NCBI RefSeq assembly: GCF_008039575.1
Contig: NZ_VDUY01000005.1
Location: 186,001-250,000, forward strand
Source: Zeimonas arvi
GTDB taxonomy: Bacteria; Pseudomonadota; Gammaproteobacteria; Burkholderiales; Burkholderiaceae_E
Length of the DNA: 64,000 bases
Direction: 5' to 3'
Part shown: positions 1 through 64,000 of the stretch, piece by piece
Layout: each line of letters opens with the position of its first letter
Position numbering within the stretch: the first letter of the stretch is position 1
Notes under the pieces: generated by a model
What the model saw: only the letters and a program-made list of their open reading frames with translations
Database searches by the model: none
What the model was told of the DNA's origin: nothing
Translations under genes and position numbers: made by a program

Positions 1-7
1 GATTCGA

Positions 8-412
8 TCAGACATCGCCTTCCGCCTGTCGATCGAAGGACAGCTCGACCATCACCCCGGCCGGATCCCGAACGAACAGCTGGATGACCGGGTTGCCCTC
101 CCTGCGCTGCTCGCGGAACTGCAGGCCGGCGGCGTCCAGCCGCCCCTTCAGCGCGGCGAGGCCGGTCATGCGGAAGCAGACGTGGTTGAAGCGTCCGGTG
201 GGCTGCGCCAGCGCGAGCTCGTCTTCGGAATACGAGGCGAGGTGCAGGGCGGCCAGCCGTCCGCCGTCGACGTAGAGCCAGTGGCCGGGAAAGTTGAAGT
301 TCGGCCGCTCGCCTTCGACGAGCCCCACGATGCCGGTGTAGAAGCGCAGCATCTCGGGCAGCCGCGCCGACGGAACGGACAGGTTCACATGGTCTATCGC
401 GGTCACGGTCAT
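8..412 (-). CDS. VOC (glyoxalase/bleomycin-resistance fold) family protein
   Basis: A 134-residue protein of the vicinal oxygen chelate superfamily. It opens with the usual beta-strand start (AIDHVNLSV) and carries metal-site-like residues: His near residue 8, a second His in GRFNHVCFRM, and a Glu in GVMVELSF near the C terminus. The length fits a single two-module VOC domain. Such proteins include glyoxalases, extradiol-like dioxygenases, epimerases and resistance proteins, so the substrate cannot be assigned. The ATG at 410-412 is chosen because the domain begins directly there; the open frame further upstream reads as arginine-rich shadow sequence. It diverges from the GntR regulator gene with about 55 bp between the starts, so that regulator may control it. 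Confidence 0.85.
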   Translation of the reverse strand: MTVTAIDHVNLSVPSARLPEMLRFYTGIVGLVEGERPNFNFPGHWLYVDGGRLAALHLASYSEDELALAQPTGRFNHVCFRMTGLAALKGRLDAAGLQFREQRREGNPVIQLFVRDPAGVMVELSFDRQAEGDV

Positions 413-467
413 CTGCGTCTCCCCCAGGACATGGGCGTCGGGCCGGCCGCTGGTAATCTCCCCGGCC

Positions 468-1145
468 ATGAACGCACAGGCCAGACCACCGAAGCCCGCC
501 GCACCCGTGCTCACCCTCAACGAGGAAGCGTACCGCAGACTCGAGGAGCTGATCGTCACGCTCGAGCTCGAGCCGGGCTGCGTCGTGTCGGAAGCGATGC
601 TCAGCGAGCGGATCGGCATCGGAACCACCCCGATCCGCGAGGCGTTGCAGCGCCTCGCTCGCGAGTACCTGGTGCAGATCCTGCCGCGTCGCGGCGTCGT
701 CGTCACCGCGATCGATGTCCGCCTGCAGCTCCAGGTGCTGGAGGCACGACGCGAGCTCGACCGCCTGATCGCCCGCTCGGCCGCCCGCCGCGCCAGCGCG
801 GCCGAGCGGGCCCGGATCGGGGAGATCGGGGCGCGGATGCTGAAGGCGGGAAGGAAAGGGGACCTCCACGGTTTCCTGCGGCTCGACGACGCGTTGAACC
901 AGCAGGCCGCACACGCGGCCCGCAACGAGGTCGCAGCCAATGCCGTGGCCGCGCTGCACGCTGTCTCGCGGCGCTTCTGGTTCCACCACCAGGCCGACAG
1001 CCCGCTCTCGGCCGAGACGGTCGCGCTTCACGCGGCGGTGGCCGAGGCGATCGGCAGCGGGGACGAGGCGCGCGCCGCAGCGTCGTCGGACGCGCTGATC
1101 GACCACCTGTTCGAATTCGCGCGCGCCACGCTTCCGGACACCTGA
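468..1145 (+). CDS. GntR family transcriptional regulator, FadR/FCD subfamily
   Basis: A 225-residue DNA-binding regulator. The N-terminal winged helix-turn-helix (about residues 18-80) contains the signature LSERIGIGTTPIREALQRL. The rest is an all-helical FCD ligand-binding domain with conserved Asp/His positions (for example RLDDALNQQAAHAA and the late helix ETVALHAAVAEAI) that in this family often bind a metal and a carboxylate effector. FadR-type regulators usually repress neighbouring catabolic genes until a small organic acid binds. The gene sits between a divergent VOC gene and two dioxygenase genes, and the perfect palindrome at 1221-1238 just downstream is a natural operator candidate. 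Confidence 0.92.
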   Translation: MNAQARPPKPAAPVLTLNEEAYRRLEELIVTLELEPGCVVSEAMLSERIGIGTTPIREALQRLAREYLVQILPRRGVVVTAIDVRLQLQVLEARRELDRLIARSAARRASAAERARIGEIGARMLKAGRKGDLHGFLRLDDALNQQAAHAARNEVAANAVAALHAVSRRFWFHHQADSPLSAETVALHAAVAEAIGSGDEARAAASSDALIDHLFEFARATLPDT

Positions 1146-1218
1146 GCCGGCGCGCCAGGCCCGGCGCCCGTTCCGCGCGGACGACCCTCGCGGCTTCCTC
1201 TTGCCGCTGGCATCCCCT

Positions 1219-1247
1219 TGTCACTGGCATGCCAGTGATATACCATC
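1219..1247 (+). promoter_or_regulatory. Putative sigma-70 promoter of the dioxygenase operon with an operator in its spacer
   Basis: TTGTCA at 1219-1224 is followed after 17 bases by TACCAT at 1242-1247, a reasonable -35/-10 pair. The spacer is occupied by the palindrome at 1221-1238, so a protein bound there would block RNA polymerase. The operon's ATG lies 30 bases downstream of the -10. Assignment is by inspection only. Confidence 0.5.
1221..1238. promoter_or_regulatory. Perfect 18-bp palindromic operator candidate (TCACTGGCATGCCAGTGA)
   Basis: The 18 bases equal their own reverse complement. The site lies between the GntR stop codon (1145) and the dioxygenase start (1277), overlapping the best -35/-10 pair. 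FadR-type GntR dimers bind short palindromes of this general size, so the regulator encoded at 468-1145 is the obvious candidate. The palindrome itself is seen directly; the binding partner is inferred. Confidence 0.7.
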
Positions 1248-1276
1248 AGGTCTCGACAACCTGCCGGAGGCGCCCG

Positions 1277-2098
1277 ATGCAGCTCACCGCGGAACAACTC
1301 GACCGGTACCAGCGCGACGGCTTCGTCGTGCTGCCCGGCCTCTTCTCGCCCGAGGAAGTGGCGGCGATGAAGGCCGAGCTCGCCCGCATCCAGGCGATCG
1401 ACACGGACCATCTGGTCCGCGAGCGCATCGGCGGCGTCGCCAAGACGATCTACCGGGTGCACGAGTCCGACGGGCCCACCGCATCGCCGGTCTTCCACGC
1501 TGCGGCGCGCAGCCCGCGCCTGCTCCTGCCCGCCCGACAGCTGCTGGGCGACGAAGCGCTATACGTCCATCACACGAAGTGCAACCTGAAGACGGCGATC
1601 GACGGCTCGGTCTGGCAGTGGCACCAGGACTACGGCACCTGGAGGAACGACGGCGTTCCCGGCGCCGATCCGATGAGCACCGCCCTGTTGATGCTCGACG
1701 AGCCGACCGAGGCCAACGGCTGCCTGTATTTCATTCCCGGCAGCCACAAGGCGGGACTGGTCGAGCCCGAGTTCGACGACCGCACGACTTCCTACAAGCT
1801 CTGGGTGGTGCCGAAACCGCGACTGATCGAGATCATGGCGCGGAGCCCGGATCCGGTGCCCATCGTCGGCAAGCCGGGCGCCGTCGTCTTCTTCCATCCG
1901 CTGATCCTTCACGCATCGGGGCACAACCTGTCGCGCTTCGACCGCTGGCAGGTGTACTTCGTCTACAACCGCGTGAGCAACCGGCCGCACGAGGTGCCGA
2001 ATCCGCGGCCCGACTACGTCCGATCCACCAATTGGCAGGCGCTTCAGGTCGGCTCCGATGAGCTGCTCGCGCCTCCGAGGGAAGCCGCCCATGCCTGA
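1277..2098 (+). CDS. Phytanoyl-CoA dioxygenase (PhyH) family non-haem iron oxygenase
   Basis: A 273-residue Fe(II)/2-oxoglutarate-type dioxygenase of the PhyH family. The iron-binding facial triad is visible as His116-x-Asp118 (in WQWHQDYGTW) and a distal His212 in LILHASGHNLS. The ANGCLYFIPGSH segment before the distal His is also typical. These enzymes hydroxylate unactivated carbons of small substrates such as acyl-CoAs, ectoine or alkyl acids using O2 and 2-oxoglutarate; the substrate here is unknown. The start follows a GGAGG at 1266-1270. It overlaps the second PhyH gene by 8 bp and is expected to be co-transcribed with it under the GntR-type operator. Confidence 0.9.
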   Translation: MQLTAEQLDRYQRDGFVVLPGLFSPEEVAAMKAELARIQAIDTDHLVRERIGGVAKTIYRVHESDGPTASPVFHAAARSPRLLLPARQLLGDEALYVHHTKCNLKTAIDGSVWQWHQDYGTWRNDGVPGADPMSTALLMLDEPTEANGCLYFIPGSHKAGLVEPEFDDRTTSYKLWVVPKPRLIEIMARSPDPVPIVGKPGAVVFFHPLILHASGHNLSRFDRWQVYFVYNRVSNRPHEVPNPRPDYVRSTNWQALQVGSDELLAPPREAAHA

Positions 2099-2978
2099 AG
2101 TCCTTGCCGCGCAACGCCCGCCTCACCGGCCTGTCGTCGATCGGGCCCTGCTCGCCGAGTACCGCGAACGCGGCTTCGTCACGGTCCCTCAGGTCCTCGA
2201 GGCTTCGCTGGTCGAGGCGCTTCGCGGCGCGACCTCGCGCCTGTGGGAGGCCGGCCGCTCGCTTGCCGCGAAGACCTCGCACTACGACCTCTCGGCCGGC
2301 CACCGCGCGGACAGCCCGCGGATCCGCCGCGTGTCGAGCCCGACCGAACTGGACCCCGTGTTCGAGCAGGCCGCCTTCGATTCGGTGCTCGGCGACATCG
2401 CCGCGGACCTGATCGGTGGACCGGTCAAGTTCTATCACTCGAAGATCAACTTCAAGCTGCCCGGCGGCGGCGAGGAGATCGGCTGGCACCAGGACTGGCC
2501 GGTGTTCCCGCACACCAACGCGAACCTGGTCGCGCTCAGCGTGCCGCTCACGCCCTCGCGCAAGGCCAACGGCTGCCTGCGCACGATTCCGGGCAGCCAC
2601 CGCGGCGGGGCACGCAGCCATTGGGCCGACGGGCGCTACGTGCTCAACTGCAACCAGAGCATGAGCGCCGGGGAGCTGGCCACCGCCGAGGACAGCGAGG
2701 TGGACCCGGGCGACGTCGTGGCGCACCACGGACTGGTGGTCCACGGATCGGCGCCGAACCCCTCGCCCGACATCCGCACCACCTGGATCATCCAGTACGC
2801 CGCGGCCGATGCCTTCGCCTACACCGCGCCGGTCATCGACAGTCGGCACCGCAACCGGATGGTGCGTGGCGAGCCGGCCACCCACGCGCGGGTGGAGGCC
2901 GGCCTCATCGAGCTTCCGCCGGACTTCAGCGGCGGGTACTCGTCGATCTATTCCCTGCAGACCGAGCGGCGCCGCTGA
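2091..2978 (+). CDS. Second phytanoyl-CoA dioxygenase family protein
   Basis: A 295-residue member of the PhyH family, distinct in sequence from the upstream enzyme. The iron ligands appear as His133-x-Asp135 in GWHQDWPVFPH and His218 in LVVHGSAPN, and ANGCLRTIPGSH is present. It starts within the end of the preceding gene (8-bp overlap, with GAGGGA just upstream), so the two are translationally coupled. A tandem pair with both sets of ligands intact suggests successive oxidations of one compound, or two subunits; the sequence does not say which. It converges with the minus-strand Bug receptor gene. Confidence 0.9.
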   Translation: MPEVLAAQRPPHRPVVDRALLAEYRERGFVTVPQVLEASLVEALRGATSRLWEAGRSLAAKTSHYDLSAGHRADSPRIRRVSSPTELDPVFEQAAFDSVLGDIAADLIGGPVKFYHSKINFKLPGGGEEIGWHQDWPVFPHTNANLVALSVPLTPSRKANGCLRTIPGSHRGGARSHWADGRYVLNCNQSMSAGELATAEDSEVDPGDVVAHHGLVVHGSAPNPSPDIRTTWIIQYAAADAFAYTAPVIDSRHRNRMVRGEPATHARVEAGLIELPPDFSGGYSSIYSLQTERRR

Positions 2979-2981
2979 GCA

Positions 2982-3941
2982 TCAGTCGACCTTGATGCCG
3001 GCCGTCGAGATCAACGCCTTGAACATCGCGCTGTCGGCGGCGACGGTCTTCGCGAACTGGGCGGGATTCTCGTAGTCGGGGTACTGGCTGAAGGCTTCCA
3101 TCTTCGACTTGGCGGCAGGGTCCGCGAGCGCCTTCTGCACTTCCGCAGACATCCGGTCGACGACGGCGGCAGGCGTGCCCTTGGGCGCAAAGAGGCCGAA
3201 CCAACTGCTCGTGTCCATCGGATAGCCAAGCTCGGCCGTGGTCGGAACATCAGGAAGTTCGGGGTGCCGGTACTTGCCCGTCGCGGCGAGCGGCTTCGCC
3301 TGGCCCGCCTTGATCGCGGTCAGCGCAACCGAATCGTAGATCAGGTCTATCTGGCCGCCGATCAGGTCGTTCAGCGCCGGCGCCGAGCCCTTGTAGGGCA
3401 CATGCAACGTCTTGATCCCGGCCTTCATGTTGACGATCTCGCCGATCAAGTGCGTAATCGTCGCGGTTCCGGCCGAGCCGAAAGTCAGCTTTCCCGGAGA
3501 CTTCCTGGCAAGCTCGACCAGTTCCTTGAAGTCGTTGGCCGGAAGATCCTTCCGCGCGACCGCCATGCCGTAGCTCCCGGAGACCTTGGCGATCGGCGTC
3601 AGGTCGGCAGGATCGTAGGGGACCTTGCGCAAGTGCGGCGTGATGGCCACCACAGCGGTGGGCGCGAGAAGGAAGGTGTAGCCGTCGGCCGGTGCGCTGG
3701 CCGCCGCCTGGGCGCCGATCGTGGCCCCAGCTCCAGCGCGATTCTCGACCACGATCGGCTGCCCGATTGCCTGTCCGACCCGCTCGCCGATGAAACGGGC
3801 GATGTGATCCGAATTCCCGCCCGCCGGATACGGCACGATGAGTCGCACTGGCTTGGCGGGCCAGTCGTTGGCCATGGAAGGGCTCGTTGCGATCGACAAG
3901 GCGGCAAGCACGCCGCCCATCACGAGGGTACGTCGCTTCAT
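2982..3941 (-). CDS. Bug family (TctC-like) periplasmic solute-binding protein
   Basis: A 319-residue extracytoplasmic receptor of the tripartite tricarboxylate transporter type. It has a signal peptide (about residues 1-26, hydrophobic stretch GGVLAALSIATS) followed by the family hallmark KPVRLIVPYPAGGNSD. Later family motifs are VENRAGAGATIGA and HVPYKGSAPAL. Bug proteins bind carboxylates, amino acids or aromatic acids and are greatly expanded in Burkholderiales, often without a linked TctAB membrane pair, as here. AAGGAGA precedes the ATG at 3941. It is the last gene of the minus-strand catabolic cluster and probably captures that pathway's substrate. Confidence 0.92.
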   Translation of the reverse strand: MKRRTLVMGGVLAALSIATSPSMANDWPAKPVRLIVPYPAGGNSDHIARFIGERVGQAIGQPIVVENRAGAGATIGAQAAASAPADGYTFLLAPTAVVAITPHLRKVPYDPADLTPIAKVSGSYGMAVARKDLPANDFKELVELARKSPGKLTFGSAGTATITHLIGEIVNMKAGIKTLHVPYKGSAPALNDLIGGQIDLIYDSVALTAIKAGQAKPLAATGKYRHPELPDVPTTAELGYPMDTSSWFGLFAPKGTPAAVVDRMSAEVQKALADPAAKSKMEAFSQYPDYENPAQFAKTVAADSAMFKALISTAGIKVD

Positions 3942-3980
3942 GACTTCGGTCTCCTTATGAAGTGTCAAACGGCCGGCAGG

Positions 3981-4724
3981 TCAGCGGCCAGTGAAACGGG
4001 GGGCGCGCTTCTCGCGGAATGCCAGCATGCCTTCCTCGATGTCCGCGCTGTCCCTGACGATTCCGAGCTCCCGCTGCGCACGGCCCATCTTCTCGGAGGG
4101 TCCTTGGGCCAATACCGACTCGGTGACGAATCGCTTGATCGTCTGCAGCACCAGCGGCGCCATCCCCGCCAGTTCGCGCGCCATCGCCAGCGCCGCTTCG
4201 ACCTGCTGGCCCTTCGGCACCACCTGGTTCACCAGGCCGATCTCGTGCGCGCGGGCCGCATCGACGGTGCGCCCGAGCATCATGATCTCCATGGCGATCT
4301 TGTGCGGAATTCGGCCCGCCAGACCGGCGATCATCCCGCCGGTGAATCCGAGCTTCGCTTCCGGATAGGAGAACCTGGCGTTGTCGGCCGCGACCATCAG
4401 GTCGCACATCATCGCAATGACCATCGCGCCGCCGACGCACCACCCGCCGACCGCACCGATGATGGGCTTGTCGGTCGAGATGCCGACGGTCGGCACGCAG
4501 CGCCACAGCTCCGGAAGATTGGTCACGTCGGCGCCGCCCGAGAAAGCCTCGTCACCGGTACCGGTCAGGACGGCGATGCGCTGCGTCCCGCTTCGATCGA
4601 ACTCCGCAAAGGCGGCCTGGAGCTCCAGCGCAGTCTGTGCGCAGATCGCATTGCGCCTTTCGGGTCGGTTGATGGCGATCAGCGTGACGCCGTCGTCGTG
4701 GTTGGTGACAATGATCTTTTCCAT
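3981..4724 (-). CDS. Enoyl-CoA hydratase/isomerase (crotonase) family protein
   Basis: A 247-residue crotonase-fold protein. The CoA/oxyanion segments are visible: NRPERRNAI, then GTGDEAFSGGADV, then GWCVGGAMVIAMMCDLMVA. Where classical hydratases carry their two acidic residues, this protein has YPEAKLGFTGGM: the first Glu is present but the second position is Gly. It may therefore catalyse isomerisation, hydrolysis or decarboxylation of an acyl-CoA rather than hydration. It lies 39 bp upstream of the Bug gene and about 43 bp downstream of the acyl-CoA synthetase gene, so it is probably co-transcribed with both. The ATG after an AAGGA-type site sets the start. Confidence 0.88.
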   Translation of the reverse strand: MEKIIVTNHDDGVTLIAINRPERRNAICAQTALELQAAFAEFDRSGTQRIAVLTGTGDEAFSGGADVTNLPELWRCVPTVGISTDKPIIGAVGGWCVGGAMVIAMMCDLMVAADNARFSYPEAKLGFTGGMIAGLAGRIPHKIAMEIMMLGRTVDAARAHEIGLVNQVVPKGQQVEAALAMARELAGMAPLVLQTIKRFVTESVLAQGPSEKMGRAQRELGIVRDSADIEEGMLAFREKRAPRFTGR

Positions 4725-4767
4725 TTCCGCTTTTCCTTTTTCCGCGTTCTTGAAGAGGGAGGGTGGC

Positions 4768-6894
4768 TCAGGCGCCGACGCGCAGGCGTGCATCGACCGC
4801 AACGCACCGGTCGACATCCACGATCAAGGGATTGACGTCGAGCTCGAACTCCTGGGATCCCAGGTCGTGCGCCAGCCAGCTCACGCGCACGATGGCATCG
4901 ACCACCGCGTCGACGGCCAACGCCCTGCCGCGATACCCCGACAGCACGGGCCAGACCGACAGGGACTCCAGCATCCGCCGCGCATCGGCTGCGGCAATCG
5001 GCGCCCGCGCGATCGCACGGTCCGAAAGCAGTTCCACCAGCACGCCACCGGCACCGACGACGACGATCGGCCCGAACTGGGCGTCGCGGCGCGCGCCGAC
5101 GATCACTTCCAGCTTTCCGGATGCCATCGTCTGGACCGACACACCATCGATGCGCGCTGTCGGCACCGCGGCGCGGGCCCGGTCGACGATCTGCCGATAG
5201 CACGCGGCTGCGCCAGCATCGTCGGCGATTCCCACGGCAACGCCTCCGACATCGGACTTGTGGACGATGTCGGCCGAGACGATCTTCATCACGACCGGGT
5301 AGCCCAGTTCCCGGGCCGCCGTGGCCGCCTCGTCCGCCCCGCGCACGAGCCGGGACTCGTTCACCGGCACACCGTAGCCGGCGAGGATCGCCTTCGATGC
5401 CGCCTCGTCGTACTGGCCTGCGGCAGGCGCGGCCACCGTGGCGCCGGCCGGCCGTTCGGGCCGCGTCCTGGGCACGAAGCCGCTGCGCGCATGCCAGGCG
5501 ACCAGCGCATCGATTGCCTCGCCCGTGTGGTTGGTGAACGCGATGCCGCGCTCGCGCAGCACTGCGCGCGCCCGGTCGGCCGCACGGCCCGGCTGCATCA
5601 CCCAGAACGCGGGTTTGCGCGATTGGCCCTGGTCGTCCGTCATGCCCGCCGCGAGCTGATCGGCCAGCCGCTCCATCATCGGCGCCGTGGTGATCGCGTA
5701 GAGGAGCGCGTCCGTGTTCGGATCGGCGGCCACGATCTCGGCCGTCACCTTCGAAACGTCGGCGGCGTCGTCGAACTTCCGCCCACCGAAGTCGACCGGA
5801 TTCAGGCCCTGGCCCGGTGAGTAGTGCTCGTCCAGCGCAGCGCGCGTCGCCGGCGCGAAATCGGCCATCTTCAGTCCGCCGCTGCTGATCGCATCGGCGG
5901 CCAGCGCGCCGCCCCCGCCGGAAGTGGTCAGCACGGCCACGGTCTCGACCCTCGCGTCGGGGTGCCTGGCGAGTGCGGCGGCGAGGGTGATCATCGTGCC
6001 GGTGTCGTCGAGCATCGTGATGTTCTCGTCCCGGCACACCGATGCCAGCACCGCGTGCGAGCCCGCGATGCTCGCCGTGTGCGAGAACGCCGCGCGGCTG
6101 CCCGCATCGGTGCGGCCGGCCTTGACCGCCAGCCAGGGCTTGCCGGCCTCGCGCGCCCGGCGTGCGAGCTCGGCGAATCGCCGCGGGTCCTTGATGCCCT
6201 CGATGTAAGTGCAGATCACGCGAGTCCGCGGATCCTCGATCAGGTACTCCACGAAGTCGCACAGCTCGAGATCCGCCTGGTTGCCGACCGAGACGCAATG
6301 GGAGAAGCCGACGCCCATTTCGAGCGCCCGGTCGAAGATCGTGGCCATCAGCGCACCGCTCTGGCTGACGAAGCCGATCGGCCCAACCGGCAAGGCATCG
6401 ACATCGAGCGCCGGTGACGAGCAAAGCACGACGCGATTGGCCGGGCTGATGATGCCCAGGCAGTTCGGGCCGATCAGGCGCATGCCATGGGCACGCGCGA
6501 TCTCGACGATCTCCGCTTCCAGCGCCGCGCCTTCGGGGCCGGCGTCGGAGAACTTGGCGGTGATGATGATGCCGCCGCGCGCGCCACGCGCGGCAGCGGC
6601 CGCGATCTCGTCCTTGACCTTCGCGCGGGGCAAGGCCATGACGACCATGTCCGGTGCCTCGGGTGTGGCCGAGACCGAGGGCACGGTCTTGATGCCGAAC
6701 AGGCTCTCGCGGCCCGGATTCACGGGATAGATGGTGCCGGCGTAGCCGTGCTTGATCAGCATCCGGTACAGCCGGCCGCCGAACTTGGTCTGGTCTTCCG
6801 AGGCGCCGATCACCGCGACCGAACGGGGGGCGAGCAACTGCGAAACCTCGGCCACCGGCACAGGGGCCGACGGGGCGGGAGCATTCATGTTCAT
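4768..6894 (-). CDS. ADP-forming acyl-CoA synthetase (acetate--CoA ligase family, fused subunits)
   Basis: A 708-residue protein with both parts of an NDP-forming acyl-CoA synthetase. The N-terminal CoA-binding Rossmann domain starts at SVAVIGASEDQTKFGG (residues 25-40). A succinyl-CoA-ligase-like domain contains the phospho-accepting His272 in FSHTASIAGSH. A C-terminal ATP-grasp domain (from about 490) shows KIVSADIVHKSDVGGVAVG. It would convert a free carboxylate, CoA and ATP to acyl-CoA, ADP and phosphate. Two ATGs occur at 6894 and 6888; the second has the better spacing to AGGAG. In this cluster it is a candidate activating step for the imported acid. Confidence 0.92.
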   Translation of the reverse strand: MNMNAPAPSAPVPVAEVSQLLAPRSVAVIGASEDQTKFGGRLYRMLIKHGYAGTIYPVNPGRESLFGIKTVPSVSATPEAPDMVVMALPRAKVKDEIAAAAARGARGGIIITAKFSDAGPEGAALEAEIVEIARAHGMRLIGPNCLGIISPANRVVLCSSPALDVDALPVGPIGFVSQSGALMATIFDRALEMGVGFSHCVSVGNQADLELCDFVEYLIEDPRTRVICTYIEGIKDPRRFAELARRAREAGKPWLAVKAGRTDAGSRAAFSHTASIAGSHAVLASVCRDENITMLDDTGTMITLAAALARHPDARVETVAVLTTSGGGGALAADAISSGGLKMADFAPATRAALDEHYSPGQGLNPVDFGGRKFDDAADVSKVTAEIVAADPNTDALLYAITTAPMMERLADQLAAGMTDDQGQSRKPAFWVMQPGRAADRARAVLRERGIAFTNHTGEAIDALVAWHARSGFVPRTRPERPAGATVAAPAAGQYDEAASKAILAGYGVPVNESRLVRGADEAATAARELGYPVVMKIVSADIVHKSDVGGVAVGIADDAGAAACYRQIVDRARAAVPTARIDGVSVQTMASGKLEVIVGARRDAQFGPIVVVGAGGVLVELLSDRAIARAPIAAADARRMLESLSVWPVLSGYRGRALAVDAVVDAIVRVSWLAHDLGSQEFELDVNPLIVDVDRCVAVDARLRVGA

Positions 6895-6958
6895 TTCTCC
6901 TGATTGGGTTCTCTGGGAAGGAAGACGGCCGGCGAGCAGGCCGGCAGAGGCAGAGGAT

Positions 6959-7696
6959 TCAGCGCGAGCCTCCGAGCTGGCGCTCGCGATAGGCCGCCAT
7001 CCGCGCTTTCAGGCCCGGACGCGATGCCGACCGGACGAGCGCCGCGAGGTCGGCGTCCGACCCGTCGTCGGCGATCGCAGCGCGCAGCCCGGCCCAGGTC
7101 CGGCGGTCCACCATGACCGGCGCGAGCGCGCCCGAGCCTGCCTCTCCGGCGCCGACCGTCAACACCGCACTGGCCAGTCCCGTCTCGGCGGCCTCGTCGG
7201 CGCCGATCGTGGTCGCCTCGCTCACCCAGCGAAGCGCAGTGGCGTCGCCCACCCGGCGCGCGAGCCGACGCGTGCCCAGCACGATCCCGAATCCCGCGCC
7301 GGGAAAGCGCAGGCTCGCGCCCGGCGCGAGCAGGCGAAGGTCGCAGGCGGCGAACAGGTCGGCGCCGGCGCCCATGATCCGGCCCTGGCCGATCGCCACG
7401 GTGCGCACCGGCGCCCGCCACACCATGTCGAGCAGCATCTCGATCCGCACGAAGCGCCAGAGCAGCGTCGCGTCCGTCTCGCCATCGAGGTCCGACAGGT
7501 CGAAGCCGGTGCAGAAGTGTCGGCCGCTCGCTCGAAACGCCACCGTGTTCACCGACGCGTCCGCCGCGGCGCGGCCGAAGGCGCCGATCAAGGCCTCGAC
7601 GAAATCCGCCGACAATGCGTTGCCCCGCTCGGCGCGGTCCAGCGTGATCGTGACGACGCCGTCGGCCGCGGCGGAAACGGCGACGGGCGCGCTCAC
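6959..7696 (-). CDS. Second enoyl-CoA hydratase/isomerase family protein
   Basis: A 245-residue crotonase-fold protein that diverges from the family norm. It keeps ITLDRAERGNALS, RASGRHFCTGFDLSD and GRIMGAGADLFAACD for the CoA pocket. The usual PE(x)LG segment is FPGAGFGIVLG, so neither classical hydratase Glu is obvious. GTG at 7694-7696 is chosen because it overlaps the stop of the upstream thiol dioxygenase gene in a GTGA arrangement, a strong sign of translational coupling. The longer in-frame extension upstream is only the antisense or alternate frame of that gene. The reaction is unknown. Confidence 0.85.
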   Translation of the reverse strand: MSAPVAVSAAADGVVTITLDRAERGNALSADFVEALIGAFGRAAADASVNTVAFRASGRHFCTGFDLSDLDGETDATLLWRFVRIEMLLDMVWRAPVRTVAIGQGRIMGAGADLFAACDLRLLAPGASLRFPGAGFGIVLGTRRLARRVGDATALRWVSEATTIGADEAAETGLASAVLTVGAGEAGSGALAPVMVDRRTWAGLRAAIADDGSDADLAALVRSASRPGLKARMAAYRERQLGGSR

Positions 7697-8343
7697 TTCG
7701 CGCCCGCCCCGCCGCGCACCGCCGCCGAGCGGTCCCACAGGTTGGGCACCCGGTCCGACGAGTAGCCCGACACGAAGTCCTTGGACGCGCCGGTCTCCGG
7801 ATCGAAGACGTGACGACGCAACGCCCCGATGTTCGCGCCATAGACGTGGATGCTGATCGACGGCCGGTCCGGCAGCCCGTTGGCCACCACGTGGATGTCC
7901 CCGACCGTGGGCGACACCGCGTCGACCTCGCCGGGTCGCAGCGTGGCCTGCTCGCCGTCGGGCACCAGGCGGCCATCGGCCTCGCGCTTCCAGCGCTGGC
8001 ACAGCTCGGCGCCGCGCAGCATGCCGACCAGCCCCCAAACGGTATGGTCGTGCACCGGCGTGCGCTGCCCGGGGCCCCAGACGAAGCTCACCACCGAGAA
8101 ACGCTCGAGTGGATCGGCGTGCAGCAGGTACTGACGGTAGAACTGCGGGTCGGGCTGCGCGCAGAACTCGGGCAGCCAGTCGTCGCGGGCGATCAGCTTC
8201 GCCAGCAGCTCGCGGCCTTCGGCGAGCAAGGCGGGCTCGTGGTCGGTGCGCTCGACCAACCGGGTCATCGCGACGACGAACTCGCGCAGCGGCGCGATCG
8301 GCTCGACGCCCTGCGCGGGCGCCTGGTCGGGTCGGGTGTTCAT
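7693..8343 (-). CDS. Cupin thiol dioxygenase, 3-mercaptopropionate dioxygenase-like (cysteine dioxygenase family)
   Basis: A 216-residue non-haem iron dioxygenase. The 3-His site is His98-x-His100 (PVHDHTVWG) and His151 (GDIHVVAN). A Ser164-His166-Tyr168 outer-sphere triad is read from SISIHVYGANIG. Gln71 (YRQYLL) sits where mammalian-type cysteine dioxygenases have the carboxylate-binding Arg, and the Cys of their Cys-Tyr crosslink is replaced by Gly. These features fit bacterial 3-mercaptopropionate/cysteine dioxygenases, which oxidise a thiol to a sulfinate with O2; residue equivalences are from memory of the family. The ATG at 8343 has AGGAG eight bases upstream. It sits between a CoA-transferase and crotonase genes. 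Confidence 0.82.
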   Translation of the reverse strand: MNTRPDQAPAQGVEPIAPLREFVVAMTRLVERTDHEPALLAEGRELLAKLIARDDWLPEFCAQPDPQFYRQYLLHADPLERFSVVSFVWGPGQRTPVHDHTVWGLVGMLRGAELCQRWKREADGRLVPDGEQATLRPGEVDAVSPTVGDIHVVANGLPDRPSISIHVYGANIGALRRHVFDPETGASKDFVSGYSSDRVPNLWDRSAAVRGGAGAK

Positions 8344-8398
8344 TCCATGATCTCCTGACAGTTCTGCCATGCCACAGCGGCTCGAGCGGGAGCGCCCG

Positions 8399-9550
8399 TC
8401 AGACGACGGTCCGCTTCGCTGCCGCGCGAAGTTCGTCTTCGTGCTCGCCGAGCGCCGGCGCGCGGGTGTTCACCACGACCGGCGCGCCGTCGATGCGCAC
8501 CGGGCACACGAAGGTCTTCGTGTCGGTGCCGCCCGGCATCGTCATCGGCCGCACGAGTTCGAGATGGGCGGCCTGCGGATCGGCCAGCGCCTCGTCGTAG
8601 CCGTTGATCGGCGCGTGCGGCACGCCGGCCTTCTCGAAGCGCGCCAGCCACTGCGCCGCGTCGTCGAGCACGAAGCGGGCCTCGAGCAGGTCCTTCAGCG
8701 CCACCTGGTTGGCCGCGCGCAGGGTGGTGGTGGCGAATCGCTCGTCGGCGAGCAGCTCGGGCATCGCCACGACCTCGCAGACGGAGCGCCACAGGCGATC
8801 GTTGCCCGCCGCGATCGCGAACCAGCCGTCGCGCGCGCGATAGGCCTGGTAGGGCGCATTGCGAGGATGCGCCGAACCCAGCTTGCGCGGATTCCGGCCG
8901 GTTCCGAAGTACTCGCTGGTCTGCAAGGCAGCGATCGCCAGCGTGGTGGCGAACATCGGCACGTCGACCTGGCCGCCCGGCCCGCCGGCGCGCACCCGCG
9001 CGATCATCGACGCGATCGAAAAGGCGCCGTACAGGCCCGCGGTGAAGTCGGCCACCGGCACGCCGCACTTGACCGGGGCGCCGTCGGGCTCTCCGGTCAC
9101 ACTCATCACGCCGGCAGCGGCCTGGATGGTCAGGTCGAAGCCGCCCTCGCCGGAACGCGGCCCGCTCTGCCCATAGGCCGAGATCGAGCAGTAGACCAGC
9201 GCGGGCTTGCGCGGGCCGAACCAGTCCCAGCCCAGCCCCAGGCGCTGCATGACGCCGGGGCGATTGTTCTCGACCAGGACATCGGCCTCGAGCACCAGCG
9301 CGCGGGCGACCTCGAGATCCTCGGGCTTCTTCAGATCGAGCGCGATCGAGCGCTTGCCGCGGTTCAGCGAGGCGAAATTCTCGGAGAAGCCGTTTCGGAT
9401 GGGCGGCCACTGCCGCAGCCCGTCGCCTTCCGGCGGCTCGATCTTGACGACCTGCGCGCCGAAATCGGCCAGCAGCATGCCGCAGAACGGGCCCGCCGCC
9501 ACCTGGCAGAACTCGACGACCCTGACGCCGGCCAAGGGATGCACGCTCAC
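8399..9550 (-). CDS. CaiB/BaiF (class III) CoA-transferase
   Basis: A 383-residue family III CoA-transferase. It begins LAGVRVVEFCQVAAGPFCG and contains LNRGKRSIALDLK, VENNRPGVMQRLGL and GGFDLTIQAAAG. Asp139 in the last motif is in the place of the catalytic Asp that carries the acyl group. Such enzymes move CoA between carboxylates without ATP. The GTG start at 9548-9550 overlaps the stop of the upstream Bug gene (GTGA). The same cluster also has an ATP-dependent CoA ligase, so two activation steps, or activation of two acids, are likely. The acceptor acid is not identifiable. Confidence 0.93.
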   Translation of the reverse strand: MSVHPLAGVRVVEFCQVAAGPFCGMLLADFGAQVVKIEPPEGDGLRQWPPIRNGFSENFASLNRGKRSIALDLKKPEDLEVARALVLEADVLVENNRPGVMQRLGLGWDWFGPRKPALVYCSISAYGQSGPRSGEGGFDLTIQAAAGVMSVTGEPDGAPVKCGVPVADFTAGLYGAFSIASMIARVRAGGPGGQVDVPMFATTLAIAALQTSEYFGTGRNPRKLGSAHPRNAPYQAYRARDGWFAIAAGNDRLWRSVCEVVAMPELLADERFATTTLRAANQVALKDLLEARFVLDDAAQWLARFEKAGVPHAPINGYDEALADPQAAHLELVRPMTMPGGTDTKTFVCPVRIDGAPVVVNTRAPALGEHEDELRAAAKRTVV

Positions 9551-10554
9551 CTCTCCCCCTTCAGGCCGATCGCAGGCAGCAGGTCTGCGTAATAGGCGCG
9601 AGCGTCCTCGAGGCCCTTGCTGTAGGCATCGGGGGGCGTCCAGCGCGCCACGACCCCGAAACGCAGCATCGCGTCGACGTTCTTCGGATCGGTGACAACC
9701 TGCTCGAGTGCGCTCGACAGCTTGCGCATGACATCGGGCGGCGTACCGCGCGGGGCCATGATGCCCCAGCCGCCGGTCGGAAGCTTCGCCTTCACGCCAG
9801 CCTCGATCAGCGAGGGCACATCGGGCAGTTCCGGATGACGGCGATCGGAAAACGCGGCCAGCGCGACCGCCTTGCCCGACTTCGCCATGCCGAGCCCGAC
9901 CCCGTCGAGGATCAGGTCGATCTCGCCGCCGATCAGCGCCGCGATCAGCTGGCCCGATCCCTTGAAGGGCACGTGCAGCAGGTCGATGCCGGCCTCGCGC
10001 TTCAGGATCTCGCCGGCGATGTGGCCCGCCGACGCGATACCGGCCGAGCCGAAGGTCAGCTTGCCAGGCGCCTTCTTCGCGCGATCGATCAGTTGCTGCA
10101 GGCTCGTCACGCCGAGCTCGTTGCGCGCGGTGATGATCGCGATGTAGTCGGCTACGCCGCCGGCGAACTCGAAACCGGTCACCGGGTCGTAGGGAAGCTT
10201 GCGCATGTTGGGCAACACCGAGAATGCGGTCGCCGAACCCTGCAGGATCGTGTAACCGTCCGGGTCGGCTCGAAAGACCTGATCGGTGCCGATCTGGGTC
10301 GTGCCGCCGGGCTTGTTCTCGATGACGACGGTCGTGCCCAGCGCTTCGCGCAGACCCTCGGCGAGCACCCGCCCCAAGGAATCGCTGCTGCCGCCCGGGG
10401 GAAAGGGCACCACCATGCGGATCGGGCGGTCGGGCCAACTGCCCTGGGCGCGGGCGGCGACCGGGAACAACGACGCAGCGGCGAGCGCCACGCCCCCGGC
10501 GAGCAGCGCTCGACGAGGGAGCCTGTCGACGCGGTCGGTGCCTGAACTGTCCAT
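9547..10554 (-). CDS. Bug family (TctC-like) solute-binding protein, possibly Tat-exported
   Basis: A 335-residue Bug receptor. The leader carries LPRRALLAGG before a hydrophobic stretch ending in ARAQG; the paired arginines suggest a possible Tat signal rather than a plain Sec signal. The mature protein shows RPIRMVVPFPPGGSSD, VIENKPGGTTQIG and LHVPFKGSGQ, all Bug hallmarks. AGGAG precedes the ATG at 10554. It is the first gene of the minus-strand CoA cluster and overlaps the CoA-transferase start by four bases. The co-transcription suggests that it binds the acid activated by that enzyme. Confidence 0.92.
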   Translation of the reverse strand: MDSSGTDRVDRLPRRALLAGGVALAAASLFPVAARAQGSWPDRPIRMVVPFPPGGSSDSLGRVLAEGLREALGTTVVIENKPGGTTQIGTDQVFRADPDGYTILQGSATAFSVLPNMRKLPYDPVTGFEFAGGVADYIAIITARNELGVTSLQQLIDRAKKAPGKLTFGSAGIASAGHIAGEILKREAGIDLLHVPFKGSGQLIAALIGGEIDLILDGVGLGMAKSGKAVALAAFSDRRHPELPDVPSLIEAGVKAKLPTGGWGIMAPRGTPPDVMRKLSSALEQVVTDPKNVDAMLRFGVVARWTPPDAYSKGLEDARAYYADLLPAIGLKGER

Positions 10555-10615
10555 CACTTCTCCTGATTCTCGGGTTTCGTTGCGGGGGTGCCGCGAGCTC
10601 GCGGCGCGGGGCTGC

Positions 10616-12247
10616 CTATGCCGCCCTGCGGATCTCCCATTCCTGGCCTGGGATCGCTGCAATCAGTGACCGGGTGTACTCGTGCGCTGGCTGGCGGAAG
10701 ATCGTGCCGGGCGTCCCGATCTCCACGATGCGTCCCCGCTGCATGACGGCCACCCGGTCGCACAACTGGCTCGCCACCCTCAGGTCGTGGGTGATGAAGA
10801 GGAGGGCGAGACCCAGGTCGCGCCGGATCTGCTCGAGGAGCTCGAGAACCTGGGCTTGAACCGACACGTCCAGCGCGGACACCGGCTCGTCCGCGACGAT
10901 CAGTTCCGGGCGCATCACCAGCGCGCGCGCGATCCCGATCCGTTGCCTCTGGCCACCGGAAAACTCATGCGGAAAGCGGTCCGCCGCGGACGCCTCCAGG
11001 CCGACGCGCTCGAGCGTCTCGAGCAGTCGGCGGTTGGCTTCCTCGGGGTCGACACCGGCCAGGATGGCGGACTCCGTGACGATGCGGCGTATGCGATGCC
11101 TCGGGTTGAGGGACGCAAAGGGGTCCTGGAACACCATCTGAATCCGGGGACGCAGCGCGCGCAGCGCCCTGCCCCGAAGCTTTCCGAGGTCGACGCCATC
11201 GAACCGCATGCTTCCGCCGTCCGGCTCGATGAGCCTGGCGACGATCTGCCCGAGCGTCGTCTTGCCGGACCCCGACTCGCCGACCAGGCCCAGTGTCTCG
11301 CCGCGCCCGATCTCGAGCGAGACGTCATCGACCGCCCGCACGCCCGCGCGTTCCCGCTTGAAGAAGCTGCGGCGCGCCGCATACTGCTTGCTCAATCCGC
11401 GGATGACGAGCAACGGCTCCCTGGTCTGCGCCTGCAGGCGCCGGTCGGCAAGGCGAGGCACGGCAGCGATGAGTTTCCGGGTATAGGGATCGGCGGGCGC
11501 TTCGAGCACCCGCGACGCGGGCCCCGCCTCCACCACCCGCCCGGTCTGCATCACCACCACCCGGTCGGCCAGATCCGCGACGACCCCGAAATCGTGAGTG
11601 ATGAACAGCACGCCGATGCCGCTTCGCTGCCTGAGCTCCCGGATCAGCGACAGGACCTGCGCCTGCGTCGTCACGTCGAGCGCCGTCGTGGGCTCGTCGG
11701 CGATCAGGAGCCTGGGCTCGAGCGCCATCGCCATGGCGATCATCACTCGCTGTCGCTGGCCGCCCGACAGCTGGAACGGGTAGCGGCCGCGCAGCGTTCC
11801 GGGATCCGGCAGGTGCATCGACTCGAGCAGCTCCAGCACACGCTTGCCGCGCGTCGTCGAATCCCCGAACCCATGGACCGCGAGCGCCTCGTCGATCTGC
11901 TCGCCTACCGTGAGGACGGGGTTCAGCGCCGTCATCGGCTCCTGGAAGATCATTGCCATCCGACGACCGCGAAGCTCGCGCATCTGCTCGGCCGACAGGA
12001 CTGCCAAGTCCTGTCCTTCGAACAGGATCCGGCCACTCTTCGCCTCGAGCGAAGGCGGCAGCAGCCGCATGGCCGCGTTGGCGAGCACCGACTTCCCGGA
12101 TCCCGACTCGCCGACCACGCAAACGATCTCTCCCGGGGCAACGGTGATCGAGACACCGGACACCGCGAATCCGCGGTCGCCGCCGCGAGGCAGCGACACC
12201 GACAAGTCGCGGATCTCGAGCAAGGCTTCGGCATGGCCGCGGTTCAT
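10616..12247 (-). CDS. Peptide/nickel-type ABC transporter, fused double ATPase (DppD-DppF type)
   Basis: A 543-residue protein with two complete ABC ATPase units in tandem. The first has Walker A GESGSGKS (about 46-53), the LSGGQ signature (160-164) and Walker [13 protein letters not shown]. The second has GESGSGKT (about 323-330), [10 protein letters not shown] and [12 protein letters not shown]. Each half ends with the oligopeptide-family C-terminal extension ([22 protein letters not shown]). It energises import through the adjacent DppC and DppB permeases. Its ATG overlaps the dppC-like stop (ATGA). Fused double ATPases of this kind serve peptide, glutathione, opine and nickel importers. 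Confidence 0.93.
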
Positions 12248-13089
12248 TGCGCTCCCCCCCGTGCATGCGATTGCCTGGGATTGAGCGCCATGTTGAGGGC
12301 ATCCCCGAAGAGGTTCAGGCCGAGCACGGTCACGAAGATCGCCATGCCGGGAAACGCCGACAGCCACCAGTTCTGGAGGATCATGGTGCGCCCCGCTCCG
12401 ATCATGAAGCCCCAGGAGATGTAGTTCCGGTCGCCCAGGCCGAGAAAGCTGATGGACGACTCGAGCAGGATCGCGGTTGCGACCATCAGCGATGCCGCGA
12501 CCACGATCGGAGAAACCGCATTCGGAAGAATCTGGCATGCCATGATCCTCAGATGCGATTGCCCGCCGACCACCGCGGCACGGACGAAGTCCCGGGTCTT
12601 CAGGCTCAGGAACTCGGCGCGCACCAGACGCGCGACCGATGGCCAGGAGACCGCGGCGATCGCCGCGACGATCGACACCATCGACGGCGCGAGGATCGCC
12701 ACCAGCACCAGAGCCAGCAGGAAGCTGGGGATCGTCTGCACGAACTCCGTCAGTCGCATCAGCAGATCGTCGATCCATCCCCCGAAGAAGCCCGCGATCG
12801 CCCCGATGACGGTCCCGACCACCACCGACACCGTGGTCGCGAGGAGCGCAACGAGCAGCGACACGCGGGCACCGTGCACGAGCCCCGCCGCGACGTCGCG
12901 GCCCAGCACATCGGTTCCCAGGAGATAGCCCGGCGAAAAGGGCGGCAGGTTCGGCTCGGCGACCATCCGCCAGGGGTTGCCGGGATACATCAGGTCGGCA
13001 GCCAGGGCGATCGCGACGACGGCCGCGAGGATCGCGGCGCCGAGCAGGCCGCCGGGCGTGCCCAGCAGCATCCGCAGGAACGGCTTCAT
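12244..13089 (-). CDS. Peptide/nickel-type ABC transporter permease (DppC family)
   Basis: A 281-residue inner-membrane permease. It has an N-terminal hydrophobic segment (GGLLGAAILAAVVAIALAAD), the OppC/DppC-type periplasmic segment YLLGTDVLGRDVAAGLVHGAR, and several further membrane spans. The cytoplasmic EAA-like loop AVVGGQSHLRIMACQILPNA contacts the ATPase. It overlaps both neighbours by four bases (ATGA), so the permease genes and the ATPase gene form one operon. The substrate is determined by the linked binding protein. Confidence 0.93.
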   Translation of the reverse strand: MKPFLRMLLGTPGGLLGAAILAAVVAIALAADLMYPGNPWRMVAEPNLPPFSPGYLLGTDVLGRDVAAGLVHGARVSLLVALLATTVSVVVGTVIGAIAGFFGGWIDDLLMRLTEFVQTIPSFLLALVLVAILAPSMVSIVAAIAAVSWPSVARLVRAEFLSLKTRDFVRAAVVGGQSHLRIMACQILPNAVSPIVVAASLMVATAILLESSISFLGLGDRNYISWGFMIGAGRTMILQNWWLSAFPGMAIFVTVLGLNLFGDALNMALNPRQSHARGGAQ

Positions 13090-14063
13090 GCGGCCACCTC
13101 GATCCGGGGGTCGGCGAGCCGGTACAGGACGTCGGCGACGAGGTTGAACACGATCACCATGACCGAACAGACGAAGAAGATGGCCAGCAGAAGGTTGTAG
13201 TCACGCTGGAACAGGGCGTCGAACGCGAGGCGACCGATTCCCGGCCAGGCGAAGACCGTCTCGATGAGGACCGAACCTCCGACGATGTGACCGGCCTGAA
13301 TCGTCGCGAAGGTGATGACGGGCAGGAGCGCGTTGCGCAGAACGTGACGGCGCCAGATCCGACCGTCCGGCACGCCCTTGGCCCGCGCGGTCTTCACGAA
13401 ATCCTGGTCGACGACGTCGGCGACCGCAGCCCGCGTGACCCGCATGTACACGGCCATGTAGAAAAGTCCGAGCGTCAGCGCCGGCATCGCCAGGTGACGC
13501 AGCATGTCGAGCAGCCGGGCGATCCCCTCGAGCCCCGCCCCCACCGTCGACATCCCGTAGGCAGGAAGCCACTGGAGCTGCATGGAGAACAGCACGATCG
13601 CCATCAGCCCAAGCCAGAACAAGGGCATGGCGAAGAACACCAGTGAAAGCACCGTGATCGCCGCGTCGATCCTCGACCCGGGCCTTCGCCCGGCGGCCAC
13701 ACCGAGCGCGACGCCAGTGACGAGGGCGAATGCAAAGGCGCTGAGGGTGAGCATCAGGGTCGCCGGCAGGCGCTCGATGATGATCTCGGCGACCGGGCGG
13801 TTTTCGCGGAACGACTTGCCGAAGTTGAACGTCGCGACCTGCCCCACGTAGACCAGCAGCTGTTCGGGCAAGGGACGATCCAGGCCGAAGTCGCGCCGCA
13901 CGTCCGCGATGAACTGGGCGTCCGCGGCGCCCATCTCTCCGGCGATCACCTCGGCCGGATCGCCCGGGGCCATCCTCAGCAACATGAAGTTGAGGACGAT
14001 GACCCCCAGCAGGACGGCCGCGGCCTTCGCCAGCCTCGAGAGAACCGGTTTCAGGCGATGCAT
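13086..14063 (-). CDS. Peptide/nickel-type ABC transporter permease (DppB family)
   Basis: A 325-residue inner-membrane permease of the DppB/OppB/GsiC type. The N-terminal span VLLGVIVLNFMLLRMAPGDP is the family hallmark. Five further hydrophobic segments follow, and the coupling loop reads ARAKGVPDGRIWRRHVLRNA. It lies 6 bp downstream of the solute-binding protein gene and overlaps dppC by four bases, so it is the second gene of a five-component importer. No sequence oddity was noted. Confidence 0.93.
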   Translation of the reverse strand: MHRLKPVLSRLAKAAAVLLGVIVLNFMLLRMAPGDPAEVIAGEMGAADAQFIADVRRDFGLDRPLPEQLLVYVGQVATFNFGKSFRENRPVAEIIIERLPATLMLTLSAFAFALVTGVALGVAAGRRPGSRIDAAITVLSLVFFAMPLFWLGLMAIVLFSMQLQWLPAYGMSTVGAGLEGIARLLDMLRHLAMPALTLGLFYMAVYMRVTRAAVADVVDQDFVKTARAKGVPDGRIWRRHVLRNALLPVITFATIQAGHIVGGSVLIETVFAWPGIGRLAFDALFQRDYNLLLAIFFVCSVMVIVFNLVADVLYRLADPRIEVAA

Positions 14064-14069
14064 GTCCGC

Positions 14070-15656
14070 TTACCGCTTGATCCAGACGTCGGCGAAGTTC
14101 TCGTTCATCCCGAGCCCCGTCGCCAGGAGGTTGTGAACCTTGGTCCGGTGCAGGGTCGGGAAGACCAGCTCATGGGTCCAGAGCACCGGAAGGTCCTGCG
14201 AGAGAATCTTCTGCAGCTCGGCATACAGCCTGCGGCGTTCGGCCACGTCCTGGGTGTGCTCCGCCGTGCGAAGCAACTCATCGACGCGCGGATTCGAGTA
14301 GCCGCCGACGTTGGCCGCGGACGACGGTACCGGCATGCCGGCGAAGCTCAGGTAGGTCTGATTGCTCCCGATCGCCGGGTCGCCGAGCAGGTAGACGAAG
14401 TTGAGCGCGAGGTCGAAGTCACCGCTGGTGATCCGGCGGTACCAGCCGGGCACGTCGGTCGGCACCAGTGTCACCTTGATGCCGACGTCGCCAAGGCGTT
14501 CGCGGATGAATTCCGCGAACCGCTGCCAGGTCTCGCCGTAGGGCAGGGGCACCAGCCTCAGCTCGGCCCGCACGCCGTCGGCATTCGGCTTCAGGCCCAT
14601 CTCGTCGAGCAGGGCGCGCGCCCGGGCCGGATCGAACGGATAGCGCGTCTCGGCGGCGGTGTTCTTGAAGGGGCTTCGGGAAGTGAACGGGCCGTCCGTC
14701 AGGCGACCGAAACCCGAGAACACCGAGCGCACGATGAAGTTGCGATCGATCGCGTGGGCAAGCGCCTGACGGAAGCGGACGTCGTCGAGCGGCTTGTTGC
14801 GCAGGTTCAGGTTGAGGAAACCGATCGGGTCGAGGAATTCCCAGCCAGACTCGGCAAGCTTGACGTCCTTGGCGATCGCGAGGCGGCGCAGCTCGAAGTT
14901 CTCGACATCGCCACCGCGGAGCGCATCGATCCTCCCGGTTTCGAAGGCGATTGCCCTGCCATTGGCGTCCGGGATCACGTGGAAATAGATGTTGTCGAGA
15001 TGCGGCTTGCCGGGCGACCAGTAGTCGGGATTGCGGACCAGGTGGATGTATGCGCCTTTGCGCCACTCCTTGACCCGAAAGGGGCCGGTGCCGACGATGG
15101 TGTTGTTCTGGGACGCGGTTCGATACTCGGTCACCCCCTCGTACATGTGCCGAGGCATGATCGTCCCGCCAGTGGCGTCGAAGATCAGCATGAACGAAGG
15201 AAAGGGCTGCTTGAGCCGGAAGACCGCGGTATGCGAATCGGGCGCGGTGATCGACTCGACCTTCTCCATCACCTGGCGGGTGCGGGCGAAGGTGGCCGGC
15301 AGGAACTTCTGGAAGCTGAACAGCACGTCCTCCGCGGTGAAGGGCTTGCCGTCGTGCCACTTCACGTTCTTGCGCAGCTTGAAGGTGTAGACGAGTCCGT
15401 CCGGCGAGATGGACCACGACTCCGCCAGCATCGGGATCGGCTCCAGCTTGGGCGAGAGGGTGATCAGGCCTTCGTAGAGTTTGCTTCCGACGAAGGACAC
15501 GGGGCCGAGCTTGTTGACTCCGAGGTTGATCGTGGGCGGCTCGGGCTGCACGATCAGGTTCAGCGTGCCGCCGTTGACAGGTGCCTGGGCATGGGCGAAC
15601 CCGCCGAGGGTCGCTGCGGCGAGCCAGGTTCCGAACAATCTCAACATGCGCTTCAT
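14070..15656 (-). CDS. Peptide/nickel-type ABC transporter substrate-binding protein (SBP family 5)
   Basis: A 528-residue periplasmic binding protein. A signal peptide (MKRMLRLFGTWLAAATLGG, cleavage near AHAQA) is followed by family 5 motifs: LAESWSISPDGLVYTFKLRK, WHDGKPFTAEDVLFSF and RVKEWRKGAYIHLVRNPDYW. This family binds peptides, nickel, haem, glutathione and opine-like or amine conjugates. Placement between an aminotransferase gene and the permease genes suggests an amine-containing ligand. The ATG at 15656 is chosen because the signal peptide begins there. Confidence 0.93.
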   Translation of the reverse strand: MKRMLRLFGTWLAAATLGGFAHAQAPVNGGTLNLIVQPEPPTINLGVNKLGPVSFVGSKLYEGLITLSPKLEPIPMLAESWSISPDGLVYTFKLRKNVKWHDGKPFTAEDVLFSFQKFLPATFARTRQVMEKVESITAPDSHTAVFRLKQPFPSFMLIFDATGGTIMPRHMYEGVTEYRTASQNNTIVGTGPFRVKEWRKGAYIHLVRNPDYWSPGKPHLDNIYFHVIPDANGRAIAFETGRIDALRGGDVENFELRRLAIAKDVKLAESGWEFLDPIGFLNLNLRNKPLDDVRFRQALAHAIDRNFIVRSVFSGFGRLTDGPFTSRSPFKNTAAETRYPFDPARARALLDEMGLKPNADGVRAELRLVPLPYGETWQRFAEFIRERLGDVGIKVTLVPTDVPGWYRRITSGDFDLALNFVYLLGDPAIGSNQTYLSFAGMPVPSSAANVGGYSNPRVDELLRTAEHTQDVAERRRLYAELQKILSQDLPVLWTHELVFPTLHRTKVHNLLATGLGMNENFADVWIKR

Positions 15657-15718
15657 GGTGTCTCCTCTGCCGGTGGCCACCGGCCGGTATCGGTTCCGCT
15701 TGCGTGTCTGCCTGCTGT

Positions 15719-17125
15719 TCAGGCGAGGCCCTTCTCCAGCACCCATTCCCGCGCATCATCGAGCGCGGACCGGAGGCCGTCGAACAGCTCATCGATCTGC
15801 GCTTCGTCGACGATCAGCGGCGGACACACCGCGACGCAATCGCGGATCGCCCTGACGATCACGCCATGCTCCATGGCCCGGGCCTGGATGTACGGACCGA
15901 CTCCCGACGCAGCATCGAACGGCTTGCGCTCGGCCTTGTCGCGTGCGATCTCCACGGCGCCGAGCAGTCCGATGCCGCGGGTTTCGCCCACCAGCGGATG
16001 CTCGCGAAGGGCGGCGAGTCGCTCCGCAAAGCGGGGGGACATCCGGGCCACGTGCCCGACGATGTCGCGCTCCTCGTAGATCTTCAGCGTCTCGTTGGCT
16101 ACCGCCGCGCAGACGGGATGCGCAGAATAGGTGACGCCATGCGCGAACGCGCCGATCTTCCGGCTCTCGGCCTTCATGGCGTCGTGGATCGCGTCGCTGA
16201 CCAGCGTCCCGGAGATCGGCATGTAGGCCGAGGACAGCGCCTTTGCCACGGTCATCATGTCGGGCCTGATGCCGAAGTGATCGCATCCCCACATGCGGCC
16301 GGTGCGCCCGAAGCCGGTGATCACCTCATCGGCAATCAACAGGATGTCGTGCTTGCGGAGCAGTCGCTGGATGCCCTCGAAGTACCCGGGAGGGGGCAGG
16401 ATGACGCCGCCGCCCGAGCCGTTCACGGGCTCCGCGATGAACGCGGCGATGGTCTCCGGCCCCTCGCGCTCGACCAGGGCTTCGAAACTCGACAGCATGC
16501 GGGCAGCGAAAGCCTCGCGAGACTCGCCCTTGCGTGCGCCGTGGTACCAGCTCGGCATCTCGGCGTGAACGACGTTCGCGATCGGCAGGTCGAAGTCGGC
16601 GTGCATCGCCGGCACGCCGGTGAGGCTTCCTGCGCCGATGGTCACGCCGTGATAGGCGCCCCAGCGCGAGATGATCTTCTTCTTTTTCGGACGTCCGAGC
16701 GCGTTGTTGTAATACCAGGCCAGCTTGATCGCCGTGTCGTTCGCCTCGGAGCCCGAGTTCGCAAACAGCACGTGGTTGAGACCTTCCGGGGCGATTGCGG
16801 TGAGCCGCGACGCCAGCTGGATGGCCGCCGGGTGGGAACGATGATTGAAGACGTGGTAGTAGGGCAAGGTGGCAAGCTGGCGGGTGGCGGCATCGACGAG
16901 GCGCCGCTCGCTGAAGCCGAGCGATGCGCACCAGAGCGCCGACATGCCCTCGAGGTACCGCTTGCCATTGCTGTCGAACACGTAGGCCCCTTCTCCGCGT
17001 TCGATCACAACCGGCCCGCGTGACGCGTGCGCGTCGAGATTCGTGTACGGATGGATGAGGTGCGCCACATCCTTCGCCGGGTCGATCGCCCCGTCCTTGA
17101 CTGCCCCCTGCGGTCCGAGATCCAT
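15719..17125 (-). CDS. Class III PLP-dependent aminotransferase (putrescine/omega-amine:pyruvate type)
   Basis: A 468-residue fold-type I aminotransferase. Lys295 in MTVAKALSSAYMP is the Schiff-base lysine and Asp266 in LLIADEVITGFGR holds the PLP pyridine nitrogen. FANSGSEANDTAIKLAWYYN and GAYHGVTIGAGSLTG resemble bacterial SpuC-type polyamine:pyruvate and other omega-aminotransferases. It would transfer an amino group from a primary amine to a keto acid, leaving an aldehyde. GGAG six bases before the ATG at 17125 favours that start over the in-frame ATG at 17137. A deacetylase gene lies just upstream and an importer just downstream, so an amine released by deacetylation is a plausible substrate. 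Confidence 0.9.
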   Translation of the reverse strand: MDLGPQGAVKDGAIDPAKDVAHLIHPYTNLDAHASRGPVVIERGEGAYVFDSNGKRYLEGMSALWCASLGFSERRLVDAATRQLATLPYYHVFNHRSHPAAIQLASRLTAIAPEGLNHVLFANSGSEANDTAIKLAWYYNNALGRPKKKKIISRWGAYHGVTIGAGSLTGVPAMHADFDLPIANVVHAEMPSWYHGARKGESREAFAARMLSSFEALVEREGPETIAAFIAEPVNGSGGGVILPPPGYFEGIQRLLRKHDILLIADEVITGFGRTGRMWGCDHFGIRPDMMTVAKALSSAYMPISGTLVSDAIHDAMKAESRKIGAFAHGVTYSAHPVCAAVANETLKIYEERDIVGHVARMSPRFAERLAALREHPLVGETRGIGLLGAVEIARDKAERKPFDAASGVGPYIQARAMEHGVIVRAIRDCVAVCPPLIVDEAQIDELFDGLRSALDDAREWVLEKGLA

Positions 17126-17148
17126 GCTTCGCTCCATTCGGGTTGTGT

Positions 17149-18198
17149 TCAGGTTGCCAGCGGTGCCGACTCGGGCCGCGCCGCGAAGAAGCCTTCGAGG
17201 AAGGCCGTGAGATTCGTCGACAGGTGTTCGACGACATAGCCGCCTTCCTGGACCAGGACGACGGGCCGCCGCGAGGCCCCGATCAGGCGGCCCGCGGCGC
17301 GAAAGCCCTCGGTGCCGACCGCGAGGTCGGACGACGGGTCGCCGGCGAATGCATCGAACCCCAGCGACACGAGAAGAGCCGCAGGCCGGCTGCTCTCGAT
17401 GTCGGAAAGCCCCGCGGCGATGGCCGCGAGCCATTCCCGGTCTCCCGTCCGGGCCGCGAGGGGGAAGTTGCGGTTGTAGCCCGCGCCCCGGCCGACTCCG
17501 GTTTCGTCGGCATAGCCCGCGTAGAAGGGGAAGAAATGGTCCGGGTCCCCGTGCACGGACACGAAGTGCACGTCGTCGCGTTCGTAGAAGATGCCCTGGG
17601 TGCCGTTGCCGTGATGGACGTCGATGTCGAGGATCGCGACCCGCCCCAGCGCTTTCGCCATCCGCTGGGCGGCGATCGCCACGTTGTTCAGGTAGCAGAA
17701 CCCGCCGGCGAAGTCCGCGTAGGCGTGGTGGCCAGGCGGGCGGCACAGGGCATAGGTCTCGCGAGCGCCAGCCAACGCCGCCTCGGCCGCTTCGAGCGCG
17801 CAGTTGGCCGCCCAGCGCGCCGCCTCCCAGGTGCCGGCCGACAGCGGACAGGAACCTCCGGACAGGTAGTACCCGACCTGACCCTGGATGCTCGCCGGAC
17901 GTCGCCGATGCAACGGGTGCGGAAACGCATGCGCGTGGACGAGGGGCCCGGCGTTGGGCAGCCGTTGCCAGCGCTCGGCGGCGCTCGCCAGGAAGTCGAG
18001 GTAATCGGGGTCGTGGACTTCCTGCAGGATGCCGACCCCATGGTCGCGGGGCGCGGCGCATGCGTGACCGAGCGCCACGACCGTGTCGCGCAGCGAAGCC
18101 GCGCGCGCGGGTGTTTCCAGATTGGGCGTCACCCGTCCCCGGACGACAATGTGGTCGGGAGCGTGAAGCGCCTGCTGCGCGGCGTAGAAGACTTGCAT
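17149..18198 (-). CDS. Histone-deacetylase-fold amidohydrolase, acetylpolyamine amidohydrolase-like
   Basis: A 349-residue zinc amidohydrolase. The active site is complete: the His pair His157-His158 in CRPPGHHAYAD, zinc ligands Asp193 and His195 in LDIDVHHGNGTQ, Asp282 in LGFDAFAGDP, and the catalytic Tyr321 in QEGGYVVEHL. YPDYLDFL-like HDPDYLDFL near the N terminus and a short loop before the His pair resemble bacterial acetylpolyamine amidohydrolases. These remove acetyl groups from N-acetylputrescine, -cadaverine or -spermidine. No clear ribosome-binding site precedes the ATG at 18198. Its stop is about 23 bp from the aminotransferase start, so the two are probably coupled. Confidence 0.87.
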   Translation of the reverse strand: MQVFYAAQQALHAPDHIVVRGRVTPNLETPARAASLRDTVVALGHACAAPRDHGVGILQEVHDPDYLDFLASAAERWQRLPNAGPLVHAHAFPHPLHRRRPASIQGQVGYYLSGGSCPLSAGTWEAARWAANCALEAAEAALAGARETYALCRPPGHHAYADFAGGFCYLNNVAIAAQRMAKALGRVAILDIDVHHGNGTQGIFYERDDVHFVSVHGDPDHFFPFYAGYADETGVGRGAGYNRNFPLAARTGDREWLAAIAAGLSDIESSRPAALLVSLGFDAFAGDPSSDLAVGTEGFRAAGRLIGASRRPVVLVQEGGYVVEHLSTNLTAFLEGFFAARPESAPLAT

Positions 18199-18211
18199 GG
18201 GGGATACCGAT

Positions 18212-18976
18212 TCAGTGGACAGGACGGCGGGGCGCGTCACCCGCGATGGCCCGGGAAATCTCTTGTGCGGCCTTGATGACGCTCGACGCGAGGGTTCGGA
18301 ACGCCGAGGGCCTGAGTCGCTCGGCGGGGCCCGACAGGCCGACCGCCGCGATCACGTTGCCAGCCGCATCGCGCACGGGCGCCGCGACCCCGCTCACGCC
18401 CTCCCTCCATTCGCCTCGATTGCCGGCATAGCCGGCCTCCCGGATCCGTGCCATTTCCCGGAGGAAGGTCGCGGGATCGGTGATCGTGTGCGGCGAGTGC
18501 CTGACGAGGCGCACGGAGAGGGATTCGAGGCTGCCTGGATCGCGCCAGGCGAGCATGGCCTTGCCGGTGGCGACGCACCAGGCGGGCGCCCGCCCGCCGA
18601 TCTCCGAATAGGCCCTCACCGGCTCGGGACTGTCGAGCTTGTGTACATAGACGACCTCGTCGCCATCCAGCACGGACAGATGCACGGTCTCGCGGGTCTG
18701 TTCCAGAAGGTCGGACATCAAGGGCATGGCCACCGCCCGTATGTCGAGATGCTCGAGCACCGCGGCGCCGAGCTCCCACAGCCGAACGGTTACCGCATAG
18801 GTAGCCTCCGGCTCGACACGGCTCGCGTAGCCGAGGTCGATCAGGCCTTGCAGCAAGCGATGCGTCAGGCTCTTGCCGAAACCCAGCGAGCGGGCCAGTT
18901 CGGTGACCCCGAGCGGGCGCCTGCTGTGCGCAAGCATCTCCAGAAGCTGCAAGCCCTTGACGAGGGTGTTGTTCAA
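18212..18976 (-). CDS. IclR family transcriptional regulator
   Basis: A 254-residue regulator with an N-terminal winged helix (ARSLGFGKSLTHRLLQGLIDLGY) and a C-terminal IclR effector domain ([37 protein letters not shown]). The start is TTG at 18974-18976, preceded by GGAAGGA; it aligns with the MNNTLVKG start of the second IclR gene at 25112. The two proteins are roughly 60% alike by eye. It heads the minus-strand block of deacetylase, aminotransferase and ABC genes and diverges from the BisC-like gene. It may regulate either side through the motif at 18999-19014. Confidence 0.92.
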   Translation of the reverse strand: MNNTLVKGLQLLEMLAHSRRPLGVTELARSLGFGKSLTHRLLQGLIDLGYASRVEPEATYAVTVRLWELGAAVLEHLDIRAVAMPLMSDLLEQTRETVHLSVLDGDEVVYVHKLDSPEPVRAYSEIGGRAPAWCVATGKAMLAWRDPGSLESLSVRLVRHSPHTITDPATFLREMARIREAGYAGNRGEWREGVSGVAAPVRDAAGNVIAAVGLSGPAERLRPSAFRTLASSVIKAAQEISRAIAGDAPRRPVH

Positions 18977-18998
18977 CCGGTCCTTCCTGGACGGCGTT

Positions 18999-19014
18999 TG
19001 TTCACAAATACAGA
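18999..19014. promoter_or_regulatory. Shared 16-bp motif, copy 1 (TGTTCACAAATACAGA), in the iclR/bisC-like intergenic region
   Basis: This 16-mer lies in the 146-bp space between the divergent IclR and molybdenum-enzyme genes. An identical 16-mer occurs at 25985-26000, upstream of the YeiH-type gene. Here the flanks form GTTC-9 bases-GAAC, a loose inverted repeat compatible with a dimeric regulator. The two copies are seen directly; that an IclR protein binds them is inference. Confidence 0.55.
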
Positions 19015-19122
19015 ACTCTTGTACTGCTCAGTGGAATCATCGTAAGCTTGAGACGCCGAAGCCGTCAAGCGCATTGATCGAGCGACCCGCACCGGACTTC
19101 GGCACAAGGAGCGCGCACCGCC

Positions 19123-21474
19123 ATGAAAGCAAGTCTCGAACGCAGGAATCTCGTCTCCAGCCACTGGGGTATCTACGAGCCGGTTGCCGATCCGGCGACG
19201 GGGCAGATCCGGGCGCTGAGAGGCCTGCCCGAGGACCCCGACCCGTCCCCTATCGGCCTCGCGATGCTGGATGCCAACGGCTCGCCGCTCCGTGTCCGGC
19301 GGCCGGCCGTACGCGCCGGATGGCTGGATCGGGAAACAGGCGCAAGCCGTCTCGACACGGGCCGCGGGCGCGGGCGCGGTCGCGAGCCCTTCGTCGAGGT
19401 GCCGTGGGACACGGCGCTGGAGCTGGTCGCCGCCGAACTCGAGCGCGTCCGGACCGCGCACGGCAATGCGTCCATCTTCGGTGGCTCCTACGGCTGGTCG
19501 AGTGCCGGTCGCTTCCACCACGCCCAGAGCCAGGTGCATCGATTCCTGAACTCGATCGGCGGCTACGTCAGGCATGCCGACAGCTACAGTCTCGGAGCGG
19601 CGCGCGTGCTGATGCCGCACATCGTCGCTTCCATGGACGAGCTGATGGCCGGCCATCACGGCTGGGACGTGCTCGCCGCGCACACGAAACTCTTCGTCAG
19701 CTTCGGCGGCGTGCCCGCCAAGAACGCGCAGATTTCCGCGGGCGGCACCGCGCGGCATCGGGTTCGAGAGGGCCTCGCGAGCATGGCTTCGAACGGCTGC
19801 CGCTTCGTGAACTTCAGCCCGGTGGGCGCGGACCTGGAAGTCCCGGGCGCCGGCGCTGTCGAATGGGTTCCGATCCGGCCGAACACCGACACGGCGATCA
19901 TGCTCGCGCTGGCATGCGAAACGATCCTCGCCGGCAGCCACGACGAAGCCTTCCTGGCAAGTCATTGCGTCGGCTTCGAGCGATGGCGCGACTACCTCCT
20001 CGGTGAAGCCGACGGCATCGTCAAGAACGCAGACTGGGCGGCGCCGATCACCGGCGTGCCGGCACGGCGCATCCGTGCGCTGGCCGCCGAGATGGCCACG
20101 GTGCGCACGCTGGTCAATGTCTCGTGGTCGGTGCAACGGGCAGACCACGGCGAGCAGCCCTACTGGGCTGCGGTGGCGCTTGCCGCGGTACTCGGCCAGA
20201 TCGGCCTGCCAGGCGGCGGCTTCGGCGCAGGCTACGGAGCGGTCAACCTGATCGGCAGCCCGGAGCGCCGGTTCGCCGGGCCGACGCTGCCGCAGGGCCG
20301 CAACGCGGTGAGCGAGTTCATCCCGGTCGCGCGCATCGCCGACATGCTGCTGCGTCCCGGCGAGACCTTCCGCTACAACGGCGGCACCCATCGCTACCCG
20401 GACATCCGGCTCGTGTACTGGGCAGGCGGCAACCCCTTCCACCATCACCAGGACCTGAACCGCCTCGCGCGGGCCTGGCAGCGGCCCGAAACCATCGTCG
20501 TGCACGAGCAGGTCTGGACGCCGACTGCCAGGATGGCCGACATCGTCCTGCCGGCGACCACGACACTCGAGCGAGAAGACATCGGCTACTCGACCCGCGA
20601 AGCCCTGATCGTCGCGATGAAGCCGATCTGCGTTCCGCCGGGAGAAGCGCGCGACGACTACACGATCTTCGGCGACCTCGCCCGGCGCCTCGGCGCCGAG
20701 CAAGCGTTCACGGAGGGCCTGGACGCGCGGGCCTGGCTGCGGCGCTTGTACGAGGATTCGATCCCGCACGCGGCGGCAGCGGGATTCGAGTTGCCGCCGT
20801 TCGAGGCCTTCTGGGACGCAGGCGCGCTGCGGCTGCCCGAGCCGGCCGAACCGGTGGTCATGCTGGGCGCGTTTCGCGAGGATCCGCACGCCGCGCCCCT
20901 GCGGACGCCAAGCGGAAAGGTGGAGATCCATTCCGAACGAATCGCCGGATTCGCGCTCGCGGACTGCCCGGGCCACCCCGTCTGGCTGGCGCCCAGGGAG
21001 TGGCTCGGCGCCGCGCAAGCCGAGGCCTATCCGCTGCACCTCATCTCCGACCAACCCTTCACGAAACTGCACAGCCAGCTCGACTTCTCGAGCTACAGCG
21101 TGGGCGCCCGCATCAAGGGCCGCGAACCGGCGTGGATTCATCCCGAGGACGCCGGCGCACGCGGGATCGCCGACGGAGACCTGGTCAGGGTGTTCAACGA
21201 TCGCGGCGCCTGCCTGGCCGCGGCTGTCGTCACCGATCGGGTCGCGCCGCGCGTGGTGAAACTGTCGACCGGCGCATGGTGGGACCCGGTCGATCCCGGT
21301 ACGCCGGGCAGCCTGGACAAGCACGGCAACCCCAATGTGCTCACCCGGGACGAGCCCGCGTCGACCCTGTCGCAAGGTTGCGCGGCCCAGAGCTGCCTGG
21401 TGCAGATCGAGCGTTTCGAAGGCGAGGCCCCGCCGGTCACCGCGTTCGAGCTGCCGACCTTCGTGCACCGCTGA
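19123..21474 (+). CDS. Molybdopterin-dependent oxidoreductase, cytoplasmic BisC/DMSO-reductase type
   Basis: A 783-residue member of the DMSO-reductase superfamily. IFGGSYGWSSAGRFHHAQ contains Ser122, in the place of the serine that ligates molybdenum in DMSO, TMAO and biotin-sulfoxide reductases. The C-terminal cofactor-binding domain is present (AYPLHLISDQPFTKLHSQLD, AWIHPEDAGARGIADGD). There is no Tat leader and no N-terminal Cys cluster for an iron-sulfur centre. It is therefore most like cytoplasmic biotin/methionine-sulfoxide reductase BisC. It would reduce an S- or N-oxide; the substrate is unknown. It diverges from the IclR gene and converges with the MFS gene. Confidence 0.9.
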   Translation: MKASLERRNLVSSHWGIYEPVADPATGQIRALRGLPEDPDPSPIGLAMLDANGSPLRVRRPAVRAGWLDRETGASRLDTGRGRGRGREPFVEVPWDTALELVAAELERVRTAHGNASIFGGSYGWSSAGRFHHAQSQVHRFLNSIGGYVRHADSYSLGAARVLMPHIVASMDELMAGHHGWDVLAAHTKLFVSFGGVPAKNAQISAGGTARHRVREGLASMASNGCRFVNFSPVGADLEVPGAGAVEWVPIRPNTDTAIMLALACETILAGSHDEAFLASHCVGFERWRDYLLGEADGIVKNADWAAPITGVPARRIRALAAEMATVRTLVNVSWSVQRADHGEQPYWAAVALAAVLGQIGLPGGGFGAGYGAVNLIGSPERRFAGPTLPQGRNAVSEFIPVARIADMLLRPGETFRYNGGTHRYPDIRLVYWAGGNPFHHHQDLNRLARAWQRPETIVVHEQVWTPTARMADIVLPATTTLEREDIGYSTREALIVAMKPICVPPGEARDDYTIFGDLARRLGAEQAFTEGLDARAWLRRLYEDSIPHAAAAGFELPPFEAFWDAGALRLPEPAEPVVMLGAFREDPHAAPLRTPSGKVEIHSERIAGFALADCPGHPVWLAPREWLGAAQAEAYPLHLISDQPFTKLHSQLDFSSYSVGARIKGREPAWIHPEDAGARGIADGDLVRVFNDRGACLAAAVVTDRVAPRVVKLSTGAWWDPVDPGTPGSLDKHGNPNVLTRDEPASTLSQGCAAQSCLVQIERFEGEAPPVTAFELPTFVHR

Positions 21475-21484
21475 CCCACGGTGC

Positions 21485-22660
21485 TCAGGCATGGCGGTGC
21501 GCTCGGCGCAGGCAAGCGACGCCGAGCGCCATCACCGCCGCGGCAATCAGCAGGGCGTCACGATAGTCGCCGCGCCCCGCGACCAGGTAGCCGGTCAGCG
21601 CGGGCGCAGCGACCTGGGCGAGGCCGTAGCCGAGTGTCAGCCTGGCCATCGCTCGCGCCGGATTTTCGGGATATCGGCGCCCGATCCCGGACAAGGTCAG
21701 GCTGACGATGCCCATGAAGGTCACCCCATACAGCGCCGCCGCGGCCATCGTCGAGAGCGGCGCGCCGTCGAGCAGCGGCAGCAGGATCGACAGGATCTGC
21801 AGCGAGTAGGCGGTCTGCAGGGCCCGGTTGCCGCCGATGCGACGCGAGACGCGGTCCCAGACCCACGTCGCGGGCGCGGCGGCCAGACCGACGACGACCC
21901 ACGCCGCCGCCCCGCGGCCCGACATGTGCGGGAGGGCTTCGACGATCGCCACGATGAAGGTCGCGCTCACGACGTAGCCGAAGCCGGCGCAAAGGTAGGC
22001 GAGCGTCGTCCAGGCAAGCCATCGATTGCCTCCCTCGGGATGCGCGGCGCCGTCAATCGTTCGCCTTGCAGCAGGGGCATGGGCCGGCGGCGCGTCCGCG
22101 GGCGCCGGCATCCAGGCCCAGGCCAGCAGGAAGAAGAGGAAGCCGGCCAGGCCGAAGGCCAGCCACTGCCCCGACCAGCTAAGCAAGCTCCCCGACGCGC
22201 CAGCCATCGCGCCAGAGGCGACGATCCCGAGCCCCATTCCCGAGAAATGCACGCCCAGCTCGGGGCGGCGGCCATTTCGGATCAGCCAGTTCATGACCAG
22301 CCCCGACGCCAGCAGCATGCCCGCAGTGCTCGAAACGCCGCCGGCGAAGCGAAGGATCGCCCACGCCAGCGGATCCTCGGTGAGGCCCATCCCGGCAGTC
22401 GTGATCAGGGCCATCAGCAGGCCGATCCGGTACAGGTAGAACTTGTGCCGCAGGCGATGCAGCACGGTCGCCGACAAGGCGCCGGCCATGTAGCCGGCAT
22501 AGTTGATCGCCGCAAGCCAGCCGCCGGCGACATCGGTCAGCCAGGTCTGCTGCTGCATGACCGGAAGCATGGGCGTGTACGCGAAGCGCGAAAATCCGAC
22601 GGTCAGGATGAGACTGGCGATTCCTGCCGTCGCGACCTTCCAGGGGGCGATCCGGTCCAT
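21485..22660 (-). CDS. MFS transporter, YbfB/YjiJ-like
   Basis: A 391-residue integral membrane protein with about twelve hydrophobic segments, starting TAGIASLILTVGFSRFAYTP and LPVMQQQ. This N terminus resembles the YbfB/YjiJ family of the major facilitator superfamily, which includes small-molecule exporters. The AraC-family gene starts 139 bp away in the opposite orientation, the common arrangement in which a regulator controls its own export pump. The exported compound cannot be inferred. Confidence 0.87.
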   Translation of the reverse strand: MDRIAPWKVATAGIASLILTVGFSRFAYTPMLPVMQQQTWLTDVAGGWLAAINYAGYMAGALSATVLHRLRHKFYLYRIGLLMALITTAGMGLTEDPLAWAILRFAGGVSSTAGMLLASGLVMNWLIRNGRRPELGVHFSGMGLGIVASGAMAGASGSLLSWSGQWLAFGLAGFLFFLLAWAWMPAPADAPPAHAPAARRTIDGAAHPEGGNRWLAWTTLAYLCAGFGYVVSATFIVAIVEALPHMSGRGAAAWVVVGLAAAPATWVWDRVSRRIGGNRALQTAYSLQILSILLPLLDGAPLSTMAAAALYGVTFMGIVSLTLSGIGRRYPENPARAMARLTLGYGLAQVAAPALTGYLVAGRGDYRDALLIAAAVMALGVACLRRAHRHA

Positions 22661-22798
22661 TCGGAAATCTCGGGAGTGCGGCGTCGACCCACTCTAGGGC
22701 GCCTGCCAGGCCGACGCTCCCGCCATCAAGACAGAACCTGTCGATGAGCGGACAATGCCGATCGGGCCGCACCGCTGACCGATGGCGGGGGAATCGCA

Positions 22799-23599
22799 AT
22801 GCGCGAGGCATGGCAACACTGGTCGGAACTCAGGGTGCCGGAGATCGAAAGGCTGCCCGCGTCGATCTTCGTCCGCGCAGAGCGGCTGCCGGCCCGGCAC
22901 GCGTTTCCCGAACACCGCCACGCGTGGAACCAGTTGGTCCACGCGATCTCCGGGGTGCTGGTCGTCGCGGCCGATGACCGCTGGTTCGCCGTGCCGCCTC
23001 GCCAGGCCGTCTGGATACCGACTGGCACGCCGCATCGTGTCGGCACGTGGCTGGGCGCCGAGTTCCGCAGTCTCTACGTCGCGGACCGGCCGCGGCTCGG
23101 CATGCCGTCGGGCTGCCGCGTGCTCGACGTCTCGGACCTGCTGAGGGCCCTGATCGTCGAAGCCGAGCGCCTCAGCGGGCAGACCGACGATCCCGGCTAT
23201 GCGAGCCGCGTTCGTCGATTGACCCTCGACCAGCTTCGGCGAATGCCTGCAGTGCGCTTCCATCTGCCGTGGCCGCGCAGCCCGATGCTGGACGCCCTCT
23301 GTCAAGTGCTCTATGCGCACCCCGCCGACAAGCGCAGCATCGAGGAATGGGGGGCGAGGCTCGGTGCCTCGCCCCGCACGCTTTCACGCCGATTCATTCG
23401 CGAAACCGGGCTGTCGCCGCGCGCCTGGCGCCACCGGCTGCGTCTGTTCAGGGCCATCGAGTTGCTCGGCGCAGGGCGCAGCGTGACCGCCACGGCGCTC
23501 GAGCTCGGCTACGCGAACACCTCGGCCTTCAGCCACATGTTCAGATCCGAGATGGCCGTTTCACCCGGCGCCTGGTCCCGGCACGAAGCCGTCTCATGA
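22799..23599 (+). CDS. AraC family transcriptional regulator with N-terminal cupin
   Basis: A 266-residue regulator. The N-terminal cupin-like sensor shows FPEHRHAWNQLVHAISGVLVV and AVWIPTGTPHRV. The C-terminal double helix-turn-helix (about 165-262) has EEWGARLGASPRTLSRRFIRETG and VTATALELGYANTSAFSHMFR. This architecture is that of AraC proteins controlling divergent MFS exporters. The 138-bp intergenic region with the MFS gene would hold its operator, but no clear repeat was found there. It converges with the aldehyde dehydrogenase gene. Confidence 0.92.
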   Translation: MREAWQHWSELRVPEIERLPASIFVRAERLPARHAFPEHRHAWNQLVHAISGVLVVAADDRWFAVPPRQAVWIPTGTPHRVGTWLGAEFRSLYVADRPRLGMPSGCRVLDVSDLLRALIVEAERLSGQTDDPGYASRVRRLTLDQLRRMPAVRFHLPWPRSPMLDALCQVLYAHPADKRSIEEWGARLGASPRTLSRRFIRETGLSPRAWRHRLRLFRAIELLGAGRSVTATALELGYANTSAFSHMFRSEMAVSPGAWSRHEAVS

Positions 23600-23640
23600 G
23601 CGTGGCGCAATGCGAGAACCTGCCGTGCCGGGAGTGACGG

Positions 23641-25074
23641 TCAATCGAGTTGCGTCACGAACTTCGTCACAAGGTATCCGTCGAAGGTCTCGCTGCCGCC
23701 CTCGCTGCCGATCCCGCTGTCCTTGACCCCTCCGAACGGGGTTTCCGGCAGCGCCTGGCCGGAGTGATTGATGTTGACCATGCCGGCCTGAAGCCGGTTC
23801 TGGAGCGCCAGGGCCTTGCTCGTCGATCGGGTGAACGCATAGGACGACAACCCATAAGGCAGGCTGTTCGCCCTGCGGATCGCGTCGTCCAGGTCGCGGA
23901 AGCGCACGCATGGCGCAATCGGCCCGAACGGCTCGCTGGTCATGACCAGACTGTCCTCCGGCACGTCGGTGAGCACCGTCGGCGCATAGAAGTACCCCTG
24001 GTCTCCGACGCGCCTGCCTCCGGCCTCGAGCCGTGCGCCGCGCTCGCAGGCGTCGGCGACCAGCGCCTCCATGACCGGCAGGCGCCTTTCGTGAGCCAGC
24101 GGCCCCATGCGGGTGTCCGGATCCAGGCCAGGCCCCACCCGGATCTTCGAGACATTGTCGAGAAACCGCGAGACGAAGCGGTCCCAGGCATTCTCGTGAA
24201 CGAAGATCCGGTTGGGCGACACGCAGACTTGCCCCGCGTTGGTGAACTTCATCGCACTCAGCAGATCGGCGGCCCGATCGATGTCCGCGTCTTCGCAGAC
24301 GATGGCGGGCGAGTGACCGCCCAGTTCCATCGTGATCCGCTTCATGTGCGCGCCAGCCAGCGAGGCCAGTTGCTTGCCGACGGGCACCGACCCGGTGAAC
24401 GAGACCTTGCGGACGACAGGCGCCGGAATGAGGTACGAGGAGACTTCCGACGGCACACCCCAGACGAGATTCAGCACGCCGGGCGGCAACCCGGCCTCGT
24501 GGAACATGCGGGCGATTGCCACGATCGCGCTGGGCGTGTCTTCAGGGCCCTTCAGGATGATCGTGCAGCCCGCGCCGATCGCAGCCGCGATCTTGCGGAT
24601 GGCCTGGTTGAACGGGAAGTTCCAGGGCGTGAAGGCGACACAGACCCCGACGGGTTCGCGCAGCACCATCTGTCGAACATTCGGCGAGCGTGGCGGGATC
24701 ACTCGGCCATAGATTCGCCTGCACTCCTCTGCGTGCCAGTCGCAGTGGTCGGCGCAGCGCGAGACCTCGCCCACCGCTTCGGCGAGCGGCTTGCCCTGGT
24801 CGAGGGTCATGTTCCGGCCGATCGAAGACGCGCGTTCACGGCTCAGTTCGGCGACGCGCCGAAGGATGCGGCTGCGCTCGAGCGGTGACACCTCGCGCCA
24901 GGTTTCGAACGCGCGAGCGGCCGCGGCCAGTGCCCGGTCGAGGTCCGCCTGGCGTGCGAGCGGAAGCGTTCCGATGCGCTGCCCGGTTGCCGGATCGGTC
25001 ACCGCTTGCTCGGCGCGCCCATCGCCTTTCAGGAACTCGCCATCGATGTACAGGGTAAGGTCTTCGTAGCCCAT
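23641..25074 (-). CDS. NAD(P)-dependent aldehyde dehydrogenase, succinate-semialdehyde dehydrogenase type
   Basis: A 477-residue aldehyde dehydrogenase. The catalytic Cys284 is in [13 protein letters not shown] and the general base Glu250 is in [28 protein letters not shown] and [12 protein letters not shown] are the cofactor-binding segments. The spacing and N-terminal part resemble GabD-like enzymes that oxidise semialdehydes to acids. It could oxidise an aminoaldehyde or semialdehyde produced by the aminotransferase at 15719-17125, but it is not in that operon. The ATG at 25074 begins the domain. It diverges from the second IclR gene with 37 bp between starts, so that regulator probably controls it. 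Confidence 0.9.
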
Positions 25075-25111
25075 GATGATCCTTGGTCGGAACTCAATAC
25101 AATCTCGGGAA

Positions 25112-25885
25112 ATGAACAACACACTGGTCAAGGGCATGGCGCTGCTCGAGGCGCTCGCGCGTTCCGAACAGGCGCTCGGGATCACTGCGCTGGCGTCTCA
25201 GCTGGGCATCGGGAAAAGCAACGTCCACCGCCTGCTGCAGGCTCTGGTCGAGCTCGGTTACGTCCGTCACGACCCTGCCTCCGGCCGCTATGCCGCTTCG
25301 ATCCGGCTCTGGGAACTCGGCTCCACGGTGCTCGCGAATCTCGACTTGCGGCGCCTGGCGGAAGCGCCGATGCGGCGCCTTCTCGAGCAGACGCGGGAAA
25401 ACGTCCACCTCTCGCTTCTCGACGGCGACGATGTCGTCTATGTCCACAAGCTCGACAGCCCGCAGCCGGTCCGGACCTTCAGTTCGATCGGAGGTCGCGC
25501 CCCCGCCTATGCCGCGGCGACCGGCAAGGCAATCCTGGCGTGGCAGAACGAAGCTCAGCTCGAATCGCTGTCGCGCCGACTTGCGAGGCACTCGCCCACG
25601 ACGATCGTCGACCCCGAGGATTTCCTGCGAGAAATGGCCTGGATTCGAAACCACGGCTATGCCGTCAGCAACGGGGAATGGCGGGAGGGGGTCCGCGGTC
25701 TCGCAGCGCCTGTCCGAGAGCCTCGCGGCGGCGTGATTGCCGCCATCGGGATCTCCGGCCCGACGGAGCGCCTGCGAGCGGCGCTCGTGCGGACGCTCGC
25801 TCCCGCGGTCATCGCTGCCGCCGACGAGGTGAGTGCCCAGCTCGAACGAGAGGGCGTCTCCGGAACCCGAACGCAAGGGCACTGA
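25112..25885 (+). CDS. IclR family transcriptional regulator, paralogue of the 18212-18976 protein
   Basis: A 257-residue IclR regulator beginning [18 protein letters not shown]. It has a winged helix ([18 protein letters not shown]) and effector domain ([37 protein letters not shown]). Long stretches match the IclR protein at 18212-18976, so the two arose by duplication. The ATG at 25112 is chosen by alignment with that paralogue; the reading frame extends upstream into the divergent dehydrogenase start. CGGAACTCAATACAATC just upstream shares only the core AATACA with the 16-bp motif found elsewhere, so it is at best a weak related site. Confidence 0.92.
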
Positions 25886-25984
25886 CAAGTCGAGCAGGAC
25901 TCGCATGGGCGCGAGGCATGAGGGCCTCGCCCTGAGCGCCTGCGCACCGGCCCCGGGCGATCGCCAATCCCCTGCAATTCGAAC

Positions 25985-26000
25985 TGTTCACAAATACAGA
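25985..26000. promoter_or_regulatory. Shared 16-bp motif, copy 2 (TGTTCACAAATACAGA), upstream of the YeiH-type gene
   Basis: Identical to the 16-mer at 18999-19014. It overlaps GAACTGTTC, a small inverted repeat at 25981-25989. It lies about 95 bp before the transporter start and 100 bp after the IclR paralogue. The remaining 209-bp intergenic sequence shows no other clear signal. Common regulation of this gene and the bisC-like/iclR region is inferred. Confidence 0.55.
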
Positions 26001-26094
26001 CCAGAAGTTCCTTATTGATGAATATTGGCTGCTCGATCAAGCGAGTGTCAAGTAAGATCGCGGCTTCGCTTCCCGGCCAGCCGATCCGCGCAAC

Positions 26095-27096
26095 ATGTCC
26101 AGACTCCCGCCGCTTCGCCTCGATCCTGCGCCGCTGCCTGGCGTCCTCACCGCGATCACCATCGCCCTGGCCGCAAGCTTCCTGGCCGAGCGCTACGACG
26201 GCCCCCAATTGCTCTTCGCCCTGCTCTTCGGGATGGCATTCAACTTCGCCGCAGAAGGCCCCCGCGTAAAGACCGGGATCGATTTCGCGTCGAAGAAGAT
26301 CCTGCGCTTCGGGGTCGCCCTGCTGGGCGCGCGCATCGGCATGGAACAGATCGTTGCACTGGGCGCCGCGCCGGCGGCGATCGTGGTGGTCGCGGTGAGC
26401 GGCACGATCCTCTTCGGCTGGCTACTGTCGCGAGTGTTGCGCAGACAGGCAGCCGACGGCCTGCTCACCGGCGGGGCGGTCGCGATCTGCGGGGCTTCGG
26501 CGGCGCTGGCGATCTCGGCGGTGCTGCCCCAGGGGAAGGATCAACAGCGATTCACCTTGCTCACCGTGGTGGGCGTCACGACACTATCGACCGTCGCGAT
26601 GGTGCTCTACCCGCTGATCGTCGAATCCCTCGGGCTCGACGCACGCGGGGCAGCCGTGTTTCTCGGCGGCTCGATCCACGACGTGGCCCAGGTCGTGGGC
26701 GCCGGCTTCATGATCTCGCCCGAGGTCGGTGACGGGGCCACACTCGTCAAGCTGCTGCGCGTCGCGATGCTCGTGCCGGTGGTGCTGATCTTCGCGCAGG
26801 TCTATCGAGGCGCAGGCGGCGTCGACGGCGCAGCCCGTCCGCCCTTGCTGCCCGGTTTCCTGGTGGCCTTCATCGCGCTGGTGGTGCTCAACAGCGTGGG
26901 CGTCGTCCCGAAGGCCGTGGCCACCGGGCTCGGCGACCTGTCGCGATGGTGCCTGGTGGTGGCAATCGCCGCCCTGGGGGTGAAGACCTCCTTCCGGCAG
27001 CTGGCCGAGCTCGGCTGGCAGCCAGTGGTGATGATCGTCGGCGAGACCTTGTTCATCGCCGCAGTGGTCCTCGGGGGGGTTCTGCTGCTGCGCTGA
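26095..27096 (+). CDS. YeiH/YadS-type putative sulfate exporter family membrane protein (Cons_hypoth698)
   Basis: A 333-residue protein with about nine or ten hydrophobic spans. Family motifs are FALLFGMAFNF, ASKKILRFGVALLGARI, TGGAVAICGASAALAISAVLP and GGSIHDVAQVVGAGFMIS. Proteins of this family are annotated as putative sulfate or sulfite exporters, though direct proof is sparse. In this neighbourhood, with a thiol dioxygenase and an S-oxide-reductase-like enzyme on the same segment, export of sulfur oxyanions is a reasonable guess. The 16-bp motif at 25985-26000 may control it. No strong ribosome-binding site precedes the ATG. Confidence 0.88.
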   Translation: MSRLPPLRLDPAPLPGVLTAITIALAASFLAERYDGPQLLFALLFGMAFNFAAEGPRVKTGIDFASKKILRFGVALLGARIGMEQIVALGAAPAAIVVVAVSGTILFGWLLSRVLRRQAADGLLTGGAVAICGASAALAISAVLPQGKDQQRFTLLTVVGVTTLSTVAMVLYPLIVESLGLDARGAAVFLGGSIHDVAQVVGAGFMISPEVGDGATLVKLLRVAMLVPVVLIFAQVYRGAGGVDGAARPPLLPGFLVAFIALVVLNSVGVVPKAVATGLGDLSRWCLVVAIAALGVKTSFRQLAELGWQPVVMIVGETLFIAAVVLGGVLLLR

Positions 27097-27141
27097 GGCG
27101 AGGAGAATACGAAAGGCCCGCCACAAGGAGGCATCCCGCCC

Positions 27142-27594
27142 ATGACGGTGAACGCCCGTTTCCCCTTCCGTGTCCGGCGCACGCTGCCTGCTGCCATGCG
27201 CCTGGTTTCGACGCTCATCGCAACGGCTGCCTGCAGTGCGGCGCTTGCGGCGGATCCGCCCGCCGGGAATGCGACTGCCGACGGCATCGAAGCCGAGTAC
27301 CAGCGCAACCGCGCCCTGTGCCTCGCCGGACTGACCCACCAGGCCCGCAGCGACTGCCTGCGCGAAGCGGGCGCCGCCCGCGACGAGGCGCGTCGCGCCC
27401 GCCTGGGCAACGGCCACCCCCCTTCTGAATACCTGGAAAACGCCCTGAAGCGCTGCCTGCGGCTGCCGGACGCCGACCGGTCCGATTGCGAGGCCCGCGT
27501 GCGCGGCGAGGGCGCGCAGCGGGGCAGCGTGGAGTCCGGCGGGATCTACCGCGAGACCCGGACCCTGCTGCCGCCCGCAAGCCAGACCGACTGA
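27142..27594 (+). CDS. Hypothetical exported protein
   Basis: A 150-residue protein of unknown function. An N-terminal signal peptide is visible (LVSTLIATAACSAALAAD). The mature part has two similar blocks, each with a pair of cysteines in NRALCLAGL...RSDCLREAG and LKRCLRLPD...RSDCEARV. This suggests a duplicated small helical unit with disulfides in the periplasm. AAGGAGG at 27126-27132 supports the ATG at 27142, but the later ATG at 27196 would give a more usual signal-peptide length. It converges with the MliC-like gene 25 bp downstream. Confidence 0.72.
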   Translation: MTVNARFPFRVRRTLPAAMRLVSTLIATAACSAALAADPPAGNATADGIEAEYQRNRALCLAGLTHQARSDCLREAGAARDEARRARLGNGHPPSEYLENALKRCLRLPDADRSDCEARVRGEGAQRGSVESGGIYRETRTLLPPASQTD

Positions 27595-27619
27595 GCCGCC
27601 GGCCCGAGCGACCGGGGCT

Positions 27620-27991
27620 TCAGACCTTGCAGTCGTTGGCCAGCTGCTTGCCGTTCTTGGTGTCCAGCAGCATGGCCTTGCCGACGATCACCAGCCAGAC
27701 CAGGCCCGACGCGGCGTCTTCGTAACGAAGCGCGCCGCTGCGGGCGTTGACCGCGTGCAGCGTGTAGTCCTTCTTGTCCCAGTTCAGCACCGCCGACTGC
27801 ATGTCGGGCGAAACCTGGCGAACGTGGACGCTGCGGTTCAGGTCGCAGCGATAAACGCCCGGCGGGACCTTGAAGCCGTGGGGGTTGAAGCTGGCGACCT
27901 GCACCAGCTCCTCGTCCGCAGCCGAAACCGGCGACTGGACGGCGGCGAGAACGAGGCCAGCGGCGATGGCCGCGAACTTGATGAGACGCAT
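27620..27991 (-). CDS. Periplasmic MliC-like protein (putative C-type lysozyme inhibitor)
   Basis: A 123-residue exported protein with a signal peptide (FAAIAAGLVLAAVQSPVSAA). The mature domain matches the MliC/PliC plan: VYRCDLNRSVHV, LNWDKKDYTLHAVNARSG, then ALRYEDAASGLVWLVIVGKAMLL and a C-terminal Cys. Cys49 and Cys121 would form the family disulfide and Ser85-Gly86 matches the inhibitory-loop position. MliC proteins block host or competitor lysozymes in the periplasm. There is no lipobox, so it would be soluble. Identification is by pattern, not alignment. The 128 bp to the next gene hold nothing clear. Confidence 0.62.
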   Translation of the reverse strand: MRLIKFAAIAAGLVLAAVQSPVSAADEELVQVASFNPHGFKVPPGVYRCDLNRSVHVRQVSPDMQSAVLNWDKKDYTLHAVNARSGALRYEDAASGLVWLVIVGKAMLLDTKNGKQLANDCKV

Positions 27992-28119
27992 GTCCGACTC
28001 CTCCGGGCCCCCGACAACCGGGTTCCCCGTCAGGCGCGAGTTTACTGCCGGACAGCCCCGATCGAACAGCTCGACGGCCGCCGGATGACGCCGCCCGACG
28101 GTGCGCTGCCTGCCATCCG

Positions 28120-29025
28120 TCAGTTTTCGGCCACGCCGGGAGCCTCGCGCAGGGCCCGGGCGATCTCGCGGGCCCGCTCGTTGTCGGCCCGCAAGCGGGC
28201 GATCTCCTCGGGCGGCGTGCGCGCCACGTTGCAGTAGTCGAGCTTCCAGGCATCGTCTTCGGCCCAGCGCAACGGCGAGTGCAGCGTGGTGCGCGCCGCC
28301 GGGGCCGACTCGAGCAGGCGCAGCGCCAGCTCGAGCGTGGCGGCCTGCGAGCGCGGATCCCCTGGCCGGCCGGCGGCATTGCCCAGCGGGAAGTCGTTGA
28401 ACAGGAAGCGCGGCACGCCGCAGTGCTCGACGATGTCCTTCGCGGCCCCGATCACCACGGTGCCGATCCCGCCGGCTTCCAGGTGGCGCGCCACCAGCGA
28501 GACGGTCTGGTGGCAGACCGGGCAGTTCGGCACCAGGATCGCCGCATCGACGCGGTCCTGGCGGCAGCGCGCCAGGATCTCCGGCGCGTCGACCTCCACG
28601 GTGTGCCGCTGGCTTCGGTTGGTGGGCGCGCCGTGAAAGCGCGGGGCCAGCCGGCCGACGCGGCCCGCGCGCACCGCATCGCGCAGCGCCTTCAGCGGGA
28701 ACCAGCAGCCGATGTCCGCCATGTCGGCGTGCCTGCGGTCGATGCCGACGTGCGCGATCCGCAGGTCCGGGTCGCCGGCGCTGTCGCCCGAATAGACCTG
28801 GTAGAACTTCGCGGCTGCGTTGTAGGGCGCGCCCGGACCCTGCAGCCCCTTGTCGGGCTGGAACGGCGCCGCCGTGGTCACGATGGCGACCCGGCTGGCC
28901 GCCAGCGGTTTGCGAAGCGGCTGGAAGGGCGCGTCGTCGTGGTGCGCCCATTCATAGGGGTTGTCGTAGCCGAGCGCGAGATACCACTCGCGCGTGCGCT
29001 GCATGTAGCGGACGGGACCCTGCAC
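28120..29025 (-). CDS. Glycine/sarcosine/betaine/D-proline reductase subunit B (GrdB)-like protein without selenocysteine
   Basis: A 301-residue protein resembling the substrate-binding GrdB/PrdB part of amino-acid reductases. IAHVGIDRRHADMADIGCWFPL and AAILVPNCPVCHQTVSLVARH are the best landmarks. The redox motif of clostridial GrdB is recalled as Sec-x-x-Cys-x-x-Cys; here Cys168-x-x-Cys171 is kept but the Sec position is Val165. A classical Stickland reductase is therefore unlikely, and no other reductase subunits are nearby. The start is GTG at 29023-29025, directly after the stop of the 100-residue gene, so the two are coupled. The reaction is unknown. Confidence 0.68.
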   Translation of the reverse strand: MQGPVRYMQRTREWYLALGYDNPYEWAHHDDAPFQPLRKPLAASRVAIVTTAAPFQPDKGLQGPGAPYNAAAKFYQVYSGDSAGDPDLRIAHVGIDRRHADMADIGCWFPLKALRDAVRAGRVGRLAPRFHGAPTNRSQRHTVEVDAPEILARCRQDRVDAAILVPNCPVCHQTVSLVARHLEAGGIGTVVIGAAKDIVEHCGVPRFLFNDFPLGNAAGRPGDPRSQAATLELALRLLESAPAARTTLHSPLRWAEDDAWKLDYCNVARTPPEEIARLRADNERAREIARALREAPGVAEN

Positions 29026-29328
29026 TCAGTGGTCCTCGAAGCGGGTGCGCTCGTCGTCGGCCAGCTGCCCGGTCTCGGGGTCGACCCAGTCGGGGATGCC
29101 CAGGACGTCTTCCGCCTCGTGGACCCTTTCGGCGGCATCCAGCGCATCCTCCACCTCGGCGCCCTCGGCGTCTTCGGCAGCCTGCATGTCGGCGACCGCC
29201 TCCATCAGCGTGTCGAAGGGGCCGTACTCGCGGCCGCCGTCGCGCGACTGCCACCAGATGCCATCGGGACGCTTGATGATCCGGGTCTCGTCGAACCCGG
29301 CCGGCGTGGTCGGAATGTTCTGCGCCAT
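29026..29328 (-). CDS. Small acidic conserved-type hypothetical protein
   Basis: A 100-residue, strongly acidic protein. The first half has IIKRPDGIWWQSRDGGREYGPFDTLMEAVADM, a small aromatic-rich fold, and the second half is an Asp/Glu/Ala-rich helix ending in DERTRFEDH. No catalytic motif or signal peptide is seen. It immediately precedes the GrdB-like gene, TGA abutting GTG, so the two proteins probably act together or are stoichiometrically linked. No family was recognised with confidence. Confidence 0.72.
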   Translation of the reverse strand: MAQNIPTTPAGFDETRIIKRPDGIWWQSRDGGREYGPFDTLMEAVADMQAAEDAEGAEVEDALDAAERVHEAEDVLGIPDWVDPETGQLADDERTRFEDH

Positions 29329-29391
29329 CGCTCGTTGCTCCTGCTGGGACGCTTCATCTTAGTCCCCGCGCGGCGATCCGGCGACCCCGGA

Positions 29392-30657
29392 TCAAGGCCG
29401 GGCGGATGCCTCCGCGGCCCGCGCTGCTGCCTGCATCGCCTCGAAGTCGCCGCGCTCGAGCCACCATGAGACCGCGAAGCCGGCCACCAGGCCCCAGAAG
29501 GCGGCGCCGATGTTCAGCAGCGTGAGGTCGGCCACCGTGACCACGAAGGTGACCAGCGCGCCCAGGGTGAAGTGGCCTCCGAAGGCGGTGACGAACGAGG
29601 CCTGCAGCACCCGAAGCATCGCCAGGCCGGCCAGCGTGGCGATGAAGGCCGGCGGCGACGCGAGCATCAGCTGCGCGAACAGCGGCGCGAACAGGCCGAA
29701 GAGGATCGCGAGCAGGGCCACGACGATGCCGGCCACGTAGTGGCGCTCGCGCTCGCCCGACGAGGCCAGGATCGCGTTGGTCGGCCCGGTCAGGCAGGTG
29801 GACACGGTGCCCACGAAAGCGGTGAGCACGGACCAGGCCCCGCAGGCGATCGTGACCGCATTGACAGGCGCCGAATGGCCGGCCGACTTGAGCACCGCCA
29901 CCCCCTGCCCGTTCTGCACGACCAGCACGGTGATCGCGAGCGGCACGACCAGCTCGACCATGGCCTGCCAGGACCACTGCGGCGCCTGCAAGACCGGCAG
30001 GGCCAGCCACTGCGCCGCCGCGCCTCCCGCGTCGAAGCGGCCCGACAGCGCGACCGCCACCGCGCCGACCGACAGGGCCCCGATCATCGGCGGCAGCCTG
30101 CGCCCGAGCGCCGGCCGCGCGCTGAGCACCAGGAACAGCGCGACCATCGGCAGGGCCACCCAGGGGTCGTCGCGCAGCGCGTGGACCAGGTCGATGCCGA
30201 AGCGCAGGAACACGCCGGCCACCATGCCCATCACGATCGGCATGGGGGCCAGCGCCATCGCCCGCCGCACCCAGCCCGAGAGACCCAGCAGCAGCATCAG
30301 CAGGCCGGTGGCGATGAAGGCGCCGACCACCTGCTGGAAGCTCAGGTGCTGCAAGGCCGGGCCGACCAGCACCGTGCCGGGAATGGTCCAGAAGAAGGCC
30401 AGCGGCTTGCGGTACAGCCAGCAGGCAGCCAGGGTGAGGAAGCCGTTCAGGAAGAAGGCGCCGAAGATCCACGAGGCCAGCTCGGCCTGCGACAGCCCGC
30501 CTCGGGTGCCCACCGACAGGATCACCGCCACCGGCCCGGTGGCCGCGAATATGAAGCCGATCAGGCCGTTCGCGGCGTAGGTGGCGCCGAAATCGGCGCG
30601 CAGCCGCGCGAAGCTGGTAGGCGGGCTGGCAGGGCGTTCGATCAGCGGTTCGGTCAT
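29392..30657 (-). CDS. BenE-type benzoate/H+ symporter family transporter
   Basis: A 421-residue membrane protein with about twelve hydrophobic segments. Typical BenE features are NGLIGFIFAATGPVAVILSVG near the N terminus, FFWTIPGTVLVGPAL, and the polar span VVQNGQGVAVLKSAGH. It would import benzoate or a similar aromatic acid with a proton across the inner membrane. No aromatic-degradation genes are adjacent, so the true substrate is open. The ATG at 30657 follows a run without other signals and starts 28 bp after the toxin gene's stop. Confidence 0.88.
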   Translation of the reverse strand: MTEPLIERPASPPTSFARLRADFGATYAANGLIGFIFAATGPVAVILSVGTRGGLSQAELASWIFGAFFLNGFLTLAACWLYRKPLAFFWTIPGTVLVGPALQHLSFQQVVGAFIATGLLMLLLGLSGWVRRAMALAPMPIVMGMVAGVFLRFGIDLVHALRDDPWVALPMVALFLVLSARPALGRRLPPMIGALSVGAVAVALSGRFDAGGAAAQWLALPVLQAPQWSWQAMVELVVPLAITVLVVQNGQGVAVLKSAGHSAPVNAVTIACGAWSVLTAFVGTVSTCLTGPTNAILASSGERERHYVAGIVVALLAILFGLFAPLFAQLMLASPPAFIATLAGLAMLRVLQASFVTAFGGHFTLGALVTFVVTVADLTLLNIGAAFWGLVAGFAVSWWLERGDFEAMQAAARAAEASARP

Positions 30658-30685
30658 GGGCGCCTGGTCGGAGGTCCGACGTAGC

Positions 30686-30973
30686 CTACCCATATCCGGC
30701 CTCCCTTTGGGGGCGCACCGCCCGCACCTCGACCATTCCGGACGGACGCACGCGATACAGCGCAACGTAGCCGGTTGCGCCGAAAGAGATCACCAGTTCC
30801 CTCAACGTACCGTCGACCGGCCATCCGATTGCGGGATGGCGCTCGAGGATGGAAAGGGCGTCGAGGATGACTTCGAGCGCTTCCGCGGCTCGCTCCGGCG
30901 GATGCTCGCCAAGGAAATCCTGGATTCGCTCGAGGTCTTCGAGCGCCCCGGGGACGAGCAGCACGCGGGGCAT
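30686..30973 (-). CDS. RelE/ParE family toxin of a type II toxin-antitoxin pair
   Basis: A 95-residue protein with the ParE/RelE fold pattern: LVPGALEDLERIQDFLGEHPPERAAEALEVI, RHPAIGWPVDG, LRELVISFGATGYVALYRV, and VEVRAVRPQREAGYG. ParE-like toxins poison gyrase, whereas RelE-like toxins cut ribosome-bound mRNA; the sequence leans to ParE because no RelE catalytic set is obvious. The ATG at 30973 begins the fold; an alternative start further upstream would overlap the antitoxin gene. It lies 46 bp downstream of the antitoxin gene. Confidence 0.82.
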   Translation of the reverse strand: MPRVLLVPGALEDLERIQDFLGEHPPERAAEALEVILDALSILERHPAIGWPVDGTLRELVISFGATGYVALYRVRPSGMVEVRAVRPQREAGYG

Positions 30974-31019
30974 GGGCCGGGTCGGCGAGGTTGCGGCAGC
31001 GGCGAGCGACCGGCCGGCC

Positions 31020-31316
31020 TCAACGACCCCGACTGGAACGGGCATCGACCGACGCAGGTCGCTCGACCGTGCCGCCGGCCCGACGCGCTCTCAGGTAGGC
31101 CGCAACGTCGTCCATCGCGAACAGCGGGCCGCCCGCATCGACCTCGGCAGCGCGCTGCCGAGCCTCTCGGACGAAGGCCTGACGGAGATCCGCAAGCGCC
31201 ACCTGCGCCTGCAGGGCCTCGATCATCCACGCATGCGGAGTCTTGCCGGCAGAGGCGGCCAGCGGCGCGATGCGGGCCTTGAGTTCGTCGGGAAGCTTCA
31301 GCGTGGTGGTGGACAT
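31020..31316 (-). CDS. Ribbon-helix-helix antitoxin (CopG/ParD-like)
   Basis: A 98-residue protein with an N-terminal ribbon-helix-helix: TTTLKLPDELKARIAPLAASAGKTPHAWMIEAL. The C-terminal part is a charged helix (AFVREARQRAAEVDAG) that would wrap the partner toxin. Such antitoxins dimerise, bind the operon promoter and neutralise the toxin. It precedes the ParE/RelE-like gene, the normal antitoxin-first order. The operator would be in the 74 bp before its ATG, shared with the NnrU gene end. Confidence 0.83.
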   Translation of the reverse strand: MSTTTLKLPDELKARIAPLAASAGKTPHAWMIEALQAQVALADLRQAFVREARQRAAEVDAGGPLFAMDDVAAYLRARRAGGTVERPASVDARSSRGR

Positions 31317-31390
31317 GGCCGGCTCCGGACGGCATTCGGGTGACACCAAGGTATCACCGGATTCCGAAGCCGGTGAATCGGCCATTGGCC

Positions 31391-31987
31391 TCACCCGAAC
31401 GGCCGAACCCCGAACAACCAGCCGTGCAACTGGAAGGCGAACAAGGCCCAGACGCCGATGCCGACCAGGACCACGACGACATCGGCGGCCAGGCTCGGCG
31501 ACGCGTCGAGCGAGACCCCGGCCCGCGCAGCGCCGACCGACCTGTCCCGCCGGCGCGCCGACCGGAAGTCGAGGATGGCCCAGACCAGGAAGGATCCGAA
31601 CAGCAGCAGGTCGGCCACCGTGCCATTGGCCAGCAGGTGGGCGAAGGCCCAGAGCTTGACGCCAGCCACCATCGGATGGCCGATTGCCGCCTTGATCCGG
31701 TTGCGAGGCACGTAGGCCGCCACCAACAGCACGAAGGCCGCCAGCGTGAACAGCGAAGCCAGGTGGCGGGTGAACACCGGCGGGTTCCAGACATCGATGG
31801 GTGCGGTGCGGGCAATGCCGTAGCCCCAGACGATCAGCGCGAGGCCGACGATCGAGACCGCCGAATAGAGGCCCTTCCAGGCCGGCAGGCCGATGCGCGC
31901 GACCTGGGCGCCGCGCCAGGCGTCGGCCACGATGCGCACCGAGTGAGGGGCGAGGAACAGGATGAGGCCAAGGATCAGCAGAGTCAT
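31391..31987 (-). CDS. NnrU family membrane protein
   Basis: A 198-residue protein with about six hydrophobic spans. It starts LLILGLILFLAPHSVRIVAD and contains AWKGLYSAVSIVGLALIVWGYG and IGHPMVAGVKLWAFAHLLANG, which match NnrU. NnrU is linked to nitric-oxide and nitrite metabolism in denitrifiers but is also widespread elsewhere, and no denitrification genes are nearby here. The His residues in HSVR, GHPM and AHLLANG could ligate haem or metal. Its function is not known in detail. Confidence 0.87.
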   Translation of the reverse strand: MTLLILGLILFLAPHSVRIVADAWRGAQVARIGLPAWKGLYSAVSIVGLALIVWGYGIARTAPIDVWNPPVFTRHLASLFTLAAFVLLVAAYVPRNRIKAAIGHPMVAGVKLWAFAHLLANGTVADLLLFGSFLVWAILDFRSARRRDRSVGAARAGVSLDASPSLAADVVVVLVGIGVWALFAFQLHGWLFGVRPFG

Positions 31988-32082
31988 CTCGATTCCGGGA
32001 GGATGGCGCGTGCGCGGGAACCCGATGATGCCGCGAGGCGCGCCCACTCGGGCAGTACCGGGCGGGCGCGCGGGGTCATGCG

Positions 32083-33486
32083 TCAGAGCGCCGGATGGCG
32101 GAGGTGCCAATCGGTCGCGCGCTGGAAGGCGTGCCCGGCCCGCACCAGCAGGGCCTCGTCGAGATGGCGGCCGACCAGCTGGAATCCCACGGGCATTCCG
32201 CGATCGTCGAAGCCGCCCGGCAGCGTGATCGTCGGGCTGCCCGACATGTCGAAGGGCGCGGTGTAGCGCAGCATCGCATCGCCCCCGCCGGGCTGCCTGA
32301 GGATGGACAGCAGCTCCGGGGCGGTGGGATTGCCGAAGGGGTGCACCGGGCACAGCAGCAGGTCGACGTCGGCGAACAGCGTACGCAATTCGCCGGCGAA
32401 CACGAGCCGGTCCTGCAGGATCCGCGCGATCTCGATTCCGCCAACCGCCCGCCCCTTGTCGAGCAGCCCCGCGAGCACCTTGCCGTATTCGCTCCTGCGG
32501 GCCGGGAACCACGCCTCATGCGCGACAGCCGCCTCGGCCGCGCACAGCTGCGTCCAGGCTTCGCTCATCGCCCGGGTGCGGTCCGGCATCGCGAGCTCGA
32601 TGATGGCGGCGCCGAGTTCCGCGAAGACATTGCGTGCCTCGCCGATCACCCGGGCAGTCTCCGGCAGGCATCCGTCGTGGACCCAGGACGGGTCGATGCC
32701 GATCCGAAGACCCCTGACGCCGGCGTCCATGTGCGCCAGGCAGTCGGGCACCGCCGCGTCGAGCGTGGTCGGGTCGCAGGGGTCGGGTCCCGCCATCACC
32801 GCGAACATCACGCCGGCATCGCCCGCCGAGCGGGTCATCGGCCCCAGGTGATCGAGGCTGTCGGCCAGCGGCCTCACCCCGTGCCGGCTGACCCGGCCCC
32901 AGGTCGGCTTGAGTCCGGTGACGCCGTTCGCGCCCGAGGGCAGGCGGATCGAGCCGCCGGTGTCGCTGCCAATCGCGCCGAAGCACAGGCCTGCCGCCAC
33001 GGCCACGCCCGATCCGCTCGACGAGATCCCGGTCCAGTGATCGGCATGCCAGGGATTGACCGGCGCGGCCACCGCCGGATGGTGTGCGGCAAACGCGCCC
33101 TCGGTCATCTTCAGCTTGCCGAGCATGATCGCGCCGGCGTCGAACAGCTTTGCAACCACCGTCGCGTCGGCGGCCGGCACGCGATCGGCCTGGATCATCG
33201 TGCCCCAGGTGGTGCGCACACCGCGGGTGTCGCAGAGGTCCTTCAAGCCGATCGGCACGCCATGGATCGGGCCGCGCTGCGCGCCGCGCGCGATCTCGGC
33301 CTCGGCCTTGCGCGCCTGCGCAAGCGCGATCTCGGGCGTGACGGTGACGAAGCTGCGCAACGCCGGGTCGAGCTGCTCGATCCGGCCCAGCATTGCCTGC
33401 GTGACCTCGACCGGCGAAAGCTCGCGACGACGATACGCGGCGGCCAGCCCGGTGATCGTGGCGAACGGGAGCCCGGCCGGCATCAT
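32083..33486 (-). CDS. Amidase (amidase-signature family)
   Basis: A 467-residue amidase-signature hydrolase. The Ser-cisSer-Lys triad can be read from GVPIGLKDLCD (Lys) and from TGISSSGSGVAVAAG with GSDTGGSIRLPSGANG (the two serines). It would hydrolyse a carboxamide to acid and ammonia in the cytoplasm. The upstream gene encodes an asparaginase whose stop overlaps this ATG (ATGA). The pair therefore probably releases ammonia from amide nitrogen sources. No GatB or GatC neighbour is present, so this is not the tRNA amidotransferase. Confidence 0.9.
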   Translation of the reverse strand: MMPAGLPFATITGLAAAYRRRELSPVEVTQAMLGRIEQLDPALRSFVTVTPEIALAQARKAEAEIARGAQRGPIHGVPIGLKDLCDTRGVRTTWGTMIQADRVPAADATVVAKLFDAGAIMLGKLKMTEGAFAAHHPAVAAPVNPWHADHWTGISSSGSGVAVAAGLCFGAIGSDTGGSIRLPSGANGVTGLKPTWGRVSRHGVRPLADSLDHLGPMTRSAGDAGVMFAVMAGPDPCDPTTLDAAVPDCLAHMDAGVRGLRIGIDPSWVHDGCLPETARVIGEARNVFAELGAAIIELAMPDRTRAMSEAWTQLCAAEAAVAHEAWFPARRSEYGKVLAGLLDKGRAVGGIEIARILQDRLVFAGELRTLFADVDLLLCPVHPFGNPTAPELLSILRQPGGGDAMLRYTAPFDMSGSPTITLPGGFDDRGMPVGFQLVGRHLDEALLVRAGHAFQRATDWHLRHPAL

Positions 33487-34529
33487 GGCGAAGACCGCGG
33501 CGCGTTCAGCACGGCCACCGACCGCGCCTCCCCCACCCTCAGCCCCCGCGCGTTGCGGATCTCCGGCCGTGCAAGCGGCGCGAGTGCCTCGCGCTGCACG
33601 GCACTCGTCAACCCGAGTGCATCGAGCACGGCGATCGCCGCGGTCACGGCGGCGCGCGCATTGCCGTCCGTGATCTTGACCGCAATGCCGAGCCCGGCCG
33701 ACCGCACCGCGATCGCCTGCACGCCATCGGCGCCGGCCTTGGCGATCCATTCGCCGGGCGCGGCGCGCATGATCGCCAGATCCTGCCGACCGGTGCCTGA
33801 CACCAGTTCCGGATGCGCGAACATCGCGGCCGACAGCTCGCCGAGCGCGGGCGCGAGCGCCCCGTCGCCGTCGGCGCCCCGCCCCAGCCGCGCGTAGCCC
33901 AGCGCCAGCGAGCGCAGCGGGATCGCGTGATTGGGCGCCGAGCAGCCGTCGATGCCCGAACGCATTGCGCCGTCGGGCACCTCGCAGGCTTGCGAAAGCC
34001 GCTCGCGGATCGCGCGCTGCAGCGGGTGATCGAAGCCGAGGTAGCCGTCCATCGGCGCGCCGTGCAAGGCGCACCAGGCCAGGAAGCCCGCGTGCTTGCC
34101 CGAGCAGTTGTTCTCGACCTCGGTGAAGCGTTCGTCGGGCGGAGGGCTCGCGCCGGTGGCCGCGAAGCGCAGCGGCACGTGGCAGCCGCACTGCAGCCTG
34201 GCCGGCGACGCGCCTGCGCGCTCCAGCATGCCGGCGACCACCGCCAGGTGCATCGGCTCGGCCGAATGACTCGCGCACATCAGGGCCAGCTCGCGCGGCC
34301 CGAAACCCAGCCGCTTCGGCCCGCCGGCCAGCACGAAGGGCAGGGCCTGGAAGGGCTTGATCGTGGAGCGGGTGAACGACACGAAGTCGGGATCGCCTGC
34401 GCTGGCCACCAGTCGGCCCGAGGCGTCGACCACCGCCACCGAGCCGGCGTGCCGGTTCTCGACGTGCTCGCCCTGGCCGGGCAGGCCCCCTCGGGTGGTC
34501 TCGACGAGGATCTCGTGCATCGGTGACAT
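33483..34529 (-). CDS. L-asparaginase II family protein (PF06089 type)
   Basis: A 348-residue protein of the rhizobial-type asparaginase family, unrelated to the E. coli enzymes. Landmarks are ENRHAGSVAVVDASGRLVASAGDPD, SFTRSTIKPFQALPFV, CASHSAEPMHL, ENNCSGKHAGFLAWC and GIDGCSAPNHAIPL. The conserved Cys-x-Gly-x-His/Lys positions (CSGKH) include the metal/catalytic cysteine region described for this family. It would hydrolyse asparagine to aspartate and ammonia. ATGs at 34529 and 34520 are both possible; neither has a clear ribosome-binding site. It overlaps the amidase gene by four bases. Confidence 0.87.
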   Translation of the reverse strand: MSPMHEILVETTRGGLPGQGEHVENRHAGSVAVVDASGRLVASAGDPDFVSFTRSTIKPFQALPFVLAGGPKRLGFGPRELALMCASHSAEPMHLAVVAGMLERAGASPARLQCGCHVPLRFAATGASPPPDERFTEVENNCSGKHAGFLAWCALHGAPMDGYLGFDHPLQRAIRERLSQACEVPDGAMRSGIDGCSAPNHAIPLRSLALGYARLGRGADGDGALAPALGELSAAMFAHPELVSGTGRQDLAIMRAAPGEWIAKAGADGVQAIAVRSAGLGIAVKITDGNARAAVTAAIAVLDALGLTSAVQREALAPLARPEIRNARGLRVGEARSVAVLNAPRSSP

Positions 34530-34636
34530 GCGGGCTCGGGGGCGGGAGGCGCTCGCGCGGGGAAGGGCGCGGGTCGATCTTACTCGAAGCGGCCGATGCG
34601 ATAATCGTGGCTCGTCCGCCATTGACCGGAACCACC

Positions 34637-35281
34637 GTGCGCGTCCTGAAGGACCTCTTCGCCAACAACCGCGCCTGGGCCAAGCGAATCTCCGAGGAGG
34701 ATCCGGAGTTCTTCGCGAAGCTCTCGCGCCAGCAGTCGCCGCGCTACCTGTGGATCGGCTGCTCCGACAGCCGCGTGCCGGCCAACGAGATCATCGGCCT
34801 GCCGCCGGGGGAGGTCTTCGTCCACCGCAACGTGGCCAACGTGGTCGCCTACAGCGACCTGAACTGCCTGTCGGTCATGCAGTTCGCGGTCGAGGTGCTC
34901 AAGGTCGAGCACATCATGGTCGTGGGCCACTATGGCTGCGGCGGCGTTCGCGCGGTGCTGCGCCAGGACCGGGTCGGCCTGGTCGACAACTGGCTGCGAA
35001 ACGTGCAGGACGTGCGGGAGCGGCATCCGGCGAGGATCCGCCCGCTGTACCACGAGTCGCACCAGGTCGACCGGCTCTGCGAGCTCAACGTCATCGAGCA
35101 GGTCCGCAACGTGGCGCGCACCACCATCGTGCTCGACGCCTGGGAGCGCAGGCAGCCGCTCACGCTGCACGGCTGGATCTACGGCCTGAAGGACGGGCTG
35201 CTGCGCGACCTCGGCATGACCGCCGCGTCGCTCAAGGAGCTCGAGCAGGCCTACGAGGTGGCGCTGCGGGCCCTGGACTGA
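34637..35281 (+). CDS. can: Beta-class carbonic anhydrase
   Basis: A 214-residue zinc enzyme interconverting CO2 and bicarbonate. Zinc ligands are Cys, Asp, His and Cys in WIGCSDSRVPANE and VVGHYGCGGVRAV; the Asp-Arg dyad is in CSDSR. The N terminus resembles E. coli Can/YadF (LKDLFANNRAWAKRISEEDPEFF). That alignment points to the GTG at 34637-34639 as the start. Its stop overlaps the ATG of the D-amino-acid dehydrogenase gene by one base (TGATG), an unexpected operon partner. Confidence 0.92.
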   Translation: MRVLKDLFANNRAWAKRISEEDPEFFAKLSRQQSPRYLWIGCSDSRVPANEIIGLPPGEVFVHRNVANVVAYSDLNCLSVMQFAVEVLKVEHIMVVGHYGCGGVRAVLRQDRVGLVDNWLRNVQDVRERHPARIRPLYHESHQVDRLCELNVIEQVRNVARTTIVLDAWERRQPLTLHGWIYGLKDGLLRDLGMTAASLKELEQAYEVALRALD

Positions 35282-36537
35282 TGGCGCGCGTCACCGTCAT
35301 CGGCGCGGGCGTGGTCGGCGTGGCGTCGGCCTGGTACCTCGCGCGCGCGGGCTTCGAGGTCACGGTGGTCGACCGGCAGGCCGGTCCCGCCTGCGAGACC
35401 AGCTTCGCCAACGGCGGCCAGATCGCGGTCAGCCACTCCGAGCCCTGGGCCAACCCGCAGGCGCCGCTGAAGGTGCTGAAGTGGCTCGCGCAGGCCGACG
35501 CCCCGTTGCTGTTCCGCCCTCGGGCCGACTGGCGGCAATGGTGGTGGCTGGCGGCCTTCCTGCGCGAGTGCACCGCCGCGCGCACCCGCGAGAACATCCG
35601 CCGGCTCGTATCCCTGGGCGTGTACGGCCGCGACTGCCTGCGCGCGCTGCGCGAGGAAACCGGCATCGACTACCAGGCGCAGACCCGCGGCATCGTGCAC
35701 TTCTACACCGACGCCGCGGAGTTCGAGGCCGCCCGCGAGCCGGCCCGGCTGATGACCGAGCTCGGTTGCGAGCGCCGCATCGTCGACGCGCAGGAGGCGG
35801 TGCGCATCGAGCCGGCGCTGGCCTCGATCGGCACGGCGCTGGCCGGCGCCACCTTCTCGCCCGATGACGAATCCGGCGACGCGCACCGCTTCACGATCGA
35901 GCTGGCACGGCGCTGCGAATCGGCCGGCGTTCGCTTCCTGCACGGCCATCAGGTAACGGCCCTGAGACCGGCGTCGCGCAACCGCATCGACCACGTCGAG
36001 GCGATCGGCCCCGACGGCCGCTACACGCGCCTCGAGGCGGACCACTGGGTGCTCGCGGCGGGCAGCTGGAGCCCGCTGCTGGCCGCCCCGCTCGGCATCC
36101 GGCTCAACGTGTACCCGGCCAAGGGCTACTCGGTCACGATGCCGGTGGCCGACCCGGACAAGGCCTGGCAGGCCTCGTTGACCGACGACGCGCACAAGCT
36201 GGTGTTCTCGCGGCTGGGCGACCGGCTGCGCGTCGCCGGCACGGCGGAGCTGTCCGGCTGGGACCGCGCGCTGAACCGCCGCCGGTGCGAAGGGATCCTC
36301 GCGCGGACCCGGCAGCTCTTTCCCGGCGCCGGCGACGTCGATCGTGCCGAGTTCTGGAGCGGCCTGCGCCCGGCCACGCCGTCCAACCTGCCCTGCCTGG
36401 GCCCGACCCGCTACACGAACCTGCATCTGAACACCGGGCACGGCACGCTGGGCTGGACCCTGGCCTGCGGTTCGGGACGGGTGCTGGCGGACATGCTGGG
36501 CGGCCGGCGGCCCGAAGTCGGCTGGCCCGCAGCTTGA
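35281..36537 (+). CDS. D-amino-acid dehydrogenase (DadA family FAD oxidoreductase)
   Basis: A 418-residue FAD-dependent oxidoreductase. The dinucleotide-binding GAGVVG is at residues 8-13 of VTVIGAGVVGVASAWYLARAG. DadA-type features follow: CETSFANGGQIAVSHSEPWANP, KGYSVTMPV, and LNTGHGTLGWTLACGSGRVLADML. It oxidises D-amino acids to keto acids and passes electrons to the respiratory chain. It starts on the last base of the carbonic anhydrase stop codon, so translation is coupled. No alanine racemase or Lrp gene is adjacent. Confidence 0.92.
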   Translation: MARVTVIGAGVVGVASAWYLARAGFEVTVVDRQAGPACETSFANGGQIAVSHSEPWANPQAPLKVLKWLAQADAPLLFRPRADWRQWWWLAAFLRECTAARTRENIRRLVSLGVYGRDCLRALREETGIDYQAQTRGIVHFYTDAAEFEAAREPARLMTELGCERRIVDAQEAVRIEPALASIGTALAGATFSPDDESGDAHRFTIELARRCESAGVRFLHGHQVTALRPASRNRIDHVEAIGPDGRYTRLEADHWVLAAGSWSPLLAAPLGIRLNVYPAKGYSVTMPVADPDKAWQASLTDDAHKLVFSRLGDRLRVAGTAELSGWDRALNRRRCEGILARTRQLFPGAGDVDRAEFWSGLRPATPSNLPCLGPTRYTNLHLNTGHGTLGWTLACGSGRVLADMLGGRRPEVGWPAA

Positions 36538-36623
36538 AGAGTCTCGCAGCACCCGTTTGTTGGGAAATCAGGAAAGTTACTGGTTCTTTGTAAACTGCCG
36601 AGCCTTCCGGAGCTCCAGACGCC

Positions 36624-37295
36624 ATGACCGACGCACCCGACACGCTGAGCCTCGCCACCGATGACCTCGGCCGCGACGAGATGTACTTGCTGCTGCGCGA
36701 CTCGATCGCGCCGCGCCCCATCGCCTGGGTCGCCACCGCGGACGAGCAGGGCCGCGCCAATCTGGCGCCCTACAGCTTCTTCAACGTGTGCAGCGCGCAC
36801 CCGCCCGTGCTGGGCTTCGCGGTGGGCCCGCGCCCGAAGACCGCGGCGAGCGGCGGCGCGCAGTACAAGGACACCCTGGACAACATCCGAGCCACCGGCG
36901 AGATGGTGATCAACATGGTGCCCGAGACCCTGCTCGAGCCGATGGTGAAGACCTCGACCAACCTGCCCCCGGGCGAGGACGAGTTCGCGCACGCCGGCCT
37001 CGAGCCGGTGGCCTCGGAATCGGTGCGCCCGCCCCGCGTGCTCGGTTCGCCGGTGGCCTTCGAATGCGTGCTCCACCAGATCGTGGAGATCGGCAACCAC
37101 CACTGGGTCATGGGCCGCGTGGTGCGCACCCATGTGGACCGGCGCATCTACCTGGGCGAGTACAAGGGGATGAACCACCGCGTCGACCCGATGCGGGTCG
37201 AGTCGCTGCGCCCGGTAGGCCGCCTGGGCCGCGCCTGGTACGTGAAGATCCGCGAGATCGAGACGGTGCTGCGCGCCGACGGGCCGAACGACTGA
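36624..37295 (+). CDS. Flavin reductase-like (FMN-binding) family protein
   Basis: A 223-residue flavoprotein of the flavin reductase/FMN-binding split-barrel family. RDSIAPRPIAWVATADEQGRANLAPYSFFN is the family signature for FMN binding. The later segments KDTLDNIRATGEMVINMV and CVLHQIVEIGNHHWVMGRVV are also characteristic. Members reduce FMN or FAD for a partner oxygenase, or act on small molecules. The 86-bp leader before the ATG contains a short AT-richer stretch (TTTGTAAACT) but no assignable promoter. The partner is not evident. Confidence 0.88.
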   Translation: MTDAPDTLSLATDDLGRDEMYLLLRDSIAPRPIAWVATADEQGRANLAPYSFFNVCSAHPPVLGFAVGPRPKTAASGGAQYKDTLDNIRATGEMVINMVPETLLEPMVKTSTNLPPGEDEFAHAGLEPVASESVRPPRVLGSPVAFECVLHQIVEIGNHHWVMGRVVRTHVDRRIYLGEYKGMNHRVDPMRVESLRPVGRLGRAWYVKIREIETVLRADGPND

Positions 37296-37380
37296 CGGAT
37301 CGCCGCATGGAAATCTCAGCACGGCTGCTGCCGCAGGCAGCATGCCACGACCACCCCGGACGCACCGAAGGACCCGCCCG

Positions 37381-37965
37381 ATGAAGTTCAAGATGGCCGA
37401 GAACTCGCTGTTCGCGATCCTGCTGCGCTCGTCGTGGTGGATCAGCGCTGCGGTCGGCTTGGCCTTCGTGCTCGCCGCCAAGGCGATCCTTCCGGACAAG
37501 TACTTCATCGTGGGCGCGTTCGGCTCGCTGCCCTTCTTCGTCATCTCGGCGATGGCGGCGTGGAAGCAGTTGCGCGCGCCGAGCCCGGCCAGGGTGGCGA
37601 AGACGCTCGAGGCGGCGGGCGAGATGTCCTGGGCCGACTTTGCCGCCACCTTCGAGGCCGGCCTGCGCGCCGACGGCTACACGGTCGAACGCATCGACGG
37701 CGGCGCCGACTTCCTGACCGTCAAGTCCGGCCGCACCGCGGTGGTGGCCGCGCGCCGATGGAAGGGCGCCAAGCTGGGTCTGGAGCCGCTGCGCGAGCTG
37801 CAGGCGCTGCGCGAGAAACGCGACACGCACGACGCGGTCTTCGTGACGATCGGCGAGGTCACCGAGAAGGCCGCGCAGTTCGCGCGCGGCAACGGCATCC
37901 GGATGCTGGCCGGCGCCGAGCTGGCGAAGCTGGTCGACGCGGGCAGGAAAGGGCGCGCCGGCTGA
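37381..37965 (+). CDS. Membrane-anchored Mrr/restriction-endonuclease-like protein with altered catalytic motif
   Basis: A 194-residue protein with two N-terminal membrane segments (about 19-35 and 41-59). The C-terminal domain resembles Mrr-type PD-(D/E)xK nucleases: WADFAATFEAGLRADGYTVERIDGGADFLTVKSG and RRWKGAKLGLEPLRELQAL. In Mrr the motif after the conserved Asp reads (Q/E)-x-K; here the corresponding positions 123-125 are Ala-Ala-Arg, so cleavage activity is doubtful. Asp110 is retained. Its role is unknown; DNA binding at the membrane is one possibility. The upstream frame contains no better start than the ATG at 37381. Confidence 0.75.
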   Translation: MKFKMAENSLFAILLRSSWWISAAVGLAFVLAAKAILPDKYFIVGAFGSLPFFVISAMAAWKQLRAPSPARVAKTLEAAGEMSWADFAATFEAGLRADGYTVERIDGGADFLTVKSGRTAVVAARRWKGAKLGLEPLRELQALREKRDTHDAVFVTIGEVTEKAAQFARGNGIRMLAGAELAKLVDAGRKGRAG

Positions 37966-37977
37966 CGGCGCGGGCGG

Positions 37978-39102
37978 TCAGCCCGCGTTCGCCGCCTTTC
38001 CGACGAACTCGAGCAGCAGCCGCGCGGTCTCTTCCGGTTGCTCCTGCTGCACCCAGTGGCCGGCGCCCTCCACCAGATGGCAACCGAGCATCCGCGTGCA
38101 GGCCTTTCGCTGCATCGCCTCCAGCGCGCCGGGGCGCTGGCGGATGCCCCAGTCGGCCGCACCCGCGATGAAGCACGAGGGCACGTCGATCGTCCGGCCC
38201 GCGTAGAGCGAGAGCTCGGCGTTGAAGCGATCGGAGATCGCGCAGCGGTACCACTGCAGCCCACCCTGGAAGCCGGTGCGCCCGTATTCGCTGCTGTAGA
38301 CGCGCAGCTCCTCGTCGGGCAGCCAGCGGCTGGCAGCGATCTGCTCTCGTGAGGGCATCTCCGGCGCAACGGCGGCGGCCATGTCCTGCCGCGCGTCCAT
38401 CACGTAGTAGGTCGGCAGCTTCGCCAGCTCGGCCGCGGTCCAGGCCTCGAGCGGGTAGGGCCGGTTGCCCGGCCAGTCGGCGCTCTTGACGTGGTAGTAG
38501 GCGCGCAGGAAGTCGTGCAGGCCCTGCGGGCAGCGCCACATGTCGGCATCGGCCTCGCGCGTGGCGTAGTACCACTGGTAGTGCTTGCGCGGCGGGTCGA
38601 GCGCGGCCAGTTCCTCGTGGATGCGCGCATCGGCCGGCGCGAAGGGCAGGGCGGGCGGCCCGGCGAAGGGCGCGCTCATCATCGCCACCGCACGGAACAC
38701 GTCGGGTCGGACCAGCGCGCACCAGGCCGCCACCGGCGAGCCGAAGTCGTGGCCGATCACCGCGGCCGCCGAGCGATGGCCGAGCGCGTAGACCAGCGCC
38801 AGCGCATCGCGCACCAGCGAAGGCATCGAGAAGGCGGCCAGGTCGCCGTCGTAGTCGGAGTCCCAGCCGGTGGTGCGGCCGTAGCCGCGCTGGTCCGGCG
38901 CCACCACGTGATAGCCGGCCTGCGCGAGGGCCGGCATGATCTTGCGCCAGCTGTACGCGAGCTCGGGGAAACCGTGGAGCAGCAGCAGCAGCGGCCGGCC
39001 GGGGTCGTCGTGACCGGCCTCCAGGACATGCATGTCCAGGCCGTTGATGCCGGGGATCTGGCGGGAGCGGATTCCGGGGGGCAGGGAAAGGTCGGCAAGC
39101 AT
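37978..39102 (-). CDS. Alpha/beta hydrolase, epoxide-hydrolase-like
   Basis: A 374-residue alpha/beta-hydrolase-fold enzyme. HGFP at 43-46 is the oxyanion motif. The nucleophile elbow reads GHDFGSPV, with Asp119 rather than Ser, which marks the epoxide-hydrolase/haloalkane-dehalogenase branch. The catalytic His is in VEGAGHWVQQEQPEE and an acid candidate is in FIAGAADWGIRQ. Tyr residues of the cap (HYQWYYAT) could activate an epoxide. The ATG at 39102 starts close to the first beta-strand; an in-frame ATG at 39126 is possible. The natural substrate is unknown. Confidence 0.88.
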   Translation of the reverse strand: MLADLSLPPGIRSRQIPGINGLDMHVLEAGHDDPGRPLLLLLHGFPELAYSWRKIMPALAQAGYHVVAPDQRGYGRTTGWDSDYDGDLAAFSMPSLVRDALALVYALGHRSAAAVIGHDFGSPVAAWCALVRPDVFRAVAMMSAPFAGPPALPFAPADARIHEELAALDPPRKHYQWYYATREADADMWRCPQGLHDFLRAYYHVKSADWPGNRPYPLEAWTAAELAKLPTYYVMDARQDMAAAVAPEMPSREQIAASRWLPDEELRVYSSEYGRTGFQGGLQWYRCAISDRFNAELSLYAGRTIDVPSCFIAGAADWGIRQRPGALEAMQRKACTRMLGCHLVEGAGHWVQQEQPEETARLLLEFVGKAANAG

Positions 39103-39148
39103 CGTCGTCGCTCTGCGGAGGGTCATCCCGCAGGGTAGCCGAAACGCG

Positions 39149-39853
39149 TCACCGGCAGCGCGTCGAACCCGCCTCGACTACGGCGGCCATGTTCGAGTAT
39201 CCGCGTGCCACGGCCAGCTCGAGCGGCCGGCGGCCTTCCCGGTCCGCCAGGCAGACGTCGGCGCCGGCGTCGACCAGCGCCCGGAGCGTCGCCTGGTGAC
39301 GCGGTCCGCCGTCGCCGAGGACGATGGCCTCGATGACCGCTGTCCAGTGCAGGTTGTTCACGTGATCGAGCGGCGCCCCGGCCGCGATCAGCTGCCGGAC
39401 GATGCCGTCGTGACCGAGGTGGGCGGCGGCAATCAGCGCAGTCCCGTCGTACCGGCTGGTCACCAGGCCTGCGCTCGCGCCGAGCGAAAGCAGGACGCGC
39501 AGCGTCGGCGCGTCGTCGGCCACCGCGGCGATCGTGACCGCGTCGTACCGGTCGTCGTCGAGAGCGCCGAGGTCGGCACCGGCGCGGGCCAGCGCGCGGA
39601 TCGCCTCACGCTGCCCCGCGAAGGCCGCGACGTGAAGCGGCGTCCGGCCCCGTGCGTCGCGCGCCTCCAGCCGCCGCGCATCGGCGGCGGCCAGACGCTC
39701 GATCTCTGCCACATCGCCACGATGCGCAGCGGCGTGGAGGCCCATGTAACCGGCAATCTCGGTCACGCTCGGTGCGACCTGGGCCGCCGCCTCCACGGCT
39801 GCGGCGGCGCAAACGGCCACTGCGACTGCGGCAAGGAACCGGCGCGCGCTCAC
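39149..39853 (-). CDS. Exported ankyrin-repeat protein
   Basis: A 234-residue protein with a signal peptide (FLAAVAVAVCAAAAVEAAAQ) and about five ankyrin repeats. Clear repeats include GRTPLHVAAFAGQREAIRALARAGADL, DAVTIAAVADDAPTLRVLLSLGASA and TALIAAAHLGHDGIVRQLIAAGAPL. Ankyrin stacks bind partner proteins; being exported, it probably acts in the periplasm. The GTG start at 39851-39853 overlaps the stop of the HbpS-like gene (GTGA). In bacteria, exported ankyrin proteins are often paired with catalases or other haem proteins, which fits its neighbour loosely. Confidence 0.85.
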   Translation of the reverse strand: MSARRFLAAVAVAVCAAAAVEAAAQVAPSVTEIAGYMGLHAAAHRGDVAEIERLAAADARRLEARDARGRTPLHVAAFAGQREAIRALARAGADLGALDDDRYDAVTIAAVADDAPTLRVLLSLGASAGLVTSRYDGTALIAAAHLGHDGIVRQLIAAGAPLDHVNNLHWTAVIEAIVLGDGGPRHQATLRALVDAGADVCLADREGRRPLELAVARGYSNMAAVVEAGSTRCR

Positions 39854-40353
39854 TGCAGGCGGTCCTTCGCCTTGTCGAGCGCGGCAAGCGCGCACTGCTC
39901 GTCGAGGTGCCCGCCGGGCGCGCCGCCGACGCCGATGGCGCCGATCACCTCGCCGCCGGCCTTGACCGGAACGCCACCCCCGAGCAGCAGGAAACCGGGG
40001 ATGTGGACGAGGTTGGCCGCCGCCGCGTTGCTCTGCGCAGTCTCCATCATCGCCAGCGTGCGGTTCTTCGCCGAGGCAGCGGTGAAGGCCTTTTGCTGGC
40101 TGGCCGCGAGCGTGTGGGGGCCGGCATTGTCGGCGCGCAGCACCGCGCGCACGCTGCCGGCCCGGTCGACCACCGTGACCGCGACCGCGTATCCGCCCGC
40201 ATGACAGGCCGCGACGGTCTCCGCGGCGAGCTGGCCCGCGAGCTCGAGGGACATGTTCCGCTCAGTGCGCACCGGCTGACCCTGCGAAAGGCCGGTCGCG
40301 GTCAGCAGAGCGGTGAGGATTGCCGCACGCATTGCTGGGCTTCTGATGTTCAT
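39850..40353 (-). CDS. Exported GlcG/HbpS family haem-binding-like protein
   Basis: A 167-residue protein of the GlcG/HbpS family. A signal peptide (ILTALLTATGLSQG) precedes the domain, which shows LAAETVAACHAGGYAVAVTVVDRAGSV, LRADNAGPHTLAASQQKAFTAASAKN and GGVPVKAGGEVIGAIGVGGAPGGH. HbpS binds haem outside the cell membrane and can feed a two-component sensor; GlcG-type homologues are cytoplasmic. A sensor kinase gene lies about 760 bp upstream on the same strand, so a sensing link is conceivable but unproven. It is coupled to the ankyrin gene. Confidence 0.87.
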   Translation of the reverse strand: MNIRSPAMRAAILTALLTATGLSQGQPVRTERNMSLELAGQLAAETVAACHAGGYAVAVTVVDRAGSVRAVLRADNAGPHTLAASQQKAFTAASAKNRTLAMMETAQSNAAAANLVHIPGFLLLGGGVPVKAGGEVIGAIGVGGAPGGHLDEQCALAALDKAKDRLQ

Positions 40354-40477
40354 CGTTCTTCACTCCGGTCATCGGTGCCTCGGGGAGGCGACGTCCGGAT
40401 TCTCGGGAATCTGCGGCTCGGCGAACATTCGTGCCGCTACCCGCCGGCCTCCGTAGGATTACGGAACGGGTGCGCGC

Positions 40478-41113
40478 TCAGGCACCGGCGTCCCCGTCGC
40501 CGGAAGGCTCGACCAGCTGCGCGTAGTCCCGGATCAACTGCGCCAGCGACCCTGACTGGAGCTTCTCGAAGAGGTTGGCGCGGTGCGTCTCGACGGTCCG
40601 CGGGCTCAGGTCCATCACTCGCGCGATCTCCTTGTTCGTCAGGCCCGCCATGATCTGCGCAAGCACCTCCCGCTCGCGGGGCGACAGCCGTGCGAAGCGC
40701 TGTCGCGCAGCAAGGTCGGCCTGGCGGCGTTTGCGCGACTTCACATGCGCGCGCACTGCGTTCTGCAGCGCCTCGAGCAGCTGCTCGTCGTCGACCGGCT
40801 TCTCGAGAAACTCGGACACACCGGACTTGAACGCGCGGCGGCACAGCTCGACCGTGCCATGCCCGGTCAACATGACCACCGGCTGGTCCGCCCCCTCTGC
40901 GGCCAAGCGCTCGAGGACCGCGATGCCGCCCAGCCCCGGCATCCGCGCGTCGAGCAGGATCGCGCCGACGCTTTCGCGGTCGAAACCGTCGAGAAAGGCC
41001 TGCGGATCCGACCAGATCCGCGTCTTGAGACCCACGGTCCCGATCAACAGTGCAAGGCTGTCGCGGACGGCCGTGTCGTCGTCGATGACATGGATGACCG
41101 GCACATTGTTCAA
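40478..41113 (-). CDS. FixJ/NarL-type response regulator
   Basis: A 211-residue two-component response regulator. The receiver shows the acidic pocket in VIDDD, the phospho-accepting Asp55 in AILLDARMPG, a conserved Thr in MLTGHG and Lys in FLEKPV. The output is a LuxR-type helix-turn-helix (LSPREREVLAQIMAGLTNKEIARVMDLSPRTVETHRANLFEKL). TTG at 41111-41113 is chosen as start because GGAGG lies seven bases upstream and it overlaps the kinase stop codon; a GTG nine bases on is the alternative. It is the output partner of the kinase at 41110-42615. Its target genes are unknown. Confidence 0.9.
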   Translation of the reverse strand: MNNVPVIHVIDDDTAVRDSLALLIGTVGLKTRIWSDPQAFLDGFDRESVGAILLDARMPGLGGIAVLERLAAEGADQPVVMLTGHGTVELCRRAFKSGVSEFLEKPVDDEQLLEALQNAVRAHVKSRKRRQADLAARQRFARLSPREREVLAQIMAGLTNKEIARVMDLSPRTVETHRANLFEKLQSGSLAQLIRDYAQLVEPSGDGDAGA

Positions 41114-42615
41114 CGGGCCCCCTCCGGCGCATCGACTGCGGGCAGCGACAGCCTGAACTCGGCGCCTGACCGCGGCTCGGCCATGCAGACCAGCGACCCG
41201 CCCATGCCGGTGGCCAAGGTCTCGCACAGGCTGAGGCCGAGCCCGAGGCCGCCCTCCCGGGTGGTGAAGAACGGCTCGAACACCCTGCCCAGTGCCTCGG
41301 CCGGAATGCCCGGTCCGGTGTCGAGGACCCGCAAGACCGCAGTGCGGTCGCCGCGCCCTTCGCGCTCCGGCGCGACCTCGAGCGCGAGCTCGCGCCGGCC
41401 GGTCGGCACACGCTCCATCGCCTGCAGTGCATTCATGACGAGATTGTGGACGATCTGCTCCAGCGCCACCCGGTCGGCCAGAACGAAAAGCGGCTCGGCG
41501 GCCAGGCGCCATCGCACCGTGACGCCGCGCCGGGCGCACTCGGGCTCGAGCAGGTGCATGACCTCGCGCACCAGATGGGGCAGCGACAGCGCCTCGGGCT
41601 GGGCCGAGGCATCCGGGCGCTGGATCATCCGGCGCAGTCGCCCGACGACGTCGCCCGCCCGCCGCGCCTGCTGGACCGCCTGCGCCATCGCCGCGCTCGC
41701 GGTGTCGAGGTCCGGGGGATCCTCGGCGAGCAGGCGCCGGGCCGCCTGGGTGCCCGCCATCAGCGCGGTCAACGGCTGGTTGAGTTCATGAGCCAGGCCG
41801 GCGGCCAGCTCGCCGAGCGCGTTCAGGCGGCCGAGCTGTCCCAGCCTCAGCAACTCCTCGGCCCGTCGGCGGGCGGCGCGCTGCCGTCGCCAGGCCTGCA
41901 TGGACGCCCACGCGGCCGCGATCGCGAGCCACCACATGCCGATCGCGGCCCACGGCGCCTCGGCCCAACGGAGGGTTCGCGTGGCGACCATCTCGAAGGG
42001 CTGGCTGTCGGAGGCGAGCCGCTTGCGAAAGTCGAACTGCCAGAAGCCGCCCCCCGCCGATCCGGAATTCCCGCCGGCATTCACGAGGTATGCCTGATCG
42101 CCAAGATGCAGCGCCAGGCGCACCGGAGCATCGAAGGACAGCGGCCACTCGCCATCCTCGGCGAGCCGGCTCGCATCGATCCGCAGCGCGTAGCTGGACG
42201 GGTCGGCAGCGCGCACCAGCGTGTACCTGCCGCTCGGCAGGTTCGCCTCGGCAAGCAACGCGCGGCCGAGCCGGCGCGATGCCTCGTCCGCTTCCTGCAG
42301 CGACGCGGTCGGCCACTGCGCGTCGCGGCCCCGGCTCGCAACCGCCAGCACTTGCGGATACAAGGCCGGCAGACGCTGCTCGGGCCTCGTGGCCGGACCG
42401 TCGGTGCCGCCCGGTTGAAGCAGCGCCAGCGTGGCGAGGATGGCGTCGTTCTGAACGGCCCGCTGACTCAGCAGGCGGTGTGCGATGCGGGCGTCGGTCT
42501 CGAAGGCATCGCGATGCCGCGCGATGCCGGCTGCGACGATCCACGCGGTCCCGATCGAGGCAAGGAGCAGCGCCACCAACGCGCCGACCAGGCGCGAGCC
42601 CGCGCCGAATGGCAT
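41110..42615 (-). CDS. Membrane sensor histidine kinase (NtrB/DctB/FixL-like)
   Basis: A 501-residue kinase. Two membrane segments (about 9-31 and 223-241) bracket a periplasmic sensor domain of some 190 residues. The dimerisation helix holds the phosphorylated His276 in AAGLAHELNQPLTAL. The ATPase domain shows the N box (HNLVMNALQAM), the G1 box (DTGPGIP) and the G2 box (GLGLGLSLCETLA). The HELNQPL form of the His box is typical of DctB, FixL and TodS-like kinases. The sensed ligand is unknown. It is translationally coupled to the FixJ-type regulator. Confidence 0.92.
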   Translation of the reverse strand: MPFGAGSRLVGALVALLLASIGTAWIVAAGIARHRDAFETDARIAHRLLSQRAVQNDAILATLALLQPGGTDGPATRPEQRLPALYPQVLAVASRGRDAQWPTASLQEADEASRRLGRALLAEANLPSGRYTLVRAADPSSYALRIDASRLAEDGEWPLSFDAPVRLALHLGDQAYLVNAGGNSGSAGGGFWQFDFRKRLASDSQPFEMVATRTLRWAEAPWAAIGMWWLAIAAAWASMQAWRRQRAARRRAEELLRLGQLGRLNALGELAAGLAHELNQPLTALMAGTQAARRLLAEDPPDLDTASAAMAQAVQQARRAGDVVGRLRRMIQRPDASAQPEALSLPHLVREVMHLLEPECARRGVTVRWRLAAEPLFVLADRVALEQIVHNLVMNALQAMERVPTGRRELALEVAPEREGRGDRTAVLRVLDTGPGIPAEALGRVFEPFFTTREGGLGLGLSLCETLATGMGGSLVCMAEPRSGAEFRLSLPAVDAPEGAR

Positions 42616-42640
42616 TCTCGCCTCCTGGCGTCGGCCCCCG

Positions 42641-43624
42641 TCAGCCCATCGTCACCACGATCTTCCCGAAGTGCTCGTTCGCCCGCATCATCGCGAACGC
42701 GTCGCCCAGCCGCGCGAACGGGAAGGTCGCCGAGATCGGCAGCGCAAGCGAGCCGTCGGTCACGCCCGCGGCGAGATCGGCCCAGGTCTTGCGGCACTCC
42801 TCGCGGATCTCCTCGTTGCTGCGCGTGCGGTGCGTGACGCCGACGTAGTCGATGCGTTTCAGCGCGTGCAGGTCGAAATCGAACTCGGCCCGCGCGCCGG
42901 CCAGCCGGCCCACGTTGACGATGCGCCCGAGCACCGCGGCGGCCTTCATGCTCGCGTTGACCGTGCCGCCCGAGAGCTGGTCGATGACCAGGTCCACGCC
43001 CTTGCCGCCGGTGGCCTTCAGCACCTGCTCGGGCCAGGCCGGATCGGAGGTGTCGACCGCCAGGTCGGCGCCGAATTCGCCGAGCCGCGTCCGGCGCTGG
43101 GCGTTGGTCGAGGTGCCCACCACCAGGCCCGCGCCCATCTTCTTCGCGATCAGCATCGCCATCAGGCCCACGCCCGACGAGGCGCCCATCACCAGCACCG
43201 ACTCGCCCGGCTTCAGCCGGCCGTTGACGACCACCGCGTCGTGCATGGTCTGCAGCGCCACCGGCAGCGTGACCGCCCGCTCGAAACTCATCCCCGCGGG
43301 GATCGGGTAGGCGCGGCCGCGATCGGCCAGCGTGTACTCCGCGGCGGCGGCCGCGCCGGAACCCATGATGCGGTCTCCGATGCGGATGTTCTTCACTTCG
43401 GGGCCGACCTCGACCGCCTCGCCGGCCCACTCCATGCACAGCACGGTCCCGGCTCCGCCGATGCTGCCGTGCATGTGGCCGGCCAGCACGCCAAGGTCGG
43501 CGCGGTTCAGCGCGATCGCGTGCACCTTGACCAGCACCTCCTCGGGGCCGGGGACGGGGCGGGGGCGCTCGGCGAAGGCGAGGCCGTGTTCATCACGGAT
43601 TGCGGCTTTCATTCTCTCGGTCAT
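42641..43624 (-). CDS. Zinc-type/quinone oxidoreductase (MDR superfamily)
   Basis: A 327-residue medium-chain dehydrogenase/reductase. The N-terminal GroES-like domain reads EEVLVKVHAIALNRADLGVLAG. The Rossmann domain has VLVMGASSGVGLMAMLIAKKMGA for NADPH binding. No structural-zinc cysteine cluster is present, so it belongs to the zinc-free quinone oxidoreductase branch. It would reduce a quinone, enone or similar acceptor with NADPH. The ATG at 43624 (MTERMKA) is chosen; another ATG lies 12 bases on. The upstream 357 bp contain only a decayed RraA-like fragment. Confidence 0.9.
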   Translation of the reverse strand: MTERMKAAIRDEHGLAFAERPRPVPGPEEVLVKVHAIALNRADLGVLAGHMHGSIGGAGTVLCMEWAGEAVEVGPEVKNIRIGDRIMGSGAAAAAEYTLADRGRAYPIPAGMSFERAVTLPVALQTMHDAVVVNGRLKPGESVLVMGASSGVGLMAMLIAKKMGAGLVVGTSTNAQRRTRLGEFGADLAVDTSDPAWPEQVLKATGGKGVDLVIDQLSGGTVNASMKAAAVLGRIVNVGRLAGARAEFDFDLHALKRIDYVGVTHRTRSNEEIREECRKTWADLAAGVTDGSLALPISATFPFARLGDAFAMMRANEHFGKIVVTMG

Positions 43625-43676
43625 GGCGGCGAGGCGTGGTGTCGTGGATCCCCGAGTATCCAACAAAGCGGACGAT

Positions 43677-43905
43677 CGCGCCGGGCTAGCCGCCGCCGAT
43701 CTCGATGCCCGCTACCGCCGGCGGCTCGAGAGGCCGGCCACCTCGAACCTGAGCGACGCGATGAACAAGCCCGGCCTGCGCGGCGCGGTGATCGGCATCG
43801 TGCCGCAGTGGGGCCGCACGAGGCTGGTCGGTCGCGCGGTCACGACCCGCATGACCGCCGCCGGCGCAATCGAGAGCAAGACCCACCTGCGCGTCGTCGT
43901 GGTCA
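43677..43905 (+). pseudogene. Remnant of an RraA-family (aldolase/dimethylmenaquinone-methyltransferase-like) gene
   Basis: In the 357 bp between two minus-strand genes, one plus-strand frame reads DLDARYRRRLERPATSNL, SDAMNKPGLRGAVIGIVP, RTRLVGRAVTTRM, then SKTHLRV. This follows the RraA-family N-terminal pattern (S/T-x-x-S-D-A, G-x-x-G, L-V-G-x-A-V-T, K-T-H-L-G-V). The homology stops within about 75 codons, well short of the usual 210-230 residues. There is no convincing start codon or ribosome-binding site. It is read as the 5' part of a gene lost by deletion. Nothing else was seen in this stretch. Confidence 0.5.
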
Positions 43906-43981
43906 CGACCGCCGCGAGCGATCGCGCGGACGCTGACTGTCGACCGACGGGTCGAAACGGTTCCGGTGCGTCGGCCAGGGG

Positions 43982-44578
43982 TCAGGCCGGGGCCTGCGCT
44001 CGATGGCGGAATGTGTAGTGGCCGACCTCTCGCTCGCCGCCCGCGTCCACCGCCAGCAGGCGGATGACGAGCTCGTGCGTGGGCAGCCGTCGAACCTCGG
44101 CGAGTCTGGGCGAGAACAGCACGACACCTTCCGCCGCGTCGAACGGAATGTCGCGCAACCGCTCCTCACGCGCGAGCGGCGGCTGTCCATGGTCCTGAGG
44201 GGCCGACAACGCGAGCAGCGCGTCGAGGCGCTCGACGCCCGCCAGCGGCGCCTCCACGCAGGCCACGATCAGATCGTCCCCGGGCTCGACCGAGCACAGC
44301 ACGCTGCCGTTGCGAGGCACCCGGTACGAGCGCACACGCAGCCCCGCGCTCGTCAATCGATCGACGAAGCCGGAAGTCAGCACCGCCGGCACGGCCCCGC
44401 GGGCAAACGCCTCGCGCGCGCCGCGCGACAGCGCGACGATCTCGTCGAACACCGCGCCGCAGGCGTCGCAATGCAACAGATGCTCGTCGATCGCCTCGCT
44501 GGCCACCGCGTCGGTGTCGCCGAGCCAGTAGTCGACGAGAGAGTCCCAGTCGAGGTGACCCTTCACCCGCGCCGTCAT
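43982..44578 (-). CDS. Zinc-binding anti-sigma factor (ZAS-type)
   Basis: A 198-residue protein whose N terminus carries a zinc anti-sigma motif: His33-x3-Cys37-x2-Cys40 in IDEHLLHCDACG, in a helical context (DSLVDYWLGDTDAVASEAI). The remainder lacks a membrane segment and looks like a cytoplasmic sensor domain (YRVPRNGSVLCSVEPGDDLIV, AEGVVLFSPRLAEVRRLPTHELVIRLL). It overlaps the sigma factor gene by four bases (ATGA), the normal arrangement for a cognate pair. Zinc or thiol chemistry may release the sigma factor. The signal is unknown. Confidence 0.8.
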   Translation of the reverse strand: MTARVKGHLDWDSLVDYWLGDTDAVASEAIDEHLLHCDACGAVFDEIVALSRGAREAFARGAVPAVLTSGFVDRLTSAGLRVRSYRVPRNGSVLCSVEPGDDLIVACVEAPLAGVERLDALLALSAPQDHGQPPLAREERLRDIPFDAAEGVVLFSPRLAEVRRLPTHELVIRLLAVDAGGEREVGHYTFRHRAQAPA

Positions 44579-45156
44579 GCCGCCCTCCTGCCGCGTGCGA
44601 CGCAGCGCCGCAGCTTGTCGATGCCCCGGTGACGAATCACCCGGACGTTGCCGGCCGTCAGCCCGAGCGAGCGGCCGACCTCCTCGGCCGGCTGCTCGTC
44701 GTAGAAACTGAGCACCAGCACGGCGCGCTCGCGCTCGGGCAGGCGCTCCAGGCATTGCGCGACGAGCTCGTGGTCGAGCCGCGGCGCGACGTGGACGTCC
44801 ACCATCGGCACGTCGCCGGCATAGCGCTGCAGCAGCTCGTCGCGGCGCCGGTGCCCGCGCAAGTGCTGCATCACCGTCATGCGGCAGGCGCCGAACACGA
44901 AGGACACCACCCGCCCGGGCTCGCGCAGCGCGCCGGCGCGCAGCTGCTCGATGGTCATTGCCATCACGTGCTGCATCAGGTCCTCGGCCGCGTGCTCGTC
45001 GCGCAGGTGGCGCCGGCCGTAGCGGCGAATGCGCGGGGCCAGCAGCCGGTAGAGCCCGGCCTCGGCGTCGACCGCGCTTCCCGGCGAACCGGCCGCGATG
45101 CGGCGCGCGAACTCCGCCTCGGGCCCGTCTTCGGGGAGAATGTCCGCGGTGTCCAT
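44575..45156 (-). CDS. ECF-type RNA polymerase sigma factor
   Basis: A 193-residue sigma-70-family protein with only regions 2 and 4. Region 2 reads YRLLAPRIRRYGRRHLRDEHAAEDLMQHVMAMTIEQL. Region 4 reads LERLPERERAVLVLSFYDEQPAEEVGRSLGLTAGNVRVIRHRGIDKLRRCV. The ATG at 45156 (MDTADIL) is taken because upstream codons read as shadow. It is followed by its probable anti-sigma gene and diverges from the metallo-beta-lactamase-fold gene. TGTAAC at 45192-45197 in the 104-bp intergenic region resembles some ECF -35 elements, but no convincing -10 was found. Confidence 0.9.
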   Translation of the reverse strand: MDTADILPEDGPEAEFARRIAAGSPGSAVDAEAGLYRLLAPRIRRYGRRHLRDEHAAEDLMQHVMAMTIEQLRAGALREPGRVVSFVFGACRMTVMQHLRGHRRRDELLQRYAGDVPMVDVHVAPRLDHELVAQCLERLPERERAVLVLSFYDEQPAEEVGRSLGLTAGNVRVIRHRGIDKLRRCVARGRRAA

Positions 45157-45260
45157 CGCGAAAGCATAGCCCCGCGCGGCGAAAAAATCGCTGTAACGCA
45201 GGCGCCGTCCGCGACACAACCCGTAGCCACCGAGATTCGTGGCCACCAACGGGAGGTCCC

Positions 45261-45998
45261 ATGATCACCAACGCCCAGTCCGATACCAAGGTTCACGAGA
45301 TCGCCGACGGCATCTACCGGATCAACACCCCGGTCGCGCTGCCGGACGGCCAGCGGTTCAGCTTCAACCAGTACCTGGTCGTCGACGACGCGCCCCTGCT
45401 GTTCCACAGCGGCCCGCGCCAGCTCTTCGGGCCTGTGCGAGAGGCGATCGCTGCGGTGATGCCGGTCGAGCGGCTGCGCTACGTCGGCCTGTCGCACGTC
45501 GAAGCCGACGAATGCGGCTCGCTGAACCTGCTGCTGGCGGCGGCCCCCGGGGCGGTGCCGGTGTGCAGCCAGGTGGCGGCGATGGTCTCGATGAACGATC
45601 TCGCCGACCGCCCGCCGCGCGCCCTCGCCGACGGCGAACTGCTGTCGCTGGGCCGCCGCGAGATCCAGTGGTTCGACACGCCGCACGTGCCGCACGGCTG
45701 GGATTGCGGGCTGATGATGGAACGGCTGACGAAGACCTTCTTCTGCGGCGACCTGTTCACCCAGCCCGGTGCCGGCGCGCCGGCGCTCACCGAAGGCGAC
45801 ATTCTCGGCCCCAGCGAGGCCTTCCGCCAGCCGATGGACTACTTCGCGCACGCGCCCGACACCGGCGCCACGCTGCGCCGGCTGGCCGCGGAGGATCCGC
45901 GCACGCTGGCGTGCATGCACGGCAGCGCGTGGCGCGGTGACGGCGCCGCGCTGCTGCATCGACTGGCGGAGACGGTGGCGGGAAGGCCGGGCGGTTGA
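45261..45998 (+). CDS. Metallo-beta-lactamase-fold protein of the ODP (flavodiiron-like) type
   Basis: A 245-residue protein with a flavodiiron-type metal site. His79-x-Glu81-x-Asp83 occurs in GLSHVEADECGS, His residues in DTPHVPHGWDCG, Asp164 in FCGDLFTQPG and a late His in ACMHGSAW. The HxExD pattern marks the ODP branch, which binds two irons and acts with O2, NO or as a sensor. There is no flavodoxin domain. GGGAGG precedes the ATG. It diverges from the ECF sigma/anti-sigma operon, so it may be a target of that sigma factor or part of its sensing route. Confidence 0.85.
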   Translation: MITNAQSDTKVHEIADGIYRINTPVALPDGQRFSFNQYLVVDDAPLLFHSGPRQLFGPVREAIAAVMPVERLRYVGLSHVEADECGSLNLLLAAAPGAVPVCSQVAAMVSMNDLADRPPRALADGELLSLGRREIQWFDTPHVPHGWDCGLMMERLTKTFFCGDLFTQPGAGAPALTEGDILGPSEAFRQPMDYFAHAPDTGATLRRLAAEDPRTLACMHGSAWRGDGAALLHRLAETVAGRPGG

Positions 45999-46022
45999 GC
46001 GAACCGCCGGCCGGCGACTCGA

Positions 46023-46919
46023 TCAACGCGCGGCCGAAGGCCGCTCGCTCGACGACAGCGCCCGCGCCAGCATCGGCGCGATCGACACCACGTTGCTCGG
46101 ATGCGGCACGCTGTCGGTGCTCCACACCTCGCGCACGCCGGCTGCGCGCAGCTGTTCCAGCGCATCCCCGACGAGCAGGGCATGCGTCACCGCCACGTCG
46201 ACGGTGGCCGCGCCCCGTGCGAGCGCGCCTCGCGCCGCCTCGACCAGGGTGCGGCCGGTGCTGGCCACGTCGTCGAGCAGGACGACCGCACGGCCGCGCA
46301 GCTCGAGCCCGGGAAGCTCGACCTCGACCTCATGGTCGGCGTGTCGCAGCTTGCGGCACACGGCGTGGTCCAGCCCGCCCGCCGCGGCCGCCGCGCGCGC
46401 CCACTGCAGCGATTCCTCGTCGGGCCCGAGCAGCAGCGCATCGGGTTGCCGCCGGGCGACCCATTCGCCGAGCAAGGGCGCGGCCGACAGCGCGACGCCG
46501 CGCCGACCGGGCACGACCTCGTCCATCGTCGACACTCGGTGCAGGTGCGGGTCGACCGTGATCACCGCATCGAACCATGCCGCGAGCGCGCGCCCGACGT
46601 GGCGCTGGCTCACGACCTCGCCGGGCGTGAACGCCGTGTCCTGCCGCATGTAGGCGAGATAAGGGCTCACCAGCGTCAGCCGCCGAGCGCCGAGCTCGCG
46701 CGCGCCGGCCGCAGCCAGCATCAGCTCGGTCAGCTTCGCGTTCGGTTGCTGCAGGCCGCGCAGCAGGACCGTGTGCGCGGGCAGGGCAGGGGGCAGGCGC
46801 AGCCGCGATTCGCCGTCCGGGAACCGGTGCCGCGCCACGAAGGCCAGGGGCAGGCCGGCAGCCTGCGCCAGGCGCTCGGCGAGCGCGCGCTCGTCGTCGA
46901 AGGCCAGCAGCAGGCTCAT
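46023..46919 (-). CDS. Ribose-phosphate pyrophosphokinase (PRPP synthetase)-like protein
   Basis: A 298-residue protein of the PRPP synthetase family, shorter than the usual 310-320 residues. VSPYLAYMRQDTAFTPGE matches the ATP-binding region, VDPHLHRVSTMDEVVP the metal/phosphate segment, CRKLRH the catalytic lysine position (Lys190), and AVVLLDDVASTGRTL (about 211-225) the PRPP loop. It would make PRPP from ribose 5-phosphate and ATP, or use a related sugar phosphate. It lies 30 bp downstream of the AMP-phosphorylase-like gene on the same strand. It is likely a secondary copy rather than the housekeeping prs. Confidence 0.88.
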   Translation of the reverse strand: MSLLLAFDDERALAERLAQAAGLPLAFVARHRFPDGESRLRLPPALPAHTVLLRGLQQPNAKLTELMLAAAGARELGARRLTLVSPYLAYMRQDTAFTPGEVVSQRHVGRALAAWFDAVITVDPHLHRVSTMDEVVPGRRGVALSAAPLLGEWVARRQPDALLLGPDEESLQWARAAAAAGGLDHAVCRKLRHADHEVEVELPGLELRGRAVVLLDDVASTGRTLVEAARGALARGAATVDVAVTHALLVGDALEQLRAAGVREVWSTDSVPHPSNVVSIAPMLARALSSSERPSAAR

Positions 46920-46949
46920 CGCTTCGCTCCGCTCATCGCGACGGCGAGC

Positions 46950-48512
46950 TCAGCGCACATCGCCCGGCGCCGAAGCGAATTCCCGCGGCACCTGCTCGGG
47001 CGCGCCGAGCGTGAACCCGTTGCCGCGGCCCACCAGCTGGCGCGCGAATTCCAGGTCCGCGTCGAACTGCGCGTGCACCCGGTACAGCGGCTGGCCGGCC
47101 CGAACCGTTTCGCCCAGCTTCACGAACAGGTCCACGCCGGCGCCGCGCACCTGCGGCGCACCGCTCGTCCGGGCGATGCGGGCGAGCCGGAGATTGTCGA
47201 CGCCGATCACCGTGCCGTCGGCCGGCGCGGTCACCTCGAAGCCGATCGCCCCCGGCTGCTGCGGCTCGGCGCGCCGGCCCTGCGCGTCGATGATCGCGTT
47301 CATCTTGGCCAGCGCGCGCCCCGAATCCAGGATGTCGCGCGCGATCCGGTAACCGTCGCCGCCGCGCACGTCGGGGTCGAACTCGATCACCCGGCCGGCC
47401 AGGCGCAGCGCCTTCTGGCGCAGGTCCTGCGGCGCCTGCGGATCGTTGGCCAGCACCTGCATCACGTCGCGCGCCTCGAGCACCGGACCGATGCCGCGAC
47501 CGATCGGCTGGCGGCCGTCGGTGATCACCGCGTCGAGCTCCAGGCGCAGCCGCGCGGCCACGTACTCGAACAGGCGCTTCAGGCGCTGTGCGGCCGACAT
47601 GCTGCGCACCTTGGCGGTCGGCCCCACCGGAAGGTCCAGCACCAGGTGCGTGACCCCGGCCGCGATCTTCTTGGACAGGATCGAGGCCACCATCTGCCCC
47701 GGCGAATCGATGCCCAGCGGCCGCTCCACCGAGATCAGGATGTCGTCGGCGGGGCTGAGATCCGCGGTGCCGCCCCAGGCGAGGCAGCCATGGGTGGCGC
47801 GGGCGATGTCCTTCATGCGGTCGAGCGGCAGCTCGACTTCGGCCAGCACCTCCATCGTGTCGGCGGTGCCCGCCGGCGAGGTGATCGCGCGCGAAGAGGT
47901 CTTGGGGCACAGCATGCCGTGCGCGGCCACGATCGGCACCACCAGCATCGACGTGCGATTGCCGGGAATGCCGCCGATGCAGTGCTTGTCCACGATCGGA
48001 CCTGCGCCGATCTCGCGCTGCCAGTCGATTCGCTGGCCGGTGGCGATCATCGCCTCGGTGAGGTGCAGCACCTCGTCGCGGTCCAGCTCGAACTGGTTGG
48101 TGGCCACCACGAAGGCCGCCAGCTCGATCTTGGAGTAACGGGCCGCCGCGATGTCCTGCACGATCGCATGCAGGTCGTGTTCCTCGAGGCGGTCGCCGGC
48201 GATCTTGCGATGCAGCGCTGCGATCGACGGCGGCGGCTCGGCCTGCTCGATGCGCGCCGGCCGCCCGGGCTCGGCGCCCAGGCGCCGGAAGGCCTCCTCG
48301 CTCAGGCCGAGCTCACAGGGCGGGCAGATGGCGTCGTCATCGACGACATTGAGCACCCCGATCAGCGTCTTGCCGTTGGCCTGCACCCGCACCTTGGCCA
48401 GCGCCTGGAAGCCGGCCGCGCGGACCACCGGGCAGTCGCGATGCAGGAAGACGACGTTCTCGCGCCAGGTGTCGATCCCGACGCGGCGGATCGGGAGGAT
48501 CGGCTCGCTCAT
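46950..48512 (-). CDS. Thymidine/AMP phosphorylase family protein (AMP phosphorylase-like)
   Basis: A 520-residue nucleoside/nucleotide phosphorylase, longer than bacterial thymidine phosphorylase (about 440). The extra N-terminal domain of roughly 90 residues is the layout of archaeal AMP phosphorylases. The phosphate-binding region is [15 protein letters not shown] (about 175-189), with [18 protein letters not shown] following. AMP phosphorylase splits AMP (also CMP, UMP) with phosphate to a base and ribose 1,5-bisphosphate. The neighbouring PRPP-synthetase-like gene suggests a ribose-phosphate salvage role. The assignment to AMP rather than thymidine is inferred from architecture. Confidence 0.85.
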
Positions 48513-48525
48513 GGAGCGAGAGTTT

Positions 48526-48553
48526 GCCCGATTCGCCGGAGGGCGAATCGGGC
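48526..48553. other. Perfect 12-bp-stem hairpin
   Basis: The arms at 48526-48537 and 48542-48553 are exact reverse complements, with a 4-base GGAG loop. It lies in the 69-bp gap between the pirin stop and the AMP-phosphorylase-like start, both minus strand. No T-run follows on either strand, so a classical intrinsic terminator is not supported; it may stall transcription or shape the mRNA leader. Confidence 0.6.
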
Positions 48554-48581
48554 AGTTCGCGGGCGATCGGCGCGCGTTGCC

Positions 48582-49280
48582 TCAGGCGGTCTCGACGAGC
48601 ACCAGTTCAGCGTCTTCCAGCGCCGTGATCGTCAGCGCCTGCTCGTCCCGGATCGCGCCGCCATCGCGGGTATGCAGCACCGTCCCGTTGACCTCGACGC
48701 TGCCGGTGGCCGGCACCAGGTAGGCGCGGCGCCCTTCGGCGAGCGGATGCCGGATCGACTCGCCGGCCTTAAGCCGCGCGCCGAGCACGCGGGCGTCGGC
48801 GTTGATGCGAAGGGCCTCGCCGTCGCCTTCGTAGCCGCTGGCCAGCGCCACGAAGCGGCCCGCCCGATCGGCGCCCGGGAAGGGCCGGGCGCCCCAGGCC
48901 GGCGGCGCGGAGCGCTTGTTCGGCATGATCCAGATCTGGAAGATCCGCGTGGTGCCCGACTCCAGGTTGAACTCGCTGTGCACGATGCCGGTGCCGGCGC
49001 TCATCACCTGAACGTCGCCCGCCTCGGTGCGACCCAGGTTGCCCTGGTTGTCGCGATGCGTGATCGCGCCCTCGCGCACGTAGGTCACGATCTCCATGTC
49101 CGAATGCGGATGCGGCGGAAAGCCGGTGCCCGGCGCGATCGTGTCGTCGTTCCACACGCGCAGCGCGCCCCAGCTCATGCGCTCCGGGTCGTGGTAGCCG
49201 GCGAACGAAAAGTGGTGCTTGGCGTCCAGCCAGCCGTGATTGGCGCCACCGAGTGCTTCGAAAGGCCTGCGCTCGACCAT
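48582..49280 (-). CDS. Pirin family bicupin protein
   Basis: A 232-residue pirin-like protein. The N-terminal cupin has the metal-binding set in GTGFPPHPHSDMEIVTYVREGAITHRDNQGN (two His, then His and Glu positions). VMSAGTGIVHSEFN continues the barrel. The C-terminal half (LARDA-type strands ending LVPATGSVEVNG) is the degenerate second cupin. Members include the quercetinase YhhW and redox-sensing regulators. It precedes the AMP-phosphorylase-like gene by 69 bp containing a hairpin, so co-transcription is uncertain. Confidence 0.9.
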   Translation of the reverse strand: MVERRPFEALGGANHGWLDAKHHFSFAGYHDPERMSWGALRVWNDDTIAPGTGFPPHPHSDMEIVTYVREGAITHRDNQGNLGRTEAGDVQVMSAGTGIVHSEFNLESGTTRIFQIWIMPNKRSAPPAWGARPFPGADRAGRFVALASGYEGDGEALRINADARVLGARLKAGESIRHPLAEGRRAYLVPATGSVEVNGTVLHTRDGGAIRDEQALTITALEDAELVLVETA

Positions 49281-49389
49281 GGGTCACTCCTGAAATTGGA
49301 TGATCATGAGTCGAATATAGGGGCGCAGGCCGCCTCGGAACAGACAGGCGTCGCGGGTTTCATCGTTGCGCAGGCGGAACGACGACGGC

Positions 49390-50595
49390 TCACTTGTACT
49401 TGGCCAGCTCCAGCCTGCCGATCTGTTGCCGGTGCACCTCGTCGGGCCCGTCGGCCAGGCGCAGCAGCCGCGCGGTGGCGTAGGCCGAGGCCAGGCCCAC
49501 GTCGTTGTTCGTGCCGCCGCCGCCGTAGGCCTGGATCGCCCAGTCGATCACCTTGCAGGCCATGTTCGGCGCCGCCACCTTGATCATCGCGATCTCGGCC
49601 CGCGCGGCCTTGTTGCCGACCAGGTCCATCTTGCGCGCGGCATTCAGCGTGAGCAGCCGCGCCTGGTCGATCAGGATGCGCGACTCGGCGATCCGCTCCA
49701 CCGTGACGCCCTGCTCGGCGATCTTCTTGCCGAAGGCGGTGCGCGACAGCGTGCGCCGGCACATGATCTCGAGCATGCGCTCGGCCAGGCCGATCAGCCG
49801 CATGCAGTGGTGGATGCGCCCGGGCCCGAGGCGCCCCTGCGCGATCTCGAAGCCGCGCCCCTCGCCCAGCAGCATGTTGGCGGCCGGCACGCGCACGTTC
49901 TCGAAGACGACCTCGGACGCGCGGTCCGGCACGCCGTAGAAGCCGAACACGCCGATCGGGCGAACGACCTTCACCCCGGGCGTGTCCATCGGCACCAGGA
50001 TCATCGATTGCTGACGGTAACGGTCCGGGTTGTCCGGGTCCGACTTGCCCATGAAGATCGCGATGCGGCAGCGCGGGTCGGTGGCGTTGGTCGTGTACCA
50101 CTTGTGACCATTGATCACGTACTCGTCGCCGTCGCGCACGACCGACGACTCGATGTTGGTGGCGTCGCTCGAGGCCACCTTCGGCTCGGTCATCGCGAAG
50201 CAGGAGCGGATCTCGCCGGCCAGCAGGGGCTTCAGCCACCGCTCCTGCTGCTCGGGCGTGCCGTAGCGCGCCAGCACCTCCATGTTGCCGGTGTCGGGCG
50301 CCGAGCAGTTGAACACCTCGGGCGCCAGGTGCGAGCGGCCCATGATCTCGCACAGCGGCGCGTAGTCGAAGTTGGACAGCCCCGCGCCGTGCTCGCTGGC
50401 GGGCAGGAACAGGTTCCACAGGCCGGCCGCGCGCGCCTTGGGCTTGAGCTCCTCGACGACCGGGTAGACCGACCAGGGACCGAGCTCCTCGGCCTCGCGG
50501 TAGTAGCGCTGCTCGTTCGGGTAGACGTGCTCCTGCATGAAGTCGCCGAGCCGGCGCTGCAGGTCCTGGACGCGGGGGGAGAACTCGATGAGCAT
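49390..50595 (-). CDS. Acyl-CoA dehydrogenase family protein
   Basis: A 401-residue FAD enzyme of the acyl-CoA dehydrogenase fold. [19 protein letters not shown] and [13 protein letters not shown] are the FAD/substrate segments. [23 protein letters not shown] and the C-terminal [23 protein letters not shown] are also diagnostic. The family resembles the ACAD10/11-like branch that acts on long or hydroxylated acyl-CoAs. It introduces a 2,3 double bond and donates electrons to ETF. It lies downstream of gyrB on the same strand, 20 bp after its stop, and may be partly co-transcribed. The ATG at 50595 starts the domain. Confidence 0.92.
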
Positions 50596-50615
50596 GGGGT
50601 CTCCGACGCAAGTCC

Positions 50616-54237
<3,622 letters not shown>

Positions 54238-54283
54238 TGCTCTTGATTCCTGTTGCTGTTGTTGGATGTACTGAGAACTAGTC

Positions 54284-54292
54284 TGTGGACAA
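54284..54292 (-). promoter_or_regulatory. DnaA-box-like site (TTGTCCACA on the minus strand)
   Basis: Plus-strand TGTGGACAA, one base from the consensus complement. It is located in the dnaA-dnaN intergenic region, facing the second box at 54408. Confidence 0.55.
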
Positions 54293-54407
54293 GTGGGCGA
54301 GGCCCGCGTCGGTGCTGGGTCTGCGGCCGATTCCGGCGCCGGGAGAACGCGTGCCCCGGGCTGGGGACCCGGTGGGACAAGTCGGGGCTGCCCAAAGAAC
54401 AGGCGGG

Positions 54408-54416
54408 TTGTCCACA
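54408..54416 (+). promoter_or_regulatory. DnaA-box-like site (TTGTCCACA)
   Basis: One mismatch from TTATCCACA, in the dnaA-dnaN intergenic region, inverted relative to the site at 54284. It could serve origin firing or dnaN expression. Confidence 0.55.
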
Positions 54417-54463
54417 TTGGACCCCATGCTTGTTCGACCGATGTTCAGGAAGCTGTGCACCGC

Positions 54464-55951
54464 TCATCCCCGGAGCGTCTGTTCGAGGACGTGGAGCTGG
54501 CGGTTCCACTCCTGGTCGTGCTGGCGCAGTTCGGCGATGCGCTTGACCGCGTGCATCACCGTGGTGTGGTCGCGTCCGCCGAAGGCCTCCCCGATCTCGG
54601 GGAAGCTCTTCTGGGTGAGCTCCTTGGCGAAGTACATGGCCACCTGCCTGGCGCGCGCGATGTGCGCGGGCCGGCGCTTGCTGTACATGTCGGCGGTCTT
54701 GATCTTGAAGAAGTCCGCGACGGTCTTCTGGATGGACTCGATCGAGATCGGCGGCCGTGACAGCTCGAGCAGGTCCTTCAGCGCCTCGCGGGCCAGCTCC
54801 GCCGAGAGCTGCCGGCCCCGGAAGCGGGCGAAGGCGATCACGCGCAGCAGCGCGCCTTCGAGCTCGCGCACGTTCGAGCGCAGGTTCTTGGCGACGAAGT
54901 AGGCGACCTCGTCGGGGAGCTTCTCGCCCGACTGCTCGGCCTTCTTGAGCAGGATGGCCACCCGCATTTCCAGCTCGGGCGGCTCGATCTCCACGATCAG
55001 GCCCGAGCCGAAGCGCGAGACCAGGCGGTCCTCGAAGGCCGACAGCTCCTTCGGGTAGGTGTCGCTGGTGATGATCAGCTGCTTGCGCGCGGAGAGCAGG
55101 GCCTCGAAGGTGTAGAAGAATTCCTCTTGCGTGCGCTCCTTGCCGCCGAGGAACTGGATGTCGTCGACCAGCAGGAGGTCGAGCTGCTGGTACTTGCGCT
55201 TGAAGTCCTGGATGGACTTGCGCTGGATCGCGCGGACCATTTCGTCGAAGTAGTCCTGCGCGTGGATGTAGCGCACCCGCGCGCCGCGCGAGCGGTCGAG
55301 GATCGCGTTGCCCACCGCGTGCAGCAGGTGGGTCTTGCCCAGGCCCACGCCGCCGTAGAGGAAGAGCGGGTTGTACGAGGTGCCGGGGCGCTCGACCACC
55401 TGCAGCGCGGCCGACCAGGCCATCTGGTTGGCCTTGCCGTGCACGAAGGAGTCGAAGGTGAGCTCGGGGCGCAGCCGGGTCTGCGAATCGGGCGACGAGG
55501 CCGGATCGGGCGCGAAGGGGTCGGCCAGGTAGGGATCCTGGCTGGGCGATCCGCCGTGCGCACCAGCGCGGGAAGGCACGGCGAACTCGGCCAGGTCATC
55601 GCCTTGCAGGTCACCGGCGTGTGGATCGATGCTCGCGCCGGGCGCTGCCGATCCGTTGAGCCCGACCGCCGGCGCCGGGCGCCGGGCCGGCGGAGAGTCC
55701 TGCTCGGCCCGGTGGATTTCGAAGCGCACGCTGAGCTGCGGATCGATGGCTTCGCGCGCGATGGCCTCGATCCGCGATTCGAACTGGGACTTGACCCAGT
55801 TCAGTTTGAAGTGGTTCGGCACGCCCAGCCTGAGCACGCGCTCACTTTCGTCATAGCCCAGATACACCAGTGGCTTGATCCATGGTTTGAATTGCTGCGC
55901 GGGGACCTCGTTTTCGAGTCGGGCCACGCAGGCGAGCCATTGGTCGAGCAT
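54464..55951 (-). CDS. dnaA: Chromosomal replication initiator protein DnaA
   Basis: A 495-residue AAA+ initiator. Domain I (about 1-80) starts [27 protein letters not shown]. Domain II (about 82-160) is a Pro/Ala/Asp-rich linker. Domain III holds Walker [12 protein letters not shown] (about 200-210), Walker [15 protein letters not shown] and sensor segments. Domain IV ends with the DNA-binding [15 protein letters not shown]. It binds DnaA boxes and opens the origin. Boxes lie both downstream (54284, 54408) and upstream (56021), so autoregulation is likely. Confidence 0.98.
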
Positions 55952-56020
55952 CTGGGGGACGGCGTCCTGGGAAACGGGATCAGAAATAGGGGCCTGGAAA
56001 GCCGACTATTTTACCCTGCC

Positions 56021-56029
56021 TGTGGATAT
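56021..56029 (-). promoter_or_regulatory. DnaA-box-like site (ATATCCACA on the minus strand)
   Basis: Plus-strand TGTGGATAT, one mismatch from the consensus complement. It lies 70 bp before the dnaA start, next to the AT-rich ACTATTTTACC, so it may autoregulate dnaA or belong to the origin. Confidence 0.55.
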
Positions 56030-56080
56030 CTTGCCGAGCACCGAATTGACAGCCTGCCCCTGTATGGGCTGTAATGAAAG

Positions 56081-56136
56081 GCTTTTCCCAAGCTTTTTCC
56101 CTTCTCAGAGCTTTTTCCCTTCCAGAGCTTTTTCCC
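56081..56136 (+). repeat. Short direct repeat of AGCTTTTTCCC upstream of rpmH
   Basis: AGCTTTTTCCC occurs three times exactly, at 56091-56101, 56109-56119 and 56126-56136 (spacings 18 and 17), with a shorter GCTTTTCCC at 56081-56089. The T-tracts recur at nearly two helical turns. The block fills the space between dnaA and the rpmH start at 56156. It may be an origin or promoter element, a protein-binding array, or part of the rpmH leader; the repeat is certain, the role is not. Confidence 0.8.
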
Positions 56137-56155
56137 ACTTGGGGGAGCCCCGAAC

Positions 56156-56290
56156 ATGAAACGTACTTTCCAGCCTTCGGTCACGCGCCGCAAGCGCACC
56201 CACGGTTTCCTCGTCCGCATGAAGACCCGCGGCGGCCGCAGAGTCCTGAACGCGCGTCGCGCCAAGGGCCGCAAGCGTCTCGGCATCTGA
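56156..56290 (+). CDS. rpmH: 50S ribosomal protein L34
   Basis: A 44-residue, very basic protein reading [18 protein letters not shown] and on to LGI, the universal L34 sequence. It is a component of the large ribosomal subunit. It is too short for most gene callers' default cut-offs. GGGGGAGCC upstream provides the ribosome-binding site. It is the first gene of the rpmH-rnpA-yidD-yidC-mnmE series that diverges from dnaA, and its leader contains the AGCTTTTTCCC repeats. Confidence 0.98.
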
Positions 56291-56294
56291 GCCG

Positions 56295-56714
56295 CTGGGC
56301 GCTTCGTCCTCAGCGCTTTCGCCCGACTTCGTCGCGCGGCTGCTGCGCAGCCGGCCCGGAGCCGTCGGCGACCATTTCCTCATGCACTGGAAGCCGCTGC
56401 CTGCGTCAGACGCCGGCACTGCTTGCGCCGGTGTGCTCTTCCTCGCGGTCCCCAAGCGCCAGCTGGTCCGCGCGGTCGATCGCAACCTGATCCGGCGCAT
56501 CGCGCGCGAGGCCTGGCGGGCCTCGGGCCTGTCGCGCCAGCCGCTGGCCGTGCTGGTGAAGCTGCGCCGCCGCCCCGACTGGTTCGCCGAAGCCGGCGTG
56601 AGACGCCGGCGCAAGGGCGTGCGCGAGGAACTCGACGCGTTGTTCGCGGACCTGGGCCTGCAGCGGACGGCCTGGCAGCGAAACTCTGTTACGCTGCGCC
56701 GCGGCACGCCATGA
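56295..56714 (+). CDS. rnpA: Ribonuclease P protein component (start codon uncertain)
   Basis: The protein part of RNase P, which trims tRNA 5' ends. The RNR-type motif is [16 protein letters not shown] and the body reads [16 protein letters not shown]. Counting from the first in-frame ATG (56382) gives only 110 residues and omits [22 protein letters not shown], which matches the usual RnpA N-terminal helix (DF..ll). Between the upstream in-frame stop at 56247-56249 and 56382 there is no ATG, GTG or TTG. The CTG at 56295 is proposed as start, giving 139 residues; it is a guess. It overlaps yidD by four bases (ATGA). Confidence 0.85.
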
Positions 56715-57004
56715 AAGCCTTGCTGATGATGCTGGTGCGCGCCTACCGGCTCGCGATCAGCCCGCTTTTCCCGCCTCGCTGCAGGTTCCTGCCGAGTTGC
56801 TCCGACTACGCGTTGCAGGCCGTCGAACGGCACGGCGCGCTGGCCGGTGGCTGGCTGGCCCTGCGTCGTTTCGCGCGCTGCCATCCGTTCAATCCGGGCG
56901 GCATCGACGAGGTGCCCGAGCGGCTCGACCAGCCAGGCGAGGGCCCTGGCGCCGGCCTGGGTTCGCGCCTGCGCTGCCAGTGCCATCGACCCTTTAACCG
57001 CTAG
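56711..57004 (+). CDS. yidD: Membrane protein insertion efficiency factor YidD
   Basis: A 97-residue small protein. It has an amphipathic N terminus ([37 protein letters not shown]) with the conserved cysteines, and [19 protein letters not shown]. YidD assists YidC in inserting membrane proteins. The ATG overlaps the rnpA stop codon (ATGA), and yidC starts 18 bp downstream, the standard order. The tail after VPE is slightly extended and Gly/Arg-rich compared with short homologues. Confidence 0.95.
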
Positions 57005-57022
57005 TCCAACGATCGCCGAACC

Positions 57023-58744
57023 ATGCAGACCCAGCGAATGATCCTCTGGATCGTGTTCTCGATGTCCCTGTTGTTTCTCTGGGATGCCTGGCAGAAGCAC
57101 AACGGGCAGCCGTCGATGTTCGGCGGCGCACCGGCCACGCAGCAGGCGGGCGCCGGGAGCGGCGAAGGCAAGGATGGCGCCCCGGCCGACGCTTCGATTC
57201 CGCCCGCGCCGACGGCCGCCGTGCCCGCACCCGGCGCAGCTGCGCCGGCGGGTGACGCGCCGGCCGGCAGCGCGGCCTCGGCGACCCAGCCCATCCGCCT
57301 GGCCAACGACGTGCTGGCGCTCGAGATCGATCCGGTGGGCGGCGTGGTTCGCCGAGCGGAGCTGCTCAGGCATCGCGACCTGATCGCCAAGGACGGCAGC
57401 CGATTCGTGCTGCTCAAGAACGAGGGCGGGTCGGTCTACGTGGCGCAGAGCGGTCTGATCGGCGGCCCCGAGGGCGCCGCATTCCCGACTCACCGCACGC
57501 CGATGGTTCCCGCCGACGGCGAGAAGGGGGCCCGCGAGCTCGGCGGCAGCGCCGACGCGGTGTCGCTGACCCTGGTGGGCGAGAGCGGCGGCCTGAAGCT
57601 CACCCGTACCTACACGCTGAAGCGCGGCGCCTACGTCATCGACGTGAAGGACGTGGTCACCAATCTTTCCGGCGAACCGGTGCAACCGACGCTGTACATG
57701 CAGCTGACCCGCGACGGCGACTCGCCGGCCGGCGGCTCGAAGTTCTACAGCACCTATACCGGGCCGGTGATCTACACCGACGCCGACAAGTTCCAGAAGG
57801 TCGCGTTCGGCGACATCGAGAAGAACAAGGCCAAGCACTCGACCACCGCCACTGACGGCTGGGCCGGCATCATCGAGCACTACTTCGTATCGGCCTGGAT
57901 CCCGGCCGAGAAGGTGACGCGCGAGTTCTACACCCGCAAGGTGGGCGACAACCTGTATTCGGTCGGCATCAAGCAGCCGCTGGCGCAGATTGCACCAGGC
58001 GCGTCGACCACGGTCGAGTCGCGCCTGCTGGCTGGTCCGCAGGATCAGACGATGCTCGAGGAGACAGCGCCGGGGCTGGACCTGGCGGTCGACTACGGCT
58101 GGCTCACCGTGATCGCCAAGCCGATCCACTGGTTGCTTCAGTTCCTGCACGGCATCGTGGGCAACTGGGGCTGGGCCATCGTGCTGCTCACCATCGTCAT
58201 CAAGACGATCTTCTTCCCGTTGCAGGCGGCCAGCTACCGGTCGATGGCGCGGATGAAGGCGGTCACGCCGCGGCTCACGCAGATCCGCGAGCGCTACGGC
58301 AACGATCGCGTGAAGATGAACCAGGCGATGATGGAGTTGTACAAGACCGAGAAGATCAACCCGCTCGGCGGCTGCCTGCCGATCGTGGTGCAGATCCCGG
58401 TGTTCATCGCGCTGTACTGGGTGCTGCTCGCCTCGGTGGAAATGCGCGACGCGCCCTGGATCGGCTGGATCAAGGACCTGTCCAATCCGGACCCGTTCTA
58501 CATCCTGCCCCTGATCATGGCCGGCACGATGTTCATCCAGGTCAAGCTCAATCCGACGCCGCCGGATCCGATGCAGGCCAAGATGATGACCATCATGCCG
58601 CTGGTGTTCTCGGTCATGTTCTTCTTCTTCCCGGCGGGCCTGGTCCTGTACTGGCTGGTGAACAACATCTACTCGATCATCCAGCAGTGGCTGATCACCC
58701 GGAAGATCAACGATCAGATGGCGGCGAAGAAGCTCAAGGGTTGA
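57023..58744 (+). CDS. yidC: Membrane protein insertase YidC
   Basis: A 573-residue inner-membrane insertase. An N-terminal span ([19 protein letters not shown]) is followed by an Ala/Pro-rich linker (about 35-95), the large periplasmic beta-domain (about 96-350), and the conserved core of five spans: [33 protein letters not shown] with the positive residue in its hydrophilic groove, [20 protein letters not shown], and [23 protein letters not shown]. It inserts proteins with or without SecYEG. It is followed by a hairpin at 58771. Confidence 0.98.
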
Positions 58745-58770
58745 AGCGAGAAGGAAGCAGGGTGGCTTCG

Positions 58771-58799
58771 GCGGCGCCTGCGGGCGCCGCTGTCGTTTT
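58771..58799 (+). terminator. Probable intrinsic terminator after yidC
   Basis: GCGGCGCC at 58771-58778 pairs exactly with GGCGCCGC at 58783-58790 around a 4-base TGCG loop. It is followed by TGTCGTTTT. The 8-bp GC stem with a short T-run fits a weak Rho-independent terminator between yidC and mnmE. Confidence 0.6.
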
Positions 58800-58874
58800 G
58801 CGGGTGGGCGTCGCGGGGGATACTGTGCGCTTCCCGGTCCATGCCTTGCACGGCCGCTTCCACGGAGGTTATCG

Positions 58875-60335
58875 ATGACCGACAGTTCGCCGATCGCTGC
58901 GATCGCCACTGCGCCGGGGCGCGGCGGGATCGGCGTGGTGCGGGTGTCGGGGGCGGACCTGGGCTGTGTGATCGACGGGCTGCTGGGGCGGGCGCTGGCG
59001 CCGCGGCATGCCACCTACGGGCCCTTCTTCGATGCCGACGGCGGCGAGATCGATCGCGGCATCGCCCTCCACTTTCCGGCGCCGCACTCCTACACCGGCG
59101 AGGACGTGCTGGAACTGCAGGGGCACGGCGGCCCGGTGGTGATGCAGTTGCTGCTGCGCCGGGTGCTCGAGGCCGGCGCGCCGATCGGGCTGCGGCTGGC
59201 CCAGCCCGGCGAGTTCACGCAGCGCGCCTTCCTCAACGACAAGCTCGACCTGGCCCAGGCCGAGGCGGTTGCCGACCTGATCGACGCGAGCACCGAGCAG
59301 GCGGCGCGCTCGGCCACGCGCTCCCTGTCCGGCGAATTCTCGAAGCGGATCCACGACCTGGTCGACGAGCTCGTCGAGCTGCGAATGCTGGTCGAGGCCA
59401 CGCTGGACTTCCCGGAAGAGGAGATCGACTTCCTCGAGGCCGCCGATGCGCTGGGACGGCTGGCGCGCGTGCGCGCGCGGCTCGACGCGGTGCTGGCCGA
59501 GGCCCGGCAGGGCGCGCTGCTGCGCGAGGGCCTGAACGTGGTGCTGGTCGGCGAGCCCAACGTGGGCAAGAGCTCGCTGCTGAACGCGCTGGCCGGCGCC
59601 GAGGTGGCGATCGTGACGCCGATCGCCGGCACCACCCGCGACCGGGTGGCGCAGGCCATCCAGATCGAAGGCGTGCCGCTCAACATCATCGACACGGCCG
59701 GCCTGCGCGATACGCAGGACGAGGTCGAGCGGATCGGCATCGCCCGCACCTGGGCCGAGGCCGAGAAAGCCGACGTGGTGCTGCACCTGCTCGATGCGGT
59801 GGCCGACCGTGGCGCGGCGCGCGAAGGCGAGGAAGCGGCGAGCGCCGCGGCCGCGGCCGTGTCGCCCGATCCGTCGGCGCTGTCCGCGACCCGCTCCGCC
59901 GCGTCGATCGAAGACGAGCTGGCGCGCCGGTTGCGACCCGGCGTGCCGGTGCTGCGGGTGTTCAACAAGATCGACCTGTCCGGCGAGGGCGCGCGGGTCG
60001 AGGCGGCCGAGGGCGGCCTGCCCGAACGGCTGTGGCTGTCGGCGCGCACCGGCGAGGGTGTCGACCTGCTGCGCCGCGAGCTGCTGGCGCTGGCCGGCTG
60101 GCAGGGCGCGGGCGAGTCGGCGTTCATCGCGCGCGAGCGTCACCTGGTGGCCTTGCGAGCGGCCGCGGCGCATTCCGCCACCGCCGCGGCCCACGGACAG
60201 CAGGGCAACAGCCGGCTCGACCTGTTCGCCGAGGAGCTGCGGCTGGCTCAGGAGCGGCTGAACGAGATCACCGGCGAGTTCAGCGCCGACGACCTGCTGG
60301 GGGTGATCTTCAGCAGGTTCTGCATCGGAAAGTGA
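58875..60335 (+). CDS. mnmE: tRNA modification GTPase MnmE
   Basis: A 486-residue GTPase that, with MnmG, installs the 5-carboxymethylaminomethyl group on U34 of certain tRNAs. The N-terminal tetrahydrofolate-binding domain has [12 protein letters not shown] and [17 protein letters not shown]. The inserted G domain shows [16 protein letters not shown] (G1), GTTRDRV (G2), [17 protein letters not shown] (G3) and NKIDLSG (G4). The C-terminal FCIGK carries the catalytic cysteine. Between G3 and G4 is an Ala/Ser-rich insertion of about 45 residues (residues roughly 310-355) not found in E. coli MnmE. It is separated from yidC by 130 bp containing a terminator. Confidence 0.97.
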
Positions 60336-60378
60336 AGCGGATTGCTGGGCGGTACGACGCCAGGCTGACTGGATTCCC

Positions 60379-60993
60379 TCAGACCGCAATGGCGGTCAGG
60401 CGCACCTGTTCGATCGCTGTGAGTAGCTCATCTACCTGCGTCGAGCTGAAGAGCCCGTCGGGCCCGCGAGGCGTCAGGTCCGTGAACGGGGACTCGTAGA
60501 GCATCGCTGCGTCCATTACGCCATGCTCGGTGAGGTGTTCCACGATCAAATTCACGAACTCGATCTGGTTGGCGCCGAGAGACTTTCCGTTGAGGAATCC
60601 GGCCAAGGCTTCCTTTGCGGCCTGGCGGTCAAGACCGATCAGTGAGCGCACAAAGAGCCCCAGCCCTTGGGACTCCTGGGCGGCGCGTTGGAGGTCCTCC
60701 GCTCCGCCAACGCCGCTTTCGGCGAGCATGCGTTGAAGCTCAGCGAGATCGGCAGCGGTCAACGACTTGTTCATCCTCAACCTGTGAATCGCAATGTGGT
60801 CCCGATGCGCGCGCAGGAAGGCCTGAGCCTTGGCTCGGAATTTCGCGTAGTCGGTGCCGTGGCCAAAGCCCGGCAGCGCGACCGGTATCTCGTTTCCTAA
60901 GTCGTCCTCGAAATCGGTGTAGATGGGCTTGCGCTTCTGCTTCTCGATGAGCTTCATCAGGTCGCGCAGGCGGCGGCGCATCGCCTCGAGCAT
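60379..60993 (-). pseudogene. 3' remnant of a type I restriction enzyme R subunit gene (hsdR)
   Basis: This frame encodes about 204 residues matching the C-terminal EcoEI-type domain of HsdR: LEAMRRRLRDLMKLIEKQK, then YTDFEDDLGNEIPVALPG, FRAKAQAFLRAHRDHIAIHRL and ESPFTDLTPRGPDGLF. A full HsdR has around 800-1000 residues with nuclease and helicase parts, all absent here. It is joined directly to the 5' remnant of hsdM at about 60994, out of frame. The operon body (most of hsdM, any hsdS, most of hsdR) has been deleted. Confidence 0.82.
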
Positions 60994-60994
60994 G

Positions 60995-61279
60995 GGTAAC
61001 GGCGAACATGTCGCCGGGGGCAAAGTGCTTGAAGCGCGACCAGCGCAAGTCCTCGTAAGGGCGGCCCTTGGGGTCATTGCCCTCGGGGAAGACCCGCCGC
61101 TCCATCGGCCTCTTGAGCCGGGCGGACTTGTTCTCCTCCAGCGTGTGCAGGTCGTCCAGGCGGCGCAGGAAGAGCAGGTAGGTGATCTGCTCGATCACCT
61201 CCAGCGGGTTGGAGATGCCGCCGGACCAGAAGGCGTTCCAGATCTGGTCGATCTGGCTCTTGATGTTGCCGGTGATCAT
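60995..61279 (-). pseudogene. 5' remnant of a type I modification methylase gene (hsdM)
   Basis: The first 95 codons read MITGNIKSQIDQIWNAFWSG, QITYLLFLRRLDDLHTLEEN and SRFKHFAPGDMFAVT, the N-terminal helical domain of HsdM. The methylase domain (NPPF motif and AdoMet site) is missing. After MFAVT the sequence continues as the alternate frame of the hsdR remnant. The intact ATG with its upstream GGAG-like site (CCTCCTCAT complement region) could still give a short fusion peptide. This is debris of a deleted restriction-modification system. Confidence 0.82.
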
Positions 61280-61426
61280 GAGGAGGGTCTCTCAGTTCCT
61301 GGTACGACGTCGCTCGAGTTGAAGCGCACGGCCGGCTCCCGGCGTGAAAGTGTCGAATTCTGTGCAATCTATGCGGGATCGTCCAGCGCCGGAAGGGAGT
61401 GAGACGGGGCCGAGCCGCCTACTTGT

Positions 61427-61555
61427 TCATCGCCTGATATGCGCACGAAGGTTACGGGCCACCTGCCGCGCGTGCGTGAGCGGGACCATGTGCCCGGTGC
61501 CCGGCGCTTCGGCGCTGCGGCCCAGCGGCGCGTTCGCGAACGTGACGAGCGTCGC
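61427..61555 (-). pseudogene. C-terminal remnant of an alpha/beta hydrolase gene
   Basis: Directly after the TAA of the 61556-62410 gene and in the same frame, 42 codons read ATLVTFANAPLGRSAEAPG, TGHMVPLTHARQVARNLRAH, ending IRR and TGA. GTGHMVPLTHA with a following VA..L helix is the typical C-terminal catalytic-His segment of alpha/beta hydrolases. No other part of such a gene is present, so it is a fragment. The rest of the 276-bp gap (61280-61426) shows nothing else. Confidence 0.5.
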
Positions 61556-62410
61556 TTATCCGCGATCGGCCTCCGGCTCTCGTGACTCGGGAGGTGCGAA
61601 ACGCGCCTGCAGGGCGGCGAGCTGCTCGTCAGTGGTGGCGACCAGCCACAGGCGCGCGGTCTCGAAGATGTGGCGGTTATGGTCCTTGAACGGGCCCATC
61701 GCGACGACGCTCTTCCAGGCCACCGGGCCGGCCCGGCTGGTCTTGTTGGACGGCGTGCCGACCAGCAGGCAATACGGGCCCAGCGGCATCGACACGAAGG
61801 GCATCGGCGGGCGGGCCCGCACCCGCCAATCGATGAACGGCGACTCGCTGAGCAGCAGCGGCTCGGGCAGGCCGTGGAAGACGGTGAAGTCGTACAAGGC
61901 CAGTTGCGCGCGCATTCCGAGGTACTTTCGGCGAATGTCGGCGACGACTGCGGCGCGGATCTCGTCGTCGAACATCGGCTCGAGCGCGTAGCGTGCCCAG
62001 GCCCGCTGCGCATCGGGTTGATACGCGCAGGCCAGGCCGAGGTCGATGCAGTCCTGCACCGCGCGCTGGACCTCGGCAACGGAACCCGCTGCCTCCGGCC
62101 GGTCGAGCTGGGCGGCGCGCAGGAACTGCGCGAGGCCGGCTTCATGCACGGCCGGCGGGCCGAGCACGGCATCGTCGGCGTTCGCGGCCAGCGACACGTG
62201 GATCTGCCGTTCGGCGGCGAAGCGCGCCTTCTTGCCCTCGTCGAACCCGATTTCGCCGGTGGCGCAGTCCAGATAGCGGGTTCCGACGCGGCCGTGTGCC
62301 CAGAGCCAGTTCTTCAGGAAGGGGCGCAATGGGTGCAGCGATTCTTGCTCGGTCAATGGGGTCTCCGATGGTCGGCCATGCGACGGGACGGCGCGCTCGA
62401 CACGTAGCAT
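61556..62410 (-). CDS. Hypothetical protein, weakly DUF4238-like
   Basis: A 284-residue soluble protein of unknown function. LHPLRPFLKNWL, RYLDCATGEIGFD and LYDFTVFHGLPEPLLLSESPFIDWR, then PFVSMPLGPYCLLVGTPS, loosely recall DUF4238-type proteins (an Asn/Asp-rich beta core with a late SE(S)PF segment). No catalytic motif, signal peptide or membrane span is seen. The ATG at 62410 is chosen because the extension upstream overlaps the divergent lipoprotein gene. It lies among pseudogene fragments, which suggests an unstable accessory spot. Confidence 0.65.
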   Translation of the reverse strand: MLRVERAVPSHGRPSETPLTEQESLHPLRPFLKNWLWAHGRVGTRYLDCATGEIGFDEGKKARFAAERQIHVSLAANADDAVLGPPAVHEAGLAQFLRAAQLDRPEAAGSVAEVQRAVQDCIDLGLACAYQPDAQRAWARYALEPMFDDEIRAAVVADIRRKYLGMRAQLALYDFTVFHGLPEPLLLSESPFIDWRVRARPPMPFVSMPLGPYCLLVGTPSNKTSRAGPVAWKSVVAMGPFKDHNRHIFETARLWLVATTDEQLAALQARFAPPESREPEADRG

Positions 62411-62456
62411 GCGCCTGATCTCGACCGATTTCGAATCTCGCTCAAGGAGGCTGTCG

Positions 62457-63458
62457 ATGATGCGTTCGCGCGCCTGTGATCGTTCGTGGCACATCTGGGT
62501 GCTCCCGTTTGTCCTCGCGCTGTCCGCCTGCGCGGCAGTGCCCGACGCGCCCCCGGCGGGGCGGGTACTGGCCGGCGAACACGGCGTGCGCGAGGAGGCC
62601 TTCGCGGTGAAGCTGCGCTGCGACGATCGGGTGCTCACCGTCGGCTACGCCGGCGACCGGATGCAACTGCGGGCGGGCGATGAGCTTTTCGCGCTGCGCC
62701 CGGTGCCGGCCGCCTCGGGCGCGAAGTTCGAGGCCGAGGCCGACCCCGCGACCACCTTCTGGAGCCGCGGCGAGCGGGCCGTGGTCACGCTGCGCGGCGA
62801 GCCCTTGCCCGGGTGCCGCGTGGTCGCGCACGGGTCCCAGGCTTTCCGCGCTACGGGCAACGAGCCCGGCTGGCGGCTGGAGATCTACGGCCCGCAGCTG
62901 CGCTTCGAGACCGCCGACGGCAGCGTGCGGGTCTTCCGCCGTTCGGGCGAGCCGGTGGCGTCGGCCGGCGCGATGACATGGTCGCTGCAGGCGGCCGGCG
63001 GTCCGCTGACCGTGACCGCTTCGGACGCGCACTGCGCCGACACGATGACCGGCATGCCCTATCCGAAGTCGGTTCGCATCGACTACCAAGGCAGGGCGTA
63101 CCAGGGCTGCGGCGGGGAGCCGGCCGCCTTGCTGCAGGGCCCCGAGTGGCGGGTCGAGGACATCGGCGGGGCCGGGATCGTCGACGGATCGCGGGTCACG
63201 TTGCGCTTCGGCGACGATGGCCGGGTGGCCGGCGCCGCTTCGTGCAACCGTTACTCCGGCGCCTACGAGCTGACCGGAGAAGGGCTGACGCTGGGCCGGA
63301 TGCTCACCACGAAGATGGCCTGCGCGCCCGCGCTGATGCAGCAGGAGCAGCGCTTCCTGGGCCTGATGGCGCAGGTGCGGCGCTTCGAGATCGCGGCCGA
63401 CGGCGCGCTGGCGCTCGTCGCATCGGACGGCCGCAGGATCGTGGCCAGAGGAAACTGA
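62457..63458 (+). CDS. Lipoprotein with MliC-like, COG3650-like and META domains
   Basis: A 333-residue outer-envelope lipoprotein. The signal peptide ends in a lipobox LALSAC with Cys25. An MliC-like domain follows (VKLRCDDRVLTVGYAGDRM to GEPLPGCRVV), then a FRATGNEPGWRLEIYG segment like those joined to META domains, and a C-terminal META/HslJ domain (EWRVEDIGGAGIVDGSRVTLRF, AASCNRYSGAYELTG, TTKMACAPALMQQEQRF). The combination suggests periplasmic stress or lysozyme defence. AAGGAGG at 62444-62450 fixes the ATG at 62457; a second ATG follows at 62460. It diverges from the 61556-62410 gene. Confidence 0.85.
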   Translation: MMRSRACDRSWHIWVLPFVLALSACAAVPDAPPAGRVLAGEHGVREEAFAVKLRCDDRVLTVGYAGDRMQLRAGDELFALRPVPAASGAKFEAEADPATTFWSRGERAVVTLRGEPLPGCRVVAHGSQAFRATGNEPGWRLEIYGPQLRFETADGSVRVFRRSGEPVASAGAMTWSLQAAGGPLTVTASDAHCADTMTGMPYPKSVRIDYQGRAYQGCGGEPAALLQGPEWRVEDIGGAGIVDGSRVTLRFGDDGRVAGAASCNRYSGAYELTGEGLTLGRMLTTKMACAPALMQQEQRFLGLMAQVRRFEIAADGALALVASDGRRIVARGN

Positions 63459-63634
63459 GCGATTCGCGGGTTCGGCGCCGCATGCGGCGAACGGGCGCCG
63501 AGTGCATGCTTGCCCGGTGCCGGAGATGGGTATTAAGCTGCGGCATTGCCGCCAGTGGCAAACCGCATCTCCGCAACGCTTCCGGCACCGCCCGTATCCG
63601 ATGGCGGACGCCGCCCCCGGCACGGGAGGGCAGC

Positions 63635-64000
63635 ATGACGGGATCTCGCGCTCAATACCTGGCCGCCGCCATCGTCTCGATGAGCGTGATGGCAGGCTGC
63701 GGCTCCGGAACGGGCGTCGCGACAGGGGACGGGGCGACCGACGGCGGCGATCCGGCTTCGCTCGCGCTGCCCGACAAGCTCGCGGACTCGCTGAACCTGC
63801 TCGGCGTTGCGACCGAGCCTTCTCCGCGGATCGGCAACGACGGCGTCGCGCTTCCCGAGGACTTTTCGCCGTTCGGCCATCGTCTCAAGATCGCAAGCGA
63901 CGATGCCGGCCATACCCGGATCGGGGCGCCGATGGAATGGATCCTCGGCGGCTTTACGCTGCGGGGAGCGGCCGATTCGTTCGTCGTGCTCGACAACCTG
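63635..64000 (+). CDS. Putative lipoprotein, cut by the window end
   Basis: An open frame of 122 codons runs from the ATG at 63635 to the last base without a stop. GGGAGGG just upstream is a good ribosome-binding site. The signal peptide LAAAIVSMSVMAGC ends in a lipobox Cys near residue 22, followed by a Gly/Asp/Thr-rich linker (SGTGVATGDGATDGG). The start of the mature domain (LPDKLADSLNLLG, DDAGHTRIGAPMEWILGG) matches no family I recognise. The 176-bp gap before it holds a GC hairpin at about 63470-63493 and no other signal. Confidence 0.72.
   Translation, partial: MTGSRAQYLAAAIVSMSVMAGCGSGTGVATGDGATDGGDPASLALPDKLADSLNLLGVATEPSPRIGNDGVALPEDFSPFGHRLKIASDDAGHTRIGAPMEWILGGFTLRGAADSFVVLDNL

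Follow-up and report, generated by a model that had tools for sequence, protein, structure and literature searches.

A conserved CoA-transferase, thiol dioxygenase and crotonase core in Zeimonas arvi with a candidate flavin-free sulfinoacyl-CoA desulfinase

Introduction

How could a sulfinoacyl-CoA be desulfinated in a bacterium whose thiol dioxygenase cluster has no desulfinase of the described type? To our knowledge, the sole described enzyme for this step is a flavoprotein, Acd. The question is raised by a gene cluster of Zeimonas arvi, which lies in the 64,000-nucleotide stretch of DNA analysed here (the window). In the 3,3'-dithiodipropionate cluster of Advenella mimigardefordensis DPN7, the gene order is act-acd-mdo-AhpD-TctC-TctC (PMC5373536). 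The Z. arvi cluster is like it in having a class III CoA-transferase, a dioxygenase of the 3-mercaptopropionate dioxygenase (3MDO) family and two TctC/Bug receptors, and the AhpD protein of DPN7 has a counterpart in related clusters of other genomes. The two differ in that a crotonase-fold protein, CRT1, takes the position of Acd, and in that the CoA-transferase belongs to another subfamily.

Results

Gene content of the locus

The locus consists of seven co-directional minus-strand genes at 2982-10554, all of which were judged real. A sequence-only reading had assigned them to families, and for the six genes other than TDO these assignments were borne out by Pfam profile matches well beyond chance. 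They are listed below together with three other genes of the window.

9547-10554, minus strand: Bug1, TctC-type (tripartite tricarboxylate) solute receptor (Pfam TctC, 5.5e-57)
8399-9550, minus strand: CoAT, class III CoA-transferase with a GTG start (Pfam CoA_transf_3, 3.8e-123)
7693-8370, minus strand: TDO, thiol dioxygenase assigned to the 3MDO family by PDB 3MDOs, tree and active-site residues
6959-7696, minus strand: CRT1, crotonase-fold protein, candidate sulfinoacyl-CoA desulfinase (Pfam ECH_1, 2.5e-24)
4768-6894, minus strand: ACS, single-chain ADP-forming acyl-CoA synthetase (Pfam CoA_binding_2, Succ_CoA_lig and ATP-grasp_5, the last 8e-69)
3981-4724, minus strand: CRT2, second crotonase, with Glu122 as single retained acidic residue (Pfam ECH_1, 8.8e-49)
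2982-3941, minus strand: Bug2, second TctC-type solute receptor (Pfam TctC, 4.8e-66)
26095-27096, plus strand: YeiH-family (PF03601) putative sulfate exporter (3.8e-63)
28120-29025, minus strand: PrdB/GrdB-like protein with a CPVC motif
29392-30657, minus strand: BenE-family transporter

Overlaps of 4 nt join Bug1 to CoAT, where the GTG start overlaps the Bug1 stop, and TDO to CRT1. Bug1 and Bug2 scored 194 and 224 bits with TctC (PF03401) against a gathering score of 27.

The thiol dioxygenase

The Pfam CDO_I profile gave TDO 22.1 bits, slightly below its 23-bit cut-off, and the matches to solved 3MDO structures in the PDB ranged from 1e-72 to 3e-76. An alternative ATG at 8343 would give a 216-aa form; residue numbers are otherwise those of the 225-aa form. 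The iron-binding His107/109/160, the SxHxY triad (Ser173-His175-Tyr177) and R186 were kept in 45/45 homologues. In Azotobacter 3MDO, the iron-binding His residues are 90, 92 and 142 and the Ser-His-Tyr motif is 155/157/159, while Gln replaces Arg60 of cysteine dioxygenase (CDO) and Arg168, the equivalent of R186, binds the carboxylate (PMC8050391). Gln80, which is Q71 in the 216-aa numbering, was also invariant among the 45, so both the triad and the Gln71 that had been read as of 3-mercaptopropionate type are indeed present. A TDO profile matched 3MDOs with E values of 1e-87 to 1e-89, versus 5e-15 for MSDO and 9e-11 for CDO. In the tree, the Pseudomonas aeruginosa, A. vinelandii and 4qma enzymes nested among the TDOs of these loci. 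Across these comparisons TDO grouped with 3MDOs and neither with mercaptosuccinate dioxygenases, nor with cysteine dioxygenases, nor with unrelated cupins. TDO is therefore a member of the 3MDO family, and its substrate would be 3-mercaptopropionate or a close relative; cysteine and cysteamine are further substrates of the Azotobacter enzyme (PMC8050391).

Conservation of the core and its add-on genes

Comparison with relatives indicated that the conserved core is CoAT-TDO-CRT1, with CRT1 as its hub. The three occurred together in 48/80 CRT1 loci, and in 53 of the 80 CRT1 started between -7 and +126 nt after TDO. Among 300 genomes of the order, TDO was present in 32 of the 36 with CRT1 (Fisher p 4e-25). 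Culturable bacteria that carry CRT1 include Variovorax paradoxus ISL-79, Ottowia thiooxydans and Cupriavidus sp. YR651. CoAT was fused with CRT1 in a single ORF in four genomes and with TDO in two, and these fusions tie CRT1 to the CoA ester made by CoAT. In 13/80 loci CoAT-CRT1 lacked TDO, on two plasmids it was accompanied by Rieske oxygenases, and one genome (G057) had YeiH-TDO-CRT1 with no close CoAT.

The seven genes had been taken as one module, which was not borne out. Because ACS, CRT2 and the Bug genes are missing beside the core in most relatives, a single seven-gene pathway was ruled out. ACS and CRT2 are an add-on, found together in only 12/80 CRT1 loci, and this leaves CRT1 as the only good candidate for C-S cleavage. 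Bug2 followed CRT2 in most CRT2-bearing loci; a Bug1 orthologue was at the matching place in some relatives only, and Bug1 is likely the importer receptor of this add-on layer. For ACS, every NCBIfam ligase equivalog scored far under its cut-off, and the best PDB matches were 3HP- and 4HB-CoA ligases. A DMSP lyase of the DddX type was rejected for ACS, as DddX (7cm9) matched at 1e-68 but the two ligases matched better. The Bug receptors, ACS and CRT2 are possibly lineage-specific feeders for import, activation and cleavage of a thioether precursor, with the roles of ACS and CRT2 suggested by their families.

CoAT has Asp168 in a GVxxxD motif and is predicted to make the sulfinoacyl-CoA. It is not of the Act subfamily: with a CoAT profile, Act-like proteins beside Acd scored <300 bits, versus 570-770 for the CRT1-linked ones.

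Absence and distribution of Acd

The acyl-CoA-dehydrogenase-type desulfinase, said earlier to be missing, was indeed missing from cluster and genome alike; the best score in the genome with the profile NF042439 was 284 bits, where the cut-off is 600. A desulfinase encoded elsewhere in the genome was rejected on the same result. The profile labelled no recurring member of the CRT1 clusters. Acd occurred in 2/300 genomes of the order versus 36/300 for CRT1, and of 21 genomes checked that carry the full core, 19 lacked it. Strict mutual exclusion was ruled out, because Acd was found in 6/35 CRT1 genomes, two of them with full CRT1 clusters. Acidovorax sp. MR-S7 and Candidimonas nitroreducens each combine an Acd cluster with a CRT1 cluster, so CRT1 may serve a different substrate, and simple replacement of Acd is not proven.

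Active-site residues of the crotonases

Altered acidic residues had been noted in both crotonase-fold proteins, and the alignments agreed. At the sites of the catalytic Glu pair of rat enoyl-CoA hydratase, Glu144 and Glu164, CRT1 carries Asp113 and Gly133 respectively, and neither residue varies among 63 sequences. The acidic residues that CRT1 keeps, one Asp and one Glu, differ from the classical hydratase pair. R81, E86, D113 and R144 were invariant in the 63 homologues, as were the oxyanion-hole motifs CTGxDL and GAGAD despite the divergence of these sequences. In CRT2, the two hydratase sites hold Val102 and Glu122 (alignment of 8 orthologues).

The structure model of CRT1 (pLDDT 95) had a crotonase fold, and the nearest solved structure was 3isa (43% identity, Z 35.8), a putative enoyl-CoA hydratase from Bordetella parapertussis. 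It has the R81/E86/D113/G133 pattern in common with CRT1 and is a structure alone, without assigned function. EchA6 was also among the sequence and fold matches.

Neighbouring genes

In 7 loci from different genera, versus 0.17 expected, YeiH stood some 10 kb or less from CRT1, and it also occurred beside Acd. In a sister genome (L039), an 89%-identical YeiH orthologue was directly upstream of CoAT-TDO-CRT1; in this window the two are separated. An AhpD protein with 55-66% identity to the Acd-cluster copy was near the core in six CRT1 loci. CRT1 clusters and Acd-type clusters have YeiH, AhpD and Bug receptors in common. Feeder enzymes at CRT1 loci were linked to sulfur: some were of the cystathionine-beta-lyase type, and a sulfopyruvate-decarboxylase-like pair occurred together with an SsuA-like importer. 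Of the loci without TDO, one (L118) carried cystathionine beta-lyase, a cupin and YeiH, and another (L221) the C-S lyase PatB. The small cupin beside CRT1 in Alphaproteobacteria, considered as a possible thiol-dioxygenase-like protein, best matched gentisate dioxygenase and oxalate decarboxylase cupins in the PDB. The genome also carries a 2-methylcitrate-synthase-type enzyme and sulfite-oxidase-family proteins.

A PrdB-like gene was an operon partner of CoAT-TDO in three loci (L044-L046), where a BenE-family gene adjoined them. Near CRT1 in three related loci (L111, L113 and L136), the PrdB-like gene had an in-frame TGA, which probably encodes selenocysteine; an Rfam search at the presumed selenocysteine sites gave no annotated RNA.

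Discussion

The enzyme families, residues, synteny, fusions and absence of Acd come from sequence and genome comparison, and from them we infer the exact substrate of the pathway and the reaction and mechanism of CRT1. TDO would act on a short mercaptocarboxylate, of which 3-mercaptopropionate is the likeliest, and oxidise it to the sulfinate, and CoAT would place CoA on its carboxylate, probably from succinyl-CoA. CRT1, with the acidic pair Asp113/Glu86 and the invariant Arg81, would then convert the sulfinoacyl-CoA to sulfite and propionyl-CoA, or to sulfite and acetyl-CoA in the case of a two-carbon alpha-sulfinate, doing the job of Acd without flavin. Sulfite would be oxidised and exported by YeiH, and propionyl-CoA would enter the methylcitrate cycle. 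We give an even chance to this reading as a whole, in which CoAT, TDO and CRT1 form the core of a thiol-acid catabolic operon and the desulfinase works without flavin.

The reaction proposed for CRT1, sulfite release from sulfinoacyl-CoA, is that of Acd, whereas Acd has an acyl-CoA-dehydrogenase fold with FAD and CRT1 a crotonase fold. Methylmalonyl-CoA decarboxylase, a crotonase-fold enzyme, loses a small acid anhydride to leave a thioester enolate, and for a substrate with its sulfinate at the alpha carbon it would be a mechanistic model for CRT1; it expels CO2 rather than SO2, and is likened to CRT1 by mechanism. When the C-S bond is beta to the thioester, an enolate route is not obvious, and alpha-sulfinoacyl-CoA is the one case for which a crotonase mechanism is easily drawn, whereas the family of TDO favours 3-mercaptopropionate. 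The broader proposal, that CRT1 represents a flavin-free, crotonase-fold family of sulfinoacyl-CoA desulfinases that expel SO2 as a decarboxylase expels CO2 and provide the common route of sulfite release from mercaptocarboxylates in Burkholderiales and relatives, far commoner than Acd, is tentative, and we put it somewhat short of even.

Another reading places the crotonases upstream. CRT1 and/or CRT2 would cleave thioether acids, for instance 3,3'-thiodipropionate, after their activation with CoA and so supply TDO with 3-mercaptopropionate, and desulfination would occur elsewhere or spontaneously. In gene content the Z. arvi cluster resembles one for 3,3'-thiodipropionate in Variovorax paradoxus TBEA6, which comprises mdo, act, acdA, ech-20, ech-30 and crotonase 05510; both combine mdo, a CoA-transferase and several crotonases (PMC6370202). 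The TBEA6 crotonases act upstream of 3-mercaptopropionate, on thiodipropionyl-CoA: growth on thiodipropionate requires Ech-20 and Ech-30, growth on 3-sulfinopropionate does not, and TDP-CoA stabilises Ech-20 (PMC6370202). Crotonases beside mdo alone therefore do not imply desulfination, and ACS with CRT2 would fit activation and thiolate elimination. However, TBEA6 keeps acdA, which is absent here, and the conserved partner of TDO is CRT1, not CRT2, so we consider this reading unlikely, if the most serious of the rivals. The TBEA6 paper was the only literature found on crotonases and desulfination, and the TBEA6 crotonases had no counterparts next to acd in the one Variovorax-genus genome found with Acd (G411). 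Of the earlier suggestion that crotonases stand in the desulfinase's place, which could mean a different C-S cleavage step, the first part is borne out for CRT1, which occupies the Acd position of described clusters and is a good candidate for that step; CRT2 is not.

One of the many ordinary acyl-CoA dehydrogenases of the genome could instead desulfinate or oxidise 3-sulfinopropionyl-CoA, with CRT1 acting after it in a hydratase or isomerase role. In the Z. arvi genome the Acd profile gave 21 matches at E <= 0.001, and hydration is ordinary crotonase chemistry, but none of these is near the cut-off or recurs in CRT1 clusters, and CRT1 lacks the hydratase Glu pair; we regard this as rather improbable. 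CRT1 could also be a CoA hydrolase, or it could play an accessory part or bind acyl-CoA without catalysis, and so regulate or recycle CoA in the pathway. Such roles would suit a fold that includes hydrolases and inactive binders, EchA6 being among the matches of CRT1, but the invariant oxyanion-hole motifs, R81, E86 and D113 exceed the needs of an inactive protein, which makes the idea a little weaker still. Lastly, the loci without TDO and the Rieske oxygenases on plasmids could mean that the CoAT-CRT1 pair handles non-sulfur acids, TDO or Rieske oxygenases merely preparing chemically diverse substrates; several TDO-less loci carry sulfur genes instead, however, and we think this very unlikely.

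If CRT1 is a desulfinase, C-S cleavage of sulfinoacyl-CoA would have evolved twice, in unrelated folds, and the flavin of Acd would not be essential chemistry. Catabolism of the 3-mercaptopropionate type would then be far more widespread than Acd searches suggest, the orphan structure 3isa would gain a function, and CoAT-TDO-CRT1 would serve as a gene marker for organosulfur acid turnover. Should the reaction prove to be another, the three conserved proteins are small and would still allow a direct test.

Composition and conservation of the cluster

The seven genes described by the sequence-only reading were found together on one strand, at 2982-10554 of the window. Their Pfam families in gene order were TctC (receptor Bug1), CoA_transf_3 (class III CoA-transferase, CoAT), CDO-like (thiol dioxygenase, TDO), ECH_1 (crotonase CRT1), ADP-forming acyl-CoA synthetase (ACS), ECH_1 (crotonase CRT2) and TctC (Bug2). 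Bug1/CoAT and TDO/CRT1 overlap by 4 nt, and none of the seven proteins (0/7) scored above the cut-off of an NCBIfam equivalog.

TDO matched solved 3-mercaptopropionate dioxygenases (3MDOs) with E-values of 1e-72 to 3e-76, against 5e-8 for mercaptosuccinate dioxygenase and 3e-7 or worse for cysteine dioxygenases. Each of the three iron-binding His was invariant in 45 homologues, as were the Ser-His-Tyr motif, Gln and the Arg168 equivalent, and the characterised 3MDOs nested within the TDO family in a tree of 75 sequences. By these structure matches, active-site residues and tree placement TDO belongs to the 3MDO family and does not group with unrelated cupins, the outcome that would have spoken against the sequence-only reading.

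TDO matches occurred in 51 of the 74 genomes of the bacterium's taxonomic family (about 40 of them close), and a CoAT-TDO-CRT1 block recurred when the seven proteins were mapped onto neighbouring loci. A scan of the CRT1 alignment against 84,980 species genomes gave 156 relatives, and the best 80 loci were read with a simple in-house ORF caller; several of the compared loci come from metagenome bins with seemingly unreliable species labels. By profile thresholds, 48 of these best 80 loci had CoAT, TDO and CRT1, 13 had CoAT and CRT1 without TDO, and 7 had TDO and CRT1 without CoAT; CRT2 was present at 24, and ACS together with CRT2 at 12. The distance from TDO end to CRT1 start was -7 to +126 nt in 53 of the 80. 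A single open frame joined CoAT and CRT1 in four genomes and CoAT and TDO in two (L041 and L084 are duplicate entries of the same locus, as are L043 and L125). Among 300 genomes of the order, 36 had CRT1 (at least 170 bits), 52 had TDO and 32 had both (Fisher p 4e-25, which overstates independence because the genomes are related). The CRT1-TDO pattern reached Burkholderiales, Gammaproteobacteria-labelled bins, Rhizobiales and others.

Genes of the window around the cluster
26095-27096, YeiH (putative sulfate exporter), apart from CoAT
1277-2978 (+), two adjoining PhyH-like oxygenase genes, convergent with the cluster and, in the closest relatives, still accompanying CRT1
10616-17125 (-), genes of a dipeptide-type ABC transporter and of a class III aminotransferase, co-directional with Bug1 and immediately upstream of it

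Transporter and aminotransferase genes related to the last set also flank CRT1 clusters elsewhere. In L039, a locus of a close relative with orthologues 87-99% identical, YeiH-CoAT-TDO-CRT1 are contiguous beside the PhyH pair. In the window, YeiH and CoAT are separated by Bug1 and the ABC-transporter/aminotransferase block, and CRT1 and PhyH by ACS-CRT2-Bug2. Because L039 keeps together what the window has with inserts, the seven genes are, judged by gene order, a core with additions.

CRT1 as a candidate desulfinase

No Acd, the acyl-CoA-dehydrogenase-fold 3-sulfinopropionyl-CoA desulfinase (NF042439), was found in this genome (best score 284, cut-off 600 bits). In the family, one genome of 74 (not that of Zeimonas arvi) exceeded the NF042439 cut-off, as did 2 of 300 order genomes, 1 of 61 Variovorax-genus genomes and 6 of 35 CRT1 genomes; Acd was present in 2 of the 21 genomes examined that have the complete CoAT-TDO-CRT1 core. 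The Acd loci resemble the published Advenella cluster (PMC5373536); their neighbours were a class III CoA-transferase, Bug receptors, YeiH and a thiamine-diphosphate enzyme, and in Candidimonas also TDO and AhpD. YeiH was observed at 7 of 80 CRT1 loci, against 0.17 expected, and AhpD at 6 CRT1 loci. CRT1 was assigned to the step of Acd because YeiH, AhpD and Bug receptors are common to both cluster types. The thiamine-diphosphate enzyme (534-549 aa) adjoins Acd in five different genomes (L183, L214, L215, L216 and L218), which suggests a 2-oxoacid decarboxylation feeding the pathway. Among openly licensed papers, the sole match for crotonase with desulfin* was the paper on Variovorax paradoxus TBEA6 (PMC6370202), and this negative supports, without proof, the novelty of the proposed crotonase desulfination.

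In 63 CRT1 sequences (43-91% identity to the window copy), N26, C62, T63, G64, D66, R81, E86, GAGAD113, P132-G133 and R144 were invariant, with Asp113 and Gly133 standing in for the classical hydratase Glu pair. The predicted model was confident (pLDDT 95), and its closest solved structure was the uncharacterised 3isa (Z 35.8; runner-up 29.4). The oxyanion hole would hold the thioester, Arg81 or Arg144 may bind the sulfinate, and Asp113 and Glu86 are the candidate acid/base. Acd depends on one arginine and is not known to show dehydrogenase activity, and thus gives a precedent for arginine-dependent, non-redox desulfination. Chemically, the putative CRT1 reaction would be easier on an alpha-sulfinate; the family of TDO would imply a beta-sulfinate.

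For downstream steps, a citrate/methylcitrate synthase scored above the TIGR01800 cut-off in this genome, which also encodes four proteins of the sulfite-oxidase family, one of them adjoining a second YeiH gene:
C1:95463-97315, second YeiH gene with adjacent sulfite-oxidase-family protein

Genes associated with the core in other lineages

PrdB/GrdB-like genes
28120-29025 (-), window copy, CPVC motif
L111:15486-16469, in-frame TGA
L113:4663-5610, in-frame TGA
L136:4188-5270, in-frame TGA

In L113 and L136 this gene immediately follows CRT1; in L111 it comes roughly 5 kb downstream of CRT1. The TGA occupies the site of the first Cys of the CPVC motif. Because the 32 nt starting at the TGA are nearly identical among the three loci and contain a CCAGAC-loop-GTCTGG hairpin, their products are likely selenocysteine proteins.

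At the alphaproteobacterial-type loci L112, L116 and L118, CoAT, cystathionine beta-lyase and CRT1 were present (with YeiH in L118, and a small Cupin_2 protein and RidA in L112 and L118), and TDO was not found. A Rieske oxygenase and reductase replace TDO, with CoA transferase and CRT1, in L221 (Paraburkholderia graminis) and L224 (Bradyrhizobium sp. Ash2021).

The genes placed ahead of the core differed between lineages: cystathionine-beta-lyase-type enzymes (L095, L097, L112, L116, L118 and L135), an aminotransferase and ALDH (genus g16), BenE and a PrdB-like gene (L044-L046), or, on Bradyrhizobium plasmids, a sulfopyruvate-decarboxylase-like pair, ALDH and an SsuA-like ABC importer. Core genes of the last type, as in L220, are carried on peanut-nodule plasmids:
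L220, Bradyrhizobium plasmid p53363, 680-8744, CoA transferase, cysteine dioxygenase and CRT1 beside sulfopyruvate-decarboxylase-like subunits and an SsuA-like ABC importer

All these genes placed ahead of the core are compatible with the conversion of larger organosulfur compounds into a small thiol acid. For ACS-CRT2, the weakest assignment, the role could be to activate a thioether and cleave it, as has been proposed for TBEA6 (PMC6370202).
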